This document shows, piece by piece, positions 1-64,000 of a DNA stretch of 64,000 bases (within the stretch, counting starts at the first letter, position 1; each line of letters begins with the position of its first letter). The stretch is from Microbacterium sp. Marseille-Q6648 (GTDB taxonomy: Bacteria; Actinomycetota; Actinomycetes; Actinomycetales; Microbacteriaceae). The position numbers and the translations under genes were made by a program. The notes below the pieces were generated by a model. It saw nothing but the letters and a program-made list of their open reading frames with translations, searched no databases and had not been told where the DNA came from. Location of the stretch: NCBI RefSeq assembly GCF_943181415.1, contig NZ_CALPBZ010000002.1, positions 434,001 through 498,000 of the forward strand. Reading direction: 5' to 3'.

Positions 1-1
1 C

Positions 2-415
2 GACGCGTTCGCGGAGCTGTTCAGCGCGACGCCCGCAGTGCACCGCTACCCCGGCTCCATGGCCGGGCGCGTACAGGCCCTGTGCCGGACGGTCGACGAG
101 GAGTGGGGCGGCGACGCGGCCGCCATCTGGAAGCGGGACGACCCCGACGGCGCGACGGTGCTCAAGCGGTTGAAAGCGCTGCCGGGGTTCGGCGAGCAGA
201 AGGCCAGGATCTTTTTGGCGCTCCTCGGCAAGCAGTACGGCTTCGCCGGGGCCGGCTGGCGCGAGGCGGCGGGCTCGTACGGCGATGAAGGATCGTTCCG
301 CTCGGTCGCCGACATCACCTCGCCCGAGTCCTTGACGAAGGTGCGCGAGCACAAGCGCGAGATGAAGGCCCAGGCCAAGGCGGCGAAGTCCTCGTCCGGG
401 GGCGGAGGCGTCTGA
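2..415 (+). CDS. HhH-GPD base-excision repair family protein (5' end outside window)
   Basis: The reading frame is open from the first bases of the window, so the N-terminus lies upstream; the GTG at 38 is internal. The visible C-terminal part contains a helix-hairpin-helix segment (LPGFGEQKARIFLALLGK) followed by a Lys-rich tail. This matches the small actinobacterial HhH-GPD proteins related to DNA glycosylases, which run to nearly 200 residues. The expected role is recognition or excision of damaged bases in DNA, but the catalytic part cannot be judged here. Its stop overlaps the start of the next gene (TGATG), which suggests translational coupling. Family call fairly sure; substrate unknown. 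Confidence 0.8.
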   Translation, partial: DAFAELFSATPAVHRYPGSMAGRVQALCRTVDEEWGGDAAAIWKRDDPDGATVLKRLKALPGFGEQKARIFLALLGKQYGFAGAGWREAAGSYGDEGSFRSVADITSPESLTKVREHKREMKAQAKAAKSSSGGGGV

Positions 416-846
416 TGCAGAAGACCGGCGGAAGCGTCGCCGCCTTCGTGGCAGGCGTCACTCCGGCCAAGCGTCGCCGCGATGCCGAGACGATGCTGGC
501 CCTGCTGTCCGAGATCACCGGGCGCGAGCCGGAGCTGTGGGGCACGATCATCGGGTTCGGGTCGTGTCACTACGTCTATCCCACCGGCAACGAGGGCGAC
601 ATCCCGGTCACCGCGTTCGCGCCCCGCAAGCAGGCCACCACCGTCTACCTCATCCCCGGCTTCGCCGAGCGCACGCAGGAGCTCGCCCGGCTCGGGCCGC
701 ACACGACCGGGGCCGGATGCCTCTACCTGAAGGACCTCGAAGCGGTGGACCTCGAGGTCCTGCGCGGCATCATCGCCGAGTCCGAGCGCGCGGTGCGCAG
801 CGGGACGGGGTGGGAGGGCGTGACGGTCACGCTCACCGACGGCTGA
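415..846 (+). CDS. DUF1801 domain protein
   Basis: A 143-residue protein with the DUF1801 pattern: an N-terminal helix with paired basic residues (AKRRRDAETMLALL), a central WGTIIGFGSCHY segment, and a C-terminal KDLEAVDLEVLRGIIAES helix. Proteins of this fold are small cytoplasmic alpha/beta proteins without an agreed biochemical role. The ATG shares bases with the stop of the upstream repair gene, so both are probably made from one transcript. Nothing in the sequence points to a specific ligand. Family call is firm; function is unknown. Confidence 0.8.
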   Translation: MQKTGGSVAAFVAGVTPAKRRRDAETMLALLSEITGREPELWGTIIGFGSCHYVYPTGNEGDIPVTAFAPRKQATTVYLIPGFAERTQELARLGPHTTGAGCLYLKDLEAVDLEVLRGIIAESERAVRSGTGWEGVTVTLTDG

Positions 847-900
847 GCCGCGGCATCCTCTTCTCCCACGCCGGACGGTGTGTCTCCGCGGCGGCGCGGG

Positions 901-2286
901 TCAGGCGCCGCGGAGGCGCTCCGACAGATACGCCTTCAGGTTCTCGAGGGGCACGCGCTCCTGGGCCATCGTGTCTCGATCGCGCACGGTGACGGCGCGG
1001 TCGTCGAGCGAGTCGAAGTCGACGGTGACGCAGAAGGGCGTGCCGATCTCGTCCTGGCGACGGTAGCGGCGGCCGATGGCGCCGGCGTCGTCGAAGTCGA
1101 TGTTCCAGTCGCCGCGCAGCGAGTCGGCGACCTCGCGCGCCAGCGGCGAGAGCCGCTCGTTGCGCGAGAGCGGCAGGATCGCCGCCTTCACCGGAGCCAG
1201 GCGCGGGTCGAGCCCCAGCACCGTGCGGGTGTCCGTGCCGCCCTTGGCGTTGGGCGCCTCTTCCTCGCGGTAGGCGTCGACGAGGAACGCCATCATGGCG
1301 CGCGTGAGACCGAACGAGGGCTCGATGACGTACGGGATGTAGGTCGAGTTCGACGCCTGATCGAAGTACGACAGCTTCTGACCCGAGGCCTCGGTGTGGC
1401 TGCCGAGGTCGTAGTCGGTGCGGTTGGCGATGCCCATCAGCTCGCCCCACTCCTTGCCGGGGAAGCCGAACCGGTACTCCACGTCGATCGTGCCGGCGGA
1501 GTAGTGGGCGCGCTCGTCCTCGGGCACGTCGAAGCGGCGCATGTTGGCCGGATCGATCCCGAGGTCGGTGAACCAGTTCCAGCAGTCCTCGACCCACGCG
1601 CCGAACCAGTGGTCCGCCTCGGCGGGCGGGGTGAAGTACTCGATCTCCATCTGCTCGAACTCGCGGGTGCGGAAGATGAAGTTGCCGGGCGTGATCTCGT
1701 TGCGGAACGCCTTGCCGACCTGGCCGATGCCGAAGGGGGGCTTCTTGCGCGACGCGGTGAGCACGTTGGCGAAGTTGACGAAGATGCCCTGCGCGGTCTC
1801 GGGACGCAGGTAGTGCAGTCCCGACTCGTCGTCGACGACGCCGAGATAGGTCTTCACCAGGCCCGAGAACGCCTTGGGCTCGGTGTACTGACCCTTCGTG
1901 CCGCAGTTGGGGCAGGGCACGTCGGCCAGGCCGTTCTCAGCCGGGCGACCCTTCCGGGCTTCGAAGTCCTCGATGAGGTTGTCGGCGCGGAACCGCTTGT
2001 GGCACTGCAGGCACTCCACCAGCGGATCGGTGAAGGTCGCGACGTGGCCCGAGGCCTCCCACACGCGCTTGGGGAGGATCACCGAGGAGTCCAGGCCCAC
2101 CATGTCGCCGCGGCCTCGGACGAACGTCTGCCACCACTGGCGGCGGATGTTCTCCTTCAGCTCGGTGCCGAGGGGGCCGTAGTCCCACGCAGAGCGGGAA
2201 CCGCCGTAGATCTCACCGGCCTGGAACACGAACCCGCGGTGACGGGCGAGGGCGATGACTTTGTCGAGGCGGGACTGCTCGGCCAC
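901..2286 (-). CDS. glyS: glycine--tRNA ligase, single-chain class II type
   Basis: Cytoplasmic enzyme that charges tRNA-Gly, of the homodimeric single-chain type. The protein has the N-terminal [13 protein letters not shown] signature, a two-pair Cys cluster (CLQCHKRF, then CPNCG), class II motif 2 ([20 protein letters not shown]) and a C-terminal anticodon-binding domain. The GTG at 2286 is preferred over an in-frame start at 2346 because it gives the usual N-terminus (V/M)[18 protein letters not shown] and a 461-residue protein, the normal family length. It is convergent with the DUF1801 gene. Essential housekeeping gene; product call essentially certain, start likely. Confidence 0.97.
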
Positions 2287-2352
2287 GGTGGCTCCAATGG
2301 TCGGGTGAGGGGGTGCGGAATCGCAGAAAGCCGGGAGTCCCGGCATCCGTCG

Positions 2353-2358
2353 ATTCTA
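2353..2358 (-). promoter_or_regulatory. Probable -10 element of glyS
   Basis: On the minus strand the hexamer TAGAAT lies about 67 bases upstream of the chosen glyS GTG and implies a 5' untranslated leader of roughly 60 bases. This fits the 2286 start better than the longer 2346 start, which would begin almost at the transcription start. No convincing -35 was seen. Confidence 0.45.
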
Positions 2359-2412
2359 GATGAGCGGATGCCGCCCCTCACGCCCGCCGGCCACGGTGCC
2401 TGCCGCGTCCGG

Positions 2413-3324
2413 TCAGCCTGAGCCGAAGCCGCACCAGTGCGCGACCCAGGTCAGGATGCGGCCGCGCAGGGCGTCGCCGACGAACAGCTCGATCTCGCCG
2501 GGCTCGTCGTCCACGATCACGCGCACGTCGAAGATGGTGCCGCGCTTGTCCTCCTGCACGGCGTGCGGGTCGCAGCGGGACGGCACGAGCGGCAGGTCGA
2601 CGTCGACGGCCTCCCCGGACCCGCGGACCACCAGGTCGAGCGGATAGGCCCCGTCCGCGGTGTCGGCGTCGAACGAGAGCAGATTGGTGGGCTGCACGGC
2701 GGCGATGACGACCTCCTCGGCGGCTCCGCCACCCGCGGCTCCCCCGTCCGCGGGGTCGACCCGCAGGCGCAGCGTCGCGGGCTCGCCCGGCGACGACGGC
2801 TCGAAGCCGGTGAACGAGAGTGCGGCCGCCGCGGCCAGGCGCTTCGCGCGGCACTCCCGCTCGTGCAGCGGTCCGACGAACCCGAGCGGGTCGTCGGCGG
2901 CGAGAGTGACCACCTCGCTGTGCGCGCCGACGGTCAACTCCAGGTGGACGGTCGGCTCCCCCGCGGCGGACGCCCCACACGCCACCGCCGGCAGCTGCAC
3001 GCGGATGTCGACGCGGCCGCCCGCGACGACGTCGCTCGCGCGTCCCTCCACCACGCGCCCCGCCTCGCCGTCGAAGCGCGGATCGACGACGATGACGTCG
3101 CCGATGGTCACGGATTCGTCCGACCCGTTCACGATCTGCACCTGCGCCTGACGGGACGCCACGTCGCCGCGCAGCTGCACGAGCGACACGTCGATTCCCT
3201 CGACGATGCTCGCGACGATGTCGTCAGCTCGGCTCGCGGGCGCGGCCTGCTGCGACACGGCGCACCCGGCCGTCATCCCGGCGGCGAGCGCGAGGGCGGC
3301 GACGGCGGCGAGCGCGCGGCGCAT
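2413..3324 (-). CDS. Predicted lipoprotein of unknown function
   Basis: A 303-residue secreted lipoprotein. It starts with a basic n-region (MRRA), an Ala/Leu-rich hydrophobic stretch and a lipobox ending AGMTAGC, so Cys21 should be lipidated and the protein anchored outside the membrane. The rest looks like beta-sandwich segments (VQIVNGSDESVTIGDVIVVD, then repeated VELxLxVD strands), with Cys pairs in the second half that may form disulfides. The ATG at 3324 sits 2 bases after the menC stop, so the two are surely co-transcribed. No catalytic motif was recognised; the family is specific to Microbacteriaceae as far as I can tell. Confidence 0.75.
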   Translation of the reverse strand: MRRALAAVAALALAAGMTAGCAVSQQAAPASRADDIVASIVEGIDVSLVQLRGDVASRQAQVQIVNGSDESVTIGDVIVVDPRFDGEAGRVVEGRASDVVAGGRVDIRVQLPAVACGASAAGEPTVHLELTVGAHSEVVTLAADDPLGFVGPLHERECRAKRLAAAAALSFTGFEPSSPGEPATLRLRVDPADGGAAGGGAAEEVVIAAVQPTNLLSFDADTADGAYPLDLVVRGSGEAVDVDLPLVPSRCDPHAVQEDKRGTIFDVRVIVDDEPGEIELFVGDALRGRILTWVAHWCGFGSG

Positions 3325-3326
3325 GC

Positions 3327-4460
3327 CTACCTCCGCAGCACCTCGCGCGCGACGGTGACGTCGTCGAGCGCGACCGGGTCGATCTCGACCCCGATGCCGT
3401 GGCCGAGGGGGACGCGCACGTGGCCGTCCTCGAGCACGGCCGGCTCGGTGACGATGTCGCGCGTGTAGAAGCGACTCGACGCCGAGATGTCCCCCGGCAG
3501 GGTGAACCCGGGGAGCGCGGCGAGCGCCGCGTTCGCGGCACGCCCGATCCCCGTCTCGAGCATGCCGCCGCACCACACCGGGATGCCGGCCTCGCGGCAC
3601 ACGTCATGGATGGCAACGGCCTCGAGATACCCGCCGACCCGGCCCGCCTTCACGTTGATCACGCTCGTCGCCCCGAGCGCCAGGGCATCGACGGCGGCCT
3701 TGCGCGACGTGATCGACTCGTCGAGGCACACCGGCGTGCGCAGGTGCTGCGCGAGGGCGGCGTGATCGACGATGTCGTCCTCCTGCAGCGGCTGCTCGAT
3801 CAGCAGCAGGTCGAACCGGTCGAGTTCGGCCAGCGTGTCGATGTCGGCGAGCGTGTACGCGGAGTTGGCGTCGACCTGCAGCGGGATCCCGCCGAACGCC
3901 TCGCGCACCGCCGCGGTGTCGCCCACGTCGCGCCCCGGCTTGATCTTGATCTTGATGCGCGCATAGCCCTCGTCGAGGTACCCGCGCACGGTCTCGACGA
4001 GCGCGGCGGGATCCCGCTGGAGTCCGACGGACACTCCGCTCGGCACGCGGTCGCGGACCGCCCCGAGGTAGTCGGCAAGCGACCGGGACTCCGCCCGCAG
4101 CGCCGCGTCGAGGACCGCCAGCTCGAGCCCGGCCTTGACCATGCGGTGGCCCTTGAAGGGTTCGAGCACGGCCGCCACACGCTCGGGAGCGAGGGGACCG
4201 GCATCCAGGAGCGCGGGGGTCAGCCATCTCAGCGCGACGTCCCACGCCCCCTGCGTGTACTCGCTGGAGTACAGCGGCGCGGCGCCCGTGACGATCTCGC
4301 CCCACCCGTCCCCGTCGGCCGTCAGGGCCCGCACCACGATCACCTCGCGGACGGTCTCGGTGCCGAACGACGTGGTGAACGGCGAGACGAGCGGCAGATG
4401 CAGCACGCGCAGCTCGACCCCCTGGAGGGCGATGGGTGCCGCGGGCCGGGCGATGGGCAT
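3327..4460 (-). CDS. menC: o-Succinylbenzoate synthase / N-succinylamino acid racemase family enzyme
   Basis: Enolase-superfamily protein of 377 residues, muconate-lactonising subgroup. Visible active-site residues are the KxK at K172 and K174 within KIKIKPG, metal ligands D197 (QVDAN), E222 (IEQPL) and D247 (DES), and the second-strand base K271 (NVKAGR). This is the MenC2 type, whose members either dehydrate SHCHC to o-succinylbenzoate in menaquinone synthesis or racemise N-succinylamino acids, and often do both. No other men gene is nearby, while a GNAT of the type linked to the racemase pathway lies 1.2 kb away, so the racemase role is a real alternative. Operon: small ORF, this gene, lipoprotein. 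Confidence 0.85.
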   Translation of the reverse strand: MPIARPAAPIALQGVELRVLHLPLVSPFTTSFGTETVREVIVVRALTADGDGWGEIVTGAAPLYSSEYTQGAWDVALRWLTPALLDAGPLAPERVAAVLEPFKGHRMVKAGLELAVLDAALRAESRSLADYLGAVRDRVPSGVSVGLQRDPAALVETVRGYLDEGYARIKIKIKPGRDVGDTAAVREAFGGIPLQVDANSAYTLADIDTLAELDRFDLLLIEQPLQEDDIVDHAALAQHLRTPVCLDESITSRKAAVDALALGATSVINVKAGRVGGYLEAVAIHDVCREAGIPVWCGGMLETGIGRAANAALAALPGFTLPGDISASSRFYTRDIVTEPAVLEDGHVRVPLGHGIGVEIDPVALDDVTVAREVLRR

Positions 4461-4493
4461 GCGCTCAGGCTACGCCCGCGCCGCGCCGTCGTC

Positions 4494-4643
4494 TCAGTGC
4501 ACCAGGCGGCGAGCGGCCGGTTCCCGCAGCACCGCGACGTAGGTCGTCCGGGCGAGCCGCGGACGACGGCGGCGCGGAACCGAGACACGGTCGCGCCGGG
4601 GCCCGGTCAGTGCGGCGATCAGGACTTCGATGTGCTCACGCAT
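4494..4643 (-). CDS. Small basic protein, 49 residues
   Basis: A short frame starting at ATG 4643 with a strong ribosome site (GAGGAGG, five bases upstream), running 33 bases ahead of menC on the same strand. The product is Arg-rich (RRDRVSVPRRRRPRLARTT) with a short N-terminal amphipathic stretch (MREHIEVLIAAL). Similar 40-60-residue basic proteins are scattered in Microbacterium genomes without a known role. The strong Shine-Dalgarno sequence argues that it is translated. It could also be a leader peptide for the menC operon, but I see no attenuator-like structure. Confidence 0.5.
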   Translation of the reverse strand: MREHIEVLIAALTGPRRDRVSVPRRRRPRLARTTYVAVLREPAARRLVH

Positions 4644-4751
4644 GGTTCCTCCTCGGTCATGACAGAAGAGGCCGGGTCCGTCCCGCTGATACATCCGCTA
4701 GCCATCGGATGCGCGATGCGCAACCCCGTGAGCGGCGTGGCGGCGCCGACG

Positions 4752-4757
4752 TAACGT
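4752..4757 (+). promoter_or_regulatory. Probable -10 for a leaderless SDR transcript
   Basis: The hexamer TAACGT ends 6 bases before the ATG at 4764, the spacing expected when transcription starts on the start codon itself. No Shine-Dalgarno sequence precedes the ATG. Four other plus-strand genes in the window show the same arrangement. Confidence 0.5.
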
Positions 4758-4763
4758 CGGGGC

Positions 4764-5576
4764 ATGGAGACCTACGACTTCGCCCCGCGCCGCGCCATCG
4801 TCACCGCATCGGACTCGGGGATCGGCCGCGCGACCGCTCTCGCGCTGGCCGACGCCGGGCTCGACGTCGGCATCACCTGGCACTCCGACGAGGAGGGCGC
4901 CGAGGGCACCGCGGAGGCGGTCCGCGAGCGCGGGCGCCGCGCCGAGGTGACGCGCTTCGACGCCACCGACCTCGCGCGCGTCGGACCGACGATCGACGAC
5001 CTCGCCGAGCGCCTCGGCGGGCTCGACGTTTTCGTGAACAACGCCGGCGGCGGTTCGGGCGGCCCGTTCCTCGACCTCACGATCGACGACTGGCGCAAGG
5101 ACGTGAGCCTGAACCTCGACGGAGCTTTCGCGGGGCTGCACGCCGCCGCCACGCGCATGGTCGCCGCGGGCCGCGGCGGCCGGCTGATCGCCGTCACGAG
5201 CGTCCACGAGACCGCGCCCCGCGTCGGGTCCGCCGCGTACGTCGCGGCCAAGCACGGTCTCGGCGGGCTCATCAAGACGATGGCGCAGGAACTCGGCGAG
5301 CACGGCATCACGGCCAACGCCGTCGGCCCCGGCGAGATCGCGACCCCGCTCAACGACATGGACTCGGGCGACGTCGAAGACACCCACCGCCCCGGCATCC
5401 CGCTCGGCCGTCCGGGCAAGGCCGAGGAGGTCGCCGCGGTGATCGCGTTCCTCGCCTCGCCCGCCTCGAGCTACGTCACCGGAGCCAGCTGGACCGTCGA
5501 CGGAGGGATGCTGCAGATGGGGCCGCAGGCCGGCTCGCACCTCACGAGCGACGACTGGCGCCGCGCCGGCGACTGA
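4764..5576 (+). CDS. SDR family oxidoreductase
   Basis: Classical short-chain dehydrogenase/reductase, 270 residues. Its cofactor loop is an atypical TASDSGIG (residues 14-21), followed by NNAG, a Ser in VTSVHE and the catalytic YVAAK. It ends with the usual TVDGGM segment. The TASDSGIG loop is typical of a subgroup that includes SDRs annotated as 3-oxoacyl-ACP reductases or sugar dehydrogenases, so the substrate cannot be inferred. It is a single gene, convergent with the GNAT, and apparently leaderless. Confidence 0.85.
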   Translation: METYDFAPRRAIVTASDSGIGRATALALADAGLDVGITWHSDEEGAEGTAEAVRERGRRAEVTRFDATDLARVGPTIDDLAERLGGLDVFVNNAGGGSGGPFLDLTIDDWRKDVSLNLDGAFAGLHAAATRMVAAGRGGRLIAVTSVHETAPRVGSAAYVAAKHGLGGLIKTMAQELGEHGITANAVGPGEIATPLNDMDSGDVEDTHRPGIPLGRPGKAEEVAAVIAFLASPASSYVTGASWTVDGGMLQMGPQAGSHLTSDDWRRAGD

Positions 5577-5624
5577 CCCGCCGGGCTCAGCGCCGGATCC
5601 GGCCGGCCGGGCACCGCGGCGTCG

Positions 5625-6353
5625 TCAGGGGCGGATGAACAGGTAGCCGCGATCGTCGTCGAAACCGCCGATGACCAGACCCGACGCCAGGTGCCGCGCG
5701 ACGGCGTCGCGGACGCGGGAACGCCAGGCGGCGGCATCCGCAGGGTTCTCCCGCCGCAGCGTCTCGATGTCGCGGGGAACCTCGACGTGCGCGACGACGC
5801 TGTCGTCCTCGGGAGTGGGGACGGGACGGGCGGCGACCGCCCACGAGACCATGATGCGGTCGGACTCGTCGCCGCGGTTGACGCCGTCGTCCATGGGTCC
5901 GTAGTGGTTCACGAGGTACTCGGTCACGCGCGTGCCCAGGACCCGCAGGTTGAAGTGGGCGTTGCGGGCCACGAGAGGATCGAACGTCCACGTGATGTTC
6001 CCGACGTCGCGGGCGAGCGCCCACTCCCGCTGGTGCTGCTTGAGCACGCGGCCGAGGCCCTGACTGCGGAATCCGGGCAGCACCCCCGTGATGTGGCTGT
6101 GCATCGAGCGGGCCGCGGGTGCGGCGAAGAACGCCACCGACGCGCCGACCATCCGCTCGTGGGCGTACAGCCCGACGGCGTAGTTGCCCGAGTGCGCGAG
6201 GGCCCGCAGCAGGTTCGGCGGCATGCCCGACTTGTCGCCGCCCCACACCTCGGACAGCACGGCCGAGGCGCGGAACACCTCCTCGACGGTGTCGAGCGGA
6301 CGGATCTCGATTCCCGGCGGAGTGACGGCGGAGAGGTCGGCCATGGGGCTCAC
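5625..6353 (-). CDS. GNAT-family acyltransferase, COG3375 type
   Basis: A 242-residue protein with a GNAT core. The acyl-CoA binding loop reads GFRSQGLGR (motif A), preceded by HSHITGVLP and followed by the conserved ITWTFDPLVARNAHFN block that marks the COG3375 group. Members of this group are found beside N-succinylamino acid racemases. In Geobacillus kaustophilus such a GNAT acts as succinyl-CoA:D-amino acid N-succinyltransferase. The menC-type gene here is 1.2 kb away, which makes the same role plausible. Start is ATG 6353 or ATG 6344 (MADL). It follows the alpha/beta hydrolase gene by 18 bases, so the two likely share a transcript. Confidence 0.75.
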   Translation of the reverse strand: MSPMADLSAVTPPGIEIRPLDTVEEVFRASAVLSEVWGGDKSGMPPNLLRALAHSGNYAVGLYAHERMVGASVAFFAAPAARSMHSHITGVLPGFRSQGLGRVLKQHQREWALARDVGNITWTFDPLVARNAHFNLRVLGTRVTEYLVNHYGPMDDGVNRGDESDRIMVSWAVAARPVPTPEDDSVVAHVEVPRDIETLRRENPADAAAWRSRVRDAVARHLASGLVIGGFDDDRGYLFIRP

Positions 6354-6371
6354 CCTACGCCGGTCGAGGAC

Positions 6372-7226
6372 TCATGCCGATGGGGCGCCGGTCGTTGCCG
6401 CGGGGCGGCCGCCGGGGATCTCGACGACGCCCGTCGTGGGGCTCTCGACCCCGGCGGTGATGACGTGCTCGGCGAACAGGCCCGGCCACGCCATGACGCC
6501 GTACGGGGTTCGCGCGACGACGAGTCGGCTGTGAGGGAGGATCTGGTCGAGCTTCGTGGCGGTGCGCAGCGGGTGCGTGTGATCCCCCGTCCACGCCAGG
6601 ATGAGGGTCGGCACGGTGATGTGGGCGAGCGCCTTCTTGGGCGGGAGGTCTGCCGCCGCCGCCCCGCGCAGCACAGTCGGCAGCAGGTGCGCCGCCACCG
6701 CCGGGCCGGTCTGCGGCGCACCGGCCAGCGCCGGCGGCACCGGCGTGGTGCTGCCGAGCTCGACGAAGGCCGCCACGCCCTCGCGTTCGACGAGGTCGGC
6801 TCCGGCGAGGTAGGTCTGGGCCTGCGCCCGGCGGGTTCCCCATGCCGTGGGCGGCAGCATGAGGGTGAGGCTGTCGAAGCGCGCCATGTCGCGCAGCGCC
6901 GCGTGCAGGAGCGTGCCCGTACCCATCGACGGCCCGAGGCCGTGGACCGTCTCGCCCGGCGCGATGACGTCGAGCGCGGTGAGGAGGTCGTCTGCCAGGC
7001 GGTCCCAGCGGTAGTCCGCGGCATCCGCGGTTCCACTCGACCCGCCGTGGCCCCGGGCATCCAGCCGCAGCACACGATGCCCGCGCAGGGCCCTGCCGAG
7101 GTCTAGTCCCAGCTGCGCGTCGCGGGAGCGGCTCGAGGTGAGCCCGTGCAGCTGCACGACCAGCGGACCGGAATCGCCCACGACGTCGAAGTCGAGACTC
7201 GCTCCGTTCACCTGGATCGCCGGCAC
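6372..7226 (-). CDS. Alpha/beta-fold hydrolase
   Basis: Alpha/beta hydrolase with the oxyanion segment QLHGLTSSR, the strand LDARGHGGSS, the nucleophile elbow GPSMG (Ser in GLGPSMGTG) and an acid-loop candidate, TGDHTH. A catalytic His is probably in the C-terminal AEHVI region. The GTG at 7226 is chosen because it starts just before the first core strand (VPAIQVNGASLDFDV); the longest frame, starting at 7292, would overlap the divergent gene and its promoter. The family covers esterases, lactonases and C-C bond hydrolases, so the substrate is unknown. Likely co-transcribed with the GNAT. Confidence 0.75.
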   Translation of the reverse strand: MPAIQVNGASLDFDVVGDSGPLVVQLHGLTSSRSRDAQLGLDLGRALRGHRVLRLDARGHGGSSGTADAADYRWDRLADDLLTALDVIAPGETVHGLGPSMGTGTLLHAALRDMARFDSLTLMLPPTAWGTRRAQAQTYLAGADLVEREGVAAFVELGSTTPVPPALAGAPQTGPAVAAHLLPTVLRGAAAADLPPKKALAHITVPTLILAWTGDHTHPLRTATKLDQILPHSRLVVARTPYGVMAWPGLFAEHVITAGVESPTTGVVEIPGGRPAATTGAPSA

Positions 7227-7265
7227 GGCACCCCCATCGCGCTGAAACACGAAACCTGAGCCCCC

Positions 7266-7271
7266 TACACT
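7266..7271 (+). promoter_or_regulatory. Probable -10 for leaderless condensation-like gene
   Basis: TACACT ends 7 bases before the ATG at 7279, with no ribosome site between them. This is the leaderless arrangement also seen ahead of four other plus-strand genes in this window. Confidence 0.5.
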
Positions 7272-7278
7272 ACGGCGG

Positions 7279-8442
7279 ATGCGTCTGACCAACGTCGCCC
7301 GAATGACCCTCCCCGCCGGCGAGGTGCACAGCTATGCGCTGCGTGTCGCCGACGAGCCGGGCCGGCGGCTGCCCGTGTCGTTCGACCAGGGACGCCACGT
7401 CGGCGGCGGCGATCGCGACGGCTCCTGGATGTCGATCGCCTTCCGTCTGCCCGAAGGCACTGCCCGGGACGCACTCGCCGACGCGTGGCACCGGGTGGTC
7501 CGACGGCACGGCACGCTGCGCACCGCCTTCACCCGCATCGTCGGCACCGACGAGCTCGCCCTGCACGACGTCGAGGTGATCGGCGGACGCTGGCGGCGGC
7601 ATCCGATCCCCTCGGGCGCTCTCGCGCGTGACGTGCTCCGCGTCGTCCTCGACGGCGCGTGCCGCCCGTTCTCACGGCCGTCGCACCTGCTCGTGGTCGT
7701 CGAGCCCGATGCGGATGCCGCGGACCGGCGCCCCGCCGTCGTCATCGGCTCCGATCACGCACACGTCGACATGTGGTCGCTGCTGGTGCTCGTGCGCGAC
7801 CTGATCGCGGGGCTCGACGGCGCCCTCCCGGAGAGTGCGGCCGGCGACATCTCGAGTGCGGCGGGCGCGGTCGAGCCGTTCGCCGTGCACACCGCGCTCC
7901 TCGAAGCGCGCCCGCCCGCGCCGGCCGAGGTCACCGCGCGGTGGCGCGAGATCACTCGCGTCACGCGAGCACTTTCGGGCGCGCCGCTGCGCGCGGTCTT
8001 CCCCGTGCACAGCCGGTTCGAGCAGCGCTGGCACGACGCCGTCGGCTGGTTCATCACGAACTCGGTCATCGAGTGCCGGGACGCCGACCCCGCCGCCTGC
8101 GCCGCAGCCGTGAGGCAGGCCGTCGCGCTGGGATCCCACCCGCTGGCGCCGATCCTCGCCCCCTACGGCGGCATGCCCGTCGCCCCGGGGATGTTCGCGC
8201 TGTCGTGGCTGGACACGCGGCGACTGCCGGTGGATCTGCCGCCCGACCTGCAGATCCAGTACGTCTCGAGCGTCATCGAGTCGGACGACGTGATGGTGTG
8301 GTTCGTCGTCAACGACAGCGGGCTGCACCTGCGGTACCGCTGCCCCGACACACCCGAGGCCACCGCCAGCGTGGTGCGGTGGGTGGATGCCGCGACCACG
8401 GCGCTGCGCGTGCTGGCGGACGCCGAGGTGGCCGTGGCCTGA
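7279..8442 (+). CDS. Stand-alone condensation-domain-like acyltransferase
   Basis: A 387-residue protein with the two-lobed plan of peptide-synthetase condensation domains and Pap-type acyltransferases. The central motif reads SDHAHVDMWS, matching HxxxD with the catalytic His in place but Asp-Met instead of Asp-Gly. Later conserved features are GWFITNSV and the YGG segment. There is no adenylation or carrier domain nearby, so it is a free-standing enzyme, perhaps adding an acyl group to a polyketide, lipid or amine. The next gene is an MFS exporter 72 bases downstream on the same strand, which could move the product out. The acyl donor and acceptor are unknown. Confidence 0.65.
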   Translation: MRLTNVARMTLPAGEVHSYALRVADEPGRRLPVSFDQGRHVGGGDRDGSWMSIAFRLPEGTARDALADAWHRVVRRHGTLRTAFTRIVGTDELALHDVEVIGGRWRRHPIPSGALARDVLRVVLDGACRPFSRPSHLLVVVEPDADAADRRPAVVIGSDHAHVDMWSLLVLVRDLIAGLDGALPESAAGDISSAAGAVEPFAVHTALLEARPPAPAEVTARWREITRVTRALSGAPLRAVFPVHSRFEQRWHDAVGWFITNSVIECRDADPAACAAAVRQAVALGSHPLAPILAPYGGMPVAPGMFALSWLDTRRLPVDLPPDLQIQYVSSVIESDDVMVWFVVNDSGLHLRYRCPDTPEATASVVRWVDAATTALRVLADAEVAVA

Positions 8443-8502
8443 GTCGCGGCATCCGCTCGCTCGGGTCGACGCCCCCGCGGCCGCGGGGTCGCCGGTGCGG
8501 GA

Positions 8503-8508
8503 TAGCCT
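8503..8508 (+). promoter_or_regulatory. Probable -10 for leaderless MFS gene
   Basis: TAGCCT ends 6 bases before the ATG at 8515 and is followed by a T-rich CTTTTCTG. This indicates that the exporter has its own promoter and is transcribed without a leader, independently of the upstream gene. Confidence 0.45.
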
Positions 8509-8514
8509 TTTCTG

Positions 8515-9954
8515 ATGGGTCGAGACGAAGAGCAGCGCAGGCGCCTCACCCGGATGTCACCGCAATGGGCGATCGTCGCGGTCCTCGCCACCGCCGGTCT
8601 GGCGTCGTCGTTCATGTTCACGCTGGTCGTGCCGATCCAGTCGAAGCTGCCGGAGCTCCTGAACGCCAGCCGCGAGGACACCGCGTGGGTGGTGACCTCG
8701 ACGCTGCTGGCCGCCGCCGTCATCACCCCCATCGCGGGGCGTCTCGGCGACATGTACGGCAAGCGTCGCATCGTGCTGGTGCTGCTCGCCCTGCTGGTGC
8801 TGGGATCGGTCATCGCCGCACTGTCGCCCGGCATCGTCGGAGTGATCGTGGGCAGGGCGCTGCAGGGGGCCGTGACGGGTGTCATCCCGCTCGGAATCTC
8901 GATCCTCCGCGACGTGCTGCACGAGAACCGCGTGGACTCGGCCATCGCCCTCATCAGCGCGACGCTGGGCGTGGGCGGCGCACTCGGCCTGCCGATCAGC
9001 GCCCTCATCACCGAGCGCAGCGACTGGCACCTGCTGTTCTGGGTGTCGGCGGGACTCGGGGTCGTCGTGTTCGTCCTCGTGCTGTGGATCGTGCCGGTGA
9101 GCGTGCTGCGCACGGCCGGAAGGTTCGACTTCATCGGCGCCGCGGGTCTCGCGGTCGGTCTGATCGGCATCCTCCTCGCCATCTCGCGCGGGAACGAATG
9201 GGGGTGGACGTCGGCTCCCGTGCTGGCGTGCGGTCTCGGCGGCGTCGCCGTGCTGCTGGCGTGGGGCTGGTTCGAGCTTCGCATCCCCGAGCCGCTGCTC
9301 GACCTGCGCGTCGCCGCGCGGCCGGCCGTGCTGCTGACCAACATCGCGTCAATCGCGATGGGCTTCTCTCTGTTCTCGTCGAACGTCGTGTACCCGCAGA
9401 TGCTCGAGCTGCCCGTCGAGACCGGCGGCTTCGGCCTCTCTCTGCTGGCTGCGAGCCTCGTGGTCATGCCCGCCGGGCTCGTGATGATGGTGCTCTCGCC
9501 CTTCTCGGGGCGGATGGCACGGACCGTCGGGCCGCGGCTGCTGCTGATCCTCGGCGCGATCTCGCTGATCGTCGCGTACGGCTACACGCTGCTGTTCTCG
9601 ACCGAGGTGTGGCAGCTGGTCGTGGCGAACCTCGTGATCGGCGTCGGCATCGGGTTCGGGTACGCCGCGATGCCCATGCTCATCATGCGATCGGTGCCTC
9701 AGTCCGAGACCGGGGCGTCGAACGGCCTCAACGCGCTGTTCCGGTCGCTGGGAACGAGCACCGCCGCCGCGGTCGTGGGCGCGGTGCTGGCCACCTACAC
9801 GGTTCCGTTCGACGGGGTGGCGGTGCCGTCGCCGGTCGCCTTCCAGTTGTCGTTCCTGCTCGGCGGCGGAGCGGCCGTCGTCGCCCTGGTGGTCGCGCTC
9901 TTCATCCCCCGTGCCCGCGACCCGCACGAGCAGCACCCGTCGCTCCGCGTGTAG
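8515..9954 (+). CDS. MFS transporter, DHA2 (drug:proton antiporter) type
   Basis: A 479-residue integral membrane protein with about 14 hydrophobic segments, as expected for the 14-helix DHA2 branch of the major facilitator superfamily. The loop after helix 2 carries the MFS signature GRLGDMYGKRR, and helix 5 carries an antiporter-type motif (TLGVGGALGLPIS). Homologues export dyes, biocides or antibiotics using the proton gradient. It directly follows the condensation-like gene and could export that enzyme's product, although a separate leaderless promoter is visible. It ends just before the first 51-bp repeat array. Confidence 0.85.
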   Translation: MGRDEEQRRRLTRMSPQWAIVAVLATAGLASSFMFTLVVPIQSKLPELLNASREDTAWVVTSTLLAAAVITPIAGRLGDMYGKRRIVLVLLALLVLGSVIAALSPGIVGVIVGRALQGAVTGVIPLGISILRDVLHENRVDSAIALISATLGVGGALGLPISALITERSDWHLLFWVSAGLGVVVFVLVLWIVPVSVLRTAGRFDFIGAAGLAVGLIGILLAISRGNEWGWTSAPVLACGLGGVAVLLAWGWFELRIPEPLLDLRVAARPAVLLTNIASIAMGFSLFSSNVVYPQMLELPVETGGFGLSLLAASLVVMPAGLVMMVLSPFSGRMARTVGPRLLLILGAISLIVAYGYTLLFSTEVWQLVVANLVIGVGIGFGYAAMPMLIMRSVPQSETGASNGLNALFRSLGTSTAAAVVGAVLATYTVPFDGVAVPSPVAFQLSFLLGGGAAVVALVVALFIPRARDPHEQHPSLRV

Positions 9955-9988
9955 CGGGTTCGGGTTGCGGGCGGTCGTTCTCGCTGGC

Positions 9989-10300
9989 GCGGCAGGTTGC
10001 GGCATCCGCGCCAGGTTGGGACGCCGCCGCGGCAGATCGCGGCAACCGCGCCACTTTCCGACGCCGTCGTCACGCCGCCGCGGCAGGTTGCGGCATCCGC
10101 GCCACTTTCCGACGCCGTAGTCACGCCGGCGCGGCAGGTTGCGGCAACCGCGCTACTCTCCGACGCCGCCCGTCACGCCGCCGCGGCAGATCGCGGCAAC
10201 CGCGCCACTTTCCAACGCCGTAGTCACGCCGCCGCGGCAGGTTGCGGCATCCGCGCCACCGATCGATGCAGCGGATGCCCCGAGGTGGCGCGGCGGGGCG
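9989..10300. repeat. 51-bp tandem repeat array 1 (six units)
   Basis: Most of the 469-base gap between the MFS gene and the SDR gene consists of six head-to-tail units beginning GCGGCAG, at 9989, 10029, 10080, 10131, 10183 and 10234. Spacing is 51 bases, except a shortened first unit (40) and one of 52. The unit core is GCGGCATCCGCGCCACTTTC followed by CGACGCCGT and GTCACGCCGCC. The last unit switches into a terminal module (CACCGATCGATGCAGCGGAT), which ends in a GTGGCGC complementary to the GCGCCAC just before it. A second array with the same layout lies after the SDR gene. Because 51 is a multiple of three, reading frames stay open through it, but nothing suggests it is coding. Confidence 0.9.
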
Positions 10301-10410
10301 TCCGAGAGCCGCTGCTGACGACGAGCGCAGAAGCGGCAGGGCAGGACGGGCCACGGATCGGCGATGCCGCGCATCAGCGATCCCGCATTCCGCGCGGTCG
10401 CCGGGGCGAC

Positions 10411-10416
10411 TAGCGT
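10411..10416 (+). promoter_or_regulatory. Probable -10 for leaderless SDR gene
   Basis: TAGCGT ends 7 bases before the ATG at 10424, again consistent with a leaderless transcript. It supports 10424 over the longer in-frame start at 10364. Confidence 0.5.
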
Positions 10417-10423
10417 CCGGGGA

Positions 10424-11182
10424 ATGGACGCACTGCCGGGCCTGGTCGGTTCCACCATCGTGATCACCGGCGCCGCCGGCGGGCAGGGCCTCGCGCTCGT
10501 CCGCCTGCTCGCGGCGGCCGGAGCCGACGTCGTGGCGACCGATCGAGCGGATACCGCACCCGCCGACCTGCCGCAGGAAGCGACCTATCGCCGACTCGAC
10601 GTCGCCGACGCATCGGCATGGCAGTCGCTGGCCGAGCAGCTGTCGGGCCGACCGGTGCGCGGGCTCGTGAACAACGCGGGGATCACCCACCGCGCCCGGG
10701 TCGGACAGGTCGCGCTCTCGGACTGGGACCGCGTGATCGCGGTGAACCTCACGGGCGCGATGCTCGGCATCCAGGCGCTCACGCCGCTCATGGGCGCCGG
10801 CTCGTCGATCGTCAACATCGGCTCGTCGGCCGCGCTGAACGGCCACTACCCCGTCGCCTACACGGCATCGAAGTGGGGGCTGCGCGGCCTGACCCACGCC
10901 GCGGCCACCGAGTTGGGACCGCGCGGCATCCGGGTCAACATCATCCACCCGGGCTACATCGAGACCGCCATGACCGCGAGCGCCCCCGACGCGATGCGCG
11001 ACGCGCAGCGTGCCCTGACACCGCTCGAGCGCTTCGGGCAGCCCGACGACGTCGCGCGCACCGTGGCCTTTCTGCTGTCGGACGCGGCGGGCTACATCAC
11101 CGGAGCGGAGCTCCCCGTCGACGGCGGGTCGACCTCGTCCGCCGGCGCGAAGTACCTGTCCGACCGCATCGCCCGCGGGTGA
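10424..11182 (+). CDS. SDR family oxidoreductase between repeat arrays
   Basis: A 252-residue classical short-chain dehydrogenase with the cofactor loop TGAAGGQG, NNAG, the catalytic Ser in IGSSAA and Tyr-Lys in YTASK. The LPVDGG C-terminal signature is also present. The residue after the first Rossmann strand (VATDRAD) is acidic, which favours NAD over NADP. Substrate unknown; related proteins act on sugars, steroids or small alcohols. The gene is isolated, with 51-bp repeat arrays immediately on both sides (upstream array ends about 120 bases before the start; downstream array starts 11 bases after the stop). It could therefore be a recombination cassette. Confidence 0.85.
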   Translation: MDALPGLVGSTIVITGAAGGQGLALVRLLAAAGADVVATDRADTAPADLPQEATYRRLDVADASAWQSLAEQLSGRPVRGLVNNAGITHRARVGQVALSDWDRVIAVNLTGAMLGIQALTPLMGAGSSIVNIGSSAALNGHYPVAYTASKWGLRGLTHAAATELGPRGIRVNIIHPGYIETAMTASAPDAMRDAQRALTPLERFGQPDDVARTVAFLLSDAAGYITGAELPVDGGSTSSAGAKYLSDRIARG

Positions 11183-11193
11183 CCGCGCCCACC

Positions 11194-11515
11194 GCGGCAG
11201 GTCCCGGCATCCGCGGCACCCTCCGACGCCCGAGTCACACCACCGCGGCAGGTCGCGGCACCCGCGCCACCTTCCGACGCCGCATTCACACCGCCGCGGC
11301 AGGTCGCGGCATCCGCGCCACCTTCCGACGCCGCCCGTCACGCCGGCGCGGCAGGTCGCGGCATCCGCGCCACCTTCCGACGCCCGGGTCACACCACCGC
11401 GGCAGGTCGCGGCATCCGCGCCACCTTCCGACGCCCGGGTCACACCACCGCGGCAGGTCGCGGCGTCCGCGCCACCGATCGATGCAGCGGATGCCGCAAA
11501 GTGGCGCGGCAGGGG
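11194..11515. repeat. 51-bp tandem repeat array 2 (six units)
   Basis: The 361-base gap after the SDR gene is almost entirely six units starting GCGGCAG at 11194, 11245, 11296, 11348, 11399 and 11450 (spacing 51, 51, 52, 51, 51). The core GCATCCGCGCCACCTTCCGA is followed by variable CGCCCGGGTCACACCACC. As in array 1, the last unit runs into CACCGATCGATGCAGCGGAT and then a GTGGCGCGG that pairs with the GCGCCAC before it. Units 4 and 5 are identical, which indicates recent duplication. The terminal hairpin could also end transcription of the SDR and of the convergent MarR gene. Confidence 0.9.
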
Positions 11516-11543
11516 GGCCCGGCCCGGCGGCGCTGCGGAGCCG

Positions 11544-11984
11544 CTACCCTGCGTCCCGGCGGCCGGCGAAGGGCGCGAGACCGTCGCGGAGAGCGGCGAT
11601 CTGCCCGGCGTCCATACCCACGCGGGCCATGATCTGCTCGGGCACCGTCAGCGCCTCGCGGCGGAGAGCGCGGCCCTCGTCGGTGAGGTCGATCTCGAGC
11701 ACCCGCTCGTCGGTCGCGCGCCGACGGCGCGTCACGCGTCCCTGCGCCTCGAGGCGCTTCACCAGCGGCGAGAGAGTCGCCGGTTCCATCGCGAGCTCAT
11801 CGGCGAGCTCGCCGAGCGCACGCGGGGCCTGCTCCCACAGCGCGAGCATCACGAGGTACTGCGGGTGCGTCAGGCCGAGCGGCTCGAGCACCGGGCGGTA
11901 GATCGCCACGACATTGCGGGCCGCCGTCACGAGCGCGAAGCACAGCTGGTTCTCGAGGCGCAGCAGATCGTCCGAGGCGGTCAC
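11544..11984 (-). CDS. MarR family transcriptional regulator
   Basis: A 146-residue winged-helix DNA-binding protein. The recognition region reads LADELAMEPATLSPLVKRLEAQG, followed by the wing (RVTRRRRATDERVLEIDLTDEG), and helices at both ends serve for dimerisation. MarR proteins usually repress their own gene and a neighbour and release DNA on binding a phenolic or oxidant. The gene is divergent from the small CxxC protein gene, and the 39-base gap carries an inverted repeat that is the obvious operator. The likely neighbour target is therefore the 81-residue protein. Confidence 0.88.
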   Translation of the reverse strand: MTASDDLLRLENQLCFALVTAARNVVAIYRPVLEPLGLTHPQYLVMLALWEQAPRALGELADELAMEPATLSPLVKRLEAQGRVTRRRRATDERVLEIDLTDEGRALRREALTVPEQIMARVGMDAGQIAALRDGLAPFAGRRDAG

Positions 11985-12000
11985 GAGGACATGGTAGCGC

Positions 12001-12020
12001 GATTGGTTAGTACACTAATC
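12001..12020. promoter_or_regulatory. Probable MarR operator overlapping a -10 element
   Basis: The sequence GATTGGTTAGTACACTAATC contains arms TTAGT and ACTAA around AC, with matching GATT/AATC ends. It lies in the 39-base gap between the marR start (11984) and the divergent GTG (12024). TACACT (12011-12016) inside it is a good -10 placed 7 bases before the GTG, so a bound repressor would block that promoter directly. Confidence 0.6.
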
Positions 12021-12023
12021 ATC

Positions 12024-12269
12024 GTGACACGAAAGAACCGCGACGCCGGCGACCGCCTCCCCCTGCGCGAGCGCGTGCGCCGCGCGGGCGGCTGGTACGC
12101 CTTCCTCAACGAGCGCCTGGTGCGCGCGGCCGGTCCTGCGGCCGTCGGCCCCTACGACACCGAACCCGAGCCGGTGCGCACCGAGCGCCCGTGTCCGCTG
12201 TGCGGCCAGGCGATGTCGGCGCACGAGTTCGACCGCTCGGGGCCCAAGCCCCTCATGCGGTGCCCCTGA
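12024..12269 (+). CDS. Small CxxC protein, 81 residues
   Basis: The frame starts with GTG at 12024, placed 7 bases after a TACACT -10 element, so it is probably leaderless; longer in-frame starts run into the marR gene. The product has a basic N-terminal half (RKNRDAGDRLPLRERVRRAGGWYAFLN in two parts) and ends with a half zinc-ribbon, CPLCGQAM, plus a final Cys two residues from the C-terminus. Three cysteines could bind a metal or a partner. It is probably controlled by the divergent MarR protein. No function known. Confidence 0.6.
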   Translation: MTRKNRDAGDRLPLRERVRRAGGWYAFLNERLVRAAGPAAVGPYDTEPEPVRTERPCPLCGQAMSAHEFDRSGPKPLMRCP

Positions 12270-12394
12270 CCCGTGCCATCCGCTGATGGGCGACACCTGC
12301 TGACACGCAGGACCCCGCGGATCGGCGCCGCCAGCGCCCCTCACCTGCCTCGCCGCGGACCCGAATGAACGCGACCACGCGTCGACCCGCACCG

Positions 12395-12625
12395 CGCCGC
12401 CCGGCTACTCCGTCAACCCGTTCGCGCCGACCGGCGACTCCGTCGACCCGCACCGCACCGAGCCGACCGGCCACTCCGTCGACCCATCCGCGCCCGGCTA
12501 CTCCGCCAACCCCTCGACCCGACCGGCTATTCCGTCGACCCGTCCGACCCGCCCGGCTACTCCCTCGACCCGCCCGGCTACTCCGTCGACCCTTCCGAGC
12601 CGCCCGGCTACGCCCCGACCCGTTC
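12395..12625. repeat. Degenerate short-period repeat tract (GGCTACTCCGTCGACCC)
   Basis: The 338-base gap between two convergent genes holds about ten imperfect copies of GGCTACTCCGTCGACCC spaced 20-40 bases apart. In one plus frame the first copies read GYSVNP, GDSVDP, GHSVDP, GYSANP. The frame then shifts, and the later copies read PATPSTRP in another frame. No frame has a convincing start, ribosome site or conserved end, so this looks like a decayed repeat or the remnant of a Pro-rich repeat protein. The last copies run into the 3' end of the GMC gene. Nothing recognisable lies in 12270-12394. Confidence 0.6.
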
Positions 12626-14239
12626 CGAGTTCACCGCGCCGGACTGCTCCCCCTGACCGGCACGCTGCGCCAGCTCGGCCACCGCTGCGCGCGCCCCGCG
12701 CACCGCGATCGCCGTCGACATGAGCGTGGGGTTCATCGTGTTGGCGGTCGGGATGAGGGCATTGCCGCCCACGACGAGGTTCTCGAAGTCCCACACACGG
12801 GAGTAGGGGTCTGCGACCGAGGTGCCGTCGTCGCGGGCGCCCATGCGCATGGTCCCCATGTAGTGCAGGCTCGAGCCGTTCGGCAGCAGGCGCGGTTCCG
12901 CGACGAACGGACCGAGCGCCCCCGCCGCGCGGCGCAGCAGCACGGTCGCCTGTTCGATCTCGGCCTCTTCGCGTTCGGTGAGGGCGTACTCGATCGTCAT
13001 GTTGGGAAGGCCGCGGTAGTCCGTCTCGTCGTCGTGGAAGGTGACGCCGTCCTCGACGCGCGGGAACTTGCGCACGCCGTAGCCCATGTTCACGTAGCCC
13101 CACTTGTTTCCCGCCGCGGGGTGGTCGGGGTCGAGCTGGAACGGCGGCGTCTCGGCGTACATCACCTGCAGCGAGAACGGGTGCCCGGGCTCTGAGAACG
13201 GGATGCGGTTGACCGCGGCCACGGGGTCCGCCGGGTTGTGCGACCGCCGGGACAGCTCGGCGGCCAGCTGCTCGTCGCTCACGCGGGCGGCCATGCGCTC
13301 CTCATCGAGAGCGACGGTGGTGATCACCACGTGGTGCTCGGTCAGGTAGCGGCCGAGGGCGGCGGGTCGGATGCCGGATGCCCACAGCAGCTGGGGCGAG
13401 CGGAAGGCGTCGGCGGCGACGACGACGATGTCGGCGGCGAAGAACGACGTCTCGTGCGTGCGCAGGTCTTCGACGACGACGCCGGTCGCCCGCGATCCGT
13501 CGGTCTCGATCCGGCGGACCAGCGAGAGGTCGCGCAGCTCGAAGCGCTGCGCGAGAGGGGATGCCGGGTCGAGGAGGGGCCCAAGCACCATGTCTGCGCC
13601 CGTCCAGCGCATCGAGCCGTCGGGCTGCGGGTCGCCGGCGACGGGGAGGGTGCCCACACCGCGACCCTCAGGAAGCTCGCCGGCGTACTCCTCGGCGAGC
13701 AGGTCGCGGATCGCCGCGCCGATCGGGGAGTCGGCGAAGGCGGCGCTCTGCGCGTGCAGCAGGTGCTCCGCCACCTCGATCAGGTCGTCCCACTCGGCGT
13801 CGTTGATGAAGTCGACGCGTTCGCTGCCGTGCGGGCGGGGAATGGCGCACGTCCAGTGCGCACCCTGCCCGCCGACGTTGGTGGCGGCCGCGGCCGCCGG
13901 GAAGGTCGGGGCGTGCGCCGAGCCGTCGCCGCCGAAGTCGAGCAGGTGCGTGCCCTGCCGCGCGGTGAACATGCCCTCGACGACCGCGCCGGCCGGGATG
14001 CCGAGGGTCTCACGGTAGGCGCCGGCCTGCGGCCCCTGCGACATCTCGCGGGCGCGGGCCTTCTCGTCGGGGTCGGCGATGTTGCGGACGCTCTCGCCGG
14101 GGATCGAGGTCAGCTGTGGGCCGGCCTCGAACATCACGACGCGGGCATCGGGCGAGCCCTCGAGGATGAGGCGAGCGTAGGCCGAGCCGATCGGGCCCGA
14201 GCCGACGACGGCGACGACGGGGGAAGGGGTGTGCGACAT
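12608..14239 (-). CDS. GMC-type FAD oxidoreductase (CarA / pyranose-oxidase-like)
   Basis: A 543-residue GMC oxidoreductase. FAD binding is shown by GSGPIG at residues 13-18 and the acidic FEAGPQ strand end. A flavin-contact segment reads NVGGQGAHWTCAIPRP. The active-site pair is His459 (SSLHYMGTMRMG) and Asn503 (NTMNPTL). The His/Asn pair and the HYMGTMRMG block are those of pyranose 2-oxidase relatives and of CarA, the Microbacterium enzyme that oxidises the 3-hydroxyl of C-glycosides before deglycosylation. It is the last gene of the ten-gene aromatic operon, 27 bases after an MFS gene. A role in oxidising a glycoside imported by that MFS is likely but inferred. Confidence 0.8.
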   Translation of the reverse strand: MSHTPSPVVAVVGSGPIGSAYARLILEGSPDARVVMFEAGPQLTSIPGESVRNIADPDEKARAREMSQGPQAGAYRETLGIPAGAVVEGMFTARQGTHLLDFGGDGSAHAPTFPAAAAATNVGGQGAHWTCAIPRPHGSERVDFINDAEWDDLIEVAEHLLHAQSAAFADSPIGAAIRDLLAEEYAGELPEGRGVGTLPVAGDPQPDGSMRWTGADMVLGPLLDPASPLAQRFELRDLSLVRRIETDGSRATGVVVEDLRTHETSFFAADIVVVAADAFRSPQLLWASGIRPAALGRYLTEHHVVITTVALDEERMAARVSDEQLAAELSRRSHNPADPVAAVNRIPFSEPGHPFSLQVMYAETPPFQLDPDHPAAGNKWGYVNMGYGVRKFPRVEDGVTFHDDETDYRGLPNMTIEYALTEREEAEIEQATVLLRRAAGALGPFVAEPRLLPNGSSLHYMGTMRMGARDDGTSVADPYSRVWDFENLVVGGNALIPTANTMNPTLMSTAIAVRGARAAVAELAQRAGQGEQSGAVNSERVGA

Positions 14240-14266
14240 GGGGATCTCCTCTTCGAAATCTTCGGG

Positions 14267-15763
14267 TCAGGCGGCCGTGTCGGCCGTTTCGCGGGGGCGC
14301 GGCTCGAGCTCTTCGGAGAGCCGGCCGTGGGGGAGCAGGAGGGCGGCGACGACACCGACCAGGTAGGCGACGGCGAGACCGATGAAGACGGGCACGAGGA
14401 CGGCGGAGTAGAGCTCCGCCACCTCGAGCTGCAGCGCGGCGGGTGCGCTCTGCATGGCCTGGGGCGTGAGCTGGGACGGCACGACGCCCGCGGGCAGGCC
14501 CGCCAGAACGCCGGCGCCGATCACGCCACCGACCACCGCGGTCGCCGTGGTCGATCCGATCTGGCGCACGAGACTGATCGTCGCGGTGACGCTGCCGGTG
14601 TCCTCACGTGGGGCGGCGCTCTGCGCGACCGCCACGATGATGTTCATGAAGGCGCCCGTGCCGATGCCCACCAGGCCCATCGCAGCCATCGGCACCCACA
14701 GCGGCAGGCCCGGCGGCAGCGCGGCCATCACGAGCAGGCCGATCGCGGCGAGGGCCGTGCCGACGACCGGGAATGCCCGGTAGCGGCCGGAACGGCTGGC
14801 CAGCCAACCGGTAAGCAGTGTGGACACCAGCATCCCGAACACCGTCGCGATGGGGACGAGACCCGACACCGTCGCAGACGTGCGGTACGCCATCTGGATG
14901 TAGGTCGGCACGTACGACACCACCGAGAACAGCCCCACCCCGATCACCGTCGACAGCACGATGCACATGAGCACGGTGCGGTCGGCGAAGTGGCGCAGCG
15001 GCACGACCGGCTCGGCGACGCGCAGCTCGATCATCACGAAGACGCCGAAGCCGACGACGGCCAGCACGGCGGCCGTGATGACCGCCGGCATCATGCCGGG
15101 CGCCTCGGAACTCGCCCAGCCGGCCGCGAGCACGAGCGCCGTGACCGAGACGCCGAGCGTGACCGCACCGGCGACGTCGAACCGACGGCGGGCGCGGCCC
15201 TCGATGTGCGGCACGGCGATGATCGCGAGCACGAGGGCGACGACTCCGACCGGCAGGTTGATCCAGAAGATCCAGCGCCAGCCCCAGGCGTCGGTGATGA
15301 CGCCGCCGAGGAGAGGTCCGACGAGGATGGCGATGGGGAAGGCCGCGCCGATGATCGACAGGATGCGCGGGCGCTCGCGCGGGGCGACCACCGTGCCGAT
15401 GATGGTCTGCGGCATGAGGTGCAGGCCTGCCGAGCCGATTCCCTGCCCGATGCGGGCGAGGGTCAGCTGCACGACGTCCTGCGCCATCCCGCAGAAGAGC
15501 GACGCGACGATGAACAGGACGAGGCTCGCGAGGAACACCGCGCGCGCCCCCACCACGTCGGCCAGCTTGCCGAGCACGGGCAGGAGGACCGTGCTGGCCA
15601 GCGTGTACGACACGATGATCCAGCTCATCTGGTCGACGGCGCCGAGCTCGCCCGAGATCGTGGCGAGCGAGGTGGCGACGACCGTGTGGTCCAGCGCACC
15701 GAGGAAGGAAACGGTCAACAGCGAGATGACCAGCAGGCGGAGCCTGAGGGGAGAAAGGGACAT
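14267..15763 (-). CDS. MFS transporter, DHA2 (EmrB/QacA) type
   Basis: About 498 residues with 14 predicted membrane segments. DHA2 hallmarks are FLGALDHTVVATSLATI in helix 1 (motif D1), the GKLADVVGARA loop and the GPLLGGVITDAWGWRWIFWI segment of helix 5. Family members export drugs or aromatic compounds. Its place in a polyphenol-degradation operon, next to a GMC oxidase, suggests uptake of the aromatic substrate or efflux of toxic intermediates. The start is ATG 15763; a GTG four codons earlier (15775) is also possible. A palindrome lies about 120 bases upstream, so it may have its own promoter within the operon. Confidence 0.85.
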   Translation of the reverse strand: MSLSPLRLRLLVISLLTVSFLGALDHTVVATSLATISGELGAVDQMSWIIVSYTLASTVLLPVLGKLADVVGARAVFLASLVLFIVASLFCGMAQDVVQLTLARIGQGIGSAGLHLMPQTIIGTVVAPRERPRILSIIGAAFPIAILVGPLLGGVITDAWGWRWIFWINLPVGVVALVLAIIAVPHIEGRARRRFDVAGAVTLGVSVTALVLAAGWASSEAPGMMPAVITAAVLAVVGFGVFVMIELRVAEPVVPLRHFADRTVLMCIVLSTVIGVGLFSVVSYVPTYIQMAYRTSATVSGLVPIATVFGMLVSTLLTGWLASRSGRYRAFPVVGTALAAIGLLVMAALPPGLPLWVPMAAMGLVGIGTGAFMNIIVAVAQSAAPREDTGSVTATISLVRQIGSTTATAVVGGVIGAGVLAGLPAGVVPSQLTPQAMQSAPAALQLEVAELYSAVLVPVFIGLAVAYLVGVVAALLLPHGRLSEELEPRPRETADTAA

Positions 15764-15880
15764 GTTCCGATTCACCCGAGAGATCGGGCCGTCGACGCGA
15801 CGGTGTGTGCCTGCACCGGCGGTCCACCGTGCAGATCGAGCCTGCGTGCAGACTCCGACGTCATGGAGATCCTACGCCCT

Positions 15881-15903
15881 CTTTAGTCGATTTTCAACTA
15901 AAG
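15881..15903. promoter_or_regulatory. Inverted repeat, possible operator ahead of the MFS-GMC pair
   Basis: CTTTAGTCG - ATTTT - CAACTAAAG forms nine-base arms with one mismatch. It overlaps the end of the RpiB-like gene in the 134-base gap before the MFS gene. Read on the minus strand it begins CTTTAGTTGAAAA, which resembles the CTTATGTC(T)GAA element found ahead of other operons in the window. Confidence 0.5.
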
Positions 15904-16440
15904 ATCGGATGCCGCGTCCGCCGCGTCGTGCGTCACCAGGACCTGCTCGGGTTCGAGCTGGACGGCCCAGCCCTCGATGGTCCCTGCGTTCTCGTACTCC
16001 TCGATCTGGAGGATCTGCCTCCCCCGCGACACGTCGTGCGGGAGGCGAGCGGTGACGAACGCACTGACGGTGAGCCACGCGTTCTCTTCGAACGCGATGC
16101 CCTCGAGGACGAGGACGTTTGCGTCCACGACCTCGCGCGCCGTCGCCGCACCCCGGGGCGAGGCGGCGGGGACGGCGCGGGCGCCGTTGACCTTGTTGGC
16201 GGCGACGACTCCGGCTGCCGCCTCGTCGAGCGTCAGCACGCCGAAGGCGTCGATCCCGGCATCCTGATCGGTGACCACCGCCCGGCCCACCCGGATGGCG
16301 AAGACCGGGTAGTCATCCCCCGGGTCGAGCGCCTCTGCGCCGTGCCAGACGACCTCGTGCCCGGCATCGCGGGCGCGCTGCGCGAGCGCGCGGCCGAGCT
16401 CGTACCCGCCGTGATCGGCGGCGACGTGGATGCGTGCCAT
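15898..16440 (-). CDS. RpiB/LacAB-like protein, diverged
   Basis: A 180-residue protein with the RpiB N-terminus (MARIHVAADHGGYELG), including the His of the phosphate-binding AADHGG segment. Its middle keeps AANKVNGARAV, matching the NK.xGIRA pattern of ribose-5-phosphate isomerase B, and it extends about 30 residues further than the usual 150. The Cys or Ser/Thr base expected in a GTGIG-type loop is not seen (FGVLTLDEAAAG instead), so it may act on a different keto-acid or sugar. RpiB-like proteins occur beside extradiol dioxygenases in other actinobacterial aromatic clusters. It sits 24 bases after a dioxygenase gene in the operon. Confidence 0.7.
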   Translation of the reverse strand: MARIHVAADHGGYELGRALAQRARDAGHEVVWHGAEALDPGDDYPVFAIRVGRAVVTDQDAGIDAFGVLTLDEAAAGVVAANKVNGARAVPAASPRGAATAREVVDANVLVLEGIAFEENAWLTVSAFVTARLPHDVSRGRQILQIEEYENAGTIEGWAVQLEPEQVLVTHDAADAASDL

Positions 16441-16464
16441 GTCGGTCTTCCTCCGTGCTGATCG

Positions 16465-17400
16465 TCACACGGGCGGCGCGACGAACAGCCCCTTGTCGAT
16501 GTCGTTGAACGATTCGCGTGCGATGAGCTCGCTCATCTCCTGCGCGGTTCCCCACTGGTCCTGGTTGGACACTTCCTTGATGTTGAGCTTGTGCGGGCTC
16601 CACGTCTCTTCGTCGAGCACCGACAGCTCGGTGGTGTACTCGATCGTGTTGCCGGCGGGGCTGAGGAAGTACGCGAACGTGTTGTCGCCGGCGTTGTGAC
16701 GGCCCGGTCCCCAGATCATGCGGGCGCCTGAGCGCAGGATCTTCCCCGCGCCGCGCATCCACTCCTCGATGCCGCGCATCTCGAACGAGAGGTGGTGCAG
16801 CGAGTGGTGGGGACCCATCGCGATCGCGACCGAGTGATGGTTCGCGTTGCAGCGCATGAAGTGCATCATGTCGGCGCCGTCGGGCCGCACCAGCGAGTCC
16901 GAGATCGCGAAGTCCAGGTGGTCGATGTACCACTGCGCGGTCTGGTTGAGGTCGGCCGAGTTGAACACGACGTGCGAGAGCTTCACGGGGATGGGCTCGC
17001 GCTCGCGGATCTTCCGCGCCTCGCGGGTGGTGTAGCCGGTCGCGAACTCCAGCACGCGGCCGTCGCCGTCGAAGACGCGGAAGCCGTAGCCGCCGCCGAA
17101 CCCCTCGAGGTCCTGCAGTTCGTGCACGAACTGCACGCCCTCGGCGCGGAGCTTGTCGGCCAGCGCCTGCACATCGCGGCGGTCGGCCACGGCGAAGCCG
17201 ATGAGGTCGATGCGCTTGTCGTCCTGGCGCAGTCGCAGGATGAAGGGCTCGGTCGAACCCTCCGCCGCGAGGTAGCTGATGTCGGCGCCCGAATGGACCT
17301 CGGTGAGGCCCCAGTAGCGGACGAAGAAATCGCGTTCCTCTTCGAAGTTCGGCACCGCGAGCGCGGCGTAGCGCAGGTGGGAGACGAGTCGTGTCGTCAT
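16465..17400 (-). CDS. Extradiol ring-cleavage dioxygenase, two-domain VOC type
   Basis: A 311-residue type I extradiol dioxygenase with two vicinal-oxygen-chelate domains (about residues 5-125 and 138-280). The Fe(II) ligands are all present in the second domain: His143 (KLSHVVF), His203 (SLHHLSF) and Glu254 (NTIEYTTE). It should cleave the ring of a catecholic compound next to a hydroxyl, giving a meta-cleavage product. Start ATG 17400 overlaps the stop of the FAH gene by four bases. A second, different dioxygenase begins the same operon, so two rings or two substrates may be opened. The natural substrate is not readable from sequence. Confidence 0.85.
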   Translation of the reverse strand: MTTRLVSHLRYAALAVPNFEEERDFFVRYWGLTEVHSGADISYLAAEGSTEPFILRLRQDDKRIDLIGFAVADRRDVQALADKLRAEGVQFVHELQDLEGFGGGYGFRVFDGDGRVLEFATGYTTREARKIREREPIPVKLSHVVFNSADLNQTAQWYIDHLDFAISDSLVRPDGADMMHFMRCNANHHSVAIAMGPHHSLHHLSFEMRGIEEWMRGAGKILRSGARMIWGPGRHNAGDNTFAYFLSPAGNTIEYTTELSVLDEETWSPHKLNIKEVSNQDQWGTAQEMSELIARESFNDIDKGLFVAPPV

Positions 17401-18422
17401 CGGGATCCAGCTTTCTCTTGCACGGGGGAAGACGGGGTGCGGCGGGCACGCGGCCGCGGCACCGCGGGGGGAAGAGGCGGAGCGGGGACGGGAGCGCCGA
17501 CCGCGGCGACGAGCTCGCCGATGCCCTCGACCGTCATGGCGACGACGTCGCCCTCGGCCAGCGGGGGCGGTGTGAGCTCGCCGGCGCGACCCCACAGTTC
17601 GCCGAGGCAGCCGCCGTTGCCGACGGTGCCCGAGCCGAGCACGTCGCCGGCGACCACGCGGGAATTGCGTGAGGCGTAGGCGACCAGCACCGGGAACGGC
17701 CAGCCCATGTTCGACACGAGGTCCTCGCCGATGAGCTCGCCGTTGACGCGCACCTCGGCGCGGACGGCGAGGAAGCCGTCGTCGTCGACGAAGGCGACGA
17801 GTTCATCGGCAGTGACGATCCACGGGCCCAGCGACGTGCCGAAGTCCTTGCCCTTGGCGGGCCCGAGGCGCACTTTCATCTCGCGCGACTGGATGTCGCG
17901 TGCGGACCAGTCGTTCATGATCGTGTAGCCGAAGATGTGGGATGCCGCGACGTCGACGTCGAGGTTGGCGCCGTCCGAGCCGTCGACACCGCCGATGACG
18001 GCGGCGAGCTCGAGTTCGAAGTCCAGCCGCTCGGTGACGGGCGGCCGGAGCGGTTCGCCGGGGCCGAGGACGGTGTGCGGGTTGGTGAAGTAGAAGGTCG
18101 GCGCCTGGTACCACTCGGGCACGACCTCGCTCTTGCCGTCCACCGAGGCGCTGACGCCTTCGACGTGCTCTTCGAAGGCGACGAAGTCGCGGATGGCGGC
18201 AGGGATGAGCGGAGCGAGCAGGGTGACGTCGGCGAGCGGGGTTCCGTTCGTCTCGTCGCTGCCCCCCTCGCCGTCGTAACGGCGCAGGAGGCCGTGCGCG
18301 GCATCCAGCCCCTGGGCGAGCACCTCGGCGACGGTGAGTCCGTCGGGGAAGGGCACGACGCGGTCGCCGATCACGAACCCCTCGCCCGTGTCGGCGCCGT
18401 CGATCCACCGGGCGATCCTCAC
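17397..18422 (-). CDS. Fumarylacetoacetate hydrolase family protein
   Basis: A 341-residue FAH-fold enzyme. Metal ligands are visible as Glu136 and Glu138 (DFELELAAVIG) and Asp171 (TIMNDWSARD), with the catalytic-loop pattern RDFVAFEEHV near residue 80. The last 35 residues are Pro/Arg-rich and probably disordered. FAH-fold enzymes cleave C-C bonds in diketo acids or hydrate and decarboxylate meta-cleavage products. Here it is translationally coupled on both sides (ATGA overlaps), between the amidohydrolase and the dioxygenase, so it likely handles a ring-cleavage product. Confidence 0.85.
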   Translation of the reverse strand: MRIARWIDGADTGEGFVIGDRVVPFPDGLTVAEVLAQGLDAAHGLLRRYDGEGGSDETNGTPLADVTLLAPLIPAAIRDFVAFEEHVEGVSASVDGKSEVVPEWYQAPTFYFTNPHTVLGPGEPLRPPVTERLDFELELAAVIGGVDGSDGANLDVDVAASHIFGYTIMNDWSARDIQSREMKVRLGPAKGKDFGTSLGPWIVTADELVAFVDDDGFLAVRAEVRVNGELIGEDLVSNMGWPFPVLVAYASRNSRVVAGDVLGSGTVGNGGCLGELWGRAGELTPPPLAEGDVVAMTVEGIGELVAAVGAPVPAPPLPPAVPRPRARRTPSSPVQEKAGSR

Positions 18423-19447
18423 GCGTTCACCGGGGCCTTCACGAGCGCGTCGGCGTTCGCCGACAGGATCCGTCGCTCCACCTCGATGGGCAGCCCCGCC
18501 GCGCGGACGAAGCCCACCGGGTCATCGAGACCCATGTCGAAGGGGAAGTCGCTGCCGAGGAGAACCTGCGATGCTCCGGCGTTCGCGAGCAGGTGACGGA
18601 GCGCCATGGGGTCGTGCACGACGGTGTCGAACCAGATCTTCCGCAGGTAGGTCGAGGGCGCGTGCGCGCAGCCGCGGGCGTCGGGACGCACCCGCCACGC
18701 GTGATCGGATCGTCCGATCGCGGTGGGCAGGTAGCCGCCGCCGTGCGCGGCCACGAGCTTGAGATCCGGATGCCGGTCGAGCACTCCGGCGAAGATGAGA
18801 TGCGACAGCGCCACGGCGTTCTCGGCAGGCTGGCCGACCGTGTTCGCCAGGTAGAAGCGGTCGAGCCGCTCGTCGAGCGAGCACCCGAACGGGTGGAGGA
18901 AGACCACCGCGCCGAGCTCGGCGGCACGCGCCCAGAACGGCTCGAGCCGGGGATCCGACAGCTCGACGTCGCCGGCGAACGACGAGATCTCGACGCCGGC
19001 GAGGCCTCGCCCGAGGACGGCGTCGTCGAGGTACTCCACGACGCGTTCGGGGTGCTGCAGCGGCACCAGCCCGAGTCCGACGAGCCGGTCGGGAGCCTGA
19101 GCGACGTGCTGGGCGATGAGCCGGTTCGCCTCGGTGGCGATCCACACGGCGAGCCCCTCGGGCGCCCACGGGTAGAAGTGGTTGGGCGAGGCCGACACCC
19201 ACTGGCGGCCGACGCCCTGCCGGTCCATCTCGGCCAGGCGCACCGCCACATCGGTGAGCTTCGGGATGCGGGCTCCGACCATGGGGCCCGACACCGCTTG
19301 GCTCGCGGCGCCGTTGCGGCGCAGCTCGAGCGCCGCGGCCTCTGCGACGAGCTCGGGGGCACGACGCTCGACCTCGGCGTGCAGCGCCGGCATGAGCAGA
19401 TGAGCGTGGACGTCGGTGACCGGCGTCGCGGGGACGACCTCGCTCAT
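18419..19447 (-). CDS. Amidohydrolase-family (ACMSD-like) decarboxylase or hydrolase
   Basis: A 342-residue metal-dependent TIM-barrel protein. Metal ligands are His14 and His16 (DVHAHLLMP), a His in VFLHPFG, and Asp in LLGSDFPFD. The AAHGGGYLP segment is the usual second-His loop of the ACMSD/gamma-resorcylate decarboxylase group. Members decarboxylate aromatic acids or ring-fission products, and some hydrolyse lactones. It overlaps both neighbours by four bases, the FAD monooxygenase and the FAH gene. Decarboxylation of an aromatic or meta-cleavage intermediate is the best guess. Confidence 0.8.
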   Translation of the reverse strand: MSEVVPATPVTDVHAHLLMPALHAEVERRAPELVAEAAALELRRNGAASQAVSGPMVGARIPKLTDVAVRLAEMDRQGVGRQWVSASPNHFYPWAPEGLAVWIATEANRLIAQHVAQAPDRLVGLGLVPLQHPERVVEYLDDAVLGRGLAGVEISSFAGDVELSDPRLEPFWARAAELGAVVFLHPFGCSLDERLDRFYLANTVGQPAENAVALSHLIFAGVLDRHPDLKLVAAHGGGYLPTAIGRSDHAWRVRPDARGCAHAPSTYLRKIWFDTVVHDPMALRHLLANAGASQVLLGSDFPFDMGLDDPVGFVRAAGLPIEVERRILSANADALVKAPVNA

Positions 19448-20580
19448 GCGGGCTGCGCCATGTGCTGCGCGATGCCGTAGATGAGCCCGCCGGTGTCGGC
19501 GTCGCGGTTGCCGTCGATCTGCCACTGGCCGAGCTGGACGGATGCCTCGACGACGGCCTTGGCGCGCGGCAGGCGGCGGCCGTGGAAGTCGTCCCACAGC
19601 TGCTGGTCGACCGCGTCGCGCTGGGTAAGCAGCTCGGTGAGGACGAACGCGTCCTCCAGGCCCTGCGCGGCGCCCTGGGCGATCGTCGGGGGGCACGAGT
19701 GCGCGGCGTCGCCGATGATGACGGCGCGACCGCGGTTCCACGCACCCTCGACGAGGTGCTTCGTGAACCACGTGTAGTTGGCGTGGGCGCCCGCCTCGAG
19801 GTCGGCGCGGATGGAGTTCCAGGGGCCGCCGTACGCCCGCGACTCGTCGAGCATGATGCGTGCGGCCTCCTCGTCAGAGACACCGAAGCGATCCTGCGCC
19901 TTCTCGACCAGGAACGCGTACATGGAGTCCTCGCCGGTGGGCGTGTAGCCGGCGATGTAGACGGGTCCGCCGTAGTACAGCTCGCTGTTCTTCACGTCGT
20001 CGGGCCGGGAGACGAACGTGCGCCAGATCCCCATGCCGGTCGACTCGGGCTTGATGTCGATGCCCATGAGCTCGCGCACGGTGGAGTTCAGGCCGTCGGC
20101 TCCGATCAGCAGGTCGTACTCGCCCGCGGACTCGTCGTTGACGAAGACCTCGACAGCGTCGTCCGCGCGGGCGTCGAGGCCCGTGATCTGGGACCCGAAG
20201 CGCACCTCGGCTCCGGCCTTCTGCGCGTGCTCGAGCAGGATGCGGGCGAGCTCGGGCCGCGGCATCCCCATGGTCGAGGGGTAGTCGGGCCCACCGGACT
20301 TCACGTCCGGCAGCTGCGCGACGATGGGCGCGTCGGGGCCGGGGGCGCGGAGGTTGAGCCCGACGAAGGCGTATCCGGCCTCTCGGATGTCGTCCCAGGC
20401 GCCGAGCGCGTCGAAGACGCGCAGGGCGTTGCCCTGCAGGGTGATGCCCGATCCGAGGGCGCTCAGTTCGGGCTTGGACTCGAAGACGTCGACCTCGACG
20501 CCGGCCTTCGCGAGCTGGATGGCGGCGGCGAGTCCTGCCACACCGGCGCCGGCGATGGCGACCTTCTTCACTGCGGTCAT
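19444..20580 (-). CDS. FAD-dependent aromatic monooxygenase
   Basis: A 378-residue class A flavoprotein monooxygenase. It shows GAGVAG (11-16) for FAD, the central GADGLNS (DG motif) and GDAAHSCPP for ribityl binding. This group uses NAD(P)H and oxygen to hydroxylate activated aromatic rings, for example salicylate, 6-hydroxynicotinate or, in FdeE of Herbaspirillum, the A ring of naringenin. In this operon it would provide the extra hydroxyl needed by the extradiol dioxygenases. It overlaps the amidohydrolase gene by four bases and follows the cyclase gene by 39. Confidence 0.85.
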   Translation of the reverse strand: MTAVKKVAIAGAGVAGLAAAIQLAKAGVEVDVFESKPELSALGSGITLQGNALRVFDALGAWDDIREAGYAFVGLNLRAPGPDAPIVAQLPDVKSGGPDYPSTMGMPRPELARILLEHAQKAGAEVRFGSQITGLDARADDAVEVFVNDESAGEYDLLIGADGLNSTVRELMGIDIKPESTGMGIWRTFVSRPDDVKNSELYYGGPVYIAGYTPTGEDSMYAFLVEKAQDRFGVSDEEAARIMLDESRAYGGPWNSIRADLEAGAHANYTWFTKHLVEGAWNRGRAVIIGDAAHSCPPTIAQGAAQGLEDAFVLTELLTQRDAVDQQLWDDFHGRRLPRAKAVVEASVQLGQWQIDGNRDADTGGLIYGIAQHMAQPA

Positions 20581-20619
20581 GTCGGAACCTCTCTGTTCTG
20601 TCGTTGTCGATTGTCGCGT

Positions 20620-21648
20620 CTAGAGGATCGCGACGGGATTGATCGGCGAGCCGACGGCGCCGGTGATCGGGAGGGGGGCGGCCGACAGCAGGAACTCCGA
20701 GCGCCCCGCGGCGGCGCACGCCGCGGCGATGTCGTCGAGGGCCCACAGCTCGCCGATGGTGAGGCCCATGTTGGGGATGACGACCTGGTGCAGCGGCTGG
20801 AAGGCCGGCACGTCGAACTCGTTCGGGCGCACCTCGAATCCCCACGTGTCGGTGGCGATCGCGGCGATCTCGGTGCGGTGCAGCCAGCCCGCCGTGGTGA
20901 GCGACAGCCCGGGAGCGGGCCCGCCGGCGTAATCGCCCCACCCGTCGCGACGCGTGCGGGTGTAGTGGCCGGTGCGCACCAGGACGATGTCGCCGCGGCG
21001 GACCTCGACGCCCTGCGCGAGCGCGGTCGCGTCGAGGTCGGCGGCGGTGATGGCATAGCCGTCCTCGAGCTCGCCGGCCTCACCGCGCAGGTGACGGGCG
21101 ACGTCGAGCAGCACGCCGCGACCCACGATGACGGATGCCGCATGCTCGATGCCTGTGACCAGGTCGCCGTCGCTGGTGACGACCTCGCCGGCACGCCGTC
21201 CGTTCCACGCGTTTCCGTGGTCGAAGATGTGGCCGAGCCCGTCCCACTGGGTGGAGCACTGCAGTGGCATCGAGATGTGGTCGTCTGCCCCGCCGATGCC
21301 GTGGGGGAAGCCCTGCCGGTTCGCCTCGGCATCCGTTCCCGTGTCCATCATGAGATGGACGGGGTTGGTGCGGCGGCGCCAGCCCTTCTGGGGTCCGTTC
21401 ATGTCGAAGGCCTGCGACATCGAGATGACGCGGCCTTCCGTCACCAGGCCCGCGGCGGCGACACGGGATGCGGCGTCGATGAAGTTCAGGGTGCCCAGCC
21501 GATCGTCATCGCCCCAGCGGCCCCAGTTGCGGAAGGCTTCAGCGCGGACGGCGATCTCGGCTTCGGGGTTCGAGCGGTCGAGGTCGGCGGGGTTCTCCGA
21601 GGGCGACGTGGTCTCGCCGAGCCCGCGTGACGCCCGGGGGGCGGTCAT
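20620..21648 (-). CDS. Cyclase-family (PF04199-like) metal hydrolase
   Basis: A 342-residue protein of the kynurenine formamidase / polyketide 'cyclase' fold. The metal-binding region appears as TQWDGLGHIF, a variant of the usual HxGTHxD; the second half keeps RRGDIVLVRTG and HQVVIPNMGL, typical of the longer members. Such enzymes hydrolyse amides, lactones or carboxylic esters and are common in aromatic catabolic clusters. It overlaps the start of the second FAH gene by four bases (ATGA). Hydrolysis of a lactone or ester intermediate is likely, but the substrate is unknown. Confidence 0.8.
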   Translation of the reverse strand: MTAPRASRGLGETTSPSENPADLDRSNPEAEIAVRAEAFRNWGRWGDDDRLGTLNFIDAASRVAAAGLVTEGRVISMSQAFDMNGPQKGWRRRTNPVHLMMDTGTDAEANRQGFPHGIGGADDHISMPLQCSTQWDGLGHIFDHGNAWNGRRAGEVVTSDGDLVTGIEHAASVIVGRGVLLDVARHLRGEAGELEDGYAITAADLDATALAQGVEVRRGDIVLVRTGHYTRTRRDGWGDYAGGPAPGLSLTTAGWLHRTEIAAIATDTWGFEVRPNEFDVPAFQPLHQVVIPNMGLTIGELWALDDIAAACAAAGRSEFLLSAAPLPITGAVGSPINPVAIL

Positions 21649-22613
21649 GCCGGCCCCGCAGCGATGCAGCGGACGGTCTGGGTGCCGAGCCCCTCGATCG
21701 AGCCGGTCATCACGTCGCCGTCGCGGAGGAAACGACGCCAGTGCTGGCCGTTGCCGGGAGGGCTCCCGGTGAGCAGGAGGTCGCCCGGCAGGAGCGGCAG
21801 CGTCTGGCTGGCCGTGGAGATGAGGGCGGGGATGTCGAAGAGCAGGTCATCGGTGCGCCCGTCCTGCATGCGCTGGCCGTTGAGGTCGAGGGTGATGGCC
21901 AGGTCGCCGGCGTCTACGTAGGCGGCGGGGACGAGGAAGGGTCCGGTCGGCAGGAATCCGGGCGAGTTCTTCGAGCGGAACCAGTCGGTGCCGATCTCTT
22001 TCATGTCCTTGCGGAAGACGAGGTCGCGCGTGGTGACGTCGTTGACGATCGTGTACCCGGCGACGTGGTCCATCGCCTGGTCCCGCGAGACTTGGAAGGC
22101 CTCACGGCCGATGACGACCGCGAGCTCGAGTTCCCAGTCGTGCACGTCGCTCGAGGCGGGGAGGACGAGGGGCACGTCGTCGCCGACTACGCACTGCGGC
22201 AGGCCGATGAAGAAGTAGGCCTCGCCGTTCGCCTTTCGGTCGTCCATCATCCGCGCGGCGAACTCGCGCGCCTCGTCGGGGGTGCGGTCTGTGTTCTGGG
22301 TCAGGCCCGCCGCGACGAGCTCGATGACGTGCTCGCGGTAGTTGGCCCCGGCCTGCAGCACTTGACGCGGCTCGACCGGAGCGGTCAGCACGACGTCGCC
22401 CAGCGGCATCCACTCGCCGTCCTGTTCGGCGAGCGCCGCCAGGCGGTCCCAGTCGGGGCGCGCCAGGAACCCGTTGAGGTCGGGGGCCCCGAGCTCGACG
22501 GCGTCGAGGGGACGGATGCGGTCGCGTGAGACCAGGCCCAGGCGCACGGCGTCACCCTCGCGGTACCGGGCGAGGGCGATGGGTGCGGACGGGCCGCGGG
22601 ACGTGGTCGTCAT
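21645..22613 (-). CDS. Fumarylacetoacetate hydrolase family protein
   Basis: A 322-residue FAH-fold enzyme starting at ATG 22613 behind a strong GCAGGAGG ribosome site. The N-terminal domain precedes the catalytic domain, in which the metal ligands are Glu161 and Glu163 (DWELELAVVIG) and Asp192 (IVNDVTTRD), with the loop GANYREHVIE near residue 90 supplying the usual His. It is the second FAH enzyme in this operon, next to a dioxygenase. Likely role is C-C hydrolysis or decarboxylation of a ring-fission product. Confidence 0.85.
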   Translation of the reverse strand: MTTTSRGPSAPIALARYREGDAVRLGLVSRDRIRPLDAVELGAPDLNGFLARPDWDRLAALAEQDGEWMPLGDVVLTAPVEPRQVLQAGANYREHVIELVAAGLTQNTDRTPDEAREFAARMMDDRKANGEAYFFIGLPQCVVGDDVPLVLPASSDVHDWELELAVVIGREAFQVSRDQAMDHVAGYTIVNDVTTRDLVFRKDMKEIGTDWFRSKNSPGFLPTGPFLVPAAYVDAGDLAITLDLNGQRMQDGRTDDLLFDIPALISTASQTLPLLPGDLLLTGSPPGNGQHWRRFLRDGDVMTGSIEGLGTQTVRCIAAGPA

Positions 22614-22685
22614 GTTTCCTCCTGCCGCGCGGGGCGGCGATGGTGGAGCCCGAGGGTGCGCTGACAGCACCCCCGGGCTCGGCTC

Positions 22686-23711
22686 TCAGCCCTGTCCGTG
22701 CTTGGCGTACGGGTTGAACAGGGCGTCCTTGATCTCGTCGGGCACGCCTTCTTCGGTCGCGCTCGGGCCGTCGGCGGGCGGGAAGGACTCGGTCATCGAC
22801 ATCGGCATCGCGCTGTTGCGATAGAAGTTGTTCGAACCGAGCGACGGCTTCCAGGTGTTGGCCTGCCAGTCCGGGACGTAGTTGCGGTAGCCGCCGGTGT
22901 TCAGCTCGATGCGCAGGCTCGAGGGCTCGCGGTAGTAGAGGAAGTTCTGCTCGCCGATCCCGTGGATCGAGGGGCCGTACTCGATCGGCACCCCGTTCTC
23001 CATCAGCACGTCGGCGGCGATGAGCAGCTCTTCGCGCGTGTCGACCCAGAAGGCGTAGTGGTTGACGCGGCCGGCGCGGGTCGAGCCGTCGAGGACGACA
23101 CCCAGGTCGTGCGACTTCTCGTTCGTGGTGAGCACCGAGAAGACCGAGATGGGCGCCTCGTCGAGAACCGTGCGGGCCATGAAGCGGAACCCGAGGACGT
23201 CGACGTACCAGGCCACGAACCCGTCGACGTCGCTCGTGGCGACGGTGACGTGGTCGAGCTGGCGCGGGGCGCCGGCGACCTTGGAGCGCCGCGAGGGACG
23301 GTCGGGGTAGATCGAGGCGGCGTCGCCCTCGGTGTCGCGGTGGTGGGTGACGTCCCAGTGCAGGGTCATCGAGTGACCGTAGGGGCCGGTGAAGCGGTAG
23401 GCGCGCCCGATCTGCGGGACATCGTCGAGCCACTCCCCCTGGATGCCGGCCGCCTCGATGCGCTTGGCCGCCTCATCGAGGGCCTCGGCGCTCGTCGTGC
23501 GCCAGGCCATGGTGTGCAGCGCCGGCTCGTCGCCGGGGACGACCACGACGGAGTAGGCGTAGTAGTCGCCCCAGCACCGCAGGTAGACGGCGCCGTCGAC
23601 GCGGTCGACGACGGTGAGTCCGACCTGCTCTTCGTAGAAGGCCACCGACGCCTCGACGTCGGGCGACGTGATCGCCACGTACGACAGGTGCGACAGGAGT
23701 TTGATCATCAT
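22686..23711 (-). CDS. Extradiol ring-cleavage dioxygenase, two-domain VOC type
   Basis: A 341-residue type I extradiol dioxygenase and the first gene of the ten-gene operon. Iron ligands are His154 (QLDHVTVATS), His218 (RVNHYAF) and Glu269 (LRIELNTGG). The C-terminal tail is long (NFYRNSAMPMSMTESF and beyond) and may cover the active site. It differs clearly from the other dioxygenase in this operon (16465-17400), so the two probably act on different intermediates. The start is ATG 23711 with the ribosome site GAAGGGAT; a second ATG follows directly. A palindromic regulatory stretch lies just upstream. Confidence 0.85.
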   Translation of the reverse strand: MMIKLLSHLSYVAITSPDVEASVAFYEEQVGLTVVDRVDGAVYLRCWGDYYAYSVVVVPGDEPALHTMAWRTTSAEALDEAAKRIEAAGIQGEWLDDVPQIGRAYRFTGPYGHSMTLHWDVTHHRDTEGDAASIYPDRPSRRSKVAGAPRQLDHVTVATSDVDGFVAWYVDVLGFRFMARTVLDEAPISVFSVLTTNEKSHDLGVVLDGSTRAGRVNHYAFWVDTREELLIAADVLMENGVPIEYGPSIHGIGEQNFLYYREPSSLRIELNTGGYRNYVPDWQANTWKPSLGSNNFYRNSAMPMSMTESFPPADGPSATEEGVPDEIKDALFNPYAKHGQG

Positions 23712-23766
23712 CGATCCCTTCGAAGCTTCACGGACAAGACGTCCCGTGTCTCCATGCTCGGTCGGT

Positions 23767-23797
23767 ATTCGACATAAGGGAATCGCGATATCGCGAT
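23767..23797. promoter_or_regulatory. Operator-like elements ahead of the aromatic operon
   Basis: Two signals sit 55-90 bases upstream of the first dioxygenase gene. Minus-strand CTTATGTCGAAT (23778-23767) matches the motif seen ahead of other operons in this window. ATCGCGATATCGCGAT (23782-23797) is a perfect 16-base palindrome. They are probably binding sites for one or two regulators of the ten-gene operon. Confidence 0.6.
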
Positions 23798-23815
23798 GCG
23801 GATCATCATCGAGGC

Positions 23816-24616
23816 TTATGCGAATGCCGGAGTCGACGCCGCGACGAGAATGCGGTGCGCGAGCTCGTCGTCGTGGCGGAGGTCGGCGAGGTCCGTGCAC
23901 GCTTCCGCGTCGGCGATCGCGGCGAGCGCACGTCGCAGCGCGAGCCGCTCGGGCGCCTCGAAACGTCGGGGCGAGGTGTGCTCGCCGGCCTCATCGGTCC
24001 ATGTCAGACACGTGGCGCGCGCGGCGTGATCGACGACCACCTCGGTGCGGACGTCGGCGAGCACGGTGACGCGCAACCGGGGCACGATGACAGGCCCGGC
24101 GACAGCGACGAGAGAGTGCGGCACGGGCCCGGTACCGGTGGGCGAGCGGAGACCGGCGACGCTCGATCCGTCGCCCGTCGATGCCGCGACGAACTCGATC
24201 GGGCCGCCGGTGAGCGTCCGGAGCCAGCCGACGGCATCGCGGACGAGACCGGGCAGCGCGGATGCCCGCCCCGTCACCTCCGCGATCCCTGCGGCGGGGG
24301 CCGTTCGGACGCCGCCCGGACCGCCCACCGCGTCGGCGACGACGTCGTGCCGCAGGCTCGTGCGCGAGAGGATCACGGGACGCGCTCCGGCACCGGCCGA
24401 CAGCGCGGCGAGCCGCGCGTCCGGCTCGGGCGCGGGATCGTCCACGACGATCGCGACGGCGCCGGCCGCGAACGCCGCCGCCGCGGCGGCACACCAGCCG
24501 GCGCTGCCCGGCACCACCACGACCGCGCCCGCCGGATCGCCGGCGAGCCGTGCGCGCGCGGGAAGCTCCGCGACCGCTGCACGGAAGGGGGCGAGATCCG
24601 TGCGAACCGGGATCAT
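23816..24616 (-). CDS. Hypothetical protein coupled to a Gfo/Idh oxidoreductase
   Basis: A 266-residue Ala-rich protein starting at ATG 24616, sharing ATGA with the stop of the Gfo/Idh gene. It has Rossmann-like strands (GAVVVVPGSAGWCAAAAAAF, then VAIVVDDPAP and RPVILSRTSL) and a C-terminal half with a beta-rich part (GPIEFVAASTG, RLRVTVLADVRTEVVVDH) resembling the substrate half of oxidoreductases. It may be a cofactor-less partner or second subunit of the upstream Gfo/Idh enzyme. I do not recognise a named family. Confidence 0.6.
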   Translation of the reverse strand: MIPVRTDLAPFRAAVAELPARARLAGDPAGAVVVVPGSAGWCAAAAAAFAAGAVAIVVDDPAPEPDARLAALSAGAGARPVILSRTSLRHDVVADAVGGPGGVRTAPAAGIAEVTGRASALPGLVRDAVGWLRTLTGGPIEFVAASTGDGSSVAGLRSPTGTGPVPHSLVAVAGPVIVPRLRVTVLADVRTEVVVDHAARATCLTWTDEAGEHTSPRRFEAPERLALRRALAAIADAEACTDLADLRHDDELAHRILVAASTPAFA

Positions 24617-25650
24617 GCGACAGCCCCGTCGCGGATGACGGCGGCGACGGCGTCGGTGAGCGCGATCGCGTAGCGCGCGTCGTCGAGGAGCTCGTCGTAC
24701 TCGACCGGTTCGCCCCCGCTCAGCGCGGCGGCCAGCGCCTGCCACTCGGCCGTGTACCCGTCGTCCGCGAGGCGCGGGTACACGGTCTCGGTGCCGTCGG
24801 CCGATCGCACCCGCACCGACGCGCTGCCGCTGTGGACGAAGGAGGGCTCGAAGGCGACCTCGACGACATCGTGGGTGGTGGCGATGGTCAGCCGCCACAG
24901 CGCGTCTGCGCCCGCAGGGCGCATCGTGGCCACGAGCTGCACCGAGACGTCGCCGGCGCGCAACCCGATGCTGTATCCGAGTGGCGCCACCGGCGCCGCG
25001 TGCACGACGCGGTCGATGCGGGGGACGAGGTCGCGGAGAGCGGGCAGATCGTGCACGGCCAGCCCGCTCACCAGTCGGCCGACGACCGCGGCCGCCACGT
25101 GCGGGTCACCGAGGTCGGGCAGCCCGCGGCCGGGTGCGGCGCTCGAGCCGGTGGGTTCCGAGACCAGCCGGTGGTAGCGGTCGTTCGGCGGCAGGGAAGC
25201 GGTGATGGTGACCGCGCGGATGCGGCCGCCGCCCGAGACGAGGTGGTGCTTGGCGCGAGCCCACGCGGGGTCGAAGAAGTGGTTGGTGCCGACCACGAGA
25301 ACCACGCCCGCCGCGCGGCAGCGGTTCACGATGTCCTCGGCGTCGCTGTCGGTGAGCGCGAGCGGCTTCTCGCACAGGATGGCGCGTTTTCCTGCTGCGA
25401 CCGCCGCCCGAACGTGCTCGGCGTGGCGTTCGGGCGGACTGCAGACGACGACGACGTCGACGTCGGGGTCGGCGAGGAGTTCTCCGATGCCCTCCGATGC
25501 GCGGGCGGCGGTCGCGTCTGCGATCGCCCTCGCCCGGCCACTGCCGTCGTCGCTGACGTGCACGAGGCGGAAGCCGCCGGCGCGCGCGAGCGTGGGACCG
25601 TGCAGGGATGCCGCCCCCGGACCCGCGCCGATGATTCCCACCCCGAGCAT
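24613..25650 (-). CDS. Gfo/Idh/MocA family oxidoreductase
   Basis: A 345-residue NAD(P)-dependent sugar oxidoreductase. It has the N-terminal dinucleotide fold (VGIIGAGPGAAS), the signature CEKPLA (about residues 92-97) and a C-terminal substrate domain. The usual mid-protein Asp/His pair appears as GDPHVAAAVV. Members oxidise or reduce sugars, inositols or 3-keto glycosides. It is divergent from the ROK regulator, which probably controls it through the palindrome in the shared promoter, and translationally coupled to the hypothetical gene downstream. Confidence 0.85.
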   Translation of the reverse strand: MLGVGIIGAGPGAASLHGPTLARAGGFRLVHVSDDGSGRARAIADATAARASEGIGELLADPDVDVVVVCSPPERHAEHVRAAVAAGKRAILCEKPLALTDSDAEDIVNRCRAAGVVLVVGTNHFFDPAWARAKHHLVSGGGRIRAVTITASLPPNDRYHRLVSEPTGSSAAPGRGLPDLGDPHVAAAVVGRLVSGLAVHDLPALRDLVPRIDRVVHAAPVAPLGYSIGLRAGDVSVQLVATMRPAGADALWRLTIATTHDVVEVAFEPSFVHSGSASVRVRSADGTETVYPRLADDGYTAEWQALAAALSGGEPVEYDELLDDARYAIALTDAVAAVIRDGAVA

Positions 25651-25667
25651 GACTCTCGCTTCCTCGC

Positions 25668-25696
25668 GAACTTTAGGCGGAACTCTACCTAAGTTC
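25668..25696. promoter_or_regulatory. Inverted repeat in the Gfo/Idh - ROK divergent promoter
   Basis: GAACTTTAGG - 10 bases - CCTAAGTTC, near-symmetric arms differing by one base in length. It lies 18 bases upstream of the Gfo/Idh start and 68 bases upstream of the ROK start, as expected for an operator bound by the ROK protein. Confidence 0.55.
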
Positions 25697-25763
25697 TAGC
25701 CAGCTGCACACTTCGACCCCTCACAACCGGCTGCGGCGGCATCCGCTTGTGTCACAATCGAGC

Positions 25764-27017
25764 ATGGCCAGCGAGTCCACCCTGCGCTTCGGAGCGCAGA
25801 CCGATGAAGTCACGAGTCTGCTGCGCATCGTCAACCTCGTCCGCACGGGCGAGGCGAGCACGCGCCCCGAGATCGGCCGCCTCACCGGGCTGGGACGCGG
25901 CGTCGTCACGCAGCGCGTCGACAGGGCCATCGAGATGGGCTTCCTCGAGGACGGCGAGTTCGGCCCGTCCTCGGGCGGACGCGCGCCGCGCACGCTGCGG
26001 TTCCGCGCCGAGGCCGGCCGCATCATCGTGTGCGCACTGGGCGCACTGCACATCCACGTCGGCATCGCGGCGCTCGACGGCGACGTCGCGGATCAGACGC
26101 ACCGGTCGTGGGACATCGCCCGCGGCCCTGCCGAGACGCTCGACACCGTCATGGACATGATCGACGAACTCGTCGCCCGGAACGGCGACGAGCCCGTATG
26201 GGGCGTCGTCGTCGGGGTGCCGGGGCCCGTGGACTTCGACAGCGGGCGTCCCGTCGCCCCGCCGATCATGCCCGGCTGGAACGGCTTCGACGTCAAGCGG
26301 CGCTTCGAACAGCGCTTCGGCGCGCCCGTCTGGGTCGACAACGACGTGAACCTGCTGGCGCTCAGCGAACGCGCGCGCCGGCGCGGACACCAGGCCGACC
26401 TCATCTACATCAAGGTCGGTTCCGGCATCGGCGCGGGCCTGCTCTCGCACGGGCGCCTCCACCGCGGCGCGAACGGCGCAGCCGGCGACATCGGCCACGT
26501 GCGGGTGCCCGGATCCGACGCACTCTGCCGCTGCGGCAAGATCGGGTGCCTCGAGGCGGTCGCGGGGGGATGGGCGCTCGTCCGCGATGCCGAGGCCCGC
26601 CTCGCAGACGGCGCGGGCGGGCGCCTGGCGCAGTCCGATCAGCTGACGCCCGAGGTCATCTCGATCGCCGCGGAGGACGGGGACGCGCTCGCGATCTCGC
26701 TCATCCAGGCCTCTGCGCACGTGGTGGGCGAATCGATCGCCACGCTGGTGAACGTCTTCAACCCGGGCGTCATCGTGATCGGCGGAGCGGTCGCCGCGGC
26801 GGGCGAACTGTATCTGGCCGAGGTTCGACAGCGCGTCTACGAGCTGTCGCTGCCGCTGGCGACGCGCGACCTCACGATCACACAGTCGGTCAACGACAAA
26901 CGGGAACCGCTGCGCGGCGGCGCCGAGCTCGCCCGCGAGCAGCTCTTCGAGGTGACGTTCCCGCGATGGTTCGCCGACGGGCGCCCGACGAGTGAACGGT
27001 CGCCCGCCGCACTCTGA
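25764..27017 (+). CDS. ROK family transcriptional regulator
   Basis: A 417-residue repressor with an N-terminal winged helix (TRPEIGRLTGLGRGVVTQRV, about residues 34-53) and a C-terminal ROK sugar-kinase-like domain. The domain carries GVPGPVDF, a glycine-rich ATP-type loop and the zinc motif CRCGKIGCLE near residue 254. ROK repressors bind sugars or sugar phosphates. The ATG at 25764 is preferred over GTG 25749 because CACAAT (25753-25758) gives a -10 five bases ahead of it. It is divergent from Gfo/Idh and upstream of the fused CGD-like gene, so either may be its target. Confidence 0.85.
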   Translation: MASESTLRFGAQTDEVTSLLRIVNLVRTGEASTRPEIGRLTGLGRGVVTQRVDRAIEMGFLEDGEFGPSSGGRAPRTLRFRAEAGRIIVCALGALHIHVGIAALDGDVADQTHRSWDIARGPAETLDTVMDMIDELVARNGDEPVWGVVVGVPGPVDFDSGRPVAPPIMPGWNGFDVKRRFEQRFGAPVWVDNDVNLLALSERARRRGHQADLIYIKVGSGIGAGLLSHGRLHRGANGAAGDIGHVRVPGSDALCRCGKIGCLEAVAGGWALVRDAEARLADGAGGRLAQSDQLTPEVISIAAEDGDALAISLIQASAHVVGESIATLVNVFNPGVIVIGGAVAAAGELYLAEVRQRVYELSLPLATRDLTITQSVNDKREPLRGGAELAREQLFEVTFPRWFADGRPTSERSPAAL

Positions 27018-27025
27018 CACTTCTT

Positions 27026-27052
27026 ACGCTTTTCGACAAAAGCGTGTATGTT
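27026..27052 (+). promoter_or_regulatory. Operator palindrome and -10 of the 27.1 kb operon
   Basis: ACGCTTTT-CGAC-AAAAGCGT (27026-27045) is a perfect eight-base inverted repeat directly followed by TATGTT (27047-27052), a fair -10. It sits just after the ROK stop and before the fused CGD-like gene. Its minus-strand core TTTTGTCGAAAA resembles the recurring CTTATGTC(T)GAA motif. Confidence 0.6.
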
Positions 27053-27079
27053 CTCGGCTGAACCCCACGAAGGAGTGTC

Positions 27080-27124
27080 ATGCCCGAGAGCGTCCGACCC
27101 CGCATACCCACCCGCCGCGCATGA
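27080..27124 (+). CDS. 14-codon upstream ORF coupled to the fused CGD-like gene
   Basis: ATG 27080 follows an AAGGAG ribosome site at ideal spacing and encodes MPESVRPRIPTRRA. Its TGA overlaps the ATG of the next gene (ATGA at 27121). The downstream ATG has no ribosome site of its own, so this short ORF probably delivers ribosomes to it by termination-reinitiation. Whether the peptide itself has a role is unknown. An alternative is that the annotated start of the large gene is wrong, but no better in-frame start exists. Confidence 0.5.
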   Translation: MPESVRPRIPTRRA

Positions 27125-28563
27125 CGCTGCACGCCCTGCGGGACGACGCACTGCAGTCGGCGCCCGATGGCTTCACCCTGAGGCTGGGTCTGCCGTGGAT
27201 CCGCTCCCTGCCGGTGTCGTCGCTGGTCGACCTCGAAGTGACCGTGGACGGCGAGCCCGTCGCCGAACCGCGCGTCGAGGCGGATGCCGCGGACTGGTGG
27301 TTTCTGCAGGACCGCCTCGACGTGCGCGGCGACAGACCCCTGGCGGCGGGCGCACACCAGGTTGTGGTGGGCTTCCGCCTCGTGGTGCCGTACCTGCAGG
27401 CGGGACCAGGGGGGCCGCTTGCGCTGCCGTTCCGCATCGAGCGCGACCTCGTCCTGGATGCGGGCGCCCCTTCGTCTCGTCGCTCCGCTCCTCGCTCAGG
27501 GTCCGGGGCGGCGGCGGACGGATACCCGGACGCTGAGCGAGCGGCGCAGCCGCGAGACGAAGCGCGCTGGACGCTCGCCGCCAGCGGCTTCAACGTCACG
27601 CCGCTCGTCATCGCCGCCGATCGTCCCGCCACCGACCTCGTCGTCGACCTCGCCCGGAACGTCGCGCGGGTCGTGGAACTCGAGCCGGGACAGCTGTGGC
27701 GGACGTTCCCCGCCCCCGAGGACGCCGAGGTCGACGCCTTCCGCGACCGCCTGGCGGCCGCCGGCGGATCGGTGAGCATCGTCGGTGCGAGCCTCGACGA
27801 CTGGACCGGCGCAGGCCAGCGCCTCGACGACGACGAGCGCCTGGCGTTCCTGCTGCCGCAGCTGCGCGCGGCGAGCCGCGTGGGCGCGCAGGGCGTGCGA
27901 CTGCCGATCGGCCAGGCCGGCAGGGCGCTCCTGCAGCGTCTGGTGCCACATCTCGAGCAGCTCGACCTGGTGCTGCTCGAAGAGATCCAGGGCCAGCAGA
28001 CGCCCGACTCCCCCGCGACGTCCGCCGCGCTCGACAGCATCGCCGCCCTCGACCATCCGCTGGTGCGGGTGCTCGTCGACATCAGCATGCTCATGCCGGC
28101 GCTTCCGCTCAGCTACCTCGAGCGCCTGCGGGCAGGCGGCATCCCGCACGACCTCGTTGCTCGCCTCGAGAACGACTGGCGCGACCCCGCGACCGCCGAG
28201 GCCGTCGTGACGCACCTCCGCTCCGGCGCGGTGCCGGGCGCCGTCCACACGCTGTACATGAACCTCCTCGTGCGGTTCGGTCGTTCGGATGCGACCGTGC
28301 TGCGCGGCATCCTGCCTCTCGTCGGCGCCTTCCACCTGAAGTTCTGGGATCTCGACGACTCCGACGGACGCGTGTCGAACCCGATCCGCGACGTCGGCAC
28401 CCTCCTGCGCGGGTCGGATTTCACCGGCACCCTGTGCAGCGAGTGGGGCGGGCACGAGTGGCTCGACGACGACCCCTACGAGATCACCCGCGGGCACCTC
28501 GAGCTCGCCCGCGATGCACTCGCGCAGGGAGCTTCCCTCACCGCGCGGACCCCGAATCGATGA
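27121..28563 (+). CDS. Fused CGD beta-alpha-like protein, diverged
   Basis: A 480-residue protein whose first ~115 residues resemble the small beta-subunit proteins of this window (LRLGLPWIRSLPVSSL, then WWFLQDRLDV and GFRLVVPYLQ). Residues ~150-480 form a TIM barrel like the CGD alpha subunits. Likely metal ligands survive: Glu in LLEEIQ, Asp in VDISML, His in FHLKFWDLDD, Glu in CSEWGGHE. Between the domains a 38-bp inverted repeat (27470-27562) is inserted in frame and encodes a Ser/Arg/Ala-rich linker. The barrel is more diverged than the other copies, so a changed substrate or weak activity is possible. It forms an operon with the ThuA-like gene, 16 bases downstream. Confidence 0.65.
   Translation: MTLHALRDDALQSAPDGFTLRLGLPWIRSLPVSSLVDLEVTVDGEPVAEPRVEADAADWWFLQDRLDVRGDRPLAAGAHQVVVGFRLVVPYLQAGPGGPLALPFRIERDLVLDAGAPSSRRSAPRSGSGAAADGYPDAERAAQPRDEARWTLAASGFNVTPLVIAADRPATDLVVDLARNVARVVELEPGQLWRTFPAPEDAEVDAFRDRLAAAGGSVSIVGASLDDWTGAGQRLDDDERLAFLLPQLRAASRVGAQGVRLPIGQAGRALLQRLVPHLEQLDLVLLEEIQGQQTPDSPATSAALDSIAALDHPLVRVLVDISMLMPALPLSYLERLRAGGIPHDLVARLENDWRDPATAEAVVTHLRSGAVPGAVHTLYMNLLVRFGRSDATVLRGILPLVGAFHLKFWDLDDSDGRVSNPIRDVGTLLRGSDFTGTLCSEWGGHEWLDDDPYEITRGHLELARDALAQGASLTARTPNR
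27470..27562. repeat. 38-bp inverted repeat inserted within a coding sequence
   Basis: Left arm 27470-27507 (starts CTTCGTCTCG, ends GTCCGGG) and right arm 27525-27562 (its imperfect reverse complement, ending CGAGACGAAG) flank a 17-base GC-rich loop. The 93-base element is a multiple of three and stays in frame. The same arm sequence (CTTCGTCTCG..CTCGCTCAGCGTCCGG) recurs at 31735, so this is a dispersed palindromic element of the REP/BIME kind. Confidence 0.75.
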
Positions 28564-28579
28564 CGAACGGAGCGACCAC

Positions 28580-29452
28580 ATGACCTCGCAGCTGCAGGCG
28601 CTGATCCTGTCGGGCCACATGACCCATGAGCACGACAACGAGCACCGCAGCTTCCGTCAGCACAACCAGTGGCTGACGACGCTGCTCGAAGACACCGGGC
28701 GGTTCCGCGTGCGCGTGGTCGAAGACCCGCGCGGCCTCGGCGCCGAGATCATCGACAAGTACGACGTGCTGATCGTCGTGTTCGAGGGCCGCGACGGCTA
28801 CTTCGACAAGGCGGTCGGGTTCGGTGCCGAGACGGATGCCGCGATCCTGCGCTTCGTGCACGACGACGGCAAGGGGATCGTTTGGTTCCACGGATCCGCC
28901 GCGCAGGAGGACTCGTGGGGCTACCCCGAGGAGTACAACGTGATGCGCGGCGCGAAGCTCAGCGCCTACGAGACAGGTCTTCGACCCAGGCCCTGGGGCG
29001 AGGCTCTGCTGAAGACCGTCGAGCCGCGGCATCCGATCACCGAAGGGATCAACGCGACGTGGACCGTGACCGGTGACGACATCCTCACCGGCGTGGACCT
29101 GTACGAGGGCGCGCAGGTGCTGCTGACGACGTTCGACGATCTCGAGGCCTACGAGAAGGCGCCCGTCTGGCCGATGTCGCACTACCCGGTCGTGATCCCC
29201 GAGGGCGGCATCGCCGAGCTCAACGGCATGAACACCGATCAGCCGATCGCGTGGATCAACGAGTACGGCGCGGGGCGGTCGTTCACGATCACGATCGGCC
29301 ACGACATCGACACGTTCCGGCGCATCGAGTTCATCCGCATGTTCCCGCGCGGCGTCGAGTGGGCGGCCACCGGCGACGTGGCGCTGACCGGTCCCGATCG
29401 CCGCGGCGAGCGCCGCTTCCTCCCCTGGCCGTACTACAACCACGAGAGCTGA
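28580..29452 (+). CDS. ThuA-like domain protein
   Basis: A 290-residue protein of the ThuA-like, glutamine-amidotransferase-like fold. It has the opening strand ALILSGHMTHEHDNEHRSF, the central GIVWFHGSAA (where class I amidotransferases have their Cys, absent here) and a late IGHDIDTFRRIEF. ThuA-like proteins are needed for trehalose/sucrose use through 3-keto sugars in rhizobia and often sit with Gfo/Idh and TIM-barrel genes. Its biochemical role is not settled. It lies 16 bases after the fused CGD-like gene, in the same operon, which fits a 3-keto sugar pathway. Confidence 0.8.
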   Translation: MTSQLQALILSGHMTHEHDNEHRSFRQHNQWLTTLLEDTGRFRVRVVEDPRGLGAEIIDKYDVLIVVFEGRDGYFDKAVGFGAETDAAILRFVHDDGKGIVWFHGSAAQEDSWGYPEEYNVMRGAKLSAYETGLRPRPWGEALLKTVEPRHPITEGINATWTVTGDDILTGVDLYEGAQVLLTTFDDLEAYEKAPVWPMSHYPVVIPEGGIAELNGMNTDQPIAWINEYGAGRSFTITIGHDIDTFRRIEFIRMFPRGVEWAATGDVALTGPDRRGERRFLPWPYYNHES

Positions 29453-29479
29453 GACGCCGATCGGGTGACGGGTGTCGTC

Positions 29480-29498
29480 GCCTCACGGGAAGTGAGGC
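29480..29498. terminator. Hairpin between convergent operons
   Basis: GCCTCAC-GGGAA-GTGAGGC gives a perfect seven-base stem in the 78-base gap between the convergent ThuA-like and isomerase genes. There is no T tract, as is common in actinobacteria. It could stop transcription in both directions. Confidence 0.5.
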
Positions 29499-29530
29499 GG
29501 CACCACCTGCCACCCGAACGGCGTGGAGAG

Positions 29531-30532
29531 CTACTTGGTCGAGAAGGCGGCGTCGAACGCGGCAGCCGGCGGAGTGATGGCGTTGAGCGTCCGCACGAAC
29601 TCGATCGCCTCGGGCGCGCCCTGCAGGCGGTCCATGCCGGCGTCCTCCCACTCGACCGAGGTCGGGCCGTCGTAGCCGATGGCGTTGAGCGCGCGGAACA
29701 GCGGCTCCCACGGCACCTCGCCGTGCGCGGTCGAGACGAAGGTCCAGCCACGACGCGGGTTCGCCCACGGCAGGTGGGATCCGAGCACGCCGTTGCGGCC
29801 GTCGAGGTTGGTCACCGACTCCTTCACGTGCACGTGGAAGATGTGGTCGGCGAAGTCGAGCACGAACGCCACCGGGTCGAGCTGCTGCCACATGAAGTGG
29901 GAGGGGTCGAAGTTGATCCCGAAGCTCTTGCGGTGCCCGATCGCCTCGAGGGCGGCCTTGGTGGTCCAGTAGTCGTAGGCGATCTCGGAGGGGTGCACCT
30001 CGAGGGCGAAGCGCACGCCGACCTCTTCGAACACGTCCAGAATCGGGTGGAACCGGTCGGCGAAGTCCTGATAGCCGGCGGCGATCCACTCGTCCGAGGC
30101 GGGCGGGAACATCGCCACGGCCTTCCAGATCGACGAGCCGGTGAAGCCGGTGACGGTCTTCACCCCGAGCTTGGCCGCGAACCGGGCGGTCATCTTCAGC
30201 TCTTCGGCCGCCCGCTGGCGCACGCCCTCGGCGTCGCCGTCGCCCCACACCCGGTCGTTGAGGATGTCGCGGTGCCGCTCGTCGATGGGGTCGTCGCACA
30301 CCGCCTGGCCGGCGAGGTGGTTCGAGATCGTCCACACCTTCAGGCCGTTGCGCTCGAGGATGTCGCGACGCGATTGCACGTACGCCTCGTCGTCCCAGCG
30401 CGAGACGTCGATGTGATCGCCCCAGCAGGCGATCTCGAGGCCGTCGTAGCCCCATTCACCCGCGAGGCGCGCGACCTCTTCGAAGGGCAGGTCGGCCCAC
30501 TGGCCGGTGAACAGGGTGATCGGTCGTGCCAT
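29531..30532 (-). CDS. Sugar phosphate isomerase/epimerase-family TIM barrel
   Basis: A 333-residue AP-endonuclease-2/xylose-isomerase-like TIM barrel. It begins [20 protein letters not shown] and contains the metal-ligand strands [12 protein letters not shown] (Glu), GINFDPSHF (Asp, His), FHVHVKE (His) and TSVEWEDAG (Glu). Unlike the CGD alpha-like proteins it has no beta-type partner pattern. Similar proteins isomerise or epimerise keto sugars and stand beside Gfo/Idh genes. Last gene of the minus-strand operon, 23 bases after Gfo/Idh. Confidence 0.85.
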
Positions 30533-30555
30533 GTCGTTCTCCTTCGGAGGATGAT

Positions 30556-31839
30556 TCAGACGGATGCCGCGGCGTCCACCGCGACTCGGACCCAGGCCGA
30601 GCCATTCTCACTCGACCGCTCGACCGCGTCGAGGACGCGCTGCACCGACAGTCCCTCGTCGAACGTGGGGTGAGGGTCGGCGCCCTCGGCGATGGCGGTC
30701 ACGAGATCGACGACCTGATGACTGAATCCATGCTCGTAGCCCAGCATGTGCCCGGCCGGCCACCACGCCGAGACGTACGGATGCTGGGACTCGGTGACGA
30801 GGATGCGGGTGAAGCCCTGCCGGTCGGCGGGCGCCGTGCGATCGTAGAGCTGCAGGCTGTTGAGATCTTCGAGGTCGAACGCGAGCGAGCCCTTGTCGCC
30901 GGACACCTCGATCGTCAGGGCGTTCTTGCGTCCGGTCGCGAAGCGCGTCGCCTCGAAGGACGCCAGCGCGCCGCCGGCGAGCCGACCGGTGAAGATCGCC
31001 ACGTCGTCGACCGTCACCTGCCCGACACCCTCGGCGGCGGTGCCGCTCAGCCCCGAGCCCGCGCCCTGGAGCGGGCGCTCCTTGACGATGGTGTCCATGG
31101 TCCCCGACACCGATTCGACGGCGAGGCCGGTGACGAACTGAGTCATGTCGATGATGTGCGCACCGATGTCGCCCAGCGCTCCCGAGCCGGCGTGCTCCTT
31201 CTGCAGGCGCCACGCCAGCGGCATCTGCGGGTCGACGAGCCAGTCCTGCCGGTACGCCGCGCGCACCTGCTGCACGGTGCCGATCACGCCCTCGGCGATG
31301 AGGTCGCGCAGCAGGGTCACGGCCGGGACGCGGCGATAGGTGAAGCCCACCATCGCGCGCACGCCGCGGCCGGCAGCGCGGGTCGCGGCATCCGCCATCG
31401 CCTCGGCCTCGGCGACGGTGTTCGCGAGCGGCTTCTCGCACAGGACGTGCTTGCCCGCTGCGAGAGCTGCGATGGCGATCTCGGCGTGCGAGTCGCCGGG
31501 TGTGACGATGTCGACGACGTCGATGTCGTCGCGCGCGATCACGTCGCGCCAGTCGGTCGCCGACTCGGCCCAGCCCCACTTCGCTGCGGCCGCGCTGACC
31601 GCATCGGCGTTCCGGCCCACCAGCACGGCCATCTCGACCGTTGCGGGCAGGTCGAACATCCGCGGCGCCTGCCGCCAGCCCACGGAGTGGGCCGCGCCCA
31701 TGAACCCGTGCCCGATCATCGCGACGCGGAGGCGCTTCGTCTCGCTGCGCTCGCTCAGCGTCCGGGGTGTGCTGCGCTCGCTCAGCGTCCGGGGGGTGCT
31801 GTGCTCGCTCAGCGTCCGGGGGGTGCTGTGCTCGCTCAT
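30556..31839 (-). CDS. Gfo/Idh/MocA oxidoreductase with repeat-encoded N-terminus
   Basis: A 427-residue sugar oxidoreductase. The dinucleotide fold starts at residue ~38 ([13 protein letters not shown]), followed by the EKP signature (LCEKPLA), [16 protein letters not shown] with the usual Asp/His pair, and a C-terminal beta-sheet domain. The first 36 residues are three and a half copies of SEHSTPRTL, encoded by a 27-bp tandem repeat derived from a dispersed palindromic element. This tail is very unlikely to fold and looks like a recent insertion. Start ATG 31839 overlaps the beta-subunit stop (ATGA). It likely oxidises or reduces the keto sugar released by the CGD enzymes. Confidence 0.85.
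31735..31836. repeat. 27-bp tandem repeat in the 5' end of the Gfo/Idh gene
   Basis: About 3.5 copies of CTGTGCTCGCTCAGCGTCCG plus GGGGGTG. The block begins with CTTCGTCTCGCTGCGCTCGC, which is one arm of the palindrome found at 27470-27562. The 27-base period keeps the frame and adds nine residues per copy, so copy number can change without breaking the gene. Confidence 0.8.
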
Positions 31840-32252
31840 GCCAGCACGACCTCGCGCTCGACCGGCACGCGGTTGGTGACGTAGCGGCCGGGGCCGCCGT
31901 CGGCGCCGGGCGAGATCTGCATGTAGAGCAGGCGCATCGTGAGCACCACCTCGACGGTGAGCTTCTCGCCCTGCTCGGGCGCCCGACCGAGGTCGATGAC
32001 GACATCGGGACGGTCGGCGACGAACCACAGGGTCTCGGACTGCTCGGGCAGCTCCTCGATCCGGTATTCGCGGCCCTGCAGCACGAAGCGGAGTCGGTCC
32101 TTCGGGATCGACTCGCCGTTGACGGATGCCGCGACGTCATCGACCGCCGAGAGCCACAGGCTCCGGTACCAGGGCAGCTGCAGCGAGACCGCGAGGCCGG
32201 TGTCGGTGCGCCGGACGTCCTTGTCGGCGAAGAGGGAATTGTGGGTGGCCAT
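31836..32252 (-). CDS. C-glycoside deglycosidase beta-subunit-like protein (DUF6379 type)
   Basis: A 138-residue beta-sandwich protein. Motifs shared with the other beta domains in this window are LSLQLPWYRSLWLSAV-like (here SLQLPWYRSLWLSAVDDV), LRFVLQGREYRIEEL, ETLWFVADRP and LYMQISPGADGGPGRYV. This is the family first called DUF6379 and later recognised as the small beta subunit of C-glycoside deglycosidases (DgpC/CarC type), which pairs with a TIM-barrel alpha subunit. Two alpha-like genes lie directly upstream in the same operon. Its sequence is closest to the N-terminal domain of the fused protein at 53262-54737. Confidence 0.8.
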   Translation of the reverse strand: MATHNSLFADKDVRRTDTGLAVSLQLPWYRSLWLSAVDDVAASVNGESIPKDRLRFVLQGREYRIEELPEQSETLWFVADRPDVVIDLGRAPEQGEKLTVEVVLTMRLLYMQISPGADGGPGRYVTNRVPVEREVVLA

Positions 32253-32268
32253 GGCTCCTCCGAGCGGG

Positions 32269-33054
32269 TCAGGCGTAGGTGTCGGTGAAGTGCTCGTGCG
32301 GCTCGGGCGGTGCCGGCTCGAGCTTCTGCACGGTCTGCGGGCTGTACGGGTGGTTGGTGCCGGGCACCGGCTCGTCGGCGGGGGGCATGAAGACGGGCTT
32401 GCCGTCGTCGCCGAAGTACATGAGGTCGAGGTCGAACGCGCCCTGGTTCTTCAGGCCGAAGCTGACCCAGTTCTCCTCGAACGGCGCGCGCGCCAGCTCG
32501 TAGCAGCGGAACTTCCAGAACTTCCACTCGCCGTCCTGCTTGAGGAAGTCGATGGCGTACTTGCACCAGACCCAGTGCGCCCACACCTTCTTGCCGAGCA
32601 CCTCCTCCGGCGAGTACATGTCGGGAAACGCCTCGGCCACCTTCGGGTCGGTGAGTCCCGACTCCGTGCCGGCCATCATCCACACGCCCTTGGCGGTCTT
32701 GCCGTCGGCGGCGACCTCGATGACGGGGGTGTTCGTGGCGTGGAGGATGAGCTTGCCCTCGGGGTGCGGACGGCCGCGGTGGTAGTCGGTCACGCTCTGC
32801 CACGTCGTGTACTGACCGGCGTTGGTGTACCGGGCGCGGATGCCCTCCGTGCCCTCCTTGACCCAGAGCGGGATGATCTGCTCGTCCTCGAAGGCGTTGT
32901 GCAGGTACATATACCGGTTGAACAGGTTCTCGACCTGCCCGCGGTCCTCCGCGCGCTGTGCGAGGGCGCGCGCGCCGGCCACCTCATCTCGCAGGCGCGC
33001 GAGCTCGGCGGTGATCTCCTCGAGGGAGGCGGGGGCGATGGTGGTGTCAGACAT
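32269..33054 (-). CDS. NTF2/SnoaL-like protein
   Basis: A 261-residue protein with a coiled-coil-like N-terminus (LEEITAELARLRDEVAGARA) and a SnoaL-like NTF2 fold: QVENLFNRYMYLHNA, then GVWMMAGTES and HWVWCKYAIDFLKQDGEWKF. Family members are cyclases, isomerases, dehydratases or non-catalytic partners. It overlaps the stop of the alpha-like gene by eight bases and precedes the beta-like gene by 16. This places it inside the CGD gene set and suggests a role on the aglycone or the keto-sugar intermediate. No catalytic residues can be assigned. Confidence 0.75.
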   Translation of the reverse strand: MSDTTIAPASLEEITAELARLRDEVAGARALAQRAEDRGQVENLFNRYMYLHNAFEDEQIIPLWVKEGTEGIRARYTNAGQYTTWQSVTDYHRGRPHPEGKLILHATNTPVIEVAADGKTAKGVWMMAGTESGLTDPKVAEAFPDMYSPEEVLGKKVWAHWVWCKYAIDFLKQDGEWKFWKFRCYELARAPFEENWVSFGLKNQGAFDLDLMYFGDDGKPVFMPPADEPVPGTNHPYSPQTVQKLEPAPPEPHEHFTDTYA

Positions 33055-34108
33055 GGGCGGTCTCCTTCGACTGCTCGGCGACGGTGTCCTCGATGGTCTT
33101 GCGCATCAGCGCGTGCTGCTTCTTCACGAGATCGATCGGGTCGGCCTCGCCGAGGTCCTGGAACGCGTGGCCTTCCCACTCGCTCGAGAGATAGCCCTGG
33201 TAGCCGCCCACGACGAACTGCTTCACGATGCGCGGGATGTCCATCGCGGGCTCGTCGCCGCTCTCGTCGATGTCGTAGAACTTCGCGTGCACGTGGAACA
33301 TCTGGGGCATGATGTCGAGCCACTCCTCCGGCGGCACCAGACCGTGCATGTTGAAGGCGAGACGCGTGAACGGCCCGAACGTGAGCGGGTCCACGCCCTC
33401 GCTCACGAGATAGTCCTCGAACTTCTGGTTGCGCACGTGCATCGGCGTGGGCTCGTGCCAGATCTCGTCCATGACCGGGAAGTGCCTCTCGTCCATCCCC
33501 ATCTGCCCGAGCGTCCGCAGGAGCGTGGGCGACAGGCTGTGCATGGTGGAGGAGAAGTCGGCGGTGAAGCCGAGGCGCTCGGACTGCAGCTCGTCGTACA
33601 TCTCGCGCATCTGCAGCACCTGGGGGTTGTTGGGCCCGGACGGTGCGTGGATCTCGTAGCCGAGGTACTGGTCGTACTTCTCGGCGAGGGGCAGCAGGCT
33701 CCGCAGCAGCTCTTTGCCGTGCGAGCGGATGACGATGCGCTTGAAGCCGAGGGTGTGGGCGGTCTTGAGCTGACGCGCGAGGAAGTCGTGCTCCTCGTCG
33801 GGCGTCATGTCGCGATCCTTGCGCCGACCCATGTCGAGGTTCGTGCCGACGGCACTCGCCTCGAGACCGTACTTCTCGAGCGAGTCGAACCAGAGCTTCA
33901 CGAAGTCCTCGTCGACGTCGGGGTAGCTGCGCAGCAGCTGCGCGATGTTGAACTCGACGCCGGGGCCGATGCCCTCGTCGTGCACCGCCTTGATGAGGGT
34001 CTCGGGGGTGTACTGGCCGGCTGCGAACTCGCTGGTCATGGAGTACAGCGTCGTGCCCAGCTTGATGCCGGTGCCGGCGATGCCGTCGTGGATCTGCGGC
34101 AGGGTCAT
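33047..34108 (-). CDS. C-glycoside deglycosidase alpha-subunit-like TIM barrel (alpha 1)
   Basis: A 353-residue TIM barrel of the xylose-isomerase-like superfamily. Likely Mn ligands are Glu152 (YEIHAP), Asp184 (TADFSSTMH), His272 or His274 (FHVHAKFYDIDE) and Glu310 (SSEWEGH). Nearby His190 may be the acid/base. This residue set and the HVHAKFYDID block are those of CGD alpha subunits (CarB/DgpB type), which remove an aglycone from a 3-keto C-glycoside by an elimination-like reaction. It is closely related to the C-terminal domain of the fused protein at 53262. Start ATG 34108 overlaps the stop of the second alpha-like gene. Confidence 0.8.
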   Translation of the reverse strand: MTLPQIHDGIAGTGIKLGTTLYSMTSEFAAGQYTPETLIKAVHDEGIGPGVEFNIAQLLRSYPDVDEDFVKLWFDSLEKYGLEASAVGTNLDMGRRKDRDMTPDEEHDFLARQLKTAHTLGFKRIVIRSHGKELLRSLLPLAEKYDQYLGYEIHAPSGPNNPQVLQMREMYDELQSERLGFTADFSSTMHSLSPTLLRTLGQMGMDERHFPVMDEIWHEPTPMHVRNQKFEDYLVSEGVDPLTFGPFTRLAFNMHGLVPPEEWLDIMPQMFHVHAKFYDIDESGDEPAMDIPRIVKQFVVGGYQGYLSSEWEGHAFQDLGEADPIDLVKKQHALMRKTIEDTVAEQSKETAHV

Positions 34109-35232
34109 GCTCCCGCTCCTTCCGTGGTGGGCAACCAGGCTCCGAGCTGCGCGCGGGCCTCTGCCAGATCGGTGATCATGCGCGAGCCCGCGTCCGCCGC
34201 GGCCGAGCGCTGCACCGCCTGTTCGGCGGCGATGATGTCGAACGGCGACTGCCAGTGGTTCCAGTGCCAGCCCTCGTACTCGCTGGAGATCGCGCCGTTG
34301 TAGCCGTTCTCGACCAGCAGTCTCACGAGATCGCGCACGGGAACCGAGGGCTCTTCGCCGTCGTCGTCGATGCCGAAGAACTTGCCGTGCACATGCTTGA
34401 TCCACGGGAAGATCTCGAGCCAGTCGTCCACGCGCGCCGGACCGAACAGGCCGGTGCCGTTGATGCCGAAGTCGATACCCAGGTCGGGACGGCCGTTCTG
34501 GGCGGCGAGGCCGATGAAGGATCCGAAGCGCTTGCCGTGCTCGGCCTGGTCGGCCGGGGGGCCCTGCTCGTAATAGGTGTTCCACAGGTCGACGACCTTG
34601 ACCAGCAGCTCTTCGGACGCGCCGCGGCGGCGGTACGCCTCGATGAGCGACGGAGCGAACCCCGACACGGTCGCGCCCCAGTCCATCGTGAAGCCGAGGA
34701 AGGGGGAGCCGACCTTCTCGTAGCGGTCCCGCAGGGCGAGGATCCTCGGGTGCGAGGCGTACTGGTCGGCGTGCACCTCGAGCGCCAAGGTGACACCGTG
34801 CGCCTCGGCGATGGGGGCGAGGGCCTCCATCGAGTCGGGGGTGATCGAGATCTGCACGCGGGCGATCGGGAAGCCGAGCTTCGCGGCCGCCTTGATCTGC
34901 CGTGTCATGTACTCGATGAGCTCGTCCTGGTTCAGCAGGCGATCCCGGTGGATGCCGATGTCGGCGTTCACGGCGAGCGAGGTCGTGGTGAGCCCGACTT
35001 CGGCGACGAGGTCCTGGAACCAGCCCGCGTACGCGTCGTCGATCTCGGGGAACCCGCGGAAGCTGGAGAACCCGATGATCTCGAGCCCCGGCCCGAAGCC
35101 CTCGGCCGCCGTCTTGCGGATGAGCCCCTCGAGGTCGTACTCCCGCGCGTGGAATGCGCGGGTGAAGCTGTACAGCGTGACGCCCTGGATCGGGCTGCCC
35201 AGCCCACCGGTGCGCTCCGGAGTCGCGGTCAT
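34105..35232 (-). CDS. C-glycoside deglycosidase alpha-subunit-like TIM barrel (alpha 2)
   Basis: A 375-residue paralogue of the alpha 1 protein with the same ligand pattern: Glu in LALEVHADQ, Asp in FTMDWGATVSG, His in IKHVHGKFFGIDDDG and Glu in SSEYEGWHW. The TMDWGATVSG segment replaces ADFSSTMH, so the His present in alpha 1 is missing and substrate choice or chemistry may differ. A C-terminal extension (RMITDLAEARAQLGAW) is extra. It overlaps the beta 2 gene by four bases, which suggests the two products pair as a complex. Confidence 0.8.
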   Translation of the reverse strand: MTATPERTGGLGSPIQGVTLYSFTRAFHAREYDLEGLIRKTAAEGFGPGLEIIGFSSFRGFPEIDDAYAGWFQDLVAEVGLTTTSLAVNADIGIHRDRLLNQDELIEYMTRQIKAAAKLGFPIARVQISITPDSMEALAPIAEAHGVTLALEVHADQYASHPRILALRDRYEKVGSPFLGFTMDWGATVSGFAPSLIEAYRRRGASEELLVKVVDLWNTYYEQGPPADQAEHGKRFGSFIGLAAQNGRPDLGIDFGINGTGLFGPARVDDWLEIFPWIKHVHGKFFGIDDDGEEPSVPVRDLVRLLVENGYNGAISSEYEGWHWNHWQSPFDIIAAEQAVQRSAAADAGSRMITDLAEARAQLGAWLPTTEGAGA

Positions 35233-35636
35233 GCCGCCACCGCCTTCATGGTCTTGGTGTTCGTCTCGTCGATGTGGAGGGTCTCGGACTCGGAGATGAT
35301 GATGTACGGGATGTAGAGCGTGAGCCCGACGGTCACCTCGTGCTCGGCATCCGCATCTGCGATCACATCGCCCGAGAGGACCGCGGAGTCGGTGGGGAAC
35401 CACCACTCCTCGGTGTTGGTGCGCAGCTCGTCGAAGGTGAACTCGCGCCCGTTCATCTGCCAGCGCAGAGAGTCTGCGGGGGCGACGATGCCGTCGATCG
35501 TCAGCGTCGCGCCGGCGATGCACGAGCCCGGAAGAGCTCGGTACCAGGGCAGCCGGACCTCGACGGCCGAGCGCCGCCCGTCGGTCGTGAGCGTGCCCTG
35601 CTCGATGATGCGGTCGGGGATCACGAAGACCTCCAC
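35229..35636 (-). CDS. C-glycoside deglycosidase beta-subunit-like protein (beta 2)
   Basis: A 135-residue small beta protein with VEVRLPWYRALPGSCI, LRWQMNGREFTFDEL, EEWWFPTDSAV and TLYIPYIIISESE, the same order of motifs as the beta protein at 31836. It leads the minus-strand operon, and its stop overlaps the alpha 2 start. The end (HIDETNTKTMKAVAA) is shorter than in beta 1 and lacks the GPGRYV segment. Probably the partner of alpha 2. Confidence 0.75.
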   Translation of the reverse strand: MEVFVIPDRIIEQGTLTTDGRRSAVEVRLPWYRALPGSCIAGATLTIDGIVAPADSLRWQMNGREFTFDELRTNTEEWWFPTDSAVLSGDVIADADAEHEVTVGLTLYIPYIIISESETLHIDETNTKTMKAVAA

Positions 35637-35689
35637 ATTCTGGGCCGGCGGATTCGGCCGGACATCTTTGTCATGATTACTTCACTCTA

Positions 35690-35709
35690 ATGTCTTATTC
35701 AGACATAAG
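35690..35709. promoter_or_regulatory. Operator-like inverted repeat ahead of the CGD operon
   Basis: ATGTCT-TATTC-AGACAT (35690-35706) is a perfect six-base inverted repeat. It continues as AAG, so the minus strand reads CTTATGTCTGAAT. It overlaps the last codons of the GMC gene and lies about 55 bases upstream of the beta 2 start. The same 13 bases recur ahead of the fused CGD operon at 56147. Confidence 0.65.
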
Positions 35710-37224
35710 CAAGGAGATCTTGCGAGCGCCCTTGACCGCGAGCGCGACGCCGGTGAGCGTCGGATTGCACGCGGTGGCGGTGGGGATGACGCCGTTGCCG
35801 GCGACGAAGAGCCCGGGCGCCGCCCAGACCTCGCTGTCGGGCGAGCACACGCTGGTCCCGTCGTCGACGGACCCCATGCGCGTCGTGCCCTGATAGTGCA
35901 GCGACGCGCCGAGCGGCATCATGAACGGGCGGTCGTCGAGCGGCTCCCCGATCGCCCGCCCCAGGCGCACGACCTCGTCCTTGGCGCGCGCGATGATCTC
36001 GTGGTCGCGCGACGTCAGGGTGTAGTGGAGAGTCATCGCCGGCATCCCGTAGCCGTCGTGGGCGGCATCCGAGAACTCGACCCGATCGCTCGCCTGCAGG
36101 TCCTTCGCGCAGAAGAGACCGAGCCCCACGATCGAGCCGGGGGCGGCGGGATCGTCGTCGGCGAGCGTGACCGGCGACGCGTCGAGCTGCATCACCTGGC
36201 CGTGGAAGGGCATGTCGTCGGTGAAGGGCACCCAGGTGACGCCGCTGTACTCGCTGAGTCCGGTGGTCGCGGCTCCCTCGTCGCCCGCGGCGGGAACGAA
36301 GTCGCGGATGCGCACGGCGAACACGATCTGGGCCTGGTCGTTCAGGTAGCGCCCCAGTGCATCGGGGCGGATGCCGGAGGCCCACAGCAGCTGCGGCGTG
36401 CGCAGCGCATCTGCCGCCACGACGACGAATCGCGCACGGACCTCGTGACGCTCGCCGGTGCGGCGGTCGGTGACCTCCACGCCCGCCGCGCGGCCGTCCT
36501 CGAGAAGGACCCGCGTGACGAGCGACTCGTCGTACAGCGCGAAGTCCGGGTTCGCGCGCGTGGTCTCGCCGAGCACGACGTCCGATCCGGACCACACCAG
36601 CCTGCCGTCATCGCGTCGGTGCACCGCGAGGGGCATGCGCTGGACGCGTTCGTGCTCCTCGCGCCCGTCGTCGACCGCCGACGCCAGCCGACCGCGCACG
36701 AGCGGCGCGTGGGGAGACGAATCGAACGCGTCGCTGGTCACGCCGAGCAGCCGCTCACCCTCGGCCAGCAGCTCGTCCAGTTCGCCTGTGTCATCCAGGA
36801 AGCCGATGCGCTCGCTGTCGTTGGGGCGCGGGCAGGCGCCCGTCCAGTGCGCCGCCATGCCGCCGACGTTGCTCGACATCGCCGCGACCGGGAGGCCGTC
36901 CTCGCCGTCGACCTGGAAGCCGTCCTCGAGCAGATAGGTCCCGGGCCGCGCGCGACGCTGGGCGGTCTTCACGATGCCGCCGACGCGCTCGCCCCCCTCC
37001 CGGGCGGACGGCCCTTCGGACCGCATCTGCGCGCGGGCGCGATCGTCGGCGTCGGCGATGTTCTTCACATGCGCCCCGGGCGGGTCCGAGACGGTCGGCC
37101 CGACCTCGAACATCGCGATGGTCGCGCCGGGCGAGGTCTCGCTGAGGATGCGCGCGTAGGCCGCGCCGGTCGGACCGCTGCCGACGATGGCGACGTCGAC
37201 GGATGCCGGATACCGGCCGCTCAC
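35695..37224 (-). CDS. GMC-type FAD oxidoreductase (CarA-like C-glycoside 3-oxidase candidate)
   Basis: A 509-residue GMC oxidoreductase starting at GTG 37224, which overlaps the upstream stop (GTGA). FAD motif GSGPTG lies near residue 12; the flavin segment is NVGGMAAHWTGACPRP; the active-site pair is His443 (SLHYQGTTRMG) and Asn487 (TACNPTL). It is about as similar in layout to the GMC protein at 12608 as paralogues usually are. CarA of Microbacterium, an enzyme of this type, oxidises the 3-hydroxyl of carminate and other C-glycosides to the 3-keto form that CGD needs. It lies directly before the CGD gene set on the same strand. Confidence 0.8.
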   Translation of the reverse strand: MSGRYPASVDVAIVGSGPTGAAYARILSETSPGATIAMFEVGPTVSDPPGAHVKNIADADDRARAQMRSEGPSAREGGERVGGIVKTAQRRARPGTYLLEDGFQVDGEDGLPVAAMSSNVGGMAAHWTGACPRPNDSERIGFLDDTGELDELLAEGERLLGVTSDAFDSSPHAPLVRGRLASAVDDGREEHERVQRMPLAVHRRDDGRLVWSGSDVVLGETTRANPDFALYDESLVTRVLLEDGRAAGVEVTDRRTGERHEVRARFVVVAADALRTPQLLWASGIRPDALGRYLNDQAQIVFAVRIRDFVPAAGDEGAATTGLSEYSGVTWVPFTDDMPFHGQVMQLDASPVTLADDDPAAPGSIVGLGLFCAKDLQASDRVEFSDAAHDGYGMPAMTLHYTLTSRDHEIIARAKDEVVRLGRAIGEPLDDRPFMMPLGASLHYQGTTRMGSVDDGTSVCSPDSEVWAAPGLFVAGNGVIPTATACNPTLTGVALAVKGARKISLLMSE

Positions 37225-38015
37225 GCCGATGCCGCCAGTTCGACGATGCGGGCCACCGAGGCGCTCGACTCCTGCGTGGGGTAGTACTCGAGCCCGATGG
37301 GTCCGTCGTAGCCGCTCCCCCGCAGGATGCCGAGTCGCTCGACCCAATCGAGGTCGCCCGCCCCGGGCTCGCCGCGCCCGGGCGCGTCGGCGAGCTGCAC
37401 GTACTTCACCAGGTCACCGGCGTTGGCGAGCTCGGCGGCCATGTCCTCGCCTTCGACGGCCGAGTGATAGATGTCGTAGAGGACTCCGAAGAACGGCGAA
37501 TCGACGCCGCGGGCGACGTAGACGGCCTCGGCGGTGCGGTCCAGCAGCGAGCCGGGGTGGTCGACGCGGACGTTCACCGGCTCCAGGACGAGTGTGATGC
37601 CCGAGCCGGCGATCTGCGCGTCGGCCTTCGTGTAGATCTCGGTCAGCTTGTCGAGCTGCACCTGACGCTTCCACCCGCCGAAGCCGGTACCGCTGCCGAC
37701 GACGATCCGCGGGCAGCCGAGGTCGTGCGCGATCGCGACCCCCTCGTCGAGCTTGCGGAAGAACTCGGAGTGATCCCACGGCGGGATCATGAACTGCGTG
37801 CGGGGCTCCGAGAGCTGGGCGGTGAGCGCGGTGCCGGTCTCTTCGAGCGCCGCCTTCAGCGCCGGAAGGTCCTTGGGCTGCGCGGGCGCGTCCACGCCCG
37901 TGGGTCCCCACATCTCGACGGCGTCGAAACCGGCGGCCGCGGCCGCGCGGACCCGGTCGTGATAGTCGCCGGCTTCGGTGAAGAGGAGTTCGATGTTCGG
38001 TGCGAGCTGGTACAT
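37221..38015 (-). CDS. Hydroxypyruvate-isomerase-like TIM barrel
   Basis: A 264-residue TIM barrel of the xylose-isomerase-like superfamily, Hyi group: NIELLFTEAGDYHDRVRAAA at the N-terminus, Glu ligands in LVLEPVNVR and GLEYYPTQ, and the GVLYDIYHSAVEGED block with Asp and His. Members isomerise hydroxypyruvate, tagaturonate or keto-sugar acids. ATG 38015 is chosen; the longer frame to 38066 has a Pro/His-rich start with no ribosome site. It leads the transcript into the GMC gene and is divergent from the LysR gene, its likely regulator. Confidence 0.8.
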   Translation of the reverse strand: MYQLAPNIELLFTEAGDYHDRVRAAAAAGFDAVEMWGPTGVDAPAQPKDLPALKAALEETGTALTAQLSEPRTQFMIPPWDHSEFFRKLDEGVAIAHDLGCPRIVVGSGTGFGGWKRQVQLDKLTEIYTKADAQIAGSGITLVLEPVNVRVDHPGSLLDRTAEAVYVARGVDSPFFGVLYDIYHSAVEGEDMAAELANAGDLVKYVQLADAPGRGEPGAGDLDWVERLGILRGSGYDGPIGLEYYPTQESSASVARIVELAASA

Positions 38016-38148
38016 GAGTGGGCTTCCTGAAGAGTGGGGGTGGGGTTCGCCTGGATCAGGCGGCATCGCTTCGACGAATGACGGATGCCGCCGGAATAGA
38101 TCGCCTCGATAGGATGGGCACGTTCGATGGAGAGAGGATCACACCGAC
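38016..38148. promoter_or_regulatory. Divergent LysR promoter region
   Basis: The 133-base gap between the divergent isomerase and LysR genes holds TAGGAT (38110-38115), a fair plus-strand -10 for lysR. Interrupted dyads such as ATCGCTTCGACGAATGACGGAT-like sequence near 38065-38086 could bind LysR. The layout is typical of LysR control of the divergent operon. Confidence 0.4.
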
Positions 38149-39129
38149 GTGGCCGACCAACCGCTCCTGTCCCGGCTCGATCTCAACCTGCTCGTCGCGC
38201 TCGACGCGCTGCTGACAGAGCGCAGCGTGACGCGTGCGGCGGAACGCCTGCATCTGAGCCAGCCGGCGCTGAGCGCGTCGCTCGCGCGACTGCGGACCCA
38301 CTTCAACGACCCGATCCTCGCGCGACGCGGCAACACCTACGAGCTGACGCCGTTGGCGCTGCGGCTGACCGAGCACACCGCGATCGCGCTGGACGCGGCC
38401 CGCCGCGTGTTCGAGAGCCAGGCGACCTGGACCCCGCACGACTCCACACGGGAGTTCTCGATCTACGGTTCGGATTACGGCTTCGTCACCATCGGAGCCG
38501 CGGTCTCGCGCGTGGCCGCGCGCACCGCCCCGGGCGTGAGCTTCCGCTTCGTCCTGCACAATCAGTCGATCGTGGACGACGCCGCCACGAGCCTGCGCTC
38601 GGCGGACGCCATGGTGATCCCCCACGGCTACCTGACCGACCTGCCGTACGAGGACCTCTTCCGCGACCGCTGGGTGATCGTCGCCTCCGAGACGAACGAG
38701 GCCGTCGCGGACGGGCTCAGCATGGAGCTGCTCACCGACGCCCACTGGGTCTTCACCTACCGGTCGCGGTCCGCTTTCACCTCGGCGGGTCGGCAGCTGC
38801 AGATGCTGGGCCTGGAACCCACCGTCGACGCCGTGGTCGAGAGCTTCCTCGCGCTCAGCACCTTCGTCAGGGGCACCGACCGGCTGGGCATCGTGCAGTC
38901 CGCGCTCGCGCCGTCGATCGAGCGCCTCGGCGGTCTGCGGATCCTCGAGCCGCCCTTCGACGCGACCCCGACGACCAACGCCCTGTGGTGGCATCCGGTC
39001 CACGACCGCGATCCCGAGCACGCGTGGATGCGTCAGGTGTTCCTCGAGGCGGCCGCCGAGGTGCAGTCCGCGATCGACGCGGGTGAACGGTTCACAGAGC
39101 CGCTCGCCCCGGCATCCGTCAACCCTTGA
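38149..39129 (+). CDS. LysR family regulator, NodD-like subgroup
   Basis: A 326-residue LysR-type regulator starting with GTG. The helix-turn-helix reads TRAAERLHLSQPALSASLAR (about residues 28-47), preceded by RLDLNLLVALDALLTERSV. That opening is the pattern of the NodD/NahR subgroup, whose members sense flavonoids or aromatic acids. The ligand domain follows (FSIYGSDYGFVTIGAAVSR). It is divergent from the isomerase-GMC genes and most likely activates them in response to an aromatic inducer. Its last ten bases overlap the convergent permease gene. Confidence 0.8.
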   Translation: MADQPLLSRLDLNLLVALDALLTERSVTRAAERLHLSQPALSASLARLRTHFNDPILARRGNTYELTPLALRLTEHTAIALDAARRVFESQATWTPHDSTREFSIYGSDYGFVTIGAAVSRVAARTAPGVSFRFVLHNQSIVDDAATSLRSADAMVIPHGYLTDLPYEDLFRDRWVIVASETNEAVADGLSMELLTDAHWVFTYRSRSAFTSAGRQLQMLGLEPTVDAVVESFLALSTFVRGTDRLGIVQSALAPSIERLGGLRILEPPFDATPTTNALWWHPVHDRDPEHAWMRQVFLEAAAEVQSAIDAGERFTEPLAPASVNP

Positions 39130-39955
39130 GGCCACCGGCGAACCCCTGGATGAACTTCTTCTGCGCGAACATGTAGAACGCCAGGATCGGGATCATCGAG
39201 ATGATCACGACGGCGAAGATCTTGTTCCACGCCGAGACGAGGCCGCCCACGTAGGTGTACATCGCCACCGGGAGCGTCTGGGTGGTCGAACCGCCGAGGA
39301 AGATCAGCGAGTTGAAGAAGTCGTTCCACACGATGAGCCCCGTCAGGATGGCCACCGTCCCCGTTGCCGGCGCCATGAGGGGCAGCACGACGCGGAAGAA
39401 CGCCTGGGTGGGACTGGCGCCGTCGATCACGGCGGCCTCTTCGTACTCGGTCGACAGCCCGCGGAAGAAGCTGGCGTAGAGGAAGATCGACAGCGGCAGC
39501 AGGATGCCGGTCCACAGCAGGATCATGCCGATCGCGTTGCCGGTGAGACCCACGCTGCGCGCCCCGATGTACAGGGGAACCGTGCCCAGCTGGGCGGGCA
39601 GGATGATGGCGATCAGCACGAGGTAGAACGTCACGTTCGTCCAGGTGCGGGTCCGCCGCGAGATGACGTAAGCGGCGACCGATCCCAGGAGCACCAGACC
39701 GAAGATGGCGCCGGCGGTGATGATGACGCTGTTGAGGATGCTCATCGGGATGCTGTTGCGTCCGGTCGAGGTGAGCACCTCGACGAAGGCGCTGAAGTCC
39801 ACCGAGGTGGGCGGCGCGACCGGGCTCGAGGTGAGTGCCTCCTCGTCGCTCTTGAGAGCGGTCACGACGAGGATGTACAGCGGCAGCAGGCCGAGCAGGG
39901 TCACGACCCAGACGAGGGCCTCGCGGACCGCGGTGAGCTTGGTGTAGCGGAACAT
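39119..39955 (-). CDS. Carbohydrate ABC transporter permease (MalG type)
   Basis: A 278-residue inner-membrane permease with six hydrophobic segments and the cytoplasmic EAA loop EEAAVIDGASPTQAFFRVVLP, where the shared ATPase docks (about residues 172-192). Together with the MalF-type gene one base upstream it forms the channel of a CUT1 sugar importer. No ATPase gene is in the window, so a shared MsmK/MsiK-type ATPase is presumably used. The solute-binding protein is encoded 4.4 kb away on the other strand. Confidence 0.9.
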   Translation of the reverse strand: MFRYTKLTAVREALVWVVTLLGLLPLYILVVTALKSDEEALTSSPVAPPTSVDFSAFVEVLTSTGRNSIPMSILNSVIITAGAIFGLVLLGSVAAYVISRRTRTWTNVTFYLVLIAIILPAQLGTVPLYIGARSVGLTGNAIGMILLWTGILLPLSIFLYASFFRGLSTEYEEAAVIDGASPTQAFFRVVLPLMAPATGTVAILTGLIVWNDFFNSLIFLGGSTTQTLPVAMYTYVGGLVSAWNKIFAVVIISMIPILAFYMFAQKKFIQGFAGGLKG

Positions 39956-39956
39956 G

Positions 39957-40916
39957 TCAGGCCTTCCGGGCGTCTCGGTCGCGGGTGGCGTACTGCTGGA
40001 GGATGGCGAACACCAGGATGATGAGCGTCAGGACCAGCGCGAGGGCCGAGCCGAAGCCGAACTGTCCCAGAGAGAACGCCTGCTTGTAGACCTCCGTGGC
40101 GAGGGTCTCGGTGGCACCGGCGGGACCGCCGCCGGTGAGTGCGAGGATCTGGTCGAAGATGCGCAGCCCCTGGATGATGCCGAGGGTCGTCGCGATCGCG
40201 ATCGACGGGCGGATGGCGGGGACCACGACATTCCAGAAGCGCCCCCAGATCCCTGCACCGTCGAGGGCGGCCGCCTCTTCGATCTCGACCGGGACGCTCG
40301 CCAGGCCCGCGAGGTAGATGACCATGACGAAGCCGGTCTGCTGCCAGACGACCGTGACGAGGATCGCCCAGATCGACCAGGTTGGGTCGGCCAGCCACAC
40401 CTTCTGCCACTCCTCGAGCCCGATGAGTCCGAGGAAGCCGTTGAGCGGACCGTTGAACTGGAAGATGAACTTCCACACGTAGGCCACCGCGAGCGGGCTG
40501 AGGACGACGGGCATGAAGAGGAGGGTCCGCAGGATGTAGCGGGACTTCAGCATGCGGTTGATCGCGAGGGCGTACAGCAGCCCGAAGACGTTGGTGAGGA
40601 TCACCGAGCCGAACGCGAGGAACAGCGTGTTCCACACCGCGCCCAGCAGCTGGGGGTCCTGGAAGATGCGCTCGAAGTTGCCGAAGCCGATGAGCTCCCA
40701 GTCGCCCAGGCCGGTCCAGTTCGTGAAGGCGAAGAAGCCGCCGGTGAGGGTGGCGGCGTAGTGCACGCCGATCACGAGGACGATCGCCGGCAGCGCCCAC
40801 CACCAATGGCCGTAGCTGATGAGCGGCTTGCGGCGCCGCCGCGGTTCAGGCGTACGCCGAGCCTTCGGCGGCACGGTGAGGGTGCGCGTACTGCTCTCGT
40901 TGATCGTCACTGTCAT
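39957..40916 (-). CDS. Carbohydrate ABC transporter permease (MalF/UgpA type)
   Basis: A 319-residue permease: a basic cytoplasmic N-terminus (KARRTPEPRRRRK), six membrane segments and the EAA loop EEAAALDGAGIWGRFWNVVVP near residue 214. ATG 40916 is preferred to ATG 40994, because the longer form would start inside the divergent promoter palindrome region. It is coupled to the MalG-type gene and divergent from the GH106-like gene. The likely cargo is a mono- or oligosaccharide, possibly rhamnose-containing, released from plant glycosides. Confidence 0.9.
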   Translation of the reverse strand: MTVTINESSTRTLTVPPKARRTPEPRRRRKPLISYGHWWWALPAIVLVIGVHYAATLTGGFFAFTNWTGLGDWELIGFGNFERIFQDPQLLGAVWNTLFLAFGSVILTNVFGLLYALAINRMLKSRYILRTLLFMPVVLSPLAVAYVWKFIFQFNGPLNGFLGLIGLEEWQKVWLADPTWSIWAILVTVVWQQTGFVMVIYLAGLASVPVEIEEAAALDGAGIWGRFWNVVVPAIRPSIAIATTLGIIQGLRIFDQILALTGGGPAGATETLATEVYKQAFSLGQFGFGSALALVLTLIILVFAILQQYATRDRDARKA

Positions 40917-40990
40917 CCGCTCTCTGACCTCGTCGTCATGCACCCCGCTTCGGGTGCGCCCACAGTCAGTATCACGCGCTTGCGTCGAAA

Positions 40991-41028
40991 GCACACATTA
41001 GTTATCCCGATATCGGATATAAGTGTGC
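40991..41028. promoter_or_regulatory. Operator palindrome between permease and GH106-like genes
   Basis: GCACAC ... TATCCCGATATCGGATA ... GTGTGC: a central near-perfect dyad around CCGATATCGG (41007-41016) with outer arms GCACAC (40991) and GTGTGC (41023). It lies midway in the 144-base gap between the divergent genes, so one bound regulator could control transporter and glycosidase together. Confidence 0.65.
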
Positions 41029-41060
41029 GGTCCGAGGGGCATTGGCTGAGCGGTGAAAGG

Positions 41061-44000
41061 ATGCCGAGCGTGAGCTCCGACCTGTGGCGTGTTTTCGTCG
41101 ACCCCCCGGACGACGCCCGGCCCCGCGCGTGGTGGCACTGGATGGACGGCAACGTCGACCCGTCCGGCATCGTGCAAGACCTCGAGTGGCTCCACAGCGT
41201 GGGAGTGCGCGGCGTGCAGCTCTTCGACGGCGGCATGGGCGGACCGTCGGTCGTCCCCACGCCCGTCCGCCCGGGCTCGGCGGAGTGGGCGGATGCCGTC
41301 GCCACGGCGACGAGAACCGCGGCCAGGCTGGGTCTCGAACTCGCGATCGCAACGTCATCGGGATGGAGCGCCGCGGGTGGCCCCTGGGTGTCCCCCGAGG
41401 ACGCGATGAAGAAGGTCGTATGGTCCGAGACGGTCGTCGAGGGCGGCGTCGACGTCGACGTGCAGCTTCCTCCGCTGCCCTCCGCGCGCGGGCTCTACCA
41501 GGATGCGCCCCGGTGGGGAGCGCCCTCGGGCGGGGAGTGGGCGTGCGACTGGGTCGTGCTGGCCTTCCCCGACGATCCCGCGAGGCAGCCTCTCACGCCT
41601 GCGGTGACGCACGCCTCCGCCCCGGTCGATGGAGCGCAGCTGCTCACGGATGGGCGGTTCGGCCCGGCTGTGAGTCTGCCCCGCGATCCGGACGGCTGGT
41701 CGTCGGCGTGGATCGAGTACGTCTTCGACGCCCCGGTCACCGTGCGCTCGGTGACCGTCGGACTCCCCGGACCCCGCGGCTTCGGGGCGGCGCCGCCGGC
41801 AACCGCGCTCCTGCAGGCCGGTGACGACGGGCACGACTGGCGTGACGTCGCCGCACTGCCCGTCACCGCCCTGCCCGCGCGCACCGCGTCGTTCCCGCCG
41901 GTGACCGCCCGGCGCTTCCGCCTGCTGTTGACGGGTGACAGCGCGGCGTCCGCACTGCCGCCGACGGCCGAGGGCGTCCGAGTTCCGCCGGTGCTGCGGC
42001 CCAGCGGAGCCTTCGCCGTGTCGGAGTTCGCGCTGTACCAAGCGGGACGCATTCATCTCGCCGAGGCCAAGGCCGGCTTCGACGTCGTCGAGGACTACTA
42101 CGCCGTCGACACCGACCCGCGCTCCGGCGGCGGTGAGATCTCACCGAGCGACATCATCGACCTCACCGCGAAAGCGGACGCCGGGCGACTGCGCTGGAAG
42201 GCCCCCGCAGGTCGATGGCGCGTGCTGCGCCTGGGCGCATCGCTGACCGGCCAGACGAACGGCCCGGCACCCGCCGACGCCACGGGGCTCGAAGCGGACA
42301 AGCTGGACGGCGCACGCGTGCGCTCCTACCTGGCGCGCCACCTCGCGAGGTCGACGGGCGAGGAGTCCGCATCGGGCTTCACCGCACTCCTCAGCGACAG
42401 CATCGAGTCCGGACCGCAGAACTACACCGACCGCGTCCTCGAGCACTTCCACAGGCGCCGGGGCTACGACGCGACGGTGTGGCTGCCCGCGCTCACCGGC
42501 CTGCTCGTCGCGGACGCCGCGGCATCCGATCGCTTCCTCTACGACTGGCGCCGGACCCTCACCGAAGTGTTCGCGGCGGAGTACTACGGGACCCTCGCCG
42601 ACGAGGCCCACCGCCATGGGATGACCTACTACGCCGAGGCCCTCGAGGATCGACGACCTCAGCTGGGCGACGACCTGGCGATGCGACGGCCCGCCGATGT
42701 GCCGATGGGGGCGATGTGGACGTTCGATCCCGAGTCGGGCCCGCAGCCGACCTACGTGGCAGATCTGAAGGGCGCAGCCTCGGTCGCCCATGTCCACGGC
42801 AAGCCGTGGACGGGCGCGGAGGCGTTCACGTCGTTCGACCGGCCGTGGGCATCCACTCCAGCCTCGCTCAAGCACGTGGCCGACCTGCAGCTGTCGCTCG
42901 GCGTGACGCGGTTCTGCATCCACACCTCGGCCCACCAGCCCGACACGGCGCCGCCGCCCGGCATCGCGCTGGCGCCGTTCCTCGGCCAGACATTCACCCG
43001 CAACGAGACGTGGGCCGAGATGGCGAAGCCGTGGATCGATTACCTGGCGCGGTGCAGCGCCGTGCTCGCCGCCGGCTCGCCGGCCGTCGAGTTCGCCGTC
43101 TTCGTCGGTGAAGAGGCGCCGGTGACCGGGCTGTTCGGCAGGACGACCGACACCGCCGTGCCGCCCGGATTCGACTTCGACTACGTCGGACCGGACGATC
43201 TCTCGGACGCACTGCGGACCGACGACGGCGACATCGCATGCGCGGGGGCCCGGTACCGGGTGCTCGTGCTCGGCGGATCGGCTCGGCGCATGACCCTGCG
43301 GTCGCTGCGCGCCGTCGCGCGGCTGGTCGAGGACGGAGCCACCGTCGTCGGGCTGCACCCCGAGGGCTCGCCGTCGCTCGCTGACGATCCTGCCGAGGTA
43401 TCCGCGCTGTGCGATCGAATGTGGACGGGTGAGCTCTCGGGGCGGGTCTTCACCTCGATCGACGACGCCATCGCCGCACGGGGTATGCGCCCGGCGATGG
43501 AGATCTCGGCCGACGGCCGTCCCATCCGCTCGATCGCCCGCGTCGTGGCAGGGCGTCGCGTGACGTTTCTCGCCAACCCACACGACTCCCCTGTGACCAT
43601 CCGGCTGACGCCGCATCCCGCCGTCGGTCGGCTCGTGGCCTGGGATCCGGTAGCGGTGCGCAGAATGGTGCCGACCCACGGCACGGACGGGTGGGTGGTC
43701 GAGCTGCCTCCCTTCGGCTCGGTTTTTGTGCTGCCCGACGACGCCGAGACACCACCGCCGGTCGCCGCCGCTCGCCGGAGCGTCCTCGCGGGCTCGTGGT
43801 CCGTACACGTCCCGGGGCACGGCGCGGTCGCTCTCGAGGACGGACCTCGCCCCTGGTCCGATCTCGACGGTATGGACGGATTCTCGGGCACAGGCGTCTA
43901 CACGAGCGGCCTCGAGGTCGACTCCCTCGACCCGGGTGAACGGTGCCGACTCACGCTCGGCGCGGTACACGGGGTCGCGCGCATCGTCGTCAACGGCGTC

Positions 44001-44234
44001 GACTGCGGCGTGGCATGGACGGCGCCGTTCGATGTCGATGTGACCCCCGGCATCCGGACGGGTTGGAACGATGTGCGGATCGAGGTCGCGAACCCCTGGC
44101 GCAACCGGCTCATCGCTGAAGCCCGGCACGCCACCGGCGAGGTCCTCGGCCCTATGACCACCGTGTTCGAGCCGGATGCCGCCCCCCTACCCGCGGGCAT
44201 CGCCGGTCCGGTCACACTGACCATCCGGCGGTAG
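41061..44234 (+). CDS. GH106-like alpha-L-rhamnosidase
   Basis: A large (about 1057-residue) cytoplasmic glycosidase. The N-terminus RPRAWWHWMDGNVDPSGIV, followed by DLEWLHSVGVRGVQLFDGGMGG, is the hallmark of GH106 alpha-L-rhamnosidases and their relatives. A TIM-barrel core (SDSIESGPQNYTD, EALEDRRPQLGDDL) and a C-terminal galactose-binding-like domain (DGFSGTGVYTSGLEVD) follow. No signal peptide, so substrates must be imported. Start ATG 41061; GTG 41070 has better spacing to the AAAGGA ribosome site and may be the true start. It is divergent from the ABC permeases. Confidence 0.8.
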   Translation: MPSVSSDLWRVFVDPPDDARPRAWWHWMDGNVDPSGIVQDLEWLHSVGVRGVQLFDGGMGGPSVVPTPVRPGSAEWADAVATATRTAARLGLELAIATSSGWSAAGGPWVSPEDAMKKVVWSETVVEGGVDVDVQLPPLPSARGLYQDAPRWGAPSGGEWACDWVVLAFPDDPARQPLTPAVTHASAPVDGAQLLTDGRFGPAVSLPRDPDGWSSAWIEYVFDAPVTVRSVTVGLPGPRGFGAAPPATALLQAGDDGHDWRDVAALPVTALPARTASFPPVTARRFRLLLTGDSAASALPPTAEGVRVPPVLRPSGAFAVSEFALYQAGRIHLAEAKAGFDVVEDYYAVDTDPRSGGGEISPSDIIDLTAKADAGRLRWKAPAGRWRVLRLGASLTGQTNGPAPADATGLEADKLDGARVRSYLARHLARSTGEESASGFTALLSDSIESGPQNYTDRVLEHFHRRRGYDATVWLPALTGLLVADAAASDRFLYDWRRTLTEVFAAEYYGTLADEAHRHGMTYYAEALEDRRPQLGDDLAMRRPADVPMGAMWTFDPESGPQPTYVADLKGAASVAHVHGKPWTGAEAFTSFDRPWASTPASLKHVADLQLSLGVTRFCIHTSAHQPDTAPPPGIALAPFLGQTFTRNETWAEMAKPWIDYLARCSAVLAAGSPAVEFAVFVGEEAPVTGLFGRTTDTAVPPGFDFDYVGPDDLSDALRTDDGDIACAGARYRVLVLGGSARRMTLRSLRAVARLVEDGATVVGLHPEGSPSLADDPAEVSALCDRMWTGELSGRVFTSIDDAIAARGMRPAMEISADGRPIRSIARVVAGRRVTFLANPHDSPVTIRLTPHPAVGRLVAWDPVAVRRMVPTHGTDGWVVELPPFGSVFVLPDDAETPPPVAAARRSVLAGSWSVHVPGHGAVALEDGPRPWSDLDGMDGFSGTGVYTSGLEVDSLDPGERCRLTLGAVHGVARIVVNGVDCGVAWTAPFDVDVTPGIRTGWNDVRIEVANPWRNRLIAEARHATGEVLGPMTTVFEPDAAPLPAGIAGPVTLTIRR

Positions 44235-44274
44235 TGCAGGGATCAGCAGGCCTATTGCCTCGCATCACCGATAG

Positions 44275-44298
44275 TTATGTCGAAAACGTGCTTATCGT
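44275..44298 (+). promoter_or_regulatory. Promoter/operator of the solute-binding-protein operon
   Basis: The 136-base gap before the binding-protein gene carries TTATGTCGAAAA (44275-44286), the plus-strand version of the recurring motif. It sits within a dyad CGATA ... TATCG (44269-44297). TATCGT (44293-44298) could be the -10, giving a leader of about 65 bases. Confidence 0.55.
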
Positions 44299-44370
44299 GT
44301 CAGGCTGATGGTGCGGCGCAAGCCGGGCCGGCCTGGGGCTGGCCGACAACGACGTCACGAAAGGGTCGAC

Positions 44371-45675
44371 ATGACACAGCACACAGCATCCCGGAACCTC
44401 CGGTGGGCGCTTCTGGCCGCCCCCCTCGCCGGAGTCCTCGTCCTCGCCGGCTGCGCGGGCGGAGGAGACGCCGGCAACGACGGCGATGGAGGCGACAACG
44501 GCGGCGACGCCAACGCGCCCTTCAGCGTCATGGTCGCTCAGGCCAACGACCAGGACGACTACTACGCCCAGATCATCGAGCAGTACTCGGAAGAGACCGG
44601 CACCGAGGTCGAGGTCATCCCTTACCCGTCCGACGCCTACAACACCCAGGTCACCACGCAGCTGCAGGGCGGCAACGCCGCGGACGTCATGATTCTCGCG
44701 CCCGGCACCGGTCAGCCGATCTCGGTGATCTCGCTCGCCGAAGCCGGCTTCCTCGAGCCCCTGGGCGACACGGCGGACTCGGTCAACCCCGTCGGCAGCG
44801 AGTCGCAGTTCCAGCTCGACGGCGAGACCTACGCGCAGGCGACGGCCCTCACCCCCGTCGGCATGGTCTTCAACGCGACGGCGGCCGAAGAGGCGGGGAT
44901 CGACTACCCCGAGACGTACGACGACCTGCTGACGGCGTGCGCCGACGCACGCGACGCGGGCAAGAGCTTCACGGTCCTCGCCGGAGGCATCCCCTTCAAC
45001 ACGGGCCTGTACTCGATGCTGATCTCGGCCACCCGCGTGTACGCCGAGACCCCGGACTGGAACGAGCAGCGCGCGGCCGGCGAGGTCACCTTCGCCGACA
45101 GCAACTGGCGCCAGGTCCTCGAGGACATCGCCGAGATGAACGAGGCCGGCTGCTTCCAGGACGGCGCCGCGGGCGGCACCTTCGACAACATCACCGCCGG
45201 GATGGGCTCGGGCTCGTCGCTCACCGCCGCGGTGCCGGGCAGCGCGGCCGCCTCGATCAGCGAGGCGACCGGGCAGGAGCTCAACGTGCAGGCATTCCCG
45301 CCCGCCGACGGCCAGGAGGCGTTCACGGTCACGGGCGCCAACTACGCGTGGGGCATCAATGCCGCCTCGGACGACGACGCCAAGGCCTCGGCGCAGGCGT
45401 TCCTCGAGTGGGTCGCGCAGCCCGAGCAGGCGAAGGCGTACGCCGAGCTCTCGGGCGCTGTGCCGGTGACCGGCATCGTCGCGGAGGAGCTGCTGCCGCA
45501 GTACGCGCCGATCGGCGAACTGCTCGCCGAGGGCCAGTTCACGAGCCTGCCGAACGCCACGTGGCCGAACCCCGCCATCTACGACGCGCTCGGCGCCGGG
45601 GTGCAGGGCATGCTGACCGGCCAGAAGACGGTCGATCAGGTGCTCGAGGAGATGGACGCCGCCTGGGGCGAGTGA
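44371..45675 (+). CDS. Sugar ABC transporter substrate-binding lipoprotein
   Basis: A 434-residue family-1 extracellular solute-binding protein with a lipoprotein signal (basic SRNLRW, hydrophobic core, lipobox VLAGC, Cys at about 28). A Gly/Asp/Asn-rich linker and the bilobal sugar-binding fold follow (LTPVGMVFNATAAEEAG is typical). It is anchored outside the membrane and delivers sugar to the permease pair at 39119-40916. Good ribosome site (GAAAGGG). A 15-bp hairpin and a GH3 glucosidase gene follow. Confidence 0.9.
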   Translation: MTQHTASRNLRWALLAAPLAGVLVLAGCAGGGDAGNDGDGGDNGGDANAPFSVMVAQANDQDDYYAQIIEQYSEETGTEVEVIPYPSDAYNTQVTTQLQGGNAADVMILAPGTGQPISVISLAEAGFLEPLGDTADSVNPVGSESQFQLDGETYAQATALTPVGMVFNATAAEEAGIDYPETYDDLLTACADARDAGKSFTVLAGGIPFNTGLYSMLISATRVYAETPDWNEQRAAGEVTFADSNWRQVLEDIAEMNEAGCFQDGAAGGTFDNITAGMGSGSSLTAAVPGSAAASISEATGQELNVQAFPPADGQEAFTVTGANYAWGINAASDDDAKASAQAFLEWVAQPEQAKAYAELSGAVPVTGIVAEELLPQYAPIGELLAEGQFTSLPNATWPNPAIYDALGAGVQGMLTGQKTVDQVLEEMDAAWGE

Positions 45676-45700
45676 CCCCCGGTCGGCTCGAACCGACAGC

Positions 45701-45739
45701 GGCCGTGGCCCGGAGTCCGAAAGGCTCCGGGCCACGGCC
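45701..45739 (+). terminator. Perfect 15-bp stem-loop between binding-protein and GH3 genes
   Basis: GGCCGTGGCCCGGAG - 9-base loop - CTCCGGGCCACGGCC, a perfect 15-base stem located 25 bases after the binding-protein stop and 21 before the GH3 start. There is no T tract. In ABC operons such hairpins often stabilise the upstream mRNA or reduce read-through, so that binding protein outnumbers downstream products. Confidence 0.7.
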
Positions 45740-45760
45740 CGTTAACGAGGAGGATGCCCC

Positions 45761-47926
45761 GTGACCACCGATCGCGTGCAGGATCTCATCGCCCGGATGA
45801 CTCCCGAGGAGAAATGGGGCCAGCTGCAGATCATCTTCAGGCCGCACCGTGCGGACGCCGAGGACCTGGTCCGCAGGGGCCTCGGGTCGGTCTTCTGGCC
45901 CCGGTCGGCTGCGCAGACGAACGCCCTGCAGCGCGTCGCCGTCGAGCAGACCCGCCTGGGAATCCCGGTGCTCGTGGGACTGGACGTCATCCATGGGCAG
46001 CGCACGATCGGCCCGGTGCCACTGGCGCAGGCCGCCTCCTTCGACCCCGAGCTGGTCCGCGCGCTTGCAGCCTCCGCGGCCGCCGAAGCCCGCTCGGGTG
46101 GCGTGACCTGGACGTTCTCGCCCATGCTCGACGTCTCGCGCGATCCCCGCTGGGGCCGCGTCGTCGAAGGCTTCGGCGAGGATGTCCACCTGACAGCGGT
46201 CATGGGCACGGCCATGGTCCGCGGCTATCAGGGCGAAGACCTGGCGGGCGCCGGCGCGATCGCCGCGACGGCGAAGCACTTCGTCGCCTACGGGCAGCCC
46301 GAGGGCGGGCGCGATTACAACACCGTCGACCTTTCGCCGCACCGGCTGCGGAATGTCCACCTCGAGCCGTTCTGGGCCGCCGTGGCGGCGGGGGCCGCAT
46401 CGATCATGGCGGCGTTCAACACCGTCTCGGGGGTGCCGATGCACGCCCACCGCGGCCTGCTGACCGGAGTGCTCAAGGAGGAGTGGGACTTCGACGGCAT
46501 CGTGGTCGGCGACGCCGACGGGGTGCGCAATCTTCTCCCGCACGGGGTGGCTGAAGATCTGGCCGACGCCGTCGGCCTGGCGTTCGGCGCCGGCCTCGAC
46601 GTCGAGATGGGCGGTGCCCCGTGGGATCTCGACGATGCGGCCAGGGCGCGCGTCGACACGGCTCGACTCGACGACGCGGTCACGCGGGTGCTGATGCTCA
46701 AGGAGCGACTGGGTCTGTTCGACAGGCCGTACGTCGACGAGGCTGCCGAGATCACCGCGCCCACGCCGGCGAGCCGGGCGCTGGCACGGCGCGCGGCGGC
46801 GCGATCGGCGGTGCTGCTGAAGAACGACGGCACCCTGCCCCTGCACGCACCCCGGCGAGTGCTGCTCACCGGTCCGTTCGCGGACTCGACCGACCATCTC
46901 GGCGCGTGGACGCAGTCTTTCGGCGCGGCGGCCGGAACCATCGCCGACGCGATGCGCGATCGCCTGCCCCACGCGGACGTTCGCGTCATGTCCGGCGTCG
47001 ACGTTCTGGACGATGACGCCGAGGGCATCCCCGCGGTGCTCGCCGCCGCCCGCGGCTGCGACGTGGTCGTGGTGTGCGTGGGCGAACCCAGCTCGCTCTC
47101 GGGTGAGGCGGCGTCGCGGAGTGACCTGCGTCTTCCGGGCCGTCAAGCGGACCTCATCCGCGCGGTCGCCGGTTGCGGCATCCCCTTCGTCGTCGTGCTC
47201 GAGAACGGGCGTCCGCTGGTCGTCGCCGACTGGATCGACGATGCCCCCGCCGTACTCGAGGCGTGGCACGGGGGCACCGAAGCGGCCAGGGCGATCGTCG
47301 ACGTGCTCGTGGGTGACGCCGAACCGGCGGGCCGGCTGCCGATGTCGTTCCCGCGCTCGGCCGGTCAGGTGCCGATCCATTACGCCCACGAGAACACCGG
47401 TCGACCGGCGACAACCGGGGGCACATTGACCACCGACGTGGTGGACATCGGCGTTCAGGGGCCGGCGAATGTGGCCGAGAAGTTCACGTCGAAGTACCTC
47501 GACCTCGAACTCGGCCCGCAGTTCGCGTTCGGCCACGGTGGGGGATACGCGACATTCGCGCGATCCGCACCAGCCGTCTCGGAGGGCTGCGTCCGGCTCG
47601 AGGAGCTCGAGGCGGGTCGGAGCGTGACCGTGACCATCGATGTGACGAACACATCGGAGCGATCGGGCGACGACGTCATCCAGGTGTACGTCGAAGATGT
47701 CGTGGCCTCCATCGCGCCACCGGTGCGCCGGCTGGTCGCGTTCGATCGGCGGACGCTGGCACCGGGCGAGACGACGACCTTCGGCATGGACATCGGCTTC
47801 GAGCAACTCGGGTTCTGGAGGACGGATGCCGCAGCGGCGGCGTTCGTCGTGGAGCCCGGGCTCTTCCGACTGCACGTGGGCAGCACGCTCACCACGGCGG
47901 TGCCGGTCGAGCTGCGGGTGGAGTGA
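45761..47926 (+). CDS. Glycoside hydrolase family 3 beta-glucosidase-like enzyme
   Basis: A 721-residue GH3 enzyme with a TIM-barrel first domain (KHFVAYGQPEGGRDYNTVDLS, about residues 168-188), the nucleophile Asp in GIVVGDADGVRNL, an alpha/beta sandwich second domain and a C-terminal fibronectin III-like domain (VTVTIDVTNTSERSGDDVIQ). No signal peptide, so it acts on imported glucosides or xylosides. The start is GTG 45761 behind AGGAGG. It follows the binding-protein gene across a hairpin, so probably one transcription unit. Confidence 0.88.
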   Translation: MTTDRVQDLIARMTPEEKWGQLQIIFRPHRADAEDLVRRGLGSVFWPRSAAQTNALQRVAVEQTRLGIPVLVGLDVIHGQRTIGPVPLAQAASFDPELVRALAASAAAEARSGGVTWTFSPMLDVSRDPRWGRVVEGFGEDVHLTAVMGTAMVRGYQGEDLAGAGAIAATAKHFVAYGQPEGGRDYNTVDLSPHRLRNVHLEPFWAAVAAGAASIMAAFNTVSGVPMHAHRGLLTGVLKEEWDFDGIVVGDADGVRNLLPHGVAEDLADAVGLAFGAGLDVEMGGAPWDLDDAARARVDTARLDDAVTRVLMLKERLGLFDRPYVDEAAEITAPTPASRALARRAAARSAVLLKNDGTLPLHAPRRVLLTGPFADSTDHLGAWTQSFGAAAGTIADAMRDRLPHADVRVMSGVDVLDDDAEGIPAVLAAARGCDVVVVCVGEPSSLSGEAASRSDLRLPGRQADLIRAVAGCGIPFVVVLENGRPLVVADWIDDAPAVLEAWHGGTEAARAIVDVLVGDAEPAGRLPMSFPRSAGQVPIHYAHENTGRPATTGGTLTTDVVDIGVQGPANVAEKFTSKYLDLELGPQFAFGHGGGYATFARSAPAVSEGCVRLEELEAGRSVTVTIDVTNTSERSGDDVIQVYVEDVVASIAPPVRRLVAFDRRTLAPGETTTFGMDIGFEQLGFWRTDAAAAAFVVEPGLFRLHVGSTLTTAVPVELRVE

Positions 47927-47953
47927 GGCTCCCCGGCCTCACTCCCCCTCACA

Positions 47954-49594
47954 TCAGAGGCGTACGAGCCGGATGCGGGCCGCGCCGACACGATCGTTCG
48001 GCAGGATCATCAGTCGCTCGTCGCCGTTGAGCACGCGGCCCGGAACGACCGCGCCGTCCTCGATGATCAGCTCCTGCACCGTGTCGATCTCGACCCGGGC
48101 GTCGGCGGCGAAGTAGTCCAGCGTGAGTTCGCGTCCGATCACGAGGAAGCCGCCGTCGCCGGCGCCGGCGATCAAGGCGAACGGGCGCGTCTCACCGGGG
48201 ACCGCGATCTGCGCGTGGGGAACAGTCTCATCGGGCACCGCAAGCTCCGTGCCGGGAATGCTCACCCCGGCATCGAGCAGCATCCGCCGAAGCAGCGCGC
48301 GTGCCCCGCGCGCCGTGATGTCGATGCCGTCGATGCTCCGGTTCTCGACCTCGACGCCGGGCTCCAGCACGACCGCTGCGAGGCTGCCACGAAGGGAGGC
48401 CGCCGCGATCTCGCCCTCGAGCCCCGCGATGAACGTGAGCGTGGCGGCGAGCTGCCCGTCGGGGTTGGCGGCGTCGAGCCCGTAAGCCGACCAGCCGACA
48501 GCGCCGTAGGCTCCGATCGCGCGGACCAGTTCGGCGGCGCGCAGCTGACTCTCCGGAACGAAGAAGGGCTGGATGCCGGTCGCATACTGCGTCATCGCCG
48601 CGTCGGCATCCTTCACATAGATGTCGGGGCCGAGGAAGGACAGCGACGGAGCCGCGGCCCGCCAGACATCGAGCACGGTGGATGCGGGGCCCCCGCTCGG
48701 CCACTGACCGGGAGTGTCCTGGCCGGGCTGCGGACCGAGCCACGCGTTCGCGTACATGGGGATGGCTGCGATCGCCTGGCCGCGAGCCGCGAGGTGCTCG
48801 ACGTACGTCGCGATGGACCACGCCATGAAGACCTCCTCCGCCGCGGGCGTGTCGCCGAACACCTGCGACCACGATCCGCTCTCGACGCTGCCGCGGGAAT
48901 CCCAGAGCCGCCGGGACGACGTCGTGCCCGCCGGCGTCGCGCGCACGTGCGCGAGCAGCTCCGACGGCACGGGCGCTGCCCACGCCGCCTCGGCGAGAGC
49001 GTTGCGGTCGCGGCTGTCGGAGAGGATTCCCGACTCGTTCTCCACCTGCACCATCACGACAGTGCCGTCGGGATCGGCATCCACGAGGTGCCGGATGAGC
49101 GCCTCGAAGGCTTTCGCGTCGGCTTCGCGCAGTTCGGGGCTGAAGACGGAGAGCACCGGCTTGGCCGTCGCGCCCTCGTACGTGAACGCCTGCATGCCCT
49201 TCGGCTCGACCACTGCACGCGGGAACCGCTCGGGGTCGCTGCGCACCCACGTGGGTGCATAGGTGGACGCCGCGTTCTTGAACGCGCCGAACCACAGCAG
49301 CACGAGGCGGAGTTCGCTCCTGCGGGCCTCGGCGAGCATGTGGTCGACGAGCGAGAAGTCGAACGTCCCCTCAGCAGGCTCGCTCAGTGCCCAGCTCACG
49401 GGCGAGAGCACGACGTTGCTCCCGACCCGCCGGACGTGCGCGAACGAGTCCGCGATCGCCTTCGGCGACGACGAGGCCGAGTTGAAGACCTGACCCCCGA
49501 CCAGAAGTGCAGGAGCGCCATCGCGTCGCAGCGCGAACGGGGGCTCGCCTGAGAAGACCCAAGGCCGTGCGGCGGGAGATTCGTGAGCGCTCAT
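47954..49594 (-). CDS. GH35-like beta-galactosidase family protein
   Basis: A 546-residue glycosidase related to GH35 and the DUF5597-type beta-galactosidases. The TIM barrel shows NVVLSPVSWALSEPAEGTFD, the acid/base segment VMVQVENESG (Glu) and the probable nucleophile Glu in FFVPESQ. The C-terminal part is a beta domain (FLVIGRELTLDYF). No signal peptide. Last gene of the minus-strand operon that begins with the fused CGD-like genes. Substrate could be a galactoside or arabinoside decoration. Confidence 0.75.
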   Translation of the reverse strand: MSAHESPAARPWVFSGEPPFALRRDGAPALLVGGQVFNSASSSPKAIADSFAHVRRVGSNVVLSPVSWALSEPAEGTFDFSLVDHMLAEARRSELRLVLLWFGAFKNAASTYAPTWVRSDPERFPRAVVEPKGMQAFTYEGATAKPVLSVFSPELREADAKAFEALIRHLVDADPDGTVVMVQVENESGILSDSRDRNALAEAAWAAPVPSELLAHVRATPAGTTSSRRLWDSRGSVESGSWSQVFGDTPAAEEVFMAWSIATYVEHLAARGQAIAAIPMYANAWLGPQPGQDTPGQWPSGGPASTVLDVWRAAAPSLSFLGPDIYVKDADAAMTQYATGIQPFFVPESQLRAAELVRAIGAYGAVGWSAYGLDAANPDGQLAATLTFIAGLEGEIAAASLRGSLAAVVLEPGVEVENRSIDGIDITARGARALLRRMLLDAGVSIPGTELAVPDETVPHAQIAVPGETRPFALIAGAGDGGFLVIGRELTLDYFAADARVEIDTVQELIIEDGAVVPGRVLNGDERLMILPNDRVGAARIRLVRL

Positions 49595-49652
49595 CGTGTG
49601 TCCTTTGCTGCCCGCGCAGGCGGGGGGTGACGTCGGTCGTGCGTGCGGGGTC

Positions 49653-51134
49653 TCAGCGAAGCGGACGGTAGCGGAAGTCGCGGAAGCGCGCCTCCCCCGC
49701 CCCGGTCGCGTACAGCGCCGGCCGCAGGCTGAGCAGGTCGCCGACGGTGTTGACGTGGTAGCCGGAGGTTTCGTAGCGGATCGCGTGACGCGTCCACTCT
49801 CCGCCGGGTACGCGGTACCAGCCGGTGACGATGTGCTCGTCGTTGCGGATGCGCAGCGTCATGCGATCCGTCGCCGGCGCGGGCTCGCGCCAGTGCGTCC
49901 GAATGCCGCCGGAATAGCTCAGCATGCGTTCGCCGTCGATTCCCATGCCGCAGAACAGCCGGTTGTTGAAGAAGAGCAGCATCCCGGCCTCGACACCGGG
50001 GGCGATCGAGACGTCGACCTCGATCTCGTAGGCGTGGTCACCCGTGAGCATCGCGAGCGGCGACGTGTCGGCGGGTGAGGTGCCCTTGCCGCTCAGCACG
50101 AGGCCGTCGTCGACCCGAACGCGTTCGGCTTCGCCCCGGCCGGGGGCGTGGAAGGTCCATCGCCCGCCCGGTTCGAACCGCGAGAAGTCCTCGGCGATGT
50201 CCGCCGCGGGGATCTGGGCGACGGCCCCCGCGGGCGCATCGATCGGACCGCCGAGGTCGCTCTCGACCGCCTCGGGCCAGCCATCCTCGCCCCAGCGGAT
50301 GGGTTCGAGCAGGATCTGCCGACCGAGGGTGCGGTAGCCGTTCTCATACCCGTGCGAGATCATCCACCACTCGTCGGGTTCCGTCCCGGCTGGACCGGGA
50401 ACGAGCGTCGCGTGTCCGCGCGACCACCACGCCTCGGAAGAGTCCTCCGTGCGGGCGATCGGGTTGCGGGGGTGGTTCTCCCACGGTCCGTGAACCGACC
50501 GCGAGCGCGCGACGATCACCATGTGTCCGGTAGGCGGCCCCGCGGTGCCCCCCACCGCGCTCACGAGGTAGAACCACTCGTCGCGGCGGAACAGCTTCGG
50601 CCCCTCGAGCGCGTACGCCTCGGTGATCCAGTCGTCGGGGTAGCGCCAGCCGTCGTACACCTTCTCGAGGTCGCCGACCGTCGACAGCCCGTCGTCGGCG
50701 AGCTGGATGCGGCGAACCCCGTTCGTGAACAGGTATCGCGTGCCGTCCTCGCCGACGACATGGCCGGGGTCGATCGCCCCGCGGATGCCGAGATCGATGG
50801 GCTCCGACCACGGCCCCGCCATCGCGTCGGCGTGGATCACGAAGATCGAGGCATCCGTCAGCGTCGACCACGGGGTCGGGATGAACGGGATGTAGATGAA
50901 GAAGCGGCCCTCGTGCTCGGCGATGTCGACGGCGAACGTGCTGCCGACGGGGTTCGGCAGCGCCGAGGTCACGTACGTCCAGTTCACGAGATCCGTGGAG
51001 CGGTACAGCGGGAGTCCAGGCGCAGCCTCGAACGAGGAGTAGGTCATCCAGTACTCGTCGCCGACCTTGATGATCGCGGGGTCGGGCCGATCCCCGCCCA
51101 GGACGGGGTTGACGAAGGTCACCGGCGCGGTCAT
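49653..51134 (-). CDS. GH43-like glycosidase
   Basis: A 493-residue protein with a five-bladed beta-propeller: the general base Asp in GGDRPDPAI, the pKa-modulating Asp in GAIDPGH and the general acid Glu in YALEGPKLF. A C-terminal beta-sandwich of about 190 residues follows. GH43 enzymes remove arabinose or xylose residues. ATG 51134 overlaps the esterase stop (ATGA); the longer MDPVAV start at 51152 would overlap more. Cytoplasmic, so it acts on imported oligosaccharides or glycosides. Confidence 0.8.
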   Translation of the reverse strand: MTAPVTFVNPVLGGDRPDPAIIKVGDEYWMTYSSFEAAPGLPLYRSTDLVNWTYVTSALPNPVGSTFAVDIAEHEGRFFIYIPFIPTPWSTLTDASIFVIHADAMAGPWSEPIDLGIRGAIDPGHVVGEDGTRYLFTNGVRRIQLADDGLSTVGDLEKVYDGWRYPDDWITEAYALEGPKLFRRDEWFYLVSAVGGTAGPPTGHMVIVARSRSVHGPWENHPRNPIARTEDSSEAWWSRGHATLVPGPAGTEPDEWWMISHGYENGYRTLGRQILLEPIRWGEDGWPEAVESDLGGPIDAPAGAVAQIPAADIAEDFSRFEPGGRWTFHAPGRGEAERVRVDDGLVLSGKGTSPADTSPLAMLTGDHAYEIEVDVSIAPGVEAGMLLFFNNRLFCGMGIDGERMLSYSGGIRTHWREPAPATDRMTLRIRNDEHIVTGWYRVPGGEWTRHAIRYETSGYHVNTVGDLLSLRPALYATGAGEARFRDFRYRPLR

Positions 51135-52039
51135 GACTGCGACCGGATCCACTGCGCGATCGCCTCCACCGTCGGACCCGCGGCCGGATCGGAGGGCTCA
51201 TTGATGTGCCCGTGATCCGCACCGGCCTCGATGTGCAGCTGCGTCGCCACGCCTGCGTCGCGGAGCTGGAGGTGGAACGCCTCGCCCGACGGGCGCAATG
51301 GATCGTGCTCGCACACGACGACGAGCGTCGCCGGGAACCCCCCGACCGGGCCGAGCGCCGCAAAGGCGTGCGGGTCTGCGAGGCCACCCGTGGAACCCGC
51401 GAAGTTGAGTGCGAGAACTCCCTGGGGGGAATCCAGGTCGACGACCGCCGACGCGTCGGGTCCGTTCGGGTGCACGACGGGGTAGACGAGCACGAGCCCG
51501 GACGGCGTCGGCTCGTTCGCGTCTCGCAATCGGGCGACGGCTCCGGCGGTCAGGTTGCCACCGGCGCTGGCGCCCCCGAGGAGAACGTCGTCCTCATCGA
51601 CACCGAACAGATCTGAGGCATGCTCGCGCGCGAATCGCCAGCCGGCGAGGACGTCGTCCGACGGCACGGGGAAGTGCACGCCCCGCAGGCACTTGGTGTA
51701 GTCCAGAGTCAGCACCGGAATCCCCCGCGCGGCGAGCTCGAGTGCGAGCCAATGCGATTCCGGCATGTCGAGGTGCCCGCCGATGAACGCGCCCCCGTGC
51801 ACCCACACCAGAGCTCGCCCGCTCGGCGGGGCTCCGGCATCCGCGTACACACGCGCGGGGACCCGGCCCCGCGCTCCCTCGATCACCACCTCGTCGACGA
51901 CGACGCCCGCGATATGGGGGAAGCGGCTCACGAGCGAGGCCGTATCGAGATCGGGTCGGGGGTCGGCCGGCTCGCCGTGCTCTCCGAGCCAGGCGATCGC
52001 CTCGTCGATGGGCAACGATCGGAAGTCCACGTCAGGCAC
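51131..52039 (-). CDS. Alpha/beta hydrolase, HSL-type esterase
   Basis: A 302-residue esterase of the hormone-sensitive-lipase group. It shows the oxyanion motif HGGAFIGG, nucleophile GGASAGG, Asp in VVCEHDPLR and His in AGADHGHIN. The GTG at 52039 gives a normal N-terminus and overlaps the SGNH gene by eight bases; the longer frame is low-complexity shadow. With the SGNH enzyme it could strip acyl groups (acetyl, malonyl, feruloyl) from glycosides before the glycosidases act. Confidence 0.82.
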   Translation of the reverse strand: MPDVDFRSLPIDEAIAWLGEHGEPADPRPDLDTASLVSRFPHIAGVVVDEVVIEGARGRVPARVYADAGAPPSGRALVWVHGGAFIGGHLDMPESHWLALELAARGIPVLTLDYTKCLRGVHFPVPSDDVLAGWRFAREHASDLFGVDEDDVLLGGASAGGNLTAGAVARLRDANEPTPSGLVLVYPVVHPNGPDASAVVDLDSPQGVLALNFAGSTGGLADPHAFAALGPVGGFPATLVVVCEHDPLRPSGEAFHLQLRDAGVATQLHIEAGADHGHINEPSDPAAGPTVEAIAQWIRSQS

Positions 52040-53228
52040 TGCGCGCTCCGTCCCGCGCGGAGGCGGCCTGTTTCGTCGTGGCGCCGGACATCCAAGAGGC
52101 GACGGTGGGAGACGCGCCGAATCGCTCCGCCATACGCATGTAGCCTGCGGGGCTCGGGTGGAGACCGTCTGGCAGCTCGTCCACGTCGCCTGCCCCGAAC
52201 AGGTCCAGGCCGTCGAGATAGTAGATGGCACCGTCGTCGGCTGCGCGCTGCTCGACGACGTCGCGGAGGATCTCCCGGACGACTCTCAATGTGAGCGGCG
52301 GCCCCATGAACACGTCCGGCTCGGTAGGTGTGCCGCGCCGCTTCCCCGTCCGAGGATCGGTCACGGTGGGGCCGGGTGTGTCTTCGTGCATCGGGCAGAA
52401 GATCGGCGAGATGACCAGGATGGGCGTCGCAGGTGCGCCTTCACGCAAGGTGTCGAGGAAGCCGTGGATCGCTGGGATGAAAGTCCGGCGCTTCATGGAG
52501 TCACCGCCGACGATGTTGATGCCGATCTTCACGCTGAACAGGTCCGCGGCCGAATCCCGCATGGCTCGTGCCGTGAAGGGGTCGAGGTGCGCATTGGCGG
52601 CGAATCCCAGGTTCGTCACGTCGAGCTGCAGTCGTTCGGCGGCTGCGACCGGCCACACCCCGCGCGGCGTCTCGGCCTCGATGCAGTGGCTGATCGAGCT
52701 GCCGTGATGCCACCAGCGGGGGAGTTCACGGGGTTCGGCCGACGTCAGCGGCGCGTCCGCGCGGACGTCGCGGATCTCGACAGCCTCGCGCTGCGGCAAC
52801 CACAACACGACTCGCCGCTCGTGGCGGCCCGTGCCACCCAGCTCGAACCGAGCGACGGCCGACCCGCCTGCGACGAAGCGAGGCCCGTCGAGTCCACCCA
52901 GGTGCAGGCGGGAGCCTCCAGCGACGCGGACGTCATCGACGGGTCTGCCATCGACCGTTGCGGCGAACACAGACCAGCGCTCCTCGTCCGGCATCCAGGG
53001 CAGTGACAGCCCGGTCGTATGAACGACGAGCTCGATCCATGTCGCCGCCGTCTGGAACTCGAGCCGCACCCCGGACGCTTGCGCGGACGCGATGGCCATC
53101 CACTCCGAATCGAATCGGGATCGGGCACTCAGCGGCAGGCGAAGCGGCGTGATACCCGAGGCGCCCACCTCCACATCGACGGCCCCGCGCAGGCTGTCGC
53201 GGATCAGATCGCCCGCAAGACCGTTCAT
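52032..53228 (-). CDS. SGNH/GDSL-type carbohydrate esterase
   Basis: A 398-residue protein: an N-terminal beta-sandwich of about 170 residues, then an SGNH hydrolase domain with nucleophile Ser in WHHGSSISHC, block III Asn in GINIVGG, and the Asp-His pair in LPDGLHPSPAGY. This two-domain layout is that of carbohydrate acetyl esterases. No signal peptide. It sits 33 bases after the fused CGD-like gene and overlaps the alpha/beta hydrolase gene, which suggests coordinated de-acylation of acylated glycosides. Confidence 0.8.
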   Translation of the reverse strand: MNGLAGDLIRDSLRGAVDVEVGASGITPLRLPLSARSRFDSEWMAIASAQASGVRLEFQTAATWIELVVHTTGLSLPWMPDEERWSVFAATVDGRPVDDVRVAGGSRLHLGGLDGPRFVAGGSAVARFELGGTGRHERRVVLWLPQREAVEIRDVRADAPLTSAEPRELPRWWHHGSSISHCIEAETPRGVWPVAAAERLQLDVTNLGFAANAHLDPFTARAMRDSAADLFSVKIGINIVGGDSMKRRTFIPAIHGFLDTLREGAPATPILVISPIFCPMHEDTPGPTVTDPRTGKRRGTPTEPDVFMGPPLTLRVVREILRDVVEQRAADDGAIYYLDGLDLFGAGDVDELPDGLHPSPAGYMRMAERFGASPTVASWMSGATTKQAASARDGARSA

Positions 53229-53261
53229 GCGACACCGATCGCCGGGACCCGGGAATCCGCC

Positions 53262-54737
53262 TCAGGCACGCGCGACCGCCGAGCGCATGGCCGTGCGGAT
53301 GAGGTCGTGCTGCTTGCGCACGAGAACGAGCGGGTCGACCTCGCCGAGTTCGGCGAAGGCGTGACCTTCCCACTCGCTCGACCAGTAGCCGCGGTACCCG
53401 CCCTCGACGAACACGCGCACGTGCTCGGGGTAGTCGATCGCGGGCTCCTGACCGGTCTCGTCGATGTCGTAGAACTTCGCGTGCACGTGGAGGATCTGCG
53501 GCATGATGTCGGCCCACTCGCGAGGGTCGACGTGCCCGTGCATGTTGAACGCGAGATGCGCGAACGAACCGAGGCGCCCTGGATCGAAGTCGCGTCCGCG
53601 CAGGTAGGCGATGAACTCCTCCTGGCGCTCCCGCATGGTGGCGTCGGTCGCCCAGATCTGCTGCAGGCGGTCGACGGCCTCATCGTCGAGACCGGCGCGA
53701 CGGACGGCGCGCAGCAGCGTCGGCGACATCGCGTGCATCGTCGACGAGAAGTCGGCGACGAAGCCGAGCAGCGGCGAGTCCAGCTCGGCGTAGGTCTCGC
53801 GCACTTTCAGGATCGGCTCGGCGTTCGGACCCATCGGCGCGTGGATCTCGTACGCGAGCTTCAGCTCGAGCTGCTCGGCGATGGGCAGCAGCCGCCGCAG
53901 CAGCTCGGGCTTGGCGGACTGGATGCGCACGAGGGGGAAGCCGAGCTTCTTCGCGCCCTCGAACATGAGCTTCGAGAACTCGAACTCCTCGTCGGGGGTC
54001 ATGTCGCGGTCGCGGCGACGGCCCATGTCGAGGTTCGCGCCGAACGAGCTGGCGTCGAACCCGTGCCGGTCGAACGCGGCGCGCCACGTCCGCTCGAAGT
54101 CGTCCGACACCCGGGGGTAGGTCGGCAGCACCTGCGAAGCGACGATCTCGATGCCGGGGCCGATGCCGAGCTCGGCGACGCGATCGAGCAGTCCGTCGAA
54201 GTCATACCATCCCGCGCGGAACTCCGCGCTGGCGGAGTACAGCGTGAGGCCGAGCTGAAACGGGTCGCCCGCAACGGCGGGCGCGGGGGCCGTGGCCGCG
54301 GCGAGCGCGGGCGGGGCGGCCGGCGCATCGGTTGCGGTGAGGGTGAGACTCTGGTGCACGACGTTCGGCACGTACATCCCCGGGCCGCCGTCCTTGCCGG
54401 GCGCGATCTGCATGTAGGGCAAGCGCAGCTCGCCGTGGATCGTGACGTCGAGAGTGTCGCCGAGCGCGACCGGCTGATCGCGGCGGACGACCAGCAGCGG
54501 GTGCGCCTGCAGGTACCAGAGCGTCTCGCTCTGGTCAGGCAGTTCGTCCAGGGCGTACCGGGTGCCGCCGAGCTCGAAGGAGAGGTCGGATGCCGGGACG
54601 GGCGTTCCGTCGATCGTCAGAGAGATCGTCGACACCGACGACAGCCAAAGGCTGCGGTACCACGGGAGGGTGAGGGACAGCGCGAGCCCGTCCGGGTGCG
54701 GGCGGAGACTGTCGTCCTGGATGAGTCCGTTGGGCAT
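53262..54737 (-). CDS. Fused C-glycoside deglycosidase-like protein (beta domain + alpha TIM barrel)
   Basis: A 491-residue single chain. Residues 1-135 match the small beta proteins (LSLTLPWYRSLWLSSV, LSFELGGTRYALDEL, LPYMQIAPGKDGGPGMYV). An Ala/Pro-rich linker (about 137-157) follows, and residues 158-491 match alpha 1: YEIHAPMGPN (Glu), VADFSSTMH (Asp, His), LHVHAKFYDIDE (His), SSEWEGH (Glu). All expected metal ligands are present. Known CGDs are two separate chains, so a covalent beta-alpha form is notable. It follows another fused paralogue by 16 bases. Confidence 0.78.
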   Translation of the reverse strand: MPNGLIQDDSLRPHPDGLALSLTLPWYRSLWLSSVSTISLTIDGTPVPASDLSFELGGTRYALDELPDQSETLWYLQAHPLLVVRRDQPVALGDTLDVTIHGELRLPYMQIAPGKDGGPGMYVPNVVHQSLTLTATDAPAAPPALAAATAPAPAVAGDPFQLGLTLYSASAEFRAGWYDFDGLLDRVAELGIGPGIEIVASQVLPTYPRVSDDFERTWRAAFDRHGFDASSFGANLDMGRRRDRDMTPDEEFEFSKLMFEGAKKLGFPLVRIQSAKPELLRRLLPIAEQLELKLAYEIHAPMGPNAEPILKVRETYAELDSPLLGFVADFSSTMHAMSPTLLRAVRRAGLDDEAVDRLQQIWATDATMRERQEEFIAYLRGRDFDPGRLGSFAHLAFNMHGHVDPREWADIMPQILHVHAKFYDIDETGQEPAIDYPEHVRVFVEGGYRGYWSSEWEGHAFAELGEVDPLVLVRKQHDLIRTAMRSAVARA

Positions 54738-54753
54738 GATCGCTCGTTCCGGG

Positions 54754-56058
54754 TCAGAGGGTCGCGGCGATGCCGCGGATCAGGGAGTGCTGGCGACGCA
54801 CCTGTTCGATGGCGCGCCACGGGGTGCGCTCGCCTTCGTATTCGCTGGACAGATAGCCGGTGTAACCCGCGTCCTTGAGCGCCTGCAGGACCGGCCGCCA
54901 GGGGATCTGCTGGTCTTCGAGGTCGTCGTCGATGTCGTGGAACTTCGCCTGGATGAAGACCACGTACTCCGCGATGCCGGCGATGTCAGCGGGATCGACC
55001 GCGATGCCGTCGAGGAAGGCCGGCCGCTGACCCGGTAGCTCCCCCGGCTTGAGCGGAATCGGGCGGTCCTGGAAGATGCCGGTGTCCAGCAGCAGACCGA
55101 AGTGCTTCGTCCCGGTGCGCTGGATGAGGCCGATGTAGTCGTCGACCACCTCGTGCCTGATCGGCGTGGGCGAATGGATCTCGGGGCAGATGACGACGTC
55201 GAGTTCGTGTGCCAGATCGAGCGAGCGCTCGACAGCTTCGGTCCACGTGGGGTGCGGCACCAGATCGCTCGAGACGACGCCGATCTTCGGACGCACGAAC
55301 CGGAACCCGAGCCTCTTCGCCAGGCGCAGATCGCGCTGCAGCATCGCTGCCCCCTCGGCGGCGGTGAGGTCGCGGGCGTTCGGGCCGCTGGAGTGAAGGC
55401 GCGTGTCGATCCAGGAGCCGTAGTTGGTCGGCTCCAGCCGGTACTGCTCGAGAAGCGCGAACCACCGGTCGATCCATGCCGTGGGCGGCTCCGGGTAGTT
55501 CGCGACGTGCCCCTCGCCGAGGATCTCGATGCCGGTGGCGCCCACGTCCGCCACGTGCGCGAACGCCGTCTCGAGATCCATCACCGTGCCGAAGTCGTGC
55601 ATGAAGCTGTAGAGGCTCACGCCGTAGCGGAACGGTCCGCCGTCCGTCTCCGGTGACAGGGTGATGCGCCGCGTCGCCCGGTACGTCGACGGCTGGTGCT
55701 CGATCGGGATGTACGACATGCGCAGCCGCAGCTCGATGGAGACCTCGTGCACGCCCTCCGGGAGGCCCCCGTCGAAGGGGACGGTGATGACCGCGGCATC
55801 CTCGAGCGGCCAGCGCGCGCCCTCGGAATCCCACAGCTGCCGAAGCGTGTACGTCTCGCCCTGGAGCGTCCACAGCGGCACATCGGGTCCGACGTCGACC
55901 AGGTCTCCGACACGCACCGCGACGCCGTCGATGAGGGAGGCCGCCATACCGCGGTAGCTGGGCATGCGCAGCCGCAGCTGGAAGCCGGTGACACGATCGC
56001 CCTCACGGACGTTGCGGAAGCCGATGGACTGAAGGAGCTCGCGCTCGAGAAGCATCAC
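54754..56058 (-). CDS. Fused CGD-like protein, second copy (beta domain + alpha TIM barrel)
   Basis: A 434-residue paralogue of the fused protein, with a beta-type domain at 1-130 (LRLRMPSYRGMAASL, WTLQGETYTLRQLWD, ELRLRMSYIPI) and a TIM barrel at about 138-434. Ligand positions read Glu in VICPEIHSP, Asp in GLLLDTGIF, His or substitute in FIQAKFHDIDDD (first His replaced by Gln) and Glu in LSSEYEGER. The changed residues suggest a different substrate. GTG 56058 or ATG 56055 can be the start. First gene of a seven-gene minus-strand operon ending with the GH35-like gene. Confidence 0.7.
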   Translation of the reverse strand: MMLLERELLQSIGFRNVREGDRVTGFQLRLRMPSYRGMAASLIDGVAVRVGDLVDVGPDVPLWTLQGETYTLRQLWDSEGARWPLEDAAVITVPFDGGLPEGVHEVSIELRLRMSYIPIEHQPSTYRATRRITLSPETDGGPFRYGVSLYSFMHDFGTVMDLETAFAHVADVGATGIEILGEGHVANYPEPPTAWIDRWFALLEQYRLEPTNYGSWIDTRLHSSGPNARDLTAAEGAAMLQRDLRLAKRLGFRFVRPKIGVVSSDLVPHPTWTEAVERSLDLAHELDVVICPEIHSPTPIRHEVVDDYIGLIQRTGTKHFGLLLDTGIFQDRPIPLKPGELPGQRPAFLDGIAVDPADIAGIAEYVVFIQAKFHDIDDDLEDQQIPWRPVLQALKDAGYTGYLSSEYEGERTPWRAIEQVRRQHSLIRGIAATL

Positions 56059-56146
56059 CGCTCACTCTCTGATCAGGTCGATGGGCCCCGGGAGGTCGCG
56101 CGCGGCGCGCCCTCGGGCCACTGTCGACGCTAACAGATTGCGCTCG

Positions 56147-56159
56147 ATTCAGACATAAG
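56147..56159 (-). promoter_or_regulatory. CTTATGTCTGAAT motif ahead of the fused-CGD operon
   Basis: Thirteen bases identical to the motif at 35697-35709, located 89 bases upstream of the first fused CGD-like gene and on the same strand. A second half-site-like stretch, GAGCACATAAC, follows at about 56170. The position suits an operator or activator site. Confidence 0.6.
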
Positions 56160-56191
56160 TATGACTGATGAGCACATAACAGATGTGGCCG

Positions 56192-56962
56192 CTACATCAA
56201 TCGCAGTTCGGCCTCGATGGCGGCGGCCGTCTCTCGCATGGCCGGCAGGAAGCGGTCGCGCACCGCGCCGGGATCGTCCGAGCTCGAACCGGTCGACACG
56301 TTCATCGCCGCGACCGTCGCGCCCGCGCGTCCGCGCAGTCCCACAGCGATCGACCGCAGTCCGGGTTCGAGCTCGCCGTCCACCAGCGCCCATCCCTGCT
56401 CACCCACGCGATCGAGTTCACGGGCGAGGGCGTGGGGATCGGTGAGTGTGCGATCGGTCAGGTGCGTCAGATCGGATGCCGCGATCACCGCATCCCGTTC
56501 GGGGCGCGGCATCCCTGCCAGCAGGACCCGGCCCATGCTGGTGGCGTAGGCGGGGAAGCGGGTGCCGATCGTGATCCGCACGTTCATGATGCGGCGGGTG
56601 GGCACCCGGGCGACGTAGACGACGTCGGTGCCGTCGAGCACCGCGGCCGAGACCGACTCGTCGACGGCGCGCGACAGCAGCTCCAGGTGCGGCTGCACGA
56701 TCTCGGGCAGCGACAGCGACGACAGATAGCTGAACCCGAGCTCGAGCACGCGCGGAGTGAGCGAGAACTCACGCTCGTCGCTGCGGACGTAGCCGAGCGC
56801 CACGAGCGTGCGCAGGAATCGGCTGGCCGCTGCGCGCGTGAGACCGGCGCGGCGCGCGACGTCGCTCAGCGTGAGCGAGGCGTGCTCGGCGTCGAAGGCA
56901 CGGATGACGGCCAGCCCTCGGGCGAGGGACTGGACGAAGTCGTCGGACTGCTTCTCGGGCAC
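56192..56962 (-). CDS. IclR family transcriptional regulator (PcaR/PcaU-like)
   Basis: A 256-residue IclR-type regulator: winged helix with LSDVARRAGLTRAAASRFL (about residues 30-48) and a C-terminal effector domain (GTRFPAYATSMGRVLLAG). The GTG start follows an AGGAGG site. Close relatives control the 3-oxoadipate pathway, and here it is the last gene of a CoA-transferase-thiolase-regulator operon, so it is the likely pathway regulator. The long dyad ahead of the operon (59566) is its probable target. Confidence 0.85.
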   Translation of the reverse strand: MPEKQSDDFVQSLARGLAVIRAFDAEHASLTLSDVARRAGLTRAAASRFLRTLVALGYVRSDEREFSLTPRVLELGFSYLSSLSLPEIVQPHLELLSRAVDESVSAAVLDGTDVVYVARVPTRRIMNVRITIGTRFPAYATSMGRVLLAGMPRPERDAVIAASDLTHLTDRTLTDPHALARELDRVGEQGWALVDGELEPGLRSIAVGLRGRAGATVAAMNVSTGSSSDDPGAVRDRFLPAMRETAAAIEAELRLM

Positions 56963-56996
56963 GCGGCCTCCTCGAACCGAGCGTAGGCAAGCCGGG

Positions 56997-58172
56997 TCAT
57001 CTCTCCAGGACGACCGCGAGCCCCTGGCCGACGCCGATGCAGATGGCGGCCACGGCCACGCCCCCGCCGCGGCGGGCCAGTTCGTGCGCCGCGTGCCCGA
57101 TGATGCGCCCGCCCGACGCTCCGAGTGGGTGGCCGATGGCGATCGCGCCGCCGTGGATGTTCACCTTCTCGGGGTCGAGGTCGGGCCAGCCCTGGATGCA
57201 CGCGAGGGACTGGGATGCGAAGGCCTCGTTGAGCTCGACGACGTCCACGTCCGCCCAGGTGCGACCGGCGCGGGCGAGTGCCTTGTTCGCGGCCTCGATG
57301 GGCGCGATGGGGAAGTCGTCGGGATCGACGCCGTGCGCGGCACGGCCCGCGATCCGCGCGAGCGGCTCGCCCTCGAGGACGCCCTCCCCCGCGATCAGCA
57401 CCGCCGACGCGCCGTCGTTGATGGACGAGGAGTTTCCGGCCGTCACCGATCCCGCGCCGTCCGCGGCGAAGAGGGCCTTCAGCCCGGCGAGCTTCTCGAC
57501 CGAGGTGTCGTCGCGGATGCCTTCATCGCGCGTCAGGTCGACGCCCGGCACGCCGACCGTCTCGGCGTCGTACACGCCTGCCGCCCAGGCAGCGGCGGCC
57601 AGACGGTGCGAGCGCACCGCGAACGCATCCTGGGCGTCCCGGTCGATGCCCCATTCGCGTGCGATCTTCTCGGCGGACTCCCCGTTCGAGATGGTCCAGT
57701 GCTTCGGCAGTGCCCTGTTGGTCATGCGCCACCCGATGGCGGTGTTCCACATGGTCTGGTTGCCGACGGCGGGGAAGGGCTTCGCCGACTTCTCGATCAC
57801 ATAGGGCGCGCGACTCATCGACTCGACGCCGCCGGCGAGGATGATCCCGGCATCCCCCGCCTCGATCGCCCTCGAACCCTGGATGACAGCCTCGACGCTC
57901 GAGGCGCAGAGCCGGTTGACCGTCACGCCGGTGACGCTCGTGGGCAGCCCCGCCAGCAGCGCTCCGAAGCGGGCGACGTTGCGGTTGTCTTCGCCCGCCT
58001 GATTGGCGTCGCCGAAGATCACGTCGTCGATGCGCGCGGGATCCAGCCCGGTGCGTTCGATGGTCGCCTTCATGACCAGAGCGGCGAGGTCGTCGGGCCG
58101 GATGCCGGAGAGCGCACCTCCTCCCCGCCCGAACGGCGTGCGCACGGCGTCGTAGATGAAGCTCGGTGGCAT
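56997..58172 (-). CDS. pcaF: 3-Oxoadipyl-CoA thiolase
   Basis: A 391-residue thiolase with the nucleophile Cys89 (NRLCASS), NIHGGAIAIGHPLGASGGR with His348, and Cys378 in CIGVGQG. The opening FIYDAVRTPFGRGGGALSG is characteristic of PcaF/PaaJ thiolases that split 3-oxoadipyl-CoA into succinyl-CoA and acetyl-CoA. It follows the CoA-transferase genes by three bases. An acetoacetyl-CoA thiolase is the main alternative, but the gene context supports 3-oxoadipate. Confidence 0.85.
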   Translation of the reverse strand: MPPSFIYDAVRTPFGRGGGALSGIRPDDLAALVMKATIERTGLDPARIDDVIFGDANQAGEDNRNVARFGALLAGLPTSVTGVTVNRLCASSVEAVIQGSRAIEAGDAGIILAGGVESMSRAPYVIEKSAKPFPAVGNQTMWNTAIGWRMTNRALPKHWTISNGESAEKIAREWGIDRDAQDAFAVRSHRLAAAAWAAGVYDAETVGVPGVDLTRDEGIRDDTSVEKLAGLKALFAADGAGSVTAGNSSSINDGASAVLIAGEGVLEGEPLARIAGRAAHGVDPDDFPIAPIEAANKALARAGRTWADVDVVELNEAFASQSLACIQGWPDLDPEKVNIHGGAIAIGHPLGASGGRIIGHAAHELARRGGGVAVAAICIGVGQGLAVVLER

Positions 58173-58175
58173 CGG

Positions 58176-58814
58176 TCAGCCTTCCAGATCGAGGCCGGTG
58201 AGGGCCGAGAGTGTCGCGGTGGTGTTGTCGCCGAACGCCTCGCGCACGACGAACCCCTCGGGGGCGATGTCGAAGATCCCGTGGTCGGTGTACACCCGCG
58301 TCACGCAGCCGACGCCGGTGAGGGGGTAGGTGCAGACGTCTACGAGCTTGGACTCGCCGGACTTGGTCAGCAGGTCGGTCATGACGAACACCTGCTTCGC
58401 GCCGATCGCCAGGTCCATCGCGCCGCCGACTGCGGGGATCGCGCCGGGAGCACCCGTCGACCAGTTCGCGAGGTCGCCGGTGCGGCTCACCTGGAACGCA
58501 CCGAGCACGCAGATGTCGAGGTGCCCGCCGCGCATCATGGCGAACGAGTCGGCGTGGTGGAAGTAGGCCGCGCCCGGCAGGGCCGTCACGGGCTGCTTGC
58601 CGGCGTTGATGAGGTCGGGGTCGACCGAGCCCACGGCGGGCGCCTCGCCCATGCCGAGAAGTCCGTTCTCGGTGTGCAGGATGATCTCGAGGTCGGCGGG
58701 AAGGAAGTTCGCGACGAGGGTCGGCGCCCCGATTCCGAGGTTCACGTAGGCGCCCTCGGGGATGTCTGCGGCGATGCGCGCGGCCAGTTCGTCACGGGTG
58801 ATGCGGGTGGTCAT
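58176..58814 (-). CDS. pcaJ: 3-Oxoadipate CoA-transferase, subunit B
   Basis: A 212-residue beta subunit of a family I CoA-transferase; the catalytic Glu49 is in the motif HTENGLLGMG. It forms a thioester with CoA moved from succinyl-CoA to 3-oxoadipate. The ATG overlaps the stop of subunit A (ATGA), as usual for equal expression. Acetoacetate CoA-transferase (ScoAB) is similar in sequence; the adjoining thiolase and IclR genes favour the 3-oxoadipate role. Confidence 0.85.
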   Translation of the reverse strand: MTTRITRDELAARIAADIPEGAYVNLGIGAPTLVANFLPADLEIILHTENGLLGMGEAPAVGSVDPDLINAGKQPVTALPGAAYFHHADSFAMMRGGHLDICVLGAFQVSRTGDLANWSTGAPGAIPAVGGAMDLAIGAKQVFVMTDLLTKSGESKLVDVCTYPLTGVGCVTRVYTDHGIFDIAPEGFVVREAFGDNTTATLSALTGLDLEG

Positions 58815-59560
58815 CGCGAACCCTCCTCGGTCAGCGGGTTGCCGTCGATGTCGACGCCGCCGACGAAGGCGCCGTCGCGCAGCCAGGCCCGCTCGCCCAC
58901 GGCGACGACTCGGTCCACGAACAGGCCGGGCGTAACGACTGCCTCGGGGTCGAGGGCGCCGAGCGGCACGATCTCGTCCACCTGGACGATCGTCGTGGTG
59001 GCGGCGGTGGCCATCACCGGCCCGAAGTTGCGGGCCGTCTCGCGGAAGACGAGGTTGCCCCATCGGTCGGCGCGGAACGCGCTGATGAGGGCGACGTCGG
59101 CGCGGATCGGGTACTCCAGCACGTAGTCGCGCCCGTCGATCGTGCGGGCCTCCTTGCCCTCCGCCAGCTGCGTGCCGACGCCCGTCGGGCTGAAGAAGGC
59201 GCCGATGCCGGCGCCGGCGGCGCGGATGCGCTCGGCGAGGTTGCCCTGCGGAACGATCTCGAGCTCGATCTCGCCCGCCCGGTAGAGGCTGTCGAAGACC
59301 CACGAGTCGTGCTGCCGGGGGAAGGAGCAGATGATCCGCCGCACGCGACGCTTGGACAGGAGCGCCGCCAGCCCCACGTCGCCGTTCCCGGCGTTGTTGC
59401 TGACGATCGTGAGATCGCCCGCGCCCTGGTCGATCAAGGCGTCGATGAGCTCCACCGGCTGACCGGCCCGCCCGAAGCCGCCGATGAGTACCGTCGCCCC
59501 GTCGCGGATGCCGGCGACGGCGGTCGCGGCATCCGGAACCGTCTTGTCGATCACGCGCAC
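58811..59560 (-). CDS. pcaI: 3-Oxoadipate CoA-transferase, subunit A
   Basis: A 249-residue alpha subunit of a family I CoA-transferase, with the glycine-rich LIGGFGRAGQP motif near residue 32 and SNNAGNGDVGL near residue 54. It pairs with subunit B. Start GTG 59560 or GTG 59554; the latter has better spacing to AGAGGAGG. First gene of the lower-pathway operon, downstream of a strong dyad. No upper protocatechuate genes (pcaGH, pcaB, pcaC, pcaD) are in the window. Confidence 0.85.
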   Translation of the reverse strand: MRVIDKTVPDAATAVAGIRDGATVLIGGFGRAGQPVELIDALIDQGAGDLTIVSNNAGNGDVGLAALLSKRRVRRIICSFPRQHDSWVFDSLYRAGEIELEIVPQGNLAERIRAAGAGIGAFFSPTGVGTQLAEGKEARTIDGRDYVLEYPIRADVALISAFRADRWGNLVFRETARNFGPVMATAATTTIVQVDEIVPLGALDPEAVVTPGLFVDRVVAVGERAWLRDGAFVGGVDIDGNPLTEEGSR

Positions 59561-59565
59561 CTCCT

Positions 59566-59607
59566 CTGTTCGCTGAGCGGACGTACATCCGTTCTGCGAA
59601 CAGTCTA
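59566..59607 (-). promoter_or_regulatory. 38-bp dyad operator and -10 of the 3-oxoadipate operon
   Basis: 59566-59603 forms an inverted repeat with 16 of 19 base pairs matching (outer arms CTGTTCGC / GCGAACAG). Minus-strand TAGACT (59607-59602) overlaps its upstream edge and is a good -10, so the dyad covers the transcription start. The layout fits control by the IclR protein encoded by the last gene of this operon. Confidence 0.7.
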
Positions 59608-59640
59608 GCTCCTCTCACCCTGTGACGCGTGCGCACGTGC

Positions 59641-59673
59641 CCCCCGCGTGCGGGGGATTCACGCACGCGGGGG
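59641..59673 (-). terminator. GC-rich hairpin after the rhamnosidase gene
   Basis: CCCCCGCGTGCG - 9-base loop - CGCACGCGGGGG, a perfect 12-base stem about 25 bases after the GH78 stop, extended by outer complementary GCGTGCGCACG segments. Likely terminator separating the rhamnosidase transcript from the 3-oxoadipate operon. Confidence 0.65.
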
Positions 59674-59699
59674 AGGCGTGCGCACGCGACCCCTCGGAC

Positions 59700-62414
59700 T
59701 CAGCGGGGAGAGGCGGGAGCGAACGACGGCCGCTCGTGGACGCTGGTCCCGGCCGGGAGCGGGACCGTGTCGCCGCCGAGGCGGAGCTCGGCTGAGACGC
59801 CGTGGGGGACGTCGACCTCCAGCGAGATCGCGCCTCCTGCCCGGCTCCAGGCGACGGCCAGGCGCCCGTAGGGGGTCGTGACGTGCGCCGACACGCGACC
59901 CACGCCGATGTCGACAGCGGGTTCGATGACGGCGGTGCGGTAGCCCGGCGAGGTGGGCCGGATGCCGGCGACGCGCCGGTACAGCCAGTCGTCGACGCTG
60001 CCGGGAGCGTAGTGGTTCATCGACATGGGCCGGATCGAGCCGTCGGGCGCGATGGCGTCCCACGTCTCCCAGAAGGTCGTCGCACCGCGATCGACTTCGT
60101 ACAGCCACGACGGCATCTCGGACTGCCAGAGCAACGTCCGCGCCACATCCGGATAGCCGTGATCGCACAGGACGTCCAGCAGGTGGGGTGTCGAGAGGAA
60201 CCCGGTGTCGAGGCGATCGCCGCGCGCCCGGACGAGCTCGACCAGCCGCGCCGCCGCCGCCGGCCGCCGCTCGGGAGGCACCATGTCGAAGGCCAGCGCG
60301 AGGACGTACACTCCCTGCAGCCGGACCGGCAGGTCGCCGCGATCGTCGATGTACTCCGCCGCGAAGGCGGCCCGCACCTGGTTCGCGCGCGCGGCGAGGT
60401 CGTCGGCGTCGTCCCGGTCGAGTACCCGCGCGATGCGCGCCGCGATCGTCAGCGTCTGCGCCTGGAACATCGGCGCCACGAGTTCGCCGGTGAGCGCCGG
60501 GGCGATCATGATCGCCTCGTGGACGGGCTTGCCCTCCATCGTGCTGGGAGTCAGCCAGTCACCGAAGTGCAGACCGGCGTTGTAGAGGAGCGCCTGTCTG
60601 CGCCGCCGCTCGGGCGTCAGCTCCTCGGCCTCCAGCGAGGACGGCAGCTCGGCTGCCGCGGCCGTCCGCTGGTACTCGATCCAGCGACGAAGCGCCTCCT
60701 CGTTGTCCTCCAGCACGCGCCGGTCGCCGAATCGCTCGTACAGCACCCAGGGCACCGTCGCGATCGCGTCGCTCCACCCCGCGGACGCGACGATCGCGCC
60801 GATACCCTGCGTCGTTGCAGCGGCCTCGGCGTCGAAGGGCGAACGCGGCGAGAAGATGGGGATGCGGCCGTCCGGCAGCTGGTCGGCGCGCAGGTTGTCC
60901 AGCCACCGCGCGAGGAAGGGCACCACCTGGGCGTTGTTGCTCGCCGCGCCGACGAATGCCTGAAGGTCGCCGGTCCAGCCCGCCCGCTCCCGCTGGGGGC
61001 AGTCGGTGGGCACCGACAGGAAGTTGCCGCGCTGGCTCCACACCGCGTTCTGATGAAGCCGGTCCAGGCGCACGTCGGACGTGGCGAACGAACCGGTCTG
61101 CTCGAGGTCGCTCGCGATCACGACGGCGACGATGTCGGCGGCGTCGAGGGGTGCGCTCAGTCCTGAGACCCGCGCGTAGCGGAAGCCGTGGAATGTGAAT
61201 TCCGGCTCCCACTCGACGACATCATCGCCGGCCGCCACGTAGACGTCGGTCTGCTCCTTGTTGATGCCCGCGATGTTGTCGAACCAGGTCCCGTCGACCG
61301 CCAGCGTCTCGGTGTGCTCGATCCGGATGCGCTGACCGGGGGATGCTGCGCGCAGCCGCAGGCGCACGCGGCCGGCGATGACCTGTCCGAAGTCGACGAC
61401 GGCACCCTCCGGCGTCGGGGTGACCGTGAGCGCCGGCAGCTCGCGCACCCGGCGGATGGGCTCGCCGGTGAAGGGGCGCAGGACGCCGCGATCATGGCCG
61501 GGTGTGGTGACCGGCATCCAGTCGGCATCGTCGAAGCCGGGACGATCCCATCCGATCGGCACGCGGCGGCTGTCGTAGTGCTCGCCGACGAAGAGATCGG
61601 CGTACACCCAGGGCCCGACCGCGCTGCGCGCATCCTCACCCGACGCGACGACCTCGCGAGCGCCGTCGCCGTAGTCCAGATGCAGCTGCCAGATCGCCGC
61701 GGTGCGCGTGCCGAACTGCGCGCTCGACCCGGTGAGGCCCAGTCGTCCGGCCCACCAGCCGTCGGCGAGCGCGATGCCGAGCACGTTCTCGCCGGCGGCG
61801 AGCGCATCGGTCGCGTCGTAGGCCTGCACCGAGATACGGTGCTCGTAGGCGTCCGACCCGGGAGCGAGCACCTGGTCGTCGGCGCGTCGTCCGTTGAGGA
61901 ATGCCGAGTAGACCCCCCGCGCGGTCGCGTAGAGCCGTGCGCGCACGAGCCCTTCGCGCACCGTGAACCGCTGGCGCAGCAGCTGGGGCGGGCGCAGCCG
62001 CTCCTCGGGCGGCGTGTCGGGTCCGAGACCGCGAATCCAGTCGAGGATGCTCCACCGCTCGACGACCGCGTCCTGCTGCGCAGGCTCCACCCACTCGGCG
62101 GTCCAGTCCTCGGGGTCGAGCAGGGCCGTGTCGAACGCGGCGGACGCCCACGGCGTCCACCCGCCCGGCGTGCGACTGCGCACCCGCCACGTGTAGGCGG
62201 TGTTCGAGGCGAGCTCTTCGCCGCCGTAGGCGACGAGGGAGATCTGGGCGCTCTCGACGACGCCGGTCGCCCAGACGGTGCCACCCGCGGTCGCCACCTC
62301 AAGCTCGTACCCCTCCTGACGGTGGTCGACGATCCACGAGAAGCGCGGATGCCGCGTGCCGACGCCGATCGGCGCACGCAGGTACTCCACCCGAAGCTCG
62401 CGGCAGGTGCTCAT
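59700..62414 (-). CDS. GH78 alpha-L-rhamnosidase
   Basis: A 904-residue enzyme. N-terminal beta domains (fibronectin-like, then the Bac_rhamnosid-type FTVREGLVRARLYATARGVY) precede the (alpha/alpha)6 catalytic domain with the signature TDCPQRERAGWTGDLQAF, where Asp and Glu act in catalysis. A C-terminal beta domain (HVTTPYGRLAVAWSRAGG) follows. No signal peptide. GH78 enzymes release rhamnose from flavonoid glycosides such as rutin, hesperidin and naringin. It leads into an operon behind two FAH-fold genes. Confidence 0.9.
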   Translation of the reverse strand: MSTCRELRVEYLRAPIGVGTRHPRFSWIVDHRQEGYELEVATAGGTVWATGVVESAQISLVAYGGEELASNTAYTWRVRSRTPGGWTPWASAAFDTALLDPEDWTAEWVEPAQQDAVVERWSILDWIRGLGPDTPPEERLRPPQLLRQRFTVREGLVRARLYATARGVYSAFLNGRRADDQVLAPGSDAYEHRISVQAYDATDALAAGENVLGIALADGWWAGRLGLTGSSAQFGTRTAAIWQLHLDYGDGAREVVASGEDARSAVGPWVYADLFVGEHYDSRRVPIGWDRPGFDDADWMPVTTPGHDRGVLRPFTGEPIRRVRELPALTVTPTPEGAVVDFGQVIAGRVRLRLRAASPGQRIRIEHTETLAVDGTWFDNIAGINKEQTDVYVAAGDDVVEWEPEFTFHGFRYARVSGLSAPLDAADIVAVVIASDLEQTGSFATSDVRLDRLHQNAVWSQRGNFLSVPTDCPQRERAGWTGDLQAFVGAASNNAQVVPFLARWLDNLRADQLPDGRIPIFSPRSPFDAEAAATTQGIGAIVASAGWSDAIATVPWVLYERFGDRRVLEDNEEALRRWIEYQRTAAAAELPSSLEAEELTPERRRRQALLYNAGLHFGDWLTPSTMEGKPVHEAIMIAPALTGELVAPMFQAQTLTIAARIARVLDRDDADDLAARANQVRAAFAAEYIDDRGDLPVRLQGVYVLALAFDMVPPERRPAAAARLVELVRARGDRLDTGFLSTPHLLDVLCDHGYPDVARTLLWQSEMPSWLYEVDRGATTFWETWDAIAPDGSIRPMSMNHYAPGSVDDWLYRRVAGIRPTSPGYRTAVIEPAVDIGVGRVSAHVTTPYGRLAVAWSRAGGAISLEVDVPHGVSAELRLGGDTVPLPAGTSVHERPSFAPASPR

Positions 62415-62436
62415 CCGACCGTCTCCCGTCGCCGGC

Positions 62437-63309
62437 TCACCGTGCGGCGGTGAACCGCGTGGTCAGGGCGCCGATGCCTTCGATCTCGCTGACGAGGACG
62501 TCGTCCGGCCCGATGAACCGCGGCGGGGTGCGGCGGTTGCCGATCCCCGACGGGGTGCCCGAGAAGATGAGGTCGCCAGGCAGGAGGGGGCAGACCGCCG
62601 AGAGGCGCACGATCAGCTCGGGCACGTCATAGAGCATCATCGACGTCCGCGAGGACTGCATGCCCTCGCCCGAGAGCGAGCAACCGATCGCCAGGTCGTC
62701 CTTGTCGGCGAACTCGTCGGGCGTGACCAGCCACGGCCCGGTCGGACCGAAGCCGGGGAATGACTTGCCGAGGCTGAACTGGGGTGCCGAGCCCTGCAGT
62801 TGGGTGATCCGCTCCGAGAGGTCCTGGCCGATGGTGAGACCGGCGACGTGATCCCACGCCCGTTCGCGGTCGACGCGGTGGGCCTCGGGCCCGATGACGA
62901 CGACGAGCTCGACCTCCCAGTCGACGTTGCCCTCGGGGAGTTCGACCACGGCATCCGGACCGACGATCGATGTCGGGAACTTCGTGAACGTCACCGGCAT
63001 GGAATCCGGCGGGTATCCGGCCTCGGCCGCGTGCTCGGCGTAGTTCAGGCCGATGGCGAACACCTGGCGCGGGCGCGGGACCGGGGCTCCCAGCCGAGCG
63101 ATGTCGAAGTCTTGGCGCGCGGCATCGCCGGCACCCGACGACCGGGCCGGGTCCTCACGGACGGCCGAAGCCCACGCGACGAACCCCTCCCACTCGTCGA
63201 ACAGCGATTGCGGGTCGGGACCGAAGCGGCCGTCCGAGGCGTCGTGGACGTCGACCGCGCCGGCCTCGAGGACGAGGACGGCGCGGCCGGCGAGATTGGC
63301 GAGCTTCAC
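62437..63309 (-). CDS. Fumarylacetoacetate hydrolase family protein
   Basis: A 290-residue FAH-fold enzyme starting with GTG 63309, which overlaps the stop of the next FAH gene (GTGA). Catalytic domain signs are IGLNYAEHAAEAG, metal ligands Glu/Glu in DWEVELVVVIG and Asp in IGQDLSER, and the SGTPSGIGN loop. Its closest functional group includes 2,4-diketo-3-deoxy-L-rhamnonate/fuconate hydrolases, which would fit rhamnose breakdown next to a rhamnosidase. A role in aromatic ring-fission products remains possible. Confidence 0.82.
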   Translation of the reverse strand: MKLANLAGRAVLVLEAGAVDVHDASDGRFGPDPQSLFDEWEGFVAWASAVREDPARSSGAGDAARQDFDIARLGAPVPRPRQVFAIGLNYAEHAAEAGYPPDSMPVTFTKFPTSIVGPDAVVELPEGNVDWEVELVVVIGPEAHRVDRERAWDHVAGLTIGQDLSERITQLQGSAPQFSLGKSFPGFGPTGPWLVTPDEFADKDDLAIGCSLSGEGMQSSRTSMMLYDVPELIVRLSAVCPLLPGDLIFSGTPSGIGNRRTPPRFIGPDDVLVSEIEGIGALTTRFTAAR

Positions 63310-64000
63310 CAGTCGACCCGCTGCGGGGCGGGCTCGCCGTAGCGGTCCTCCCACGAGATCACGGTGTTGCGGAGGGTCCCGATGCCGGTGATCTCGGCCT
63401 CGATCTCGTCGCCGGGCTTGAGGTAGAAGTCGAAGGGGTTCGGCTGCACCGCGGCCACGCCCGAGATCGTGCCGGTGGTGATGATGTCACCCGCGCTGTA
63501 GATCTGCGGCGAGTGGTAGGCCACCAGGTGAGGGAATTTGATGCGGGTCTGGTTCGTGTTGCCCTGCTGGCGCACCTCGCCGTTGACGCGCAGCTGCATC
63601 GGCAGTTCGTGCATGTCGGGAACTTCGTCTCGCGTGACGATCCACGGGCCGATCGGGCAGAACGTGTCGATGCCCTTCGAGAAGGAGAAGACACCCGATT
63701 CCATCTCTTTGCGCTGGATGTCGCGCGCGGTGATGTCGTTGAACACCGTGAACCCGGCGATGTAGTCGTCCGCCTCGTCGGGGCCGAAGAACTTGCCCGG
63801 CTTGCCGATGATGATGCCGAGCTCGAGCTCGTAGTCGAGTTCTTTCGTGAGGCCCTCGGGGTAGACGATGTCGTCGTCCGGTCCGATGATCGCGTCGACG
63901 TTCTGGAAGAACACGATCCCCTTGTGCACCGGGTGGGACCAGTCGACGGCGGTGAGCTCGTTGTGGTGGTCGGCGAAGTTGCCGGCTGTGTGGAAGAACT
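63306..64000 (-). CDS. Fumarylacetoacetate hydrolase family protein (5' end outside window)
   Basis: The frame is open to the end of the window, so the N-terminus is missing. Visible parts are NFADHHNE (His pair typical of FAH), metal ligands Glu/Glu in DYELELGIIIG, Asp in FNDITARD, and the substrate-loop segment KGIDTFCPIGPWIVT. The ending GEPAPQRVDW is charged. It resembles 2-hydroxyhepta-2,4-diene-1,7-dioate isomerase-type and keto-acid hydrolases. It is translationally coupled to the following FAH gene. Confidence 0.82.
   Translation of the reverse strand, partial: FFHTAGNFADHHNELTAVDWSHPVHKGIVFFQNVDAIIGPDDDIVYPEGLTKELDYELELGIIIGKPGKFFGPDEADDYIAGFTVFNDITARDIQRKEMESGVFSFSKGIDTFCPIGPWIVTRDEVPDMHELPMQLRVNGEVRQQGNTNQTRIKFPHLVAYHSPQIYSAGDIITTGTISGVAAVQPNPFDFYLKPGDEIEAEITGIGTLRNTVISWEDRYGEPAPQRVDW

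Follow-up and report, generated by a model that had tools for sequence, protein, structure and literature searches.

We propose that two adjacent genes of the window analysed here (the whole stretch of 64,000 nucleotides, G000:C2:434001-498000, within a 3.49-Mb genome) encode single-chain C-glycoside deglycosidases (CGDs) of different CGD lineages, both acting as metal-dependent beta-eliminases of 3-keto-glycosides, and that the single-chain state arose more than once. We regard this reading as highly probable, with CGD activity and substrates that are predicted for both proteins. The view of CGDs as always two-chain enzymes is thereby corrected, as the single-chain form occurs widely among Microbacterium, Arthrobacter and related bacteria and that of the gene B lineage is already in the PDB.

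Two adjacent genes that each join a beta and an alpha module

The two genes and their domains are the following.

53262-54737 (-): gene A, 491 aa, predicted single-chain CGD of the AgCGD2 lineage
54336-54737 (-): beta-sandwich (CGDB) domain of gene A, residues 1-134
54264-54335 (-): Ala/Pro-rich linker of gene A, about residues 135-158, limits judged from the strands of the model
53265-54263 (-): alpha TIM barrel of gene A
54754-56055 (-): gene B, 433 aa, predicted single-chain CGD, orthologue of PDB 8qrz/8un2
55651-56055 (-): beta-sandwich (CGDB) domain of gene B
54757-55629 (-): short alpha TIM barrel of gene B, FIQAKF, with Gln at metal-ligand His269

Both frames are open, lie on the same strand and are separated by 16 bases, and gene B has its conserved start at ATG 56055, one codon after the listed GTG at 56058 (434 aa). 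In a Pfam domain search each frame was read as CGDB (PF19906) followed by AP_endonuc_2 (PF01261), which bears out the first-pass annotation of two neighbouring genes that each encode a beta-type domain and then an alpha-type TIM barrel. Gene B was above the cut-off for both domains (CGDB 106 bits, AP_endonuc_2 58.6 bits). In gene A the CGDB match was also above its cut-off (46.3 against 27.6 bits) and the AP_endonuc_2 match slightly below (29.8 against 31.1 bits); its two parts are nevertheless identified because a PDB sequence search gave the alpha chain of AgCGD2, 7dnm_A, as the best match of the alpha part (E 1.2e-129) and the beta chain, 7dnm_B, as that of the beta part (E 5.2e-30).

In the same search, residues 2-432 of the 434 of gene B were matched by 8qrz_A (E 1e-242). 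PDB entries 8qrz (crystal) and 8un2 (cryo-EM), both released on 2025-04-23 and titled Microbacterium testaceum C-glucosyl deglycosidase, consist of one chain of 435 aa that gene B matched end to end, with beta before alpha and the same FIQAKF. Gene B is thus the orthologue in another genome: its model superposed on 8qrz_A at 2.3 Å over 421 residues with 78% identity, and it has the same single-chain fold as the solved CGD. In M. testaceum NS220 (L007) the orthologue of gene B lies directly upstream of that of gene A, and 204 compared residues of 8qrz are identical to it. The covalent form had been put forward as a new architecture on the grounds that characterised CGDs are two-chain complexes; this is overturned by 8qrz and 8un2, already solved as a single chain that matches gene B throughout. 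Separate alpha and beta chains, a trait of most described CGDs, are absent from A and B, each being one open frame, and the trait is not a defining one, since 8qrz is one chain. No paper describing a fused CGD, or 8qrz, was recognised in the open-licence literature searched. The best two-chain match of gene B is EuCGD (DfgA-DfgB, 7bvs/7dre), with an alpha chain 38-39% identical in the aligned part; the residue preceding AKF is His in EuCGD and Gln in gene B. The Deinococcus aerius CGD (8qvc/8umc) has a CGD fold similar to both A and B, but in two chains. An early guess that 8qrz and 8qvc were linked to levoglucosan enzymes was dropped once the PDB titles were known; the literature describes LgdB1 and LgdB2 as members of PF01261 with about 275 and 325 residues.

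A structure prediction of the full chains had been recommended as a check on packing, and for gene B the predicted fold (mean pLDDT 80.6, pTM 0.82, from a shallow alignment of 21 rows) is that of 8qrz. The model of gene A (mean pLDDT 84.3, pTM 0.85, from a shallow alignment of 33 rows) was compared with single chains and not with the two-chain AgCGD2 complex, and in this comparison its alpha part superposed on AgCGD2 alpha at 2.6 Å over 336 residues and its beta part on AgCGD2 beta at 2.4-2.7 Å. Both domains taken together fitted 8un2 and 8qrz poorly (15.9 Å for 8un2, over 382 residues, and 17.0 and 17.2 Å), and PDB sequence and fold comparison found no solved single-chain member of the gene A lineage. 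In gene A, beta may pack on alpha within the chain. The departure from the 8un2 arrangement and the long linker of gene A, of about 24 residues, would also suit domain-swapped dimers, in which the beta domain covers the alpha site of another chain and fusion aids assembly and not catalysis within the chain. We consider such swapping unlikely, given that the model of gene B follows 8qrz in its arrangement within the single chain, the level at which the two were compared, and that AgCGD2, the nearest to A, is an alpha-beta heterodimer (PMC8563793). AgCGD2 (AgCarB2-C2, 7dnm/7dnn) is 59% identical to gene A in the alpha part and 42% in the beta part, and it is made of two chains, in contrast to the single, Ala/Pro-linked chain of gene A. 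In gene A this lineage would have a one-gene form; AgCGD2 itself was crystallised with homoorientin, a C6-glycosyl flavone (PMC8563793).

Loci were fetched with gene A as the query, and the best 80 of 106 relatives were retained, mostly in records named Microbacterium, Agromyces, Arthrobacter, Pseudarthrobacter, Leifsonia and similar. The Ala/Pro linker noted earlier in gene A proved real and near constant in length among its fused relatives: 20 residues lie between the matches of the two domain models in 77 of 84, and 19, 21 or 26 in the other 7. Gene A is fused in 78 of the 80 loci, two of them with odd lengths (361 and 786 aa) that come from the start choice made here; of the two exceptions, L083 is a true split and L078 is read, from its sequence, as a frameshift beside a deletion. 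The first-pass annotation had named an assembly error at the linker as the result that would undo the fusion. Split relatives with ATGA overlaps do exist, as would be expected if two chains were really made and the frame were in error, but the conservation of the fusion together with its linker length, as well as the gene B orthologue solved as one chain, leave this explanation with practically no probability, and an assembly error was rejected. Gene B was fused in 66 of the 80 loci, a divergent split pair in 5, not seen in 8 and cut by a contig end in 1. In the 65 loci with both genes read as fused, 8-87 bases separate the stop of B from the start of A in 63, the exceptions being an 8-base overlap (L055) and a distance of 1201 bases (L028). 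Two loci from records of other names, a Fulvimarina sp. MAG (L077) and a Planococcus sp. (L078), carry A relatives that resemble those of Microbacterium, with 83% and 85% identity in the best segment, and are probably misassigned contigs.

Active site and proposed reaction

In AgCGD2, Mn2+ is bound by Glu147, Asp179, His269, Lys271 and Glu305, while His149 is the base, assisted by Glu307 (PMC8563793). In gene A, Glu297, His299, Asp329, His419, Lys421, Glu455 and Glu457 align with E147, H149, D179, H269, K271, E305 and E307 of AgCGD2, within the motifs YEIHAP, VADFSS, HVHAKF and SSEWEGH, and all seven are invariant in the 84 fused A rows. The claim that gene A holds all expected metal ligands is thus confirmed and extends to the catalytic His; the ligands, His149 and Glu307 are common to gene A and AgCGD2. 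Additionally, Tyr27 of gene A aligns with Tyr39 of the PuCGD beta subunit, is Tyr in 84 of 84 fused A rows, and this beta Tyr39 equivalent is invariant in both the A and B lineages. The Tyr39Phe change in PuCGE beta led to a loss of more than 99% of C-glucoside cleavage, with about 40% (a 2.4-fold loss) kept on 3-keto-phlorizin (PMC10628242).

Gene B keeps four of the five AgCGD2 metal ligands. Its Gln in the HVHAKF motif, residue 369 from the ATG or 370 from the GTG and previously assigned to the first His, is a genuine substitution, but it replaces the second one, His269, and Phe replaces the first (FIQAKF). His269 is Gln in all 74 fused and all 13 split B rows, and in 5 of 12 more distant rows. 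This invariance, split relatives included, indicates that Gln is a property of lineage B and not of fusion or decay, and the idea that it marks a decayed second copy was rejected, as it is also common to 8qrz. His269 Ala mutants of PuCGD and MiCGD had dramatically reduced activity (PMC8563793). The same Gln is present in 8qrz, a solved structure deposited as a CGD, so that His269 seems not to be family-defining; in lineage B this Gln may or may not serve as a metal ligand.

According to the mechanism that we propose, the GMC oxidase of the locus would first oxidise C3 to make the 3-keto-glucoside, and beta-elimination by the CGD-type proteins would follow. The pocket would be formed on its aglycone side by the N-terminal beta-sandwich, whose Tyr would stabilise the phenolate as it leaves. 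Mn2+ would be bound by the C-terminal TIM barrel, in which His149 and Glu307 (AgCGD2 numbering) would take the C2 proton of the 3-keto-glucoside, giving aglycone and keto-glycal as elimination products. A and B could instead have O-glycosides or other 3-keto sugars as their main substrates, by elimination of the OGE or Lgd type. A similar TIM barrel serves OGE and the LgdB enzymes belong to PF01261; the O-glycoside beta-eliminase AtOGE has a TIM barrel, metal site and catalytic His as in the CGDs here, and is described as lacking a beta subunit and as having His in place of the metal-binding Glu (PMC10628242). The neighbours in the window, a GH35-type galactosidase, a rhamnosidase and a module read as a sugar ABC system, would also fit such substrates. 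Nevertheless, the Tyr39 equivalent, key to C-glucoside cleavage in PuCGE, is invariant in A and B, and the PDB entries of the gene B orthologue bear the name C-glucosyl deglycosidase, so that a main role on O-glycosides appears quite improbable and C-glycoside cleavage remains our preferred reading.

Fused and split forms in the window and among relatives

The tandem of A and B had been described as a fusion occurring twice. The tandem stands, and the number is an undercount for the window, which has a third fused frame and two split beta/alpha pairs.

27121-28563 (+): T, third fused CGD-like protein, 480 aa, start chosen in this analysis
30556-37200 (-): split set with GMC oxidase, two beta and two alpha CGD subunits, SnoaL-like protein and Gfo/Idh/MocA oxidoreductase
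35229-35636 (-): split beta subunit b1
34105-35232 (-): split alpha subunit a1, start chosen in this analysis
33047-34108 (-): split alpha subunit a2, lineage nearest to gene A, start chosen in this analysis
31836-32252 (-): split beta subunit b2

The N-terminus of T is CGDB-like (22 bits, below the cut-off of 27.6) and its alpha part matches 7dnm_A (E 1.2e-22). In the T lineage, which is fused in 4 of 10 rows, the five metal ligands are kept in all 10, while His149 is replaced by Gln and Glu307 by Gly in 10 of 10 alpha rows, and of the 9 beta domains compared, 7, that of the window included, have Ile at the Tyr39 position and 2 distant ones have Tyr. T, which lacks the catalytic H149 and E307 and the beta Tyr39, was not filed as a CGD. 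These residues make C-glycoside elimination improbable for T; our guess would be an altered reaction on a keto sugar. The lineage offers a natural test of the CGD scaffold without its catalytic base.

Three sources supplied CGD alpha parts: the window, the 80 loci and genomes picked up with PF19906, of which the family gave 20 of 299, the order 15 of 347 and the phylum 5 of 396, with some genomes in more than one of these samples. The 328 rows were reduced to 243 unique and 240 uncut ones, with duplicates and 3 cut rows set aside. When these 240 were assigned to the nearest window reference, a rule that also sweeps in distant rows, lineage A had 84 fused and 4 split, B 76 fused and 23 split, and T 4 fused, 5 split and 1 without a beta frame on its strand; the rows of a1 (24) and a2 (19) were all split. 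Within a distance of 1.2 the counts were 84 fused and 2 split for A, 74 and 7 for B, 4 and 3 plus the 1 for T, and 21 and 19 split for a1 and a2. One A split, the frameshifted L078, was dropped.

An unrooted tree was made from 61 chosen rows (31 fused, 30 split), omitting near-copies, L078 and any row whose distance to all window references was above 2, with lineage T and the two rows of L157 kept nonetheless; L176, whose beta frame is on the opposite strand, was counted as split. On this tree the fused or split label changes at least 7 times, 4 of the changes being forced by well-supported branches. A single clade of all fused forms was rejected by the AU test (p-AU 9.4e-53), which cannot separate fusion from fission, and a single origin was discarded on this result. 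The single-chain form thus appears, from this tree, to have evolved several times. With no root and with long, poorly supported deep branches in the tree, fusion rather than fission is a direction of change that we infer.

The split sisters point to a simple route. In the Geodermatophilus locus L083, split sister of A, the stop of beta and the start of alpha overlap in ATGA, and the residues between the conserved YVxN and LGLTLYS number 16 + 20 = 36 in the split pair and 36 in fused gene A, so that the beta tail and the alpha N-terminus of the split pair are together exactly as long as the linker of gene A. Among five split B sisters (L036 being left out as a duplicate), the overlap is ATGA in L043, L084, L173 and L184 and GTGA in L012. 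These overlaps and the equal 36-residue span suggest that each fusion may have needed only a small indel, and the single-chain state would most likely have come about each time through loss of the frame break between overlapping, translationally coupled genes. We lean towards the view that CGD beta and alpha fused independently at least three times, that A, B and T stand for these events in one catabolic locus beside two split pairs, fusion being easy through the ATGA overlap and one small indel, and that T kept its metal site, lost the catalytic base and carries out a reaction other than C-glycoside beta-elimination. As repeated fusions and their split sisters are both available, the benefit of linking the subunits covalently is directly testable. 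A more distant genome of the same order (L157, 1-7000; G525) holds another tandem of two fused CGD-like frames, whose sequences are remote from those of A, B and T.

Genes around the CGD-type proteins

Other genes of the locus could be related to sugar oxidation and uptake.

35695-37200 (-): GMC oxidoreductase, frame open to 37347, start chosen in this analysis
37221-38066 (-): isomerase-like TIM barrel
38149-39129 (+): LysR regulator
39119-40994 (-): two genes read as ABC permeases
44308-45675 (+): gene read as a binding protein

The GMC oxidoreductase is likely to be the glycoside C3 oxidase that feeds the CGDs; it scored 920.7 bits with 7dve and 785.1 bits with 7qf8. We take 7dve to be Microbacterium CarA, although the molecule name displayed for it differs. 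In Pseudarthrobacter siccitolerans 4J27, psg3ox has been reported to lie near two B and two C genes, all separate (PMC10646112), a layout much as in the window, and the record of this strain (L056) also carries fused A and B.

Neighbour orthologues were scored at an identity of at least 45% over 70% of the length, in flanks of up to 6 kb at the 80 loci. Those of the isomerase, the LysR gene and the two permeases were often found near A and B, in 41, 62 and 44 (each permease) of the 80 loci. The GMC oxidase had an orthologue within these flanks in 7 of the 80 at the same identity and in 21 at more than 40%. In the window, the module from isomerase to binding protein ends about 7.6 kb from gene A, and between them lie the GH35-type galactosidase, a weak arabinanase match, an Abhydrolase_3 protein, a GDSL-type hydrolase and a frame read as GH3.

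Lastly, directly upstream of gene B (56192-59560, -) there are genes for a PcaR-type regulator, a 3-oxoadipyl-CoA-type thiolase and a 3-oxoacid CoA-transferase, and their position beside B suggests that a released aglycone may be degraded via the beta-ketoadipate pathway.
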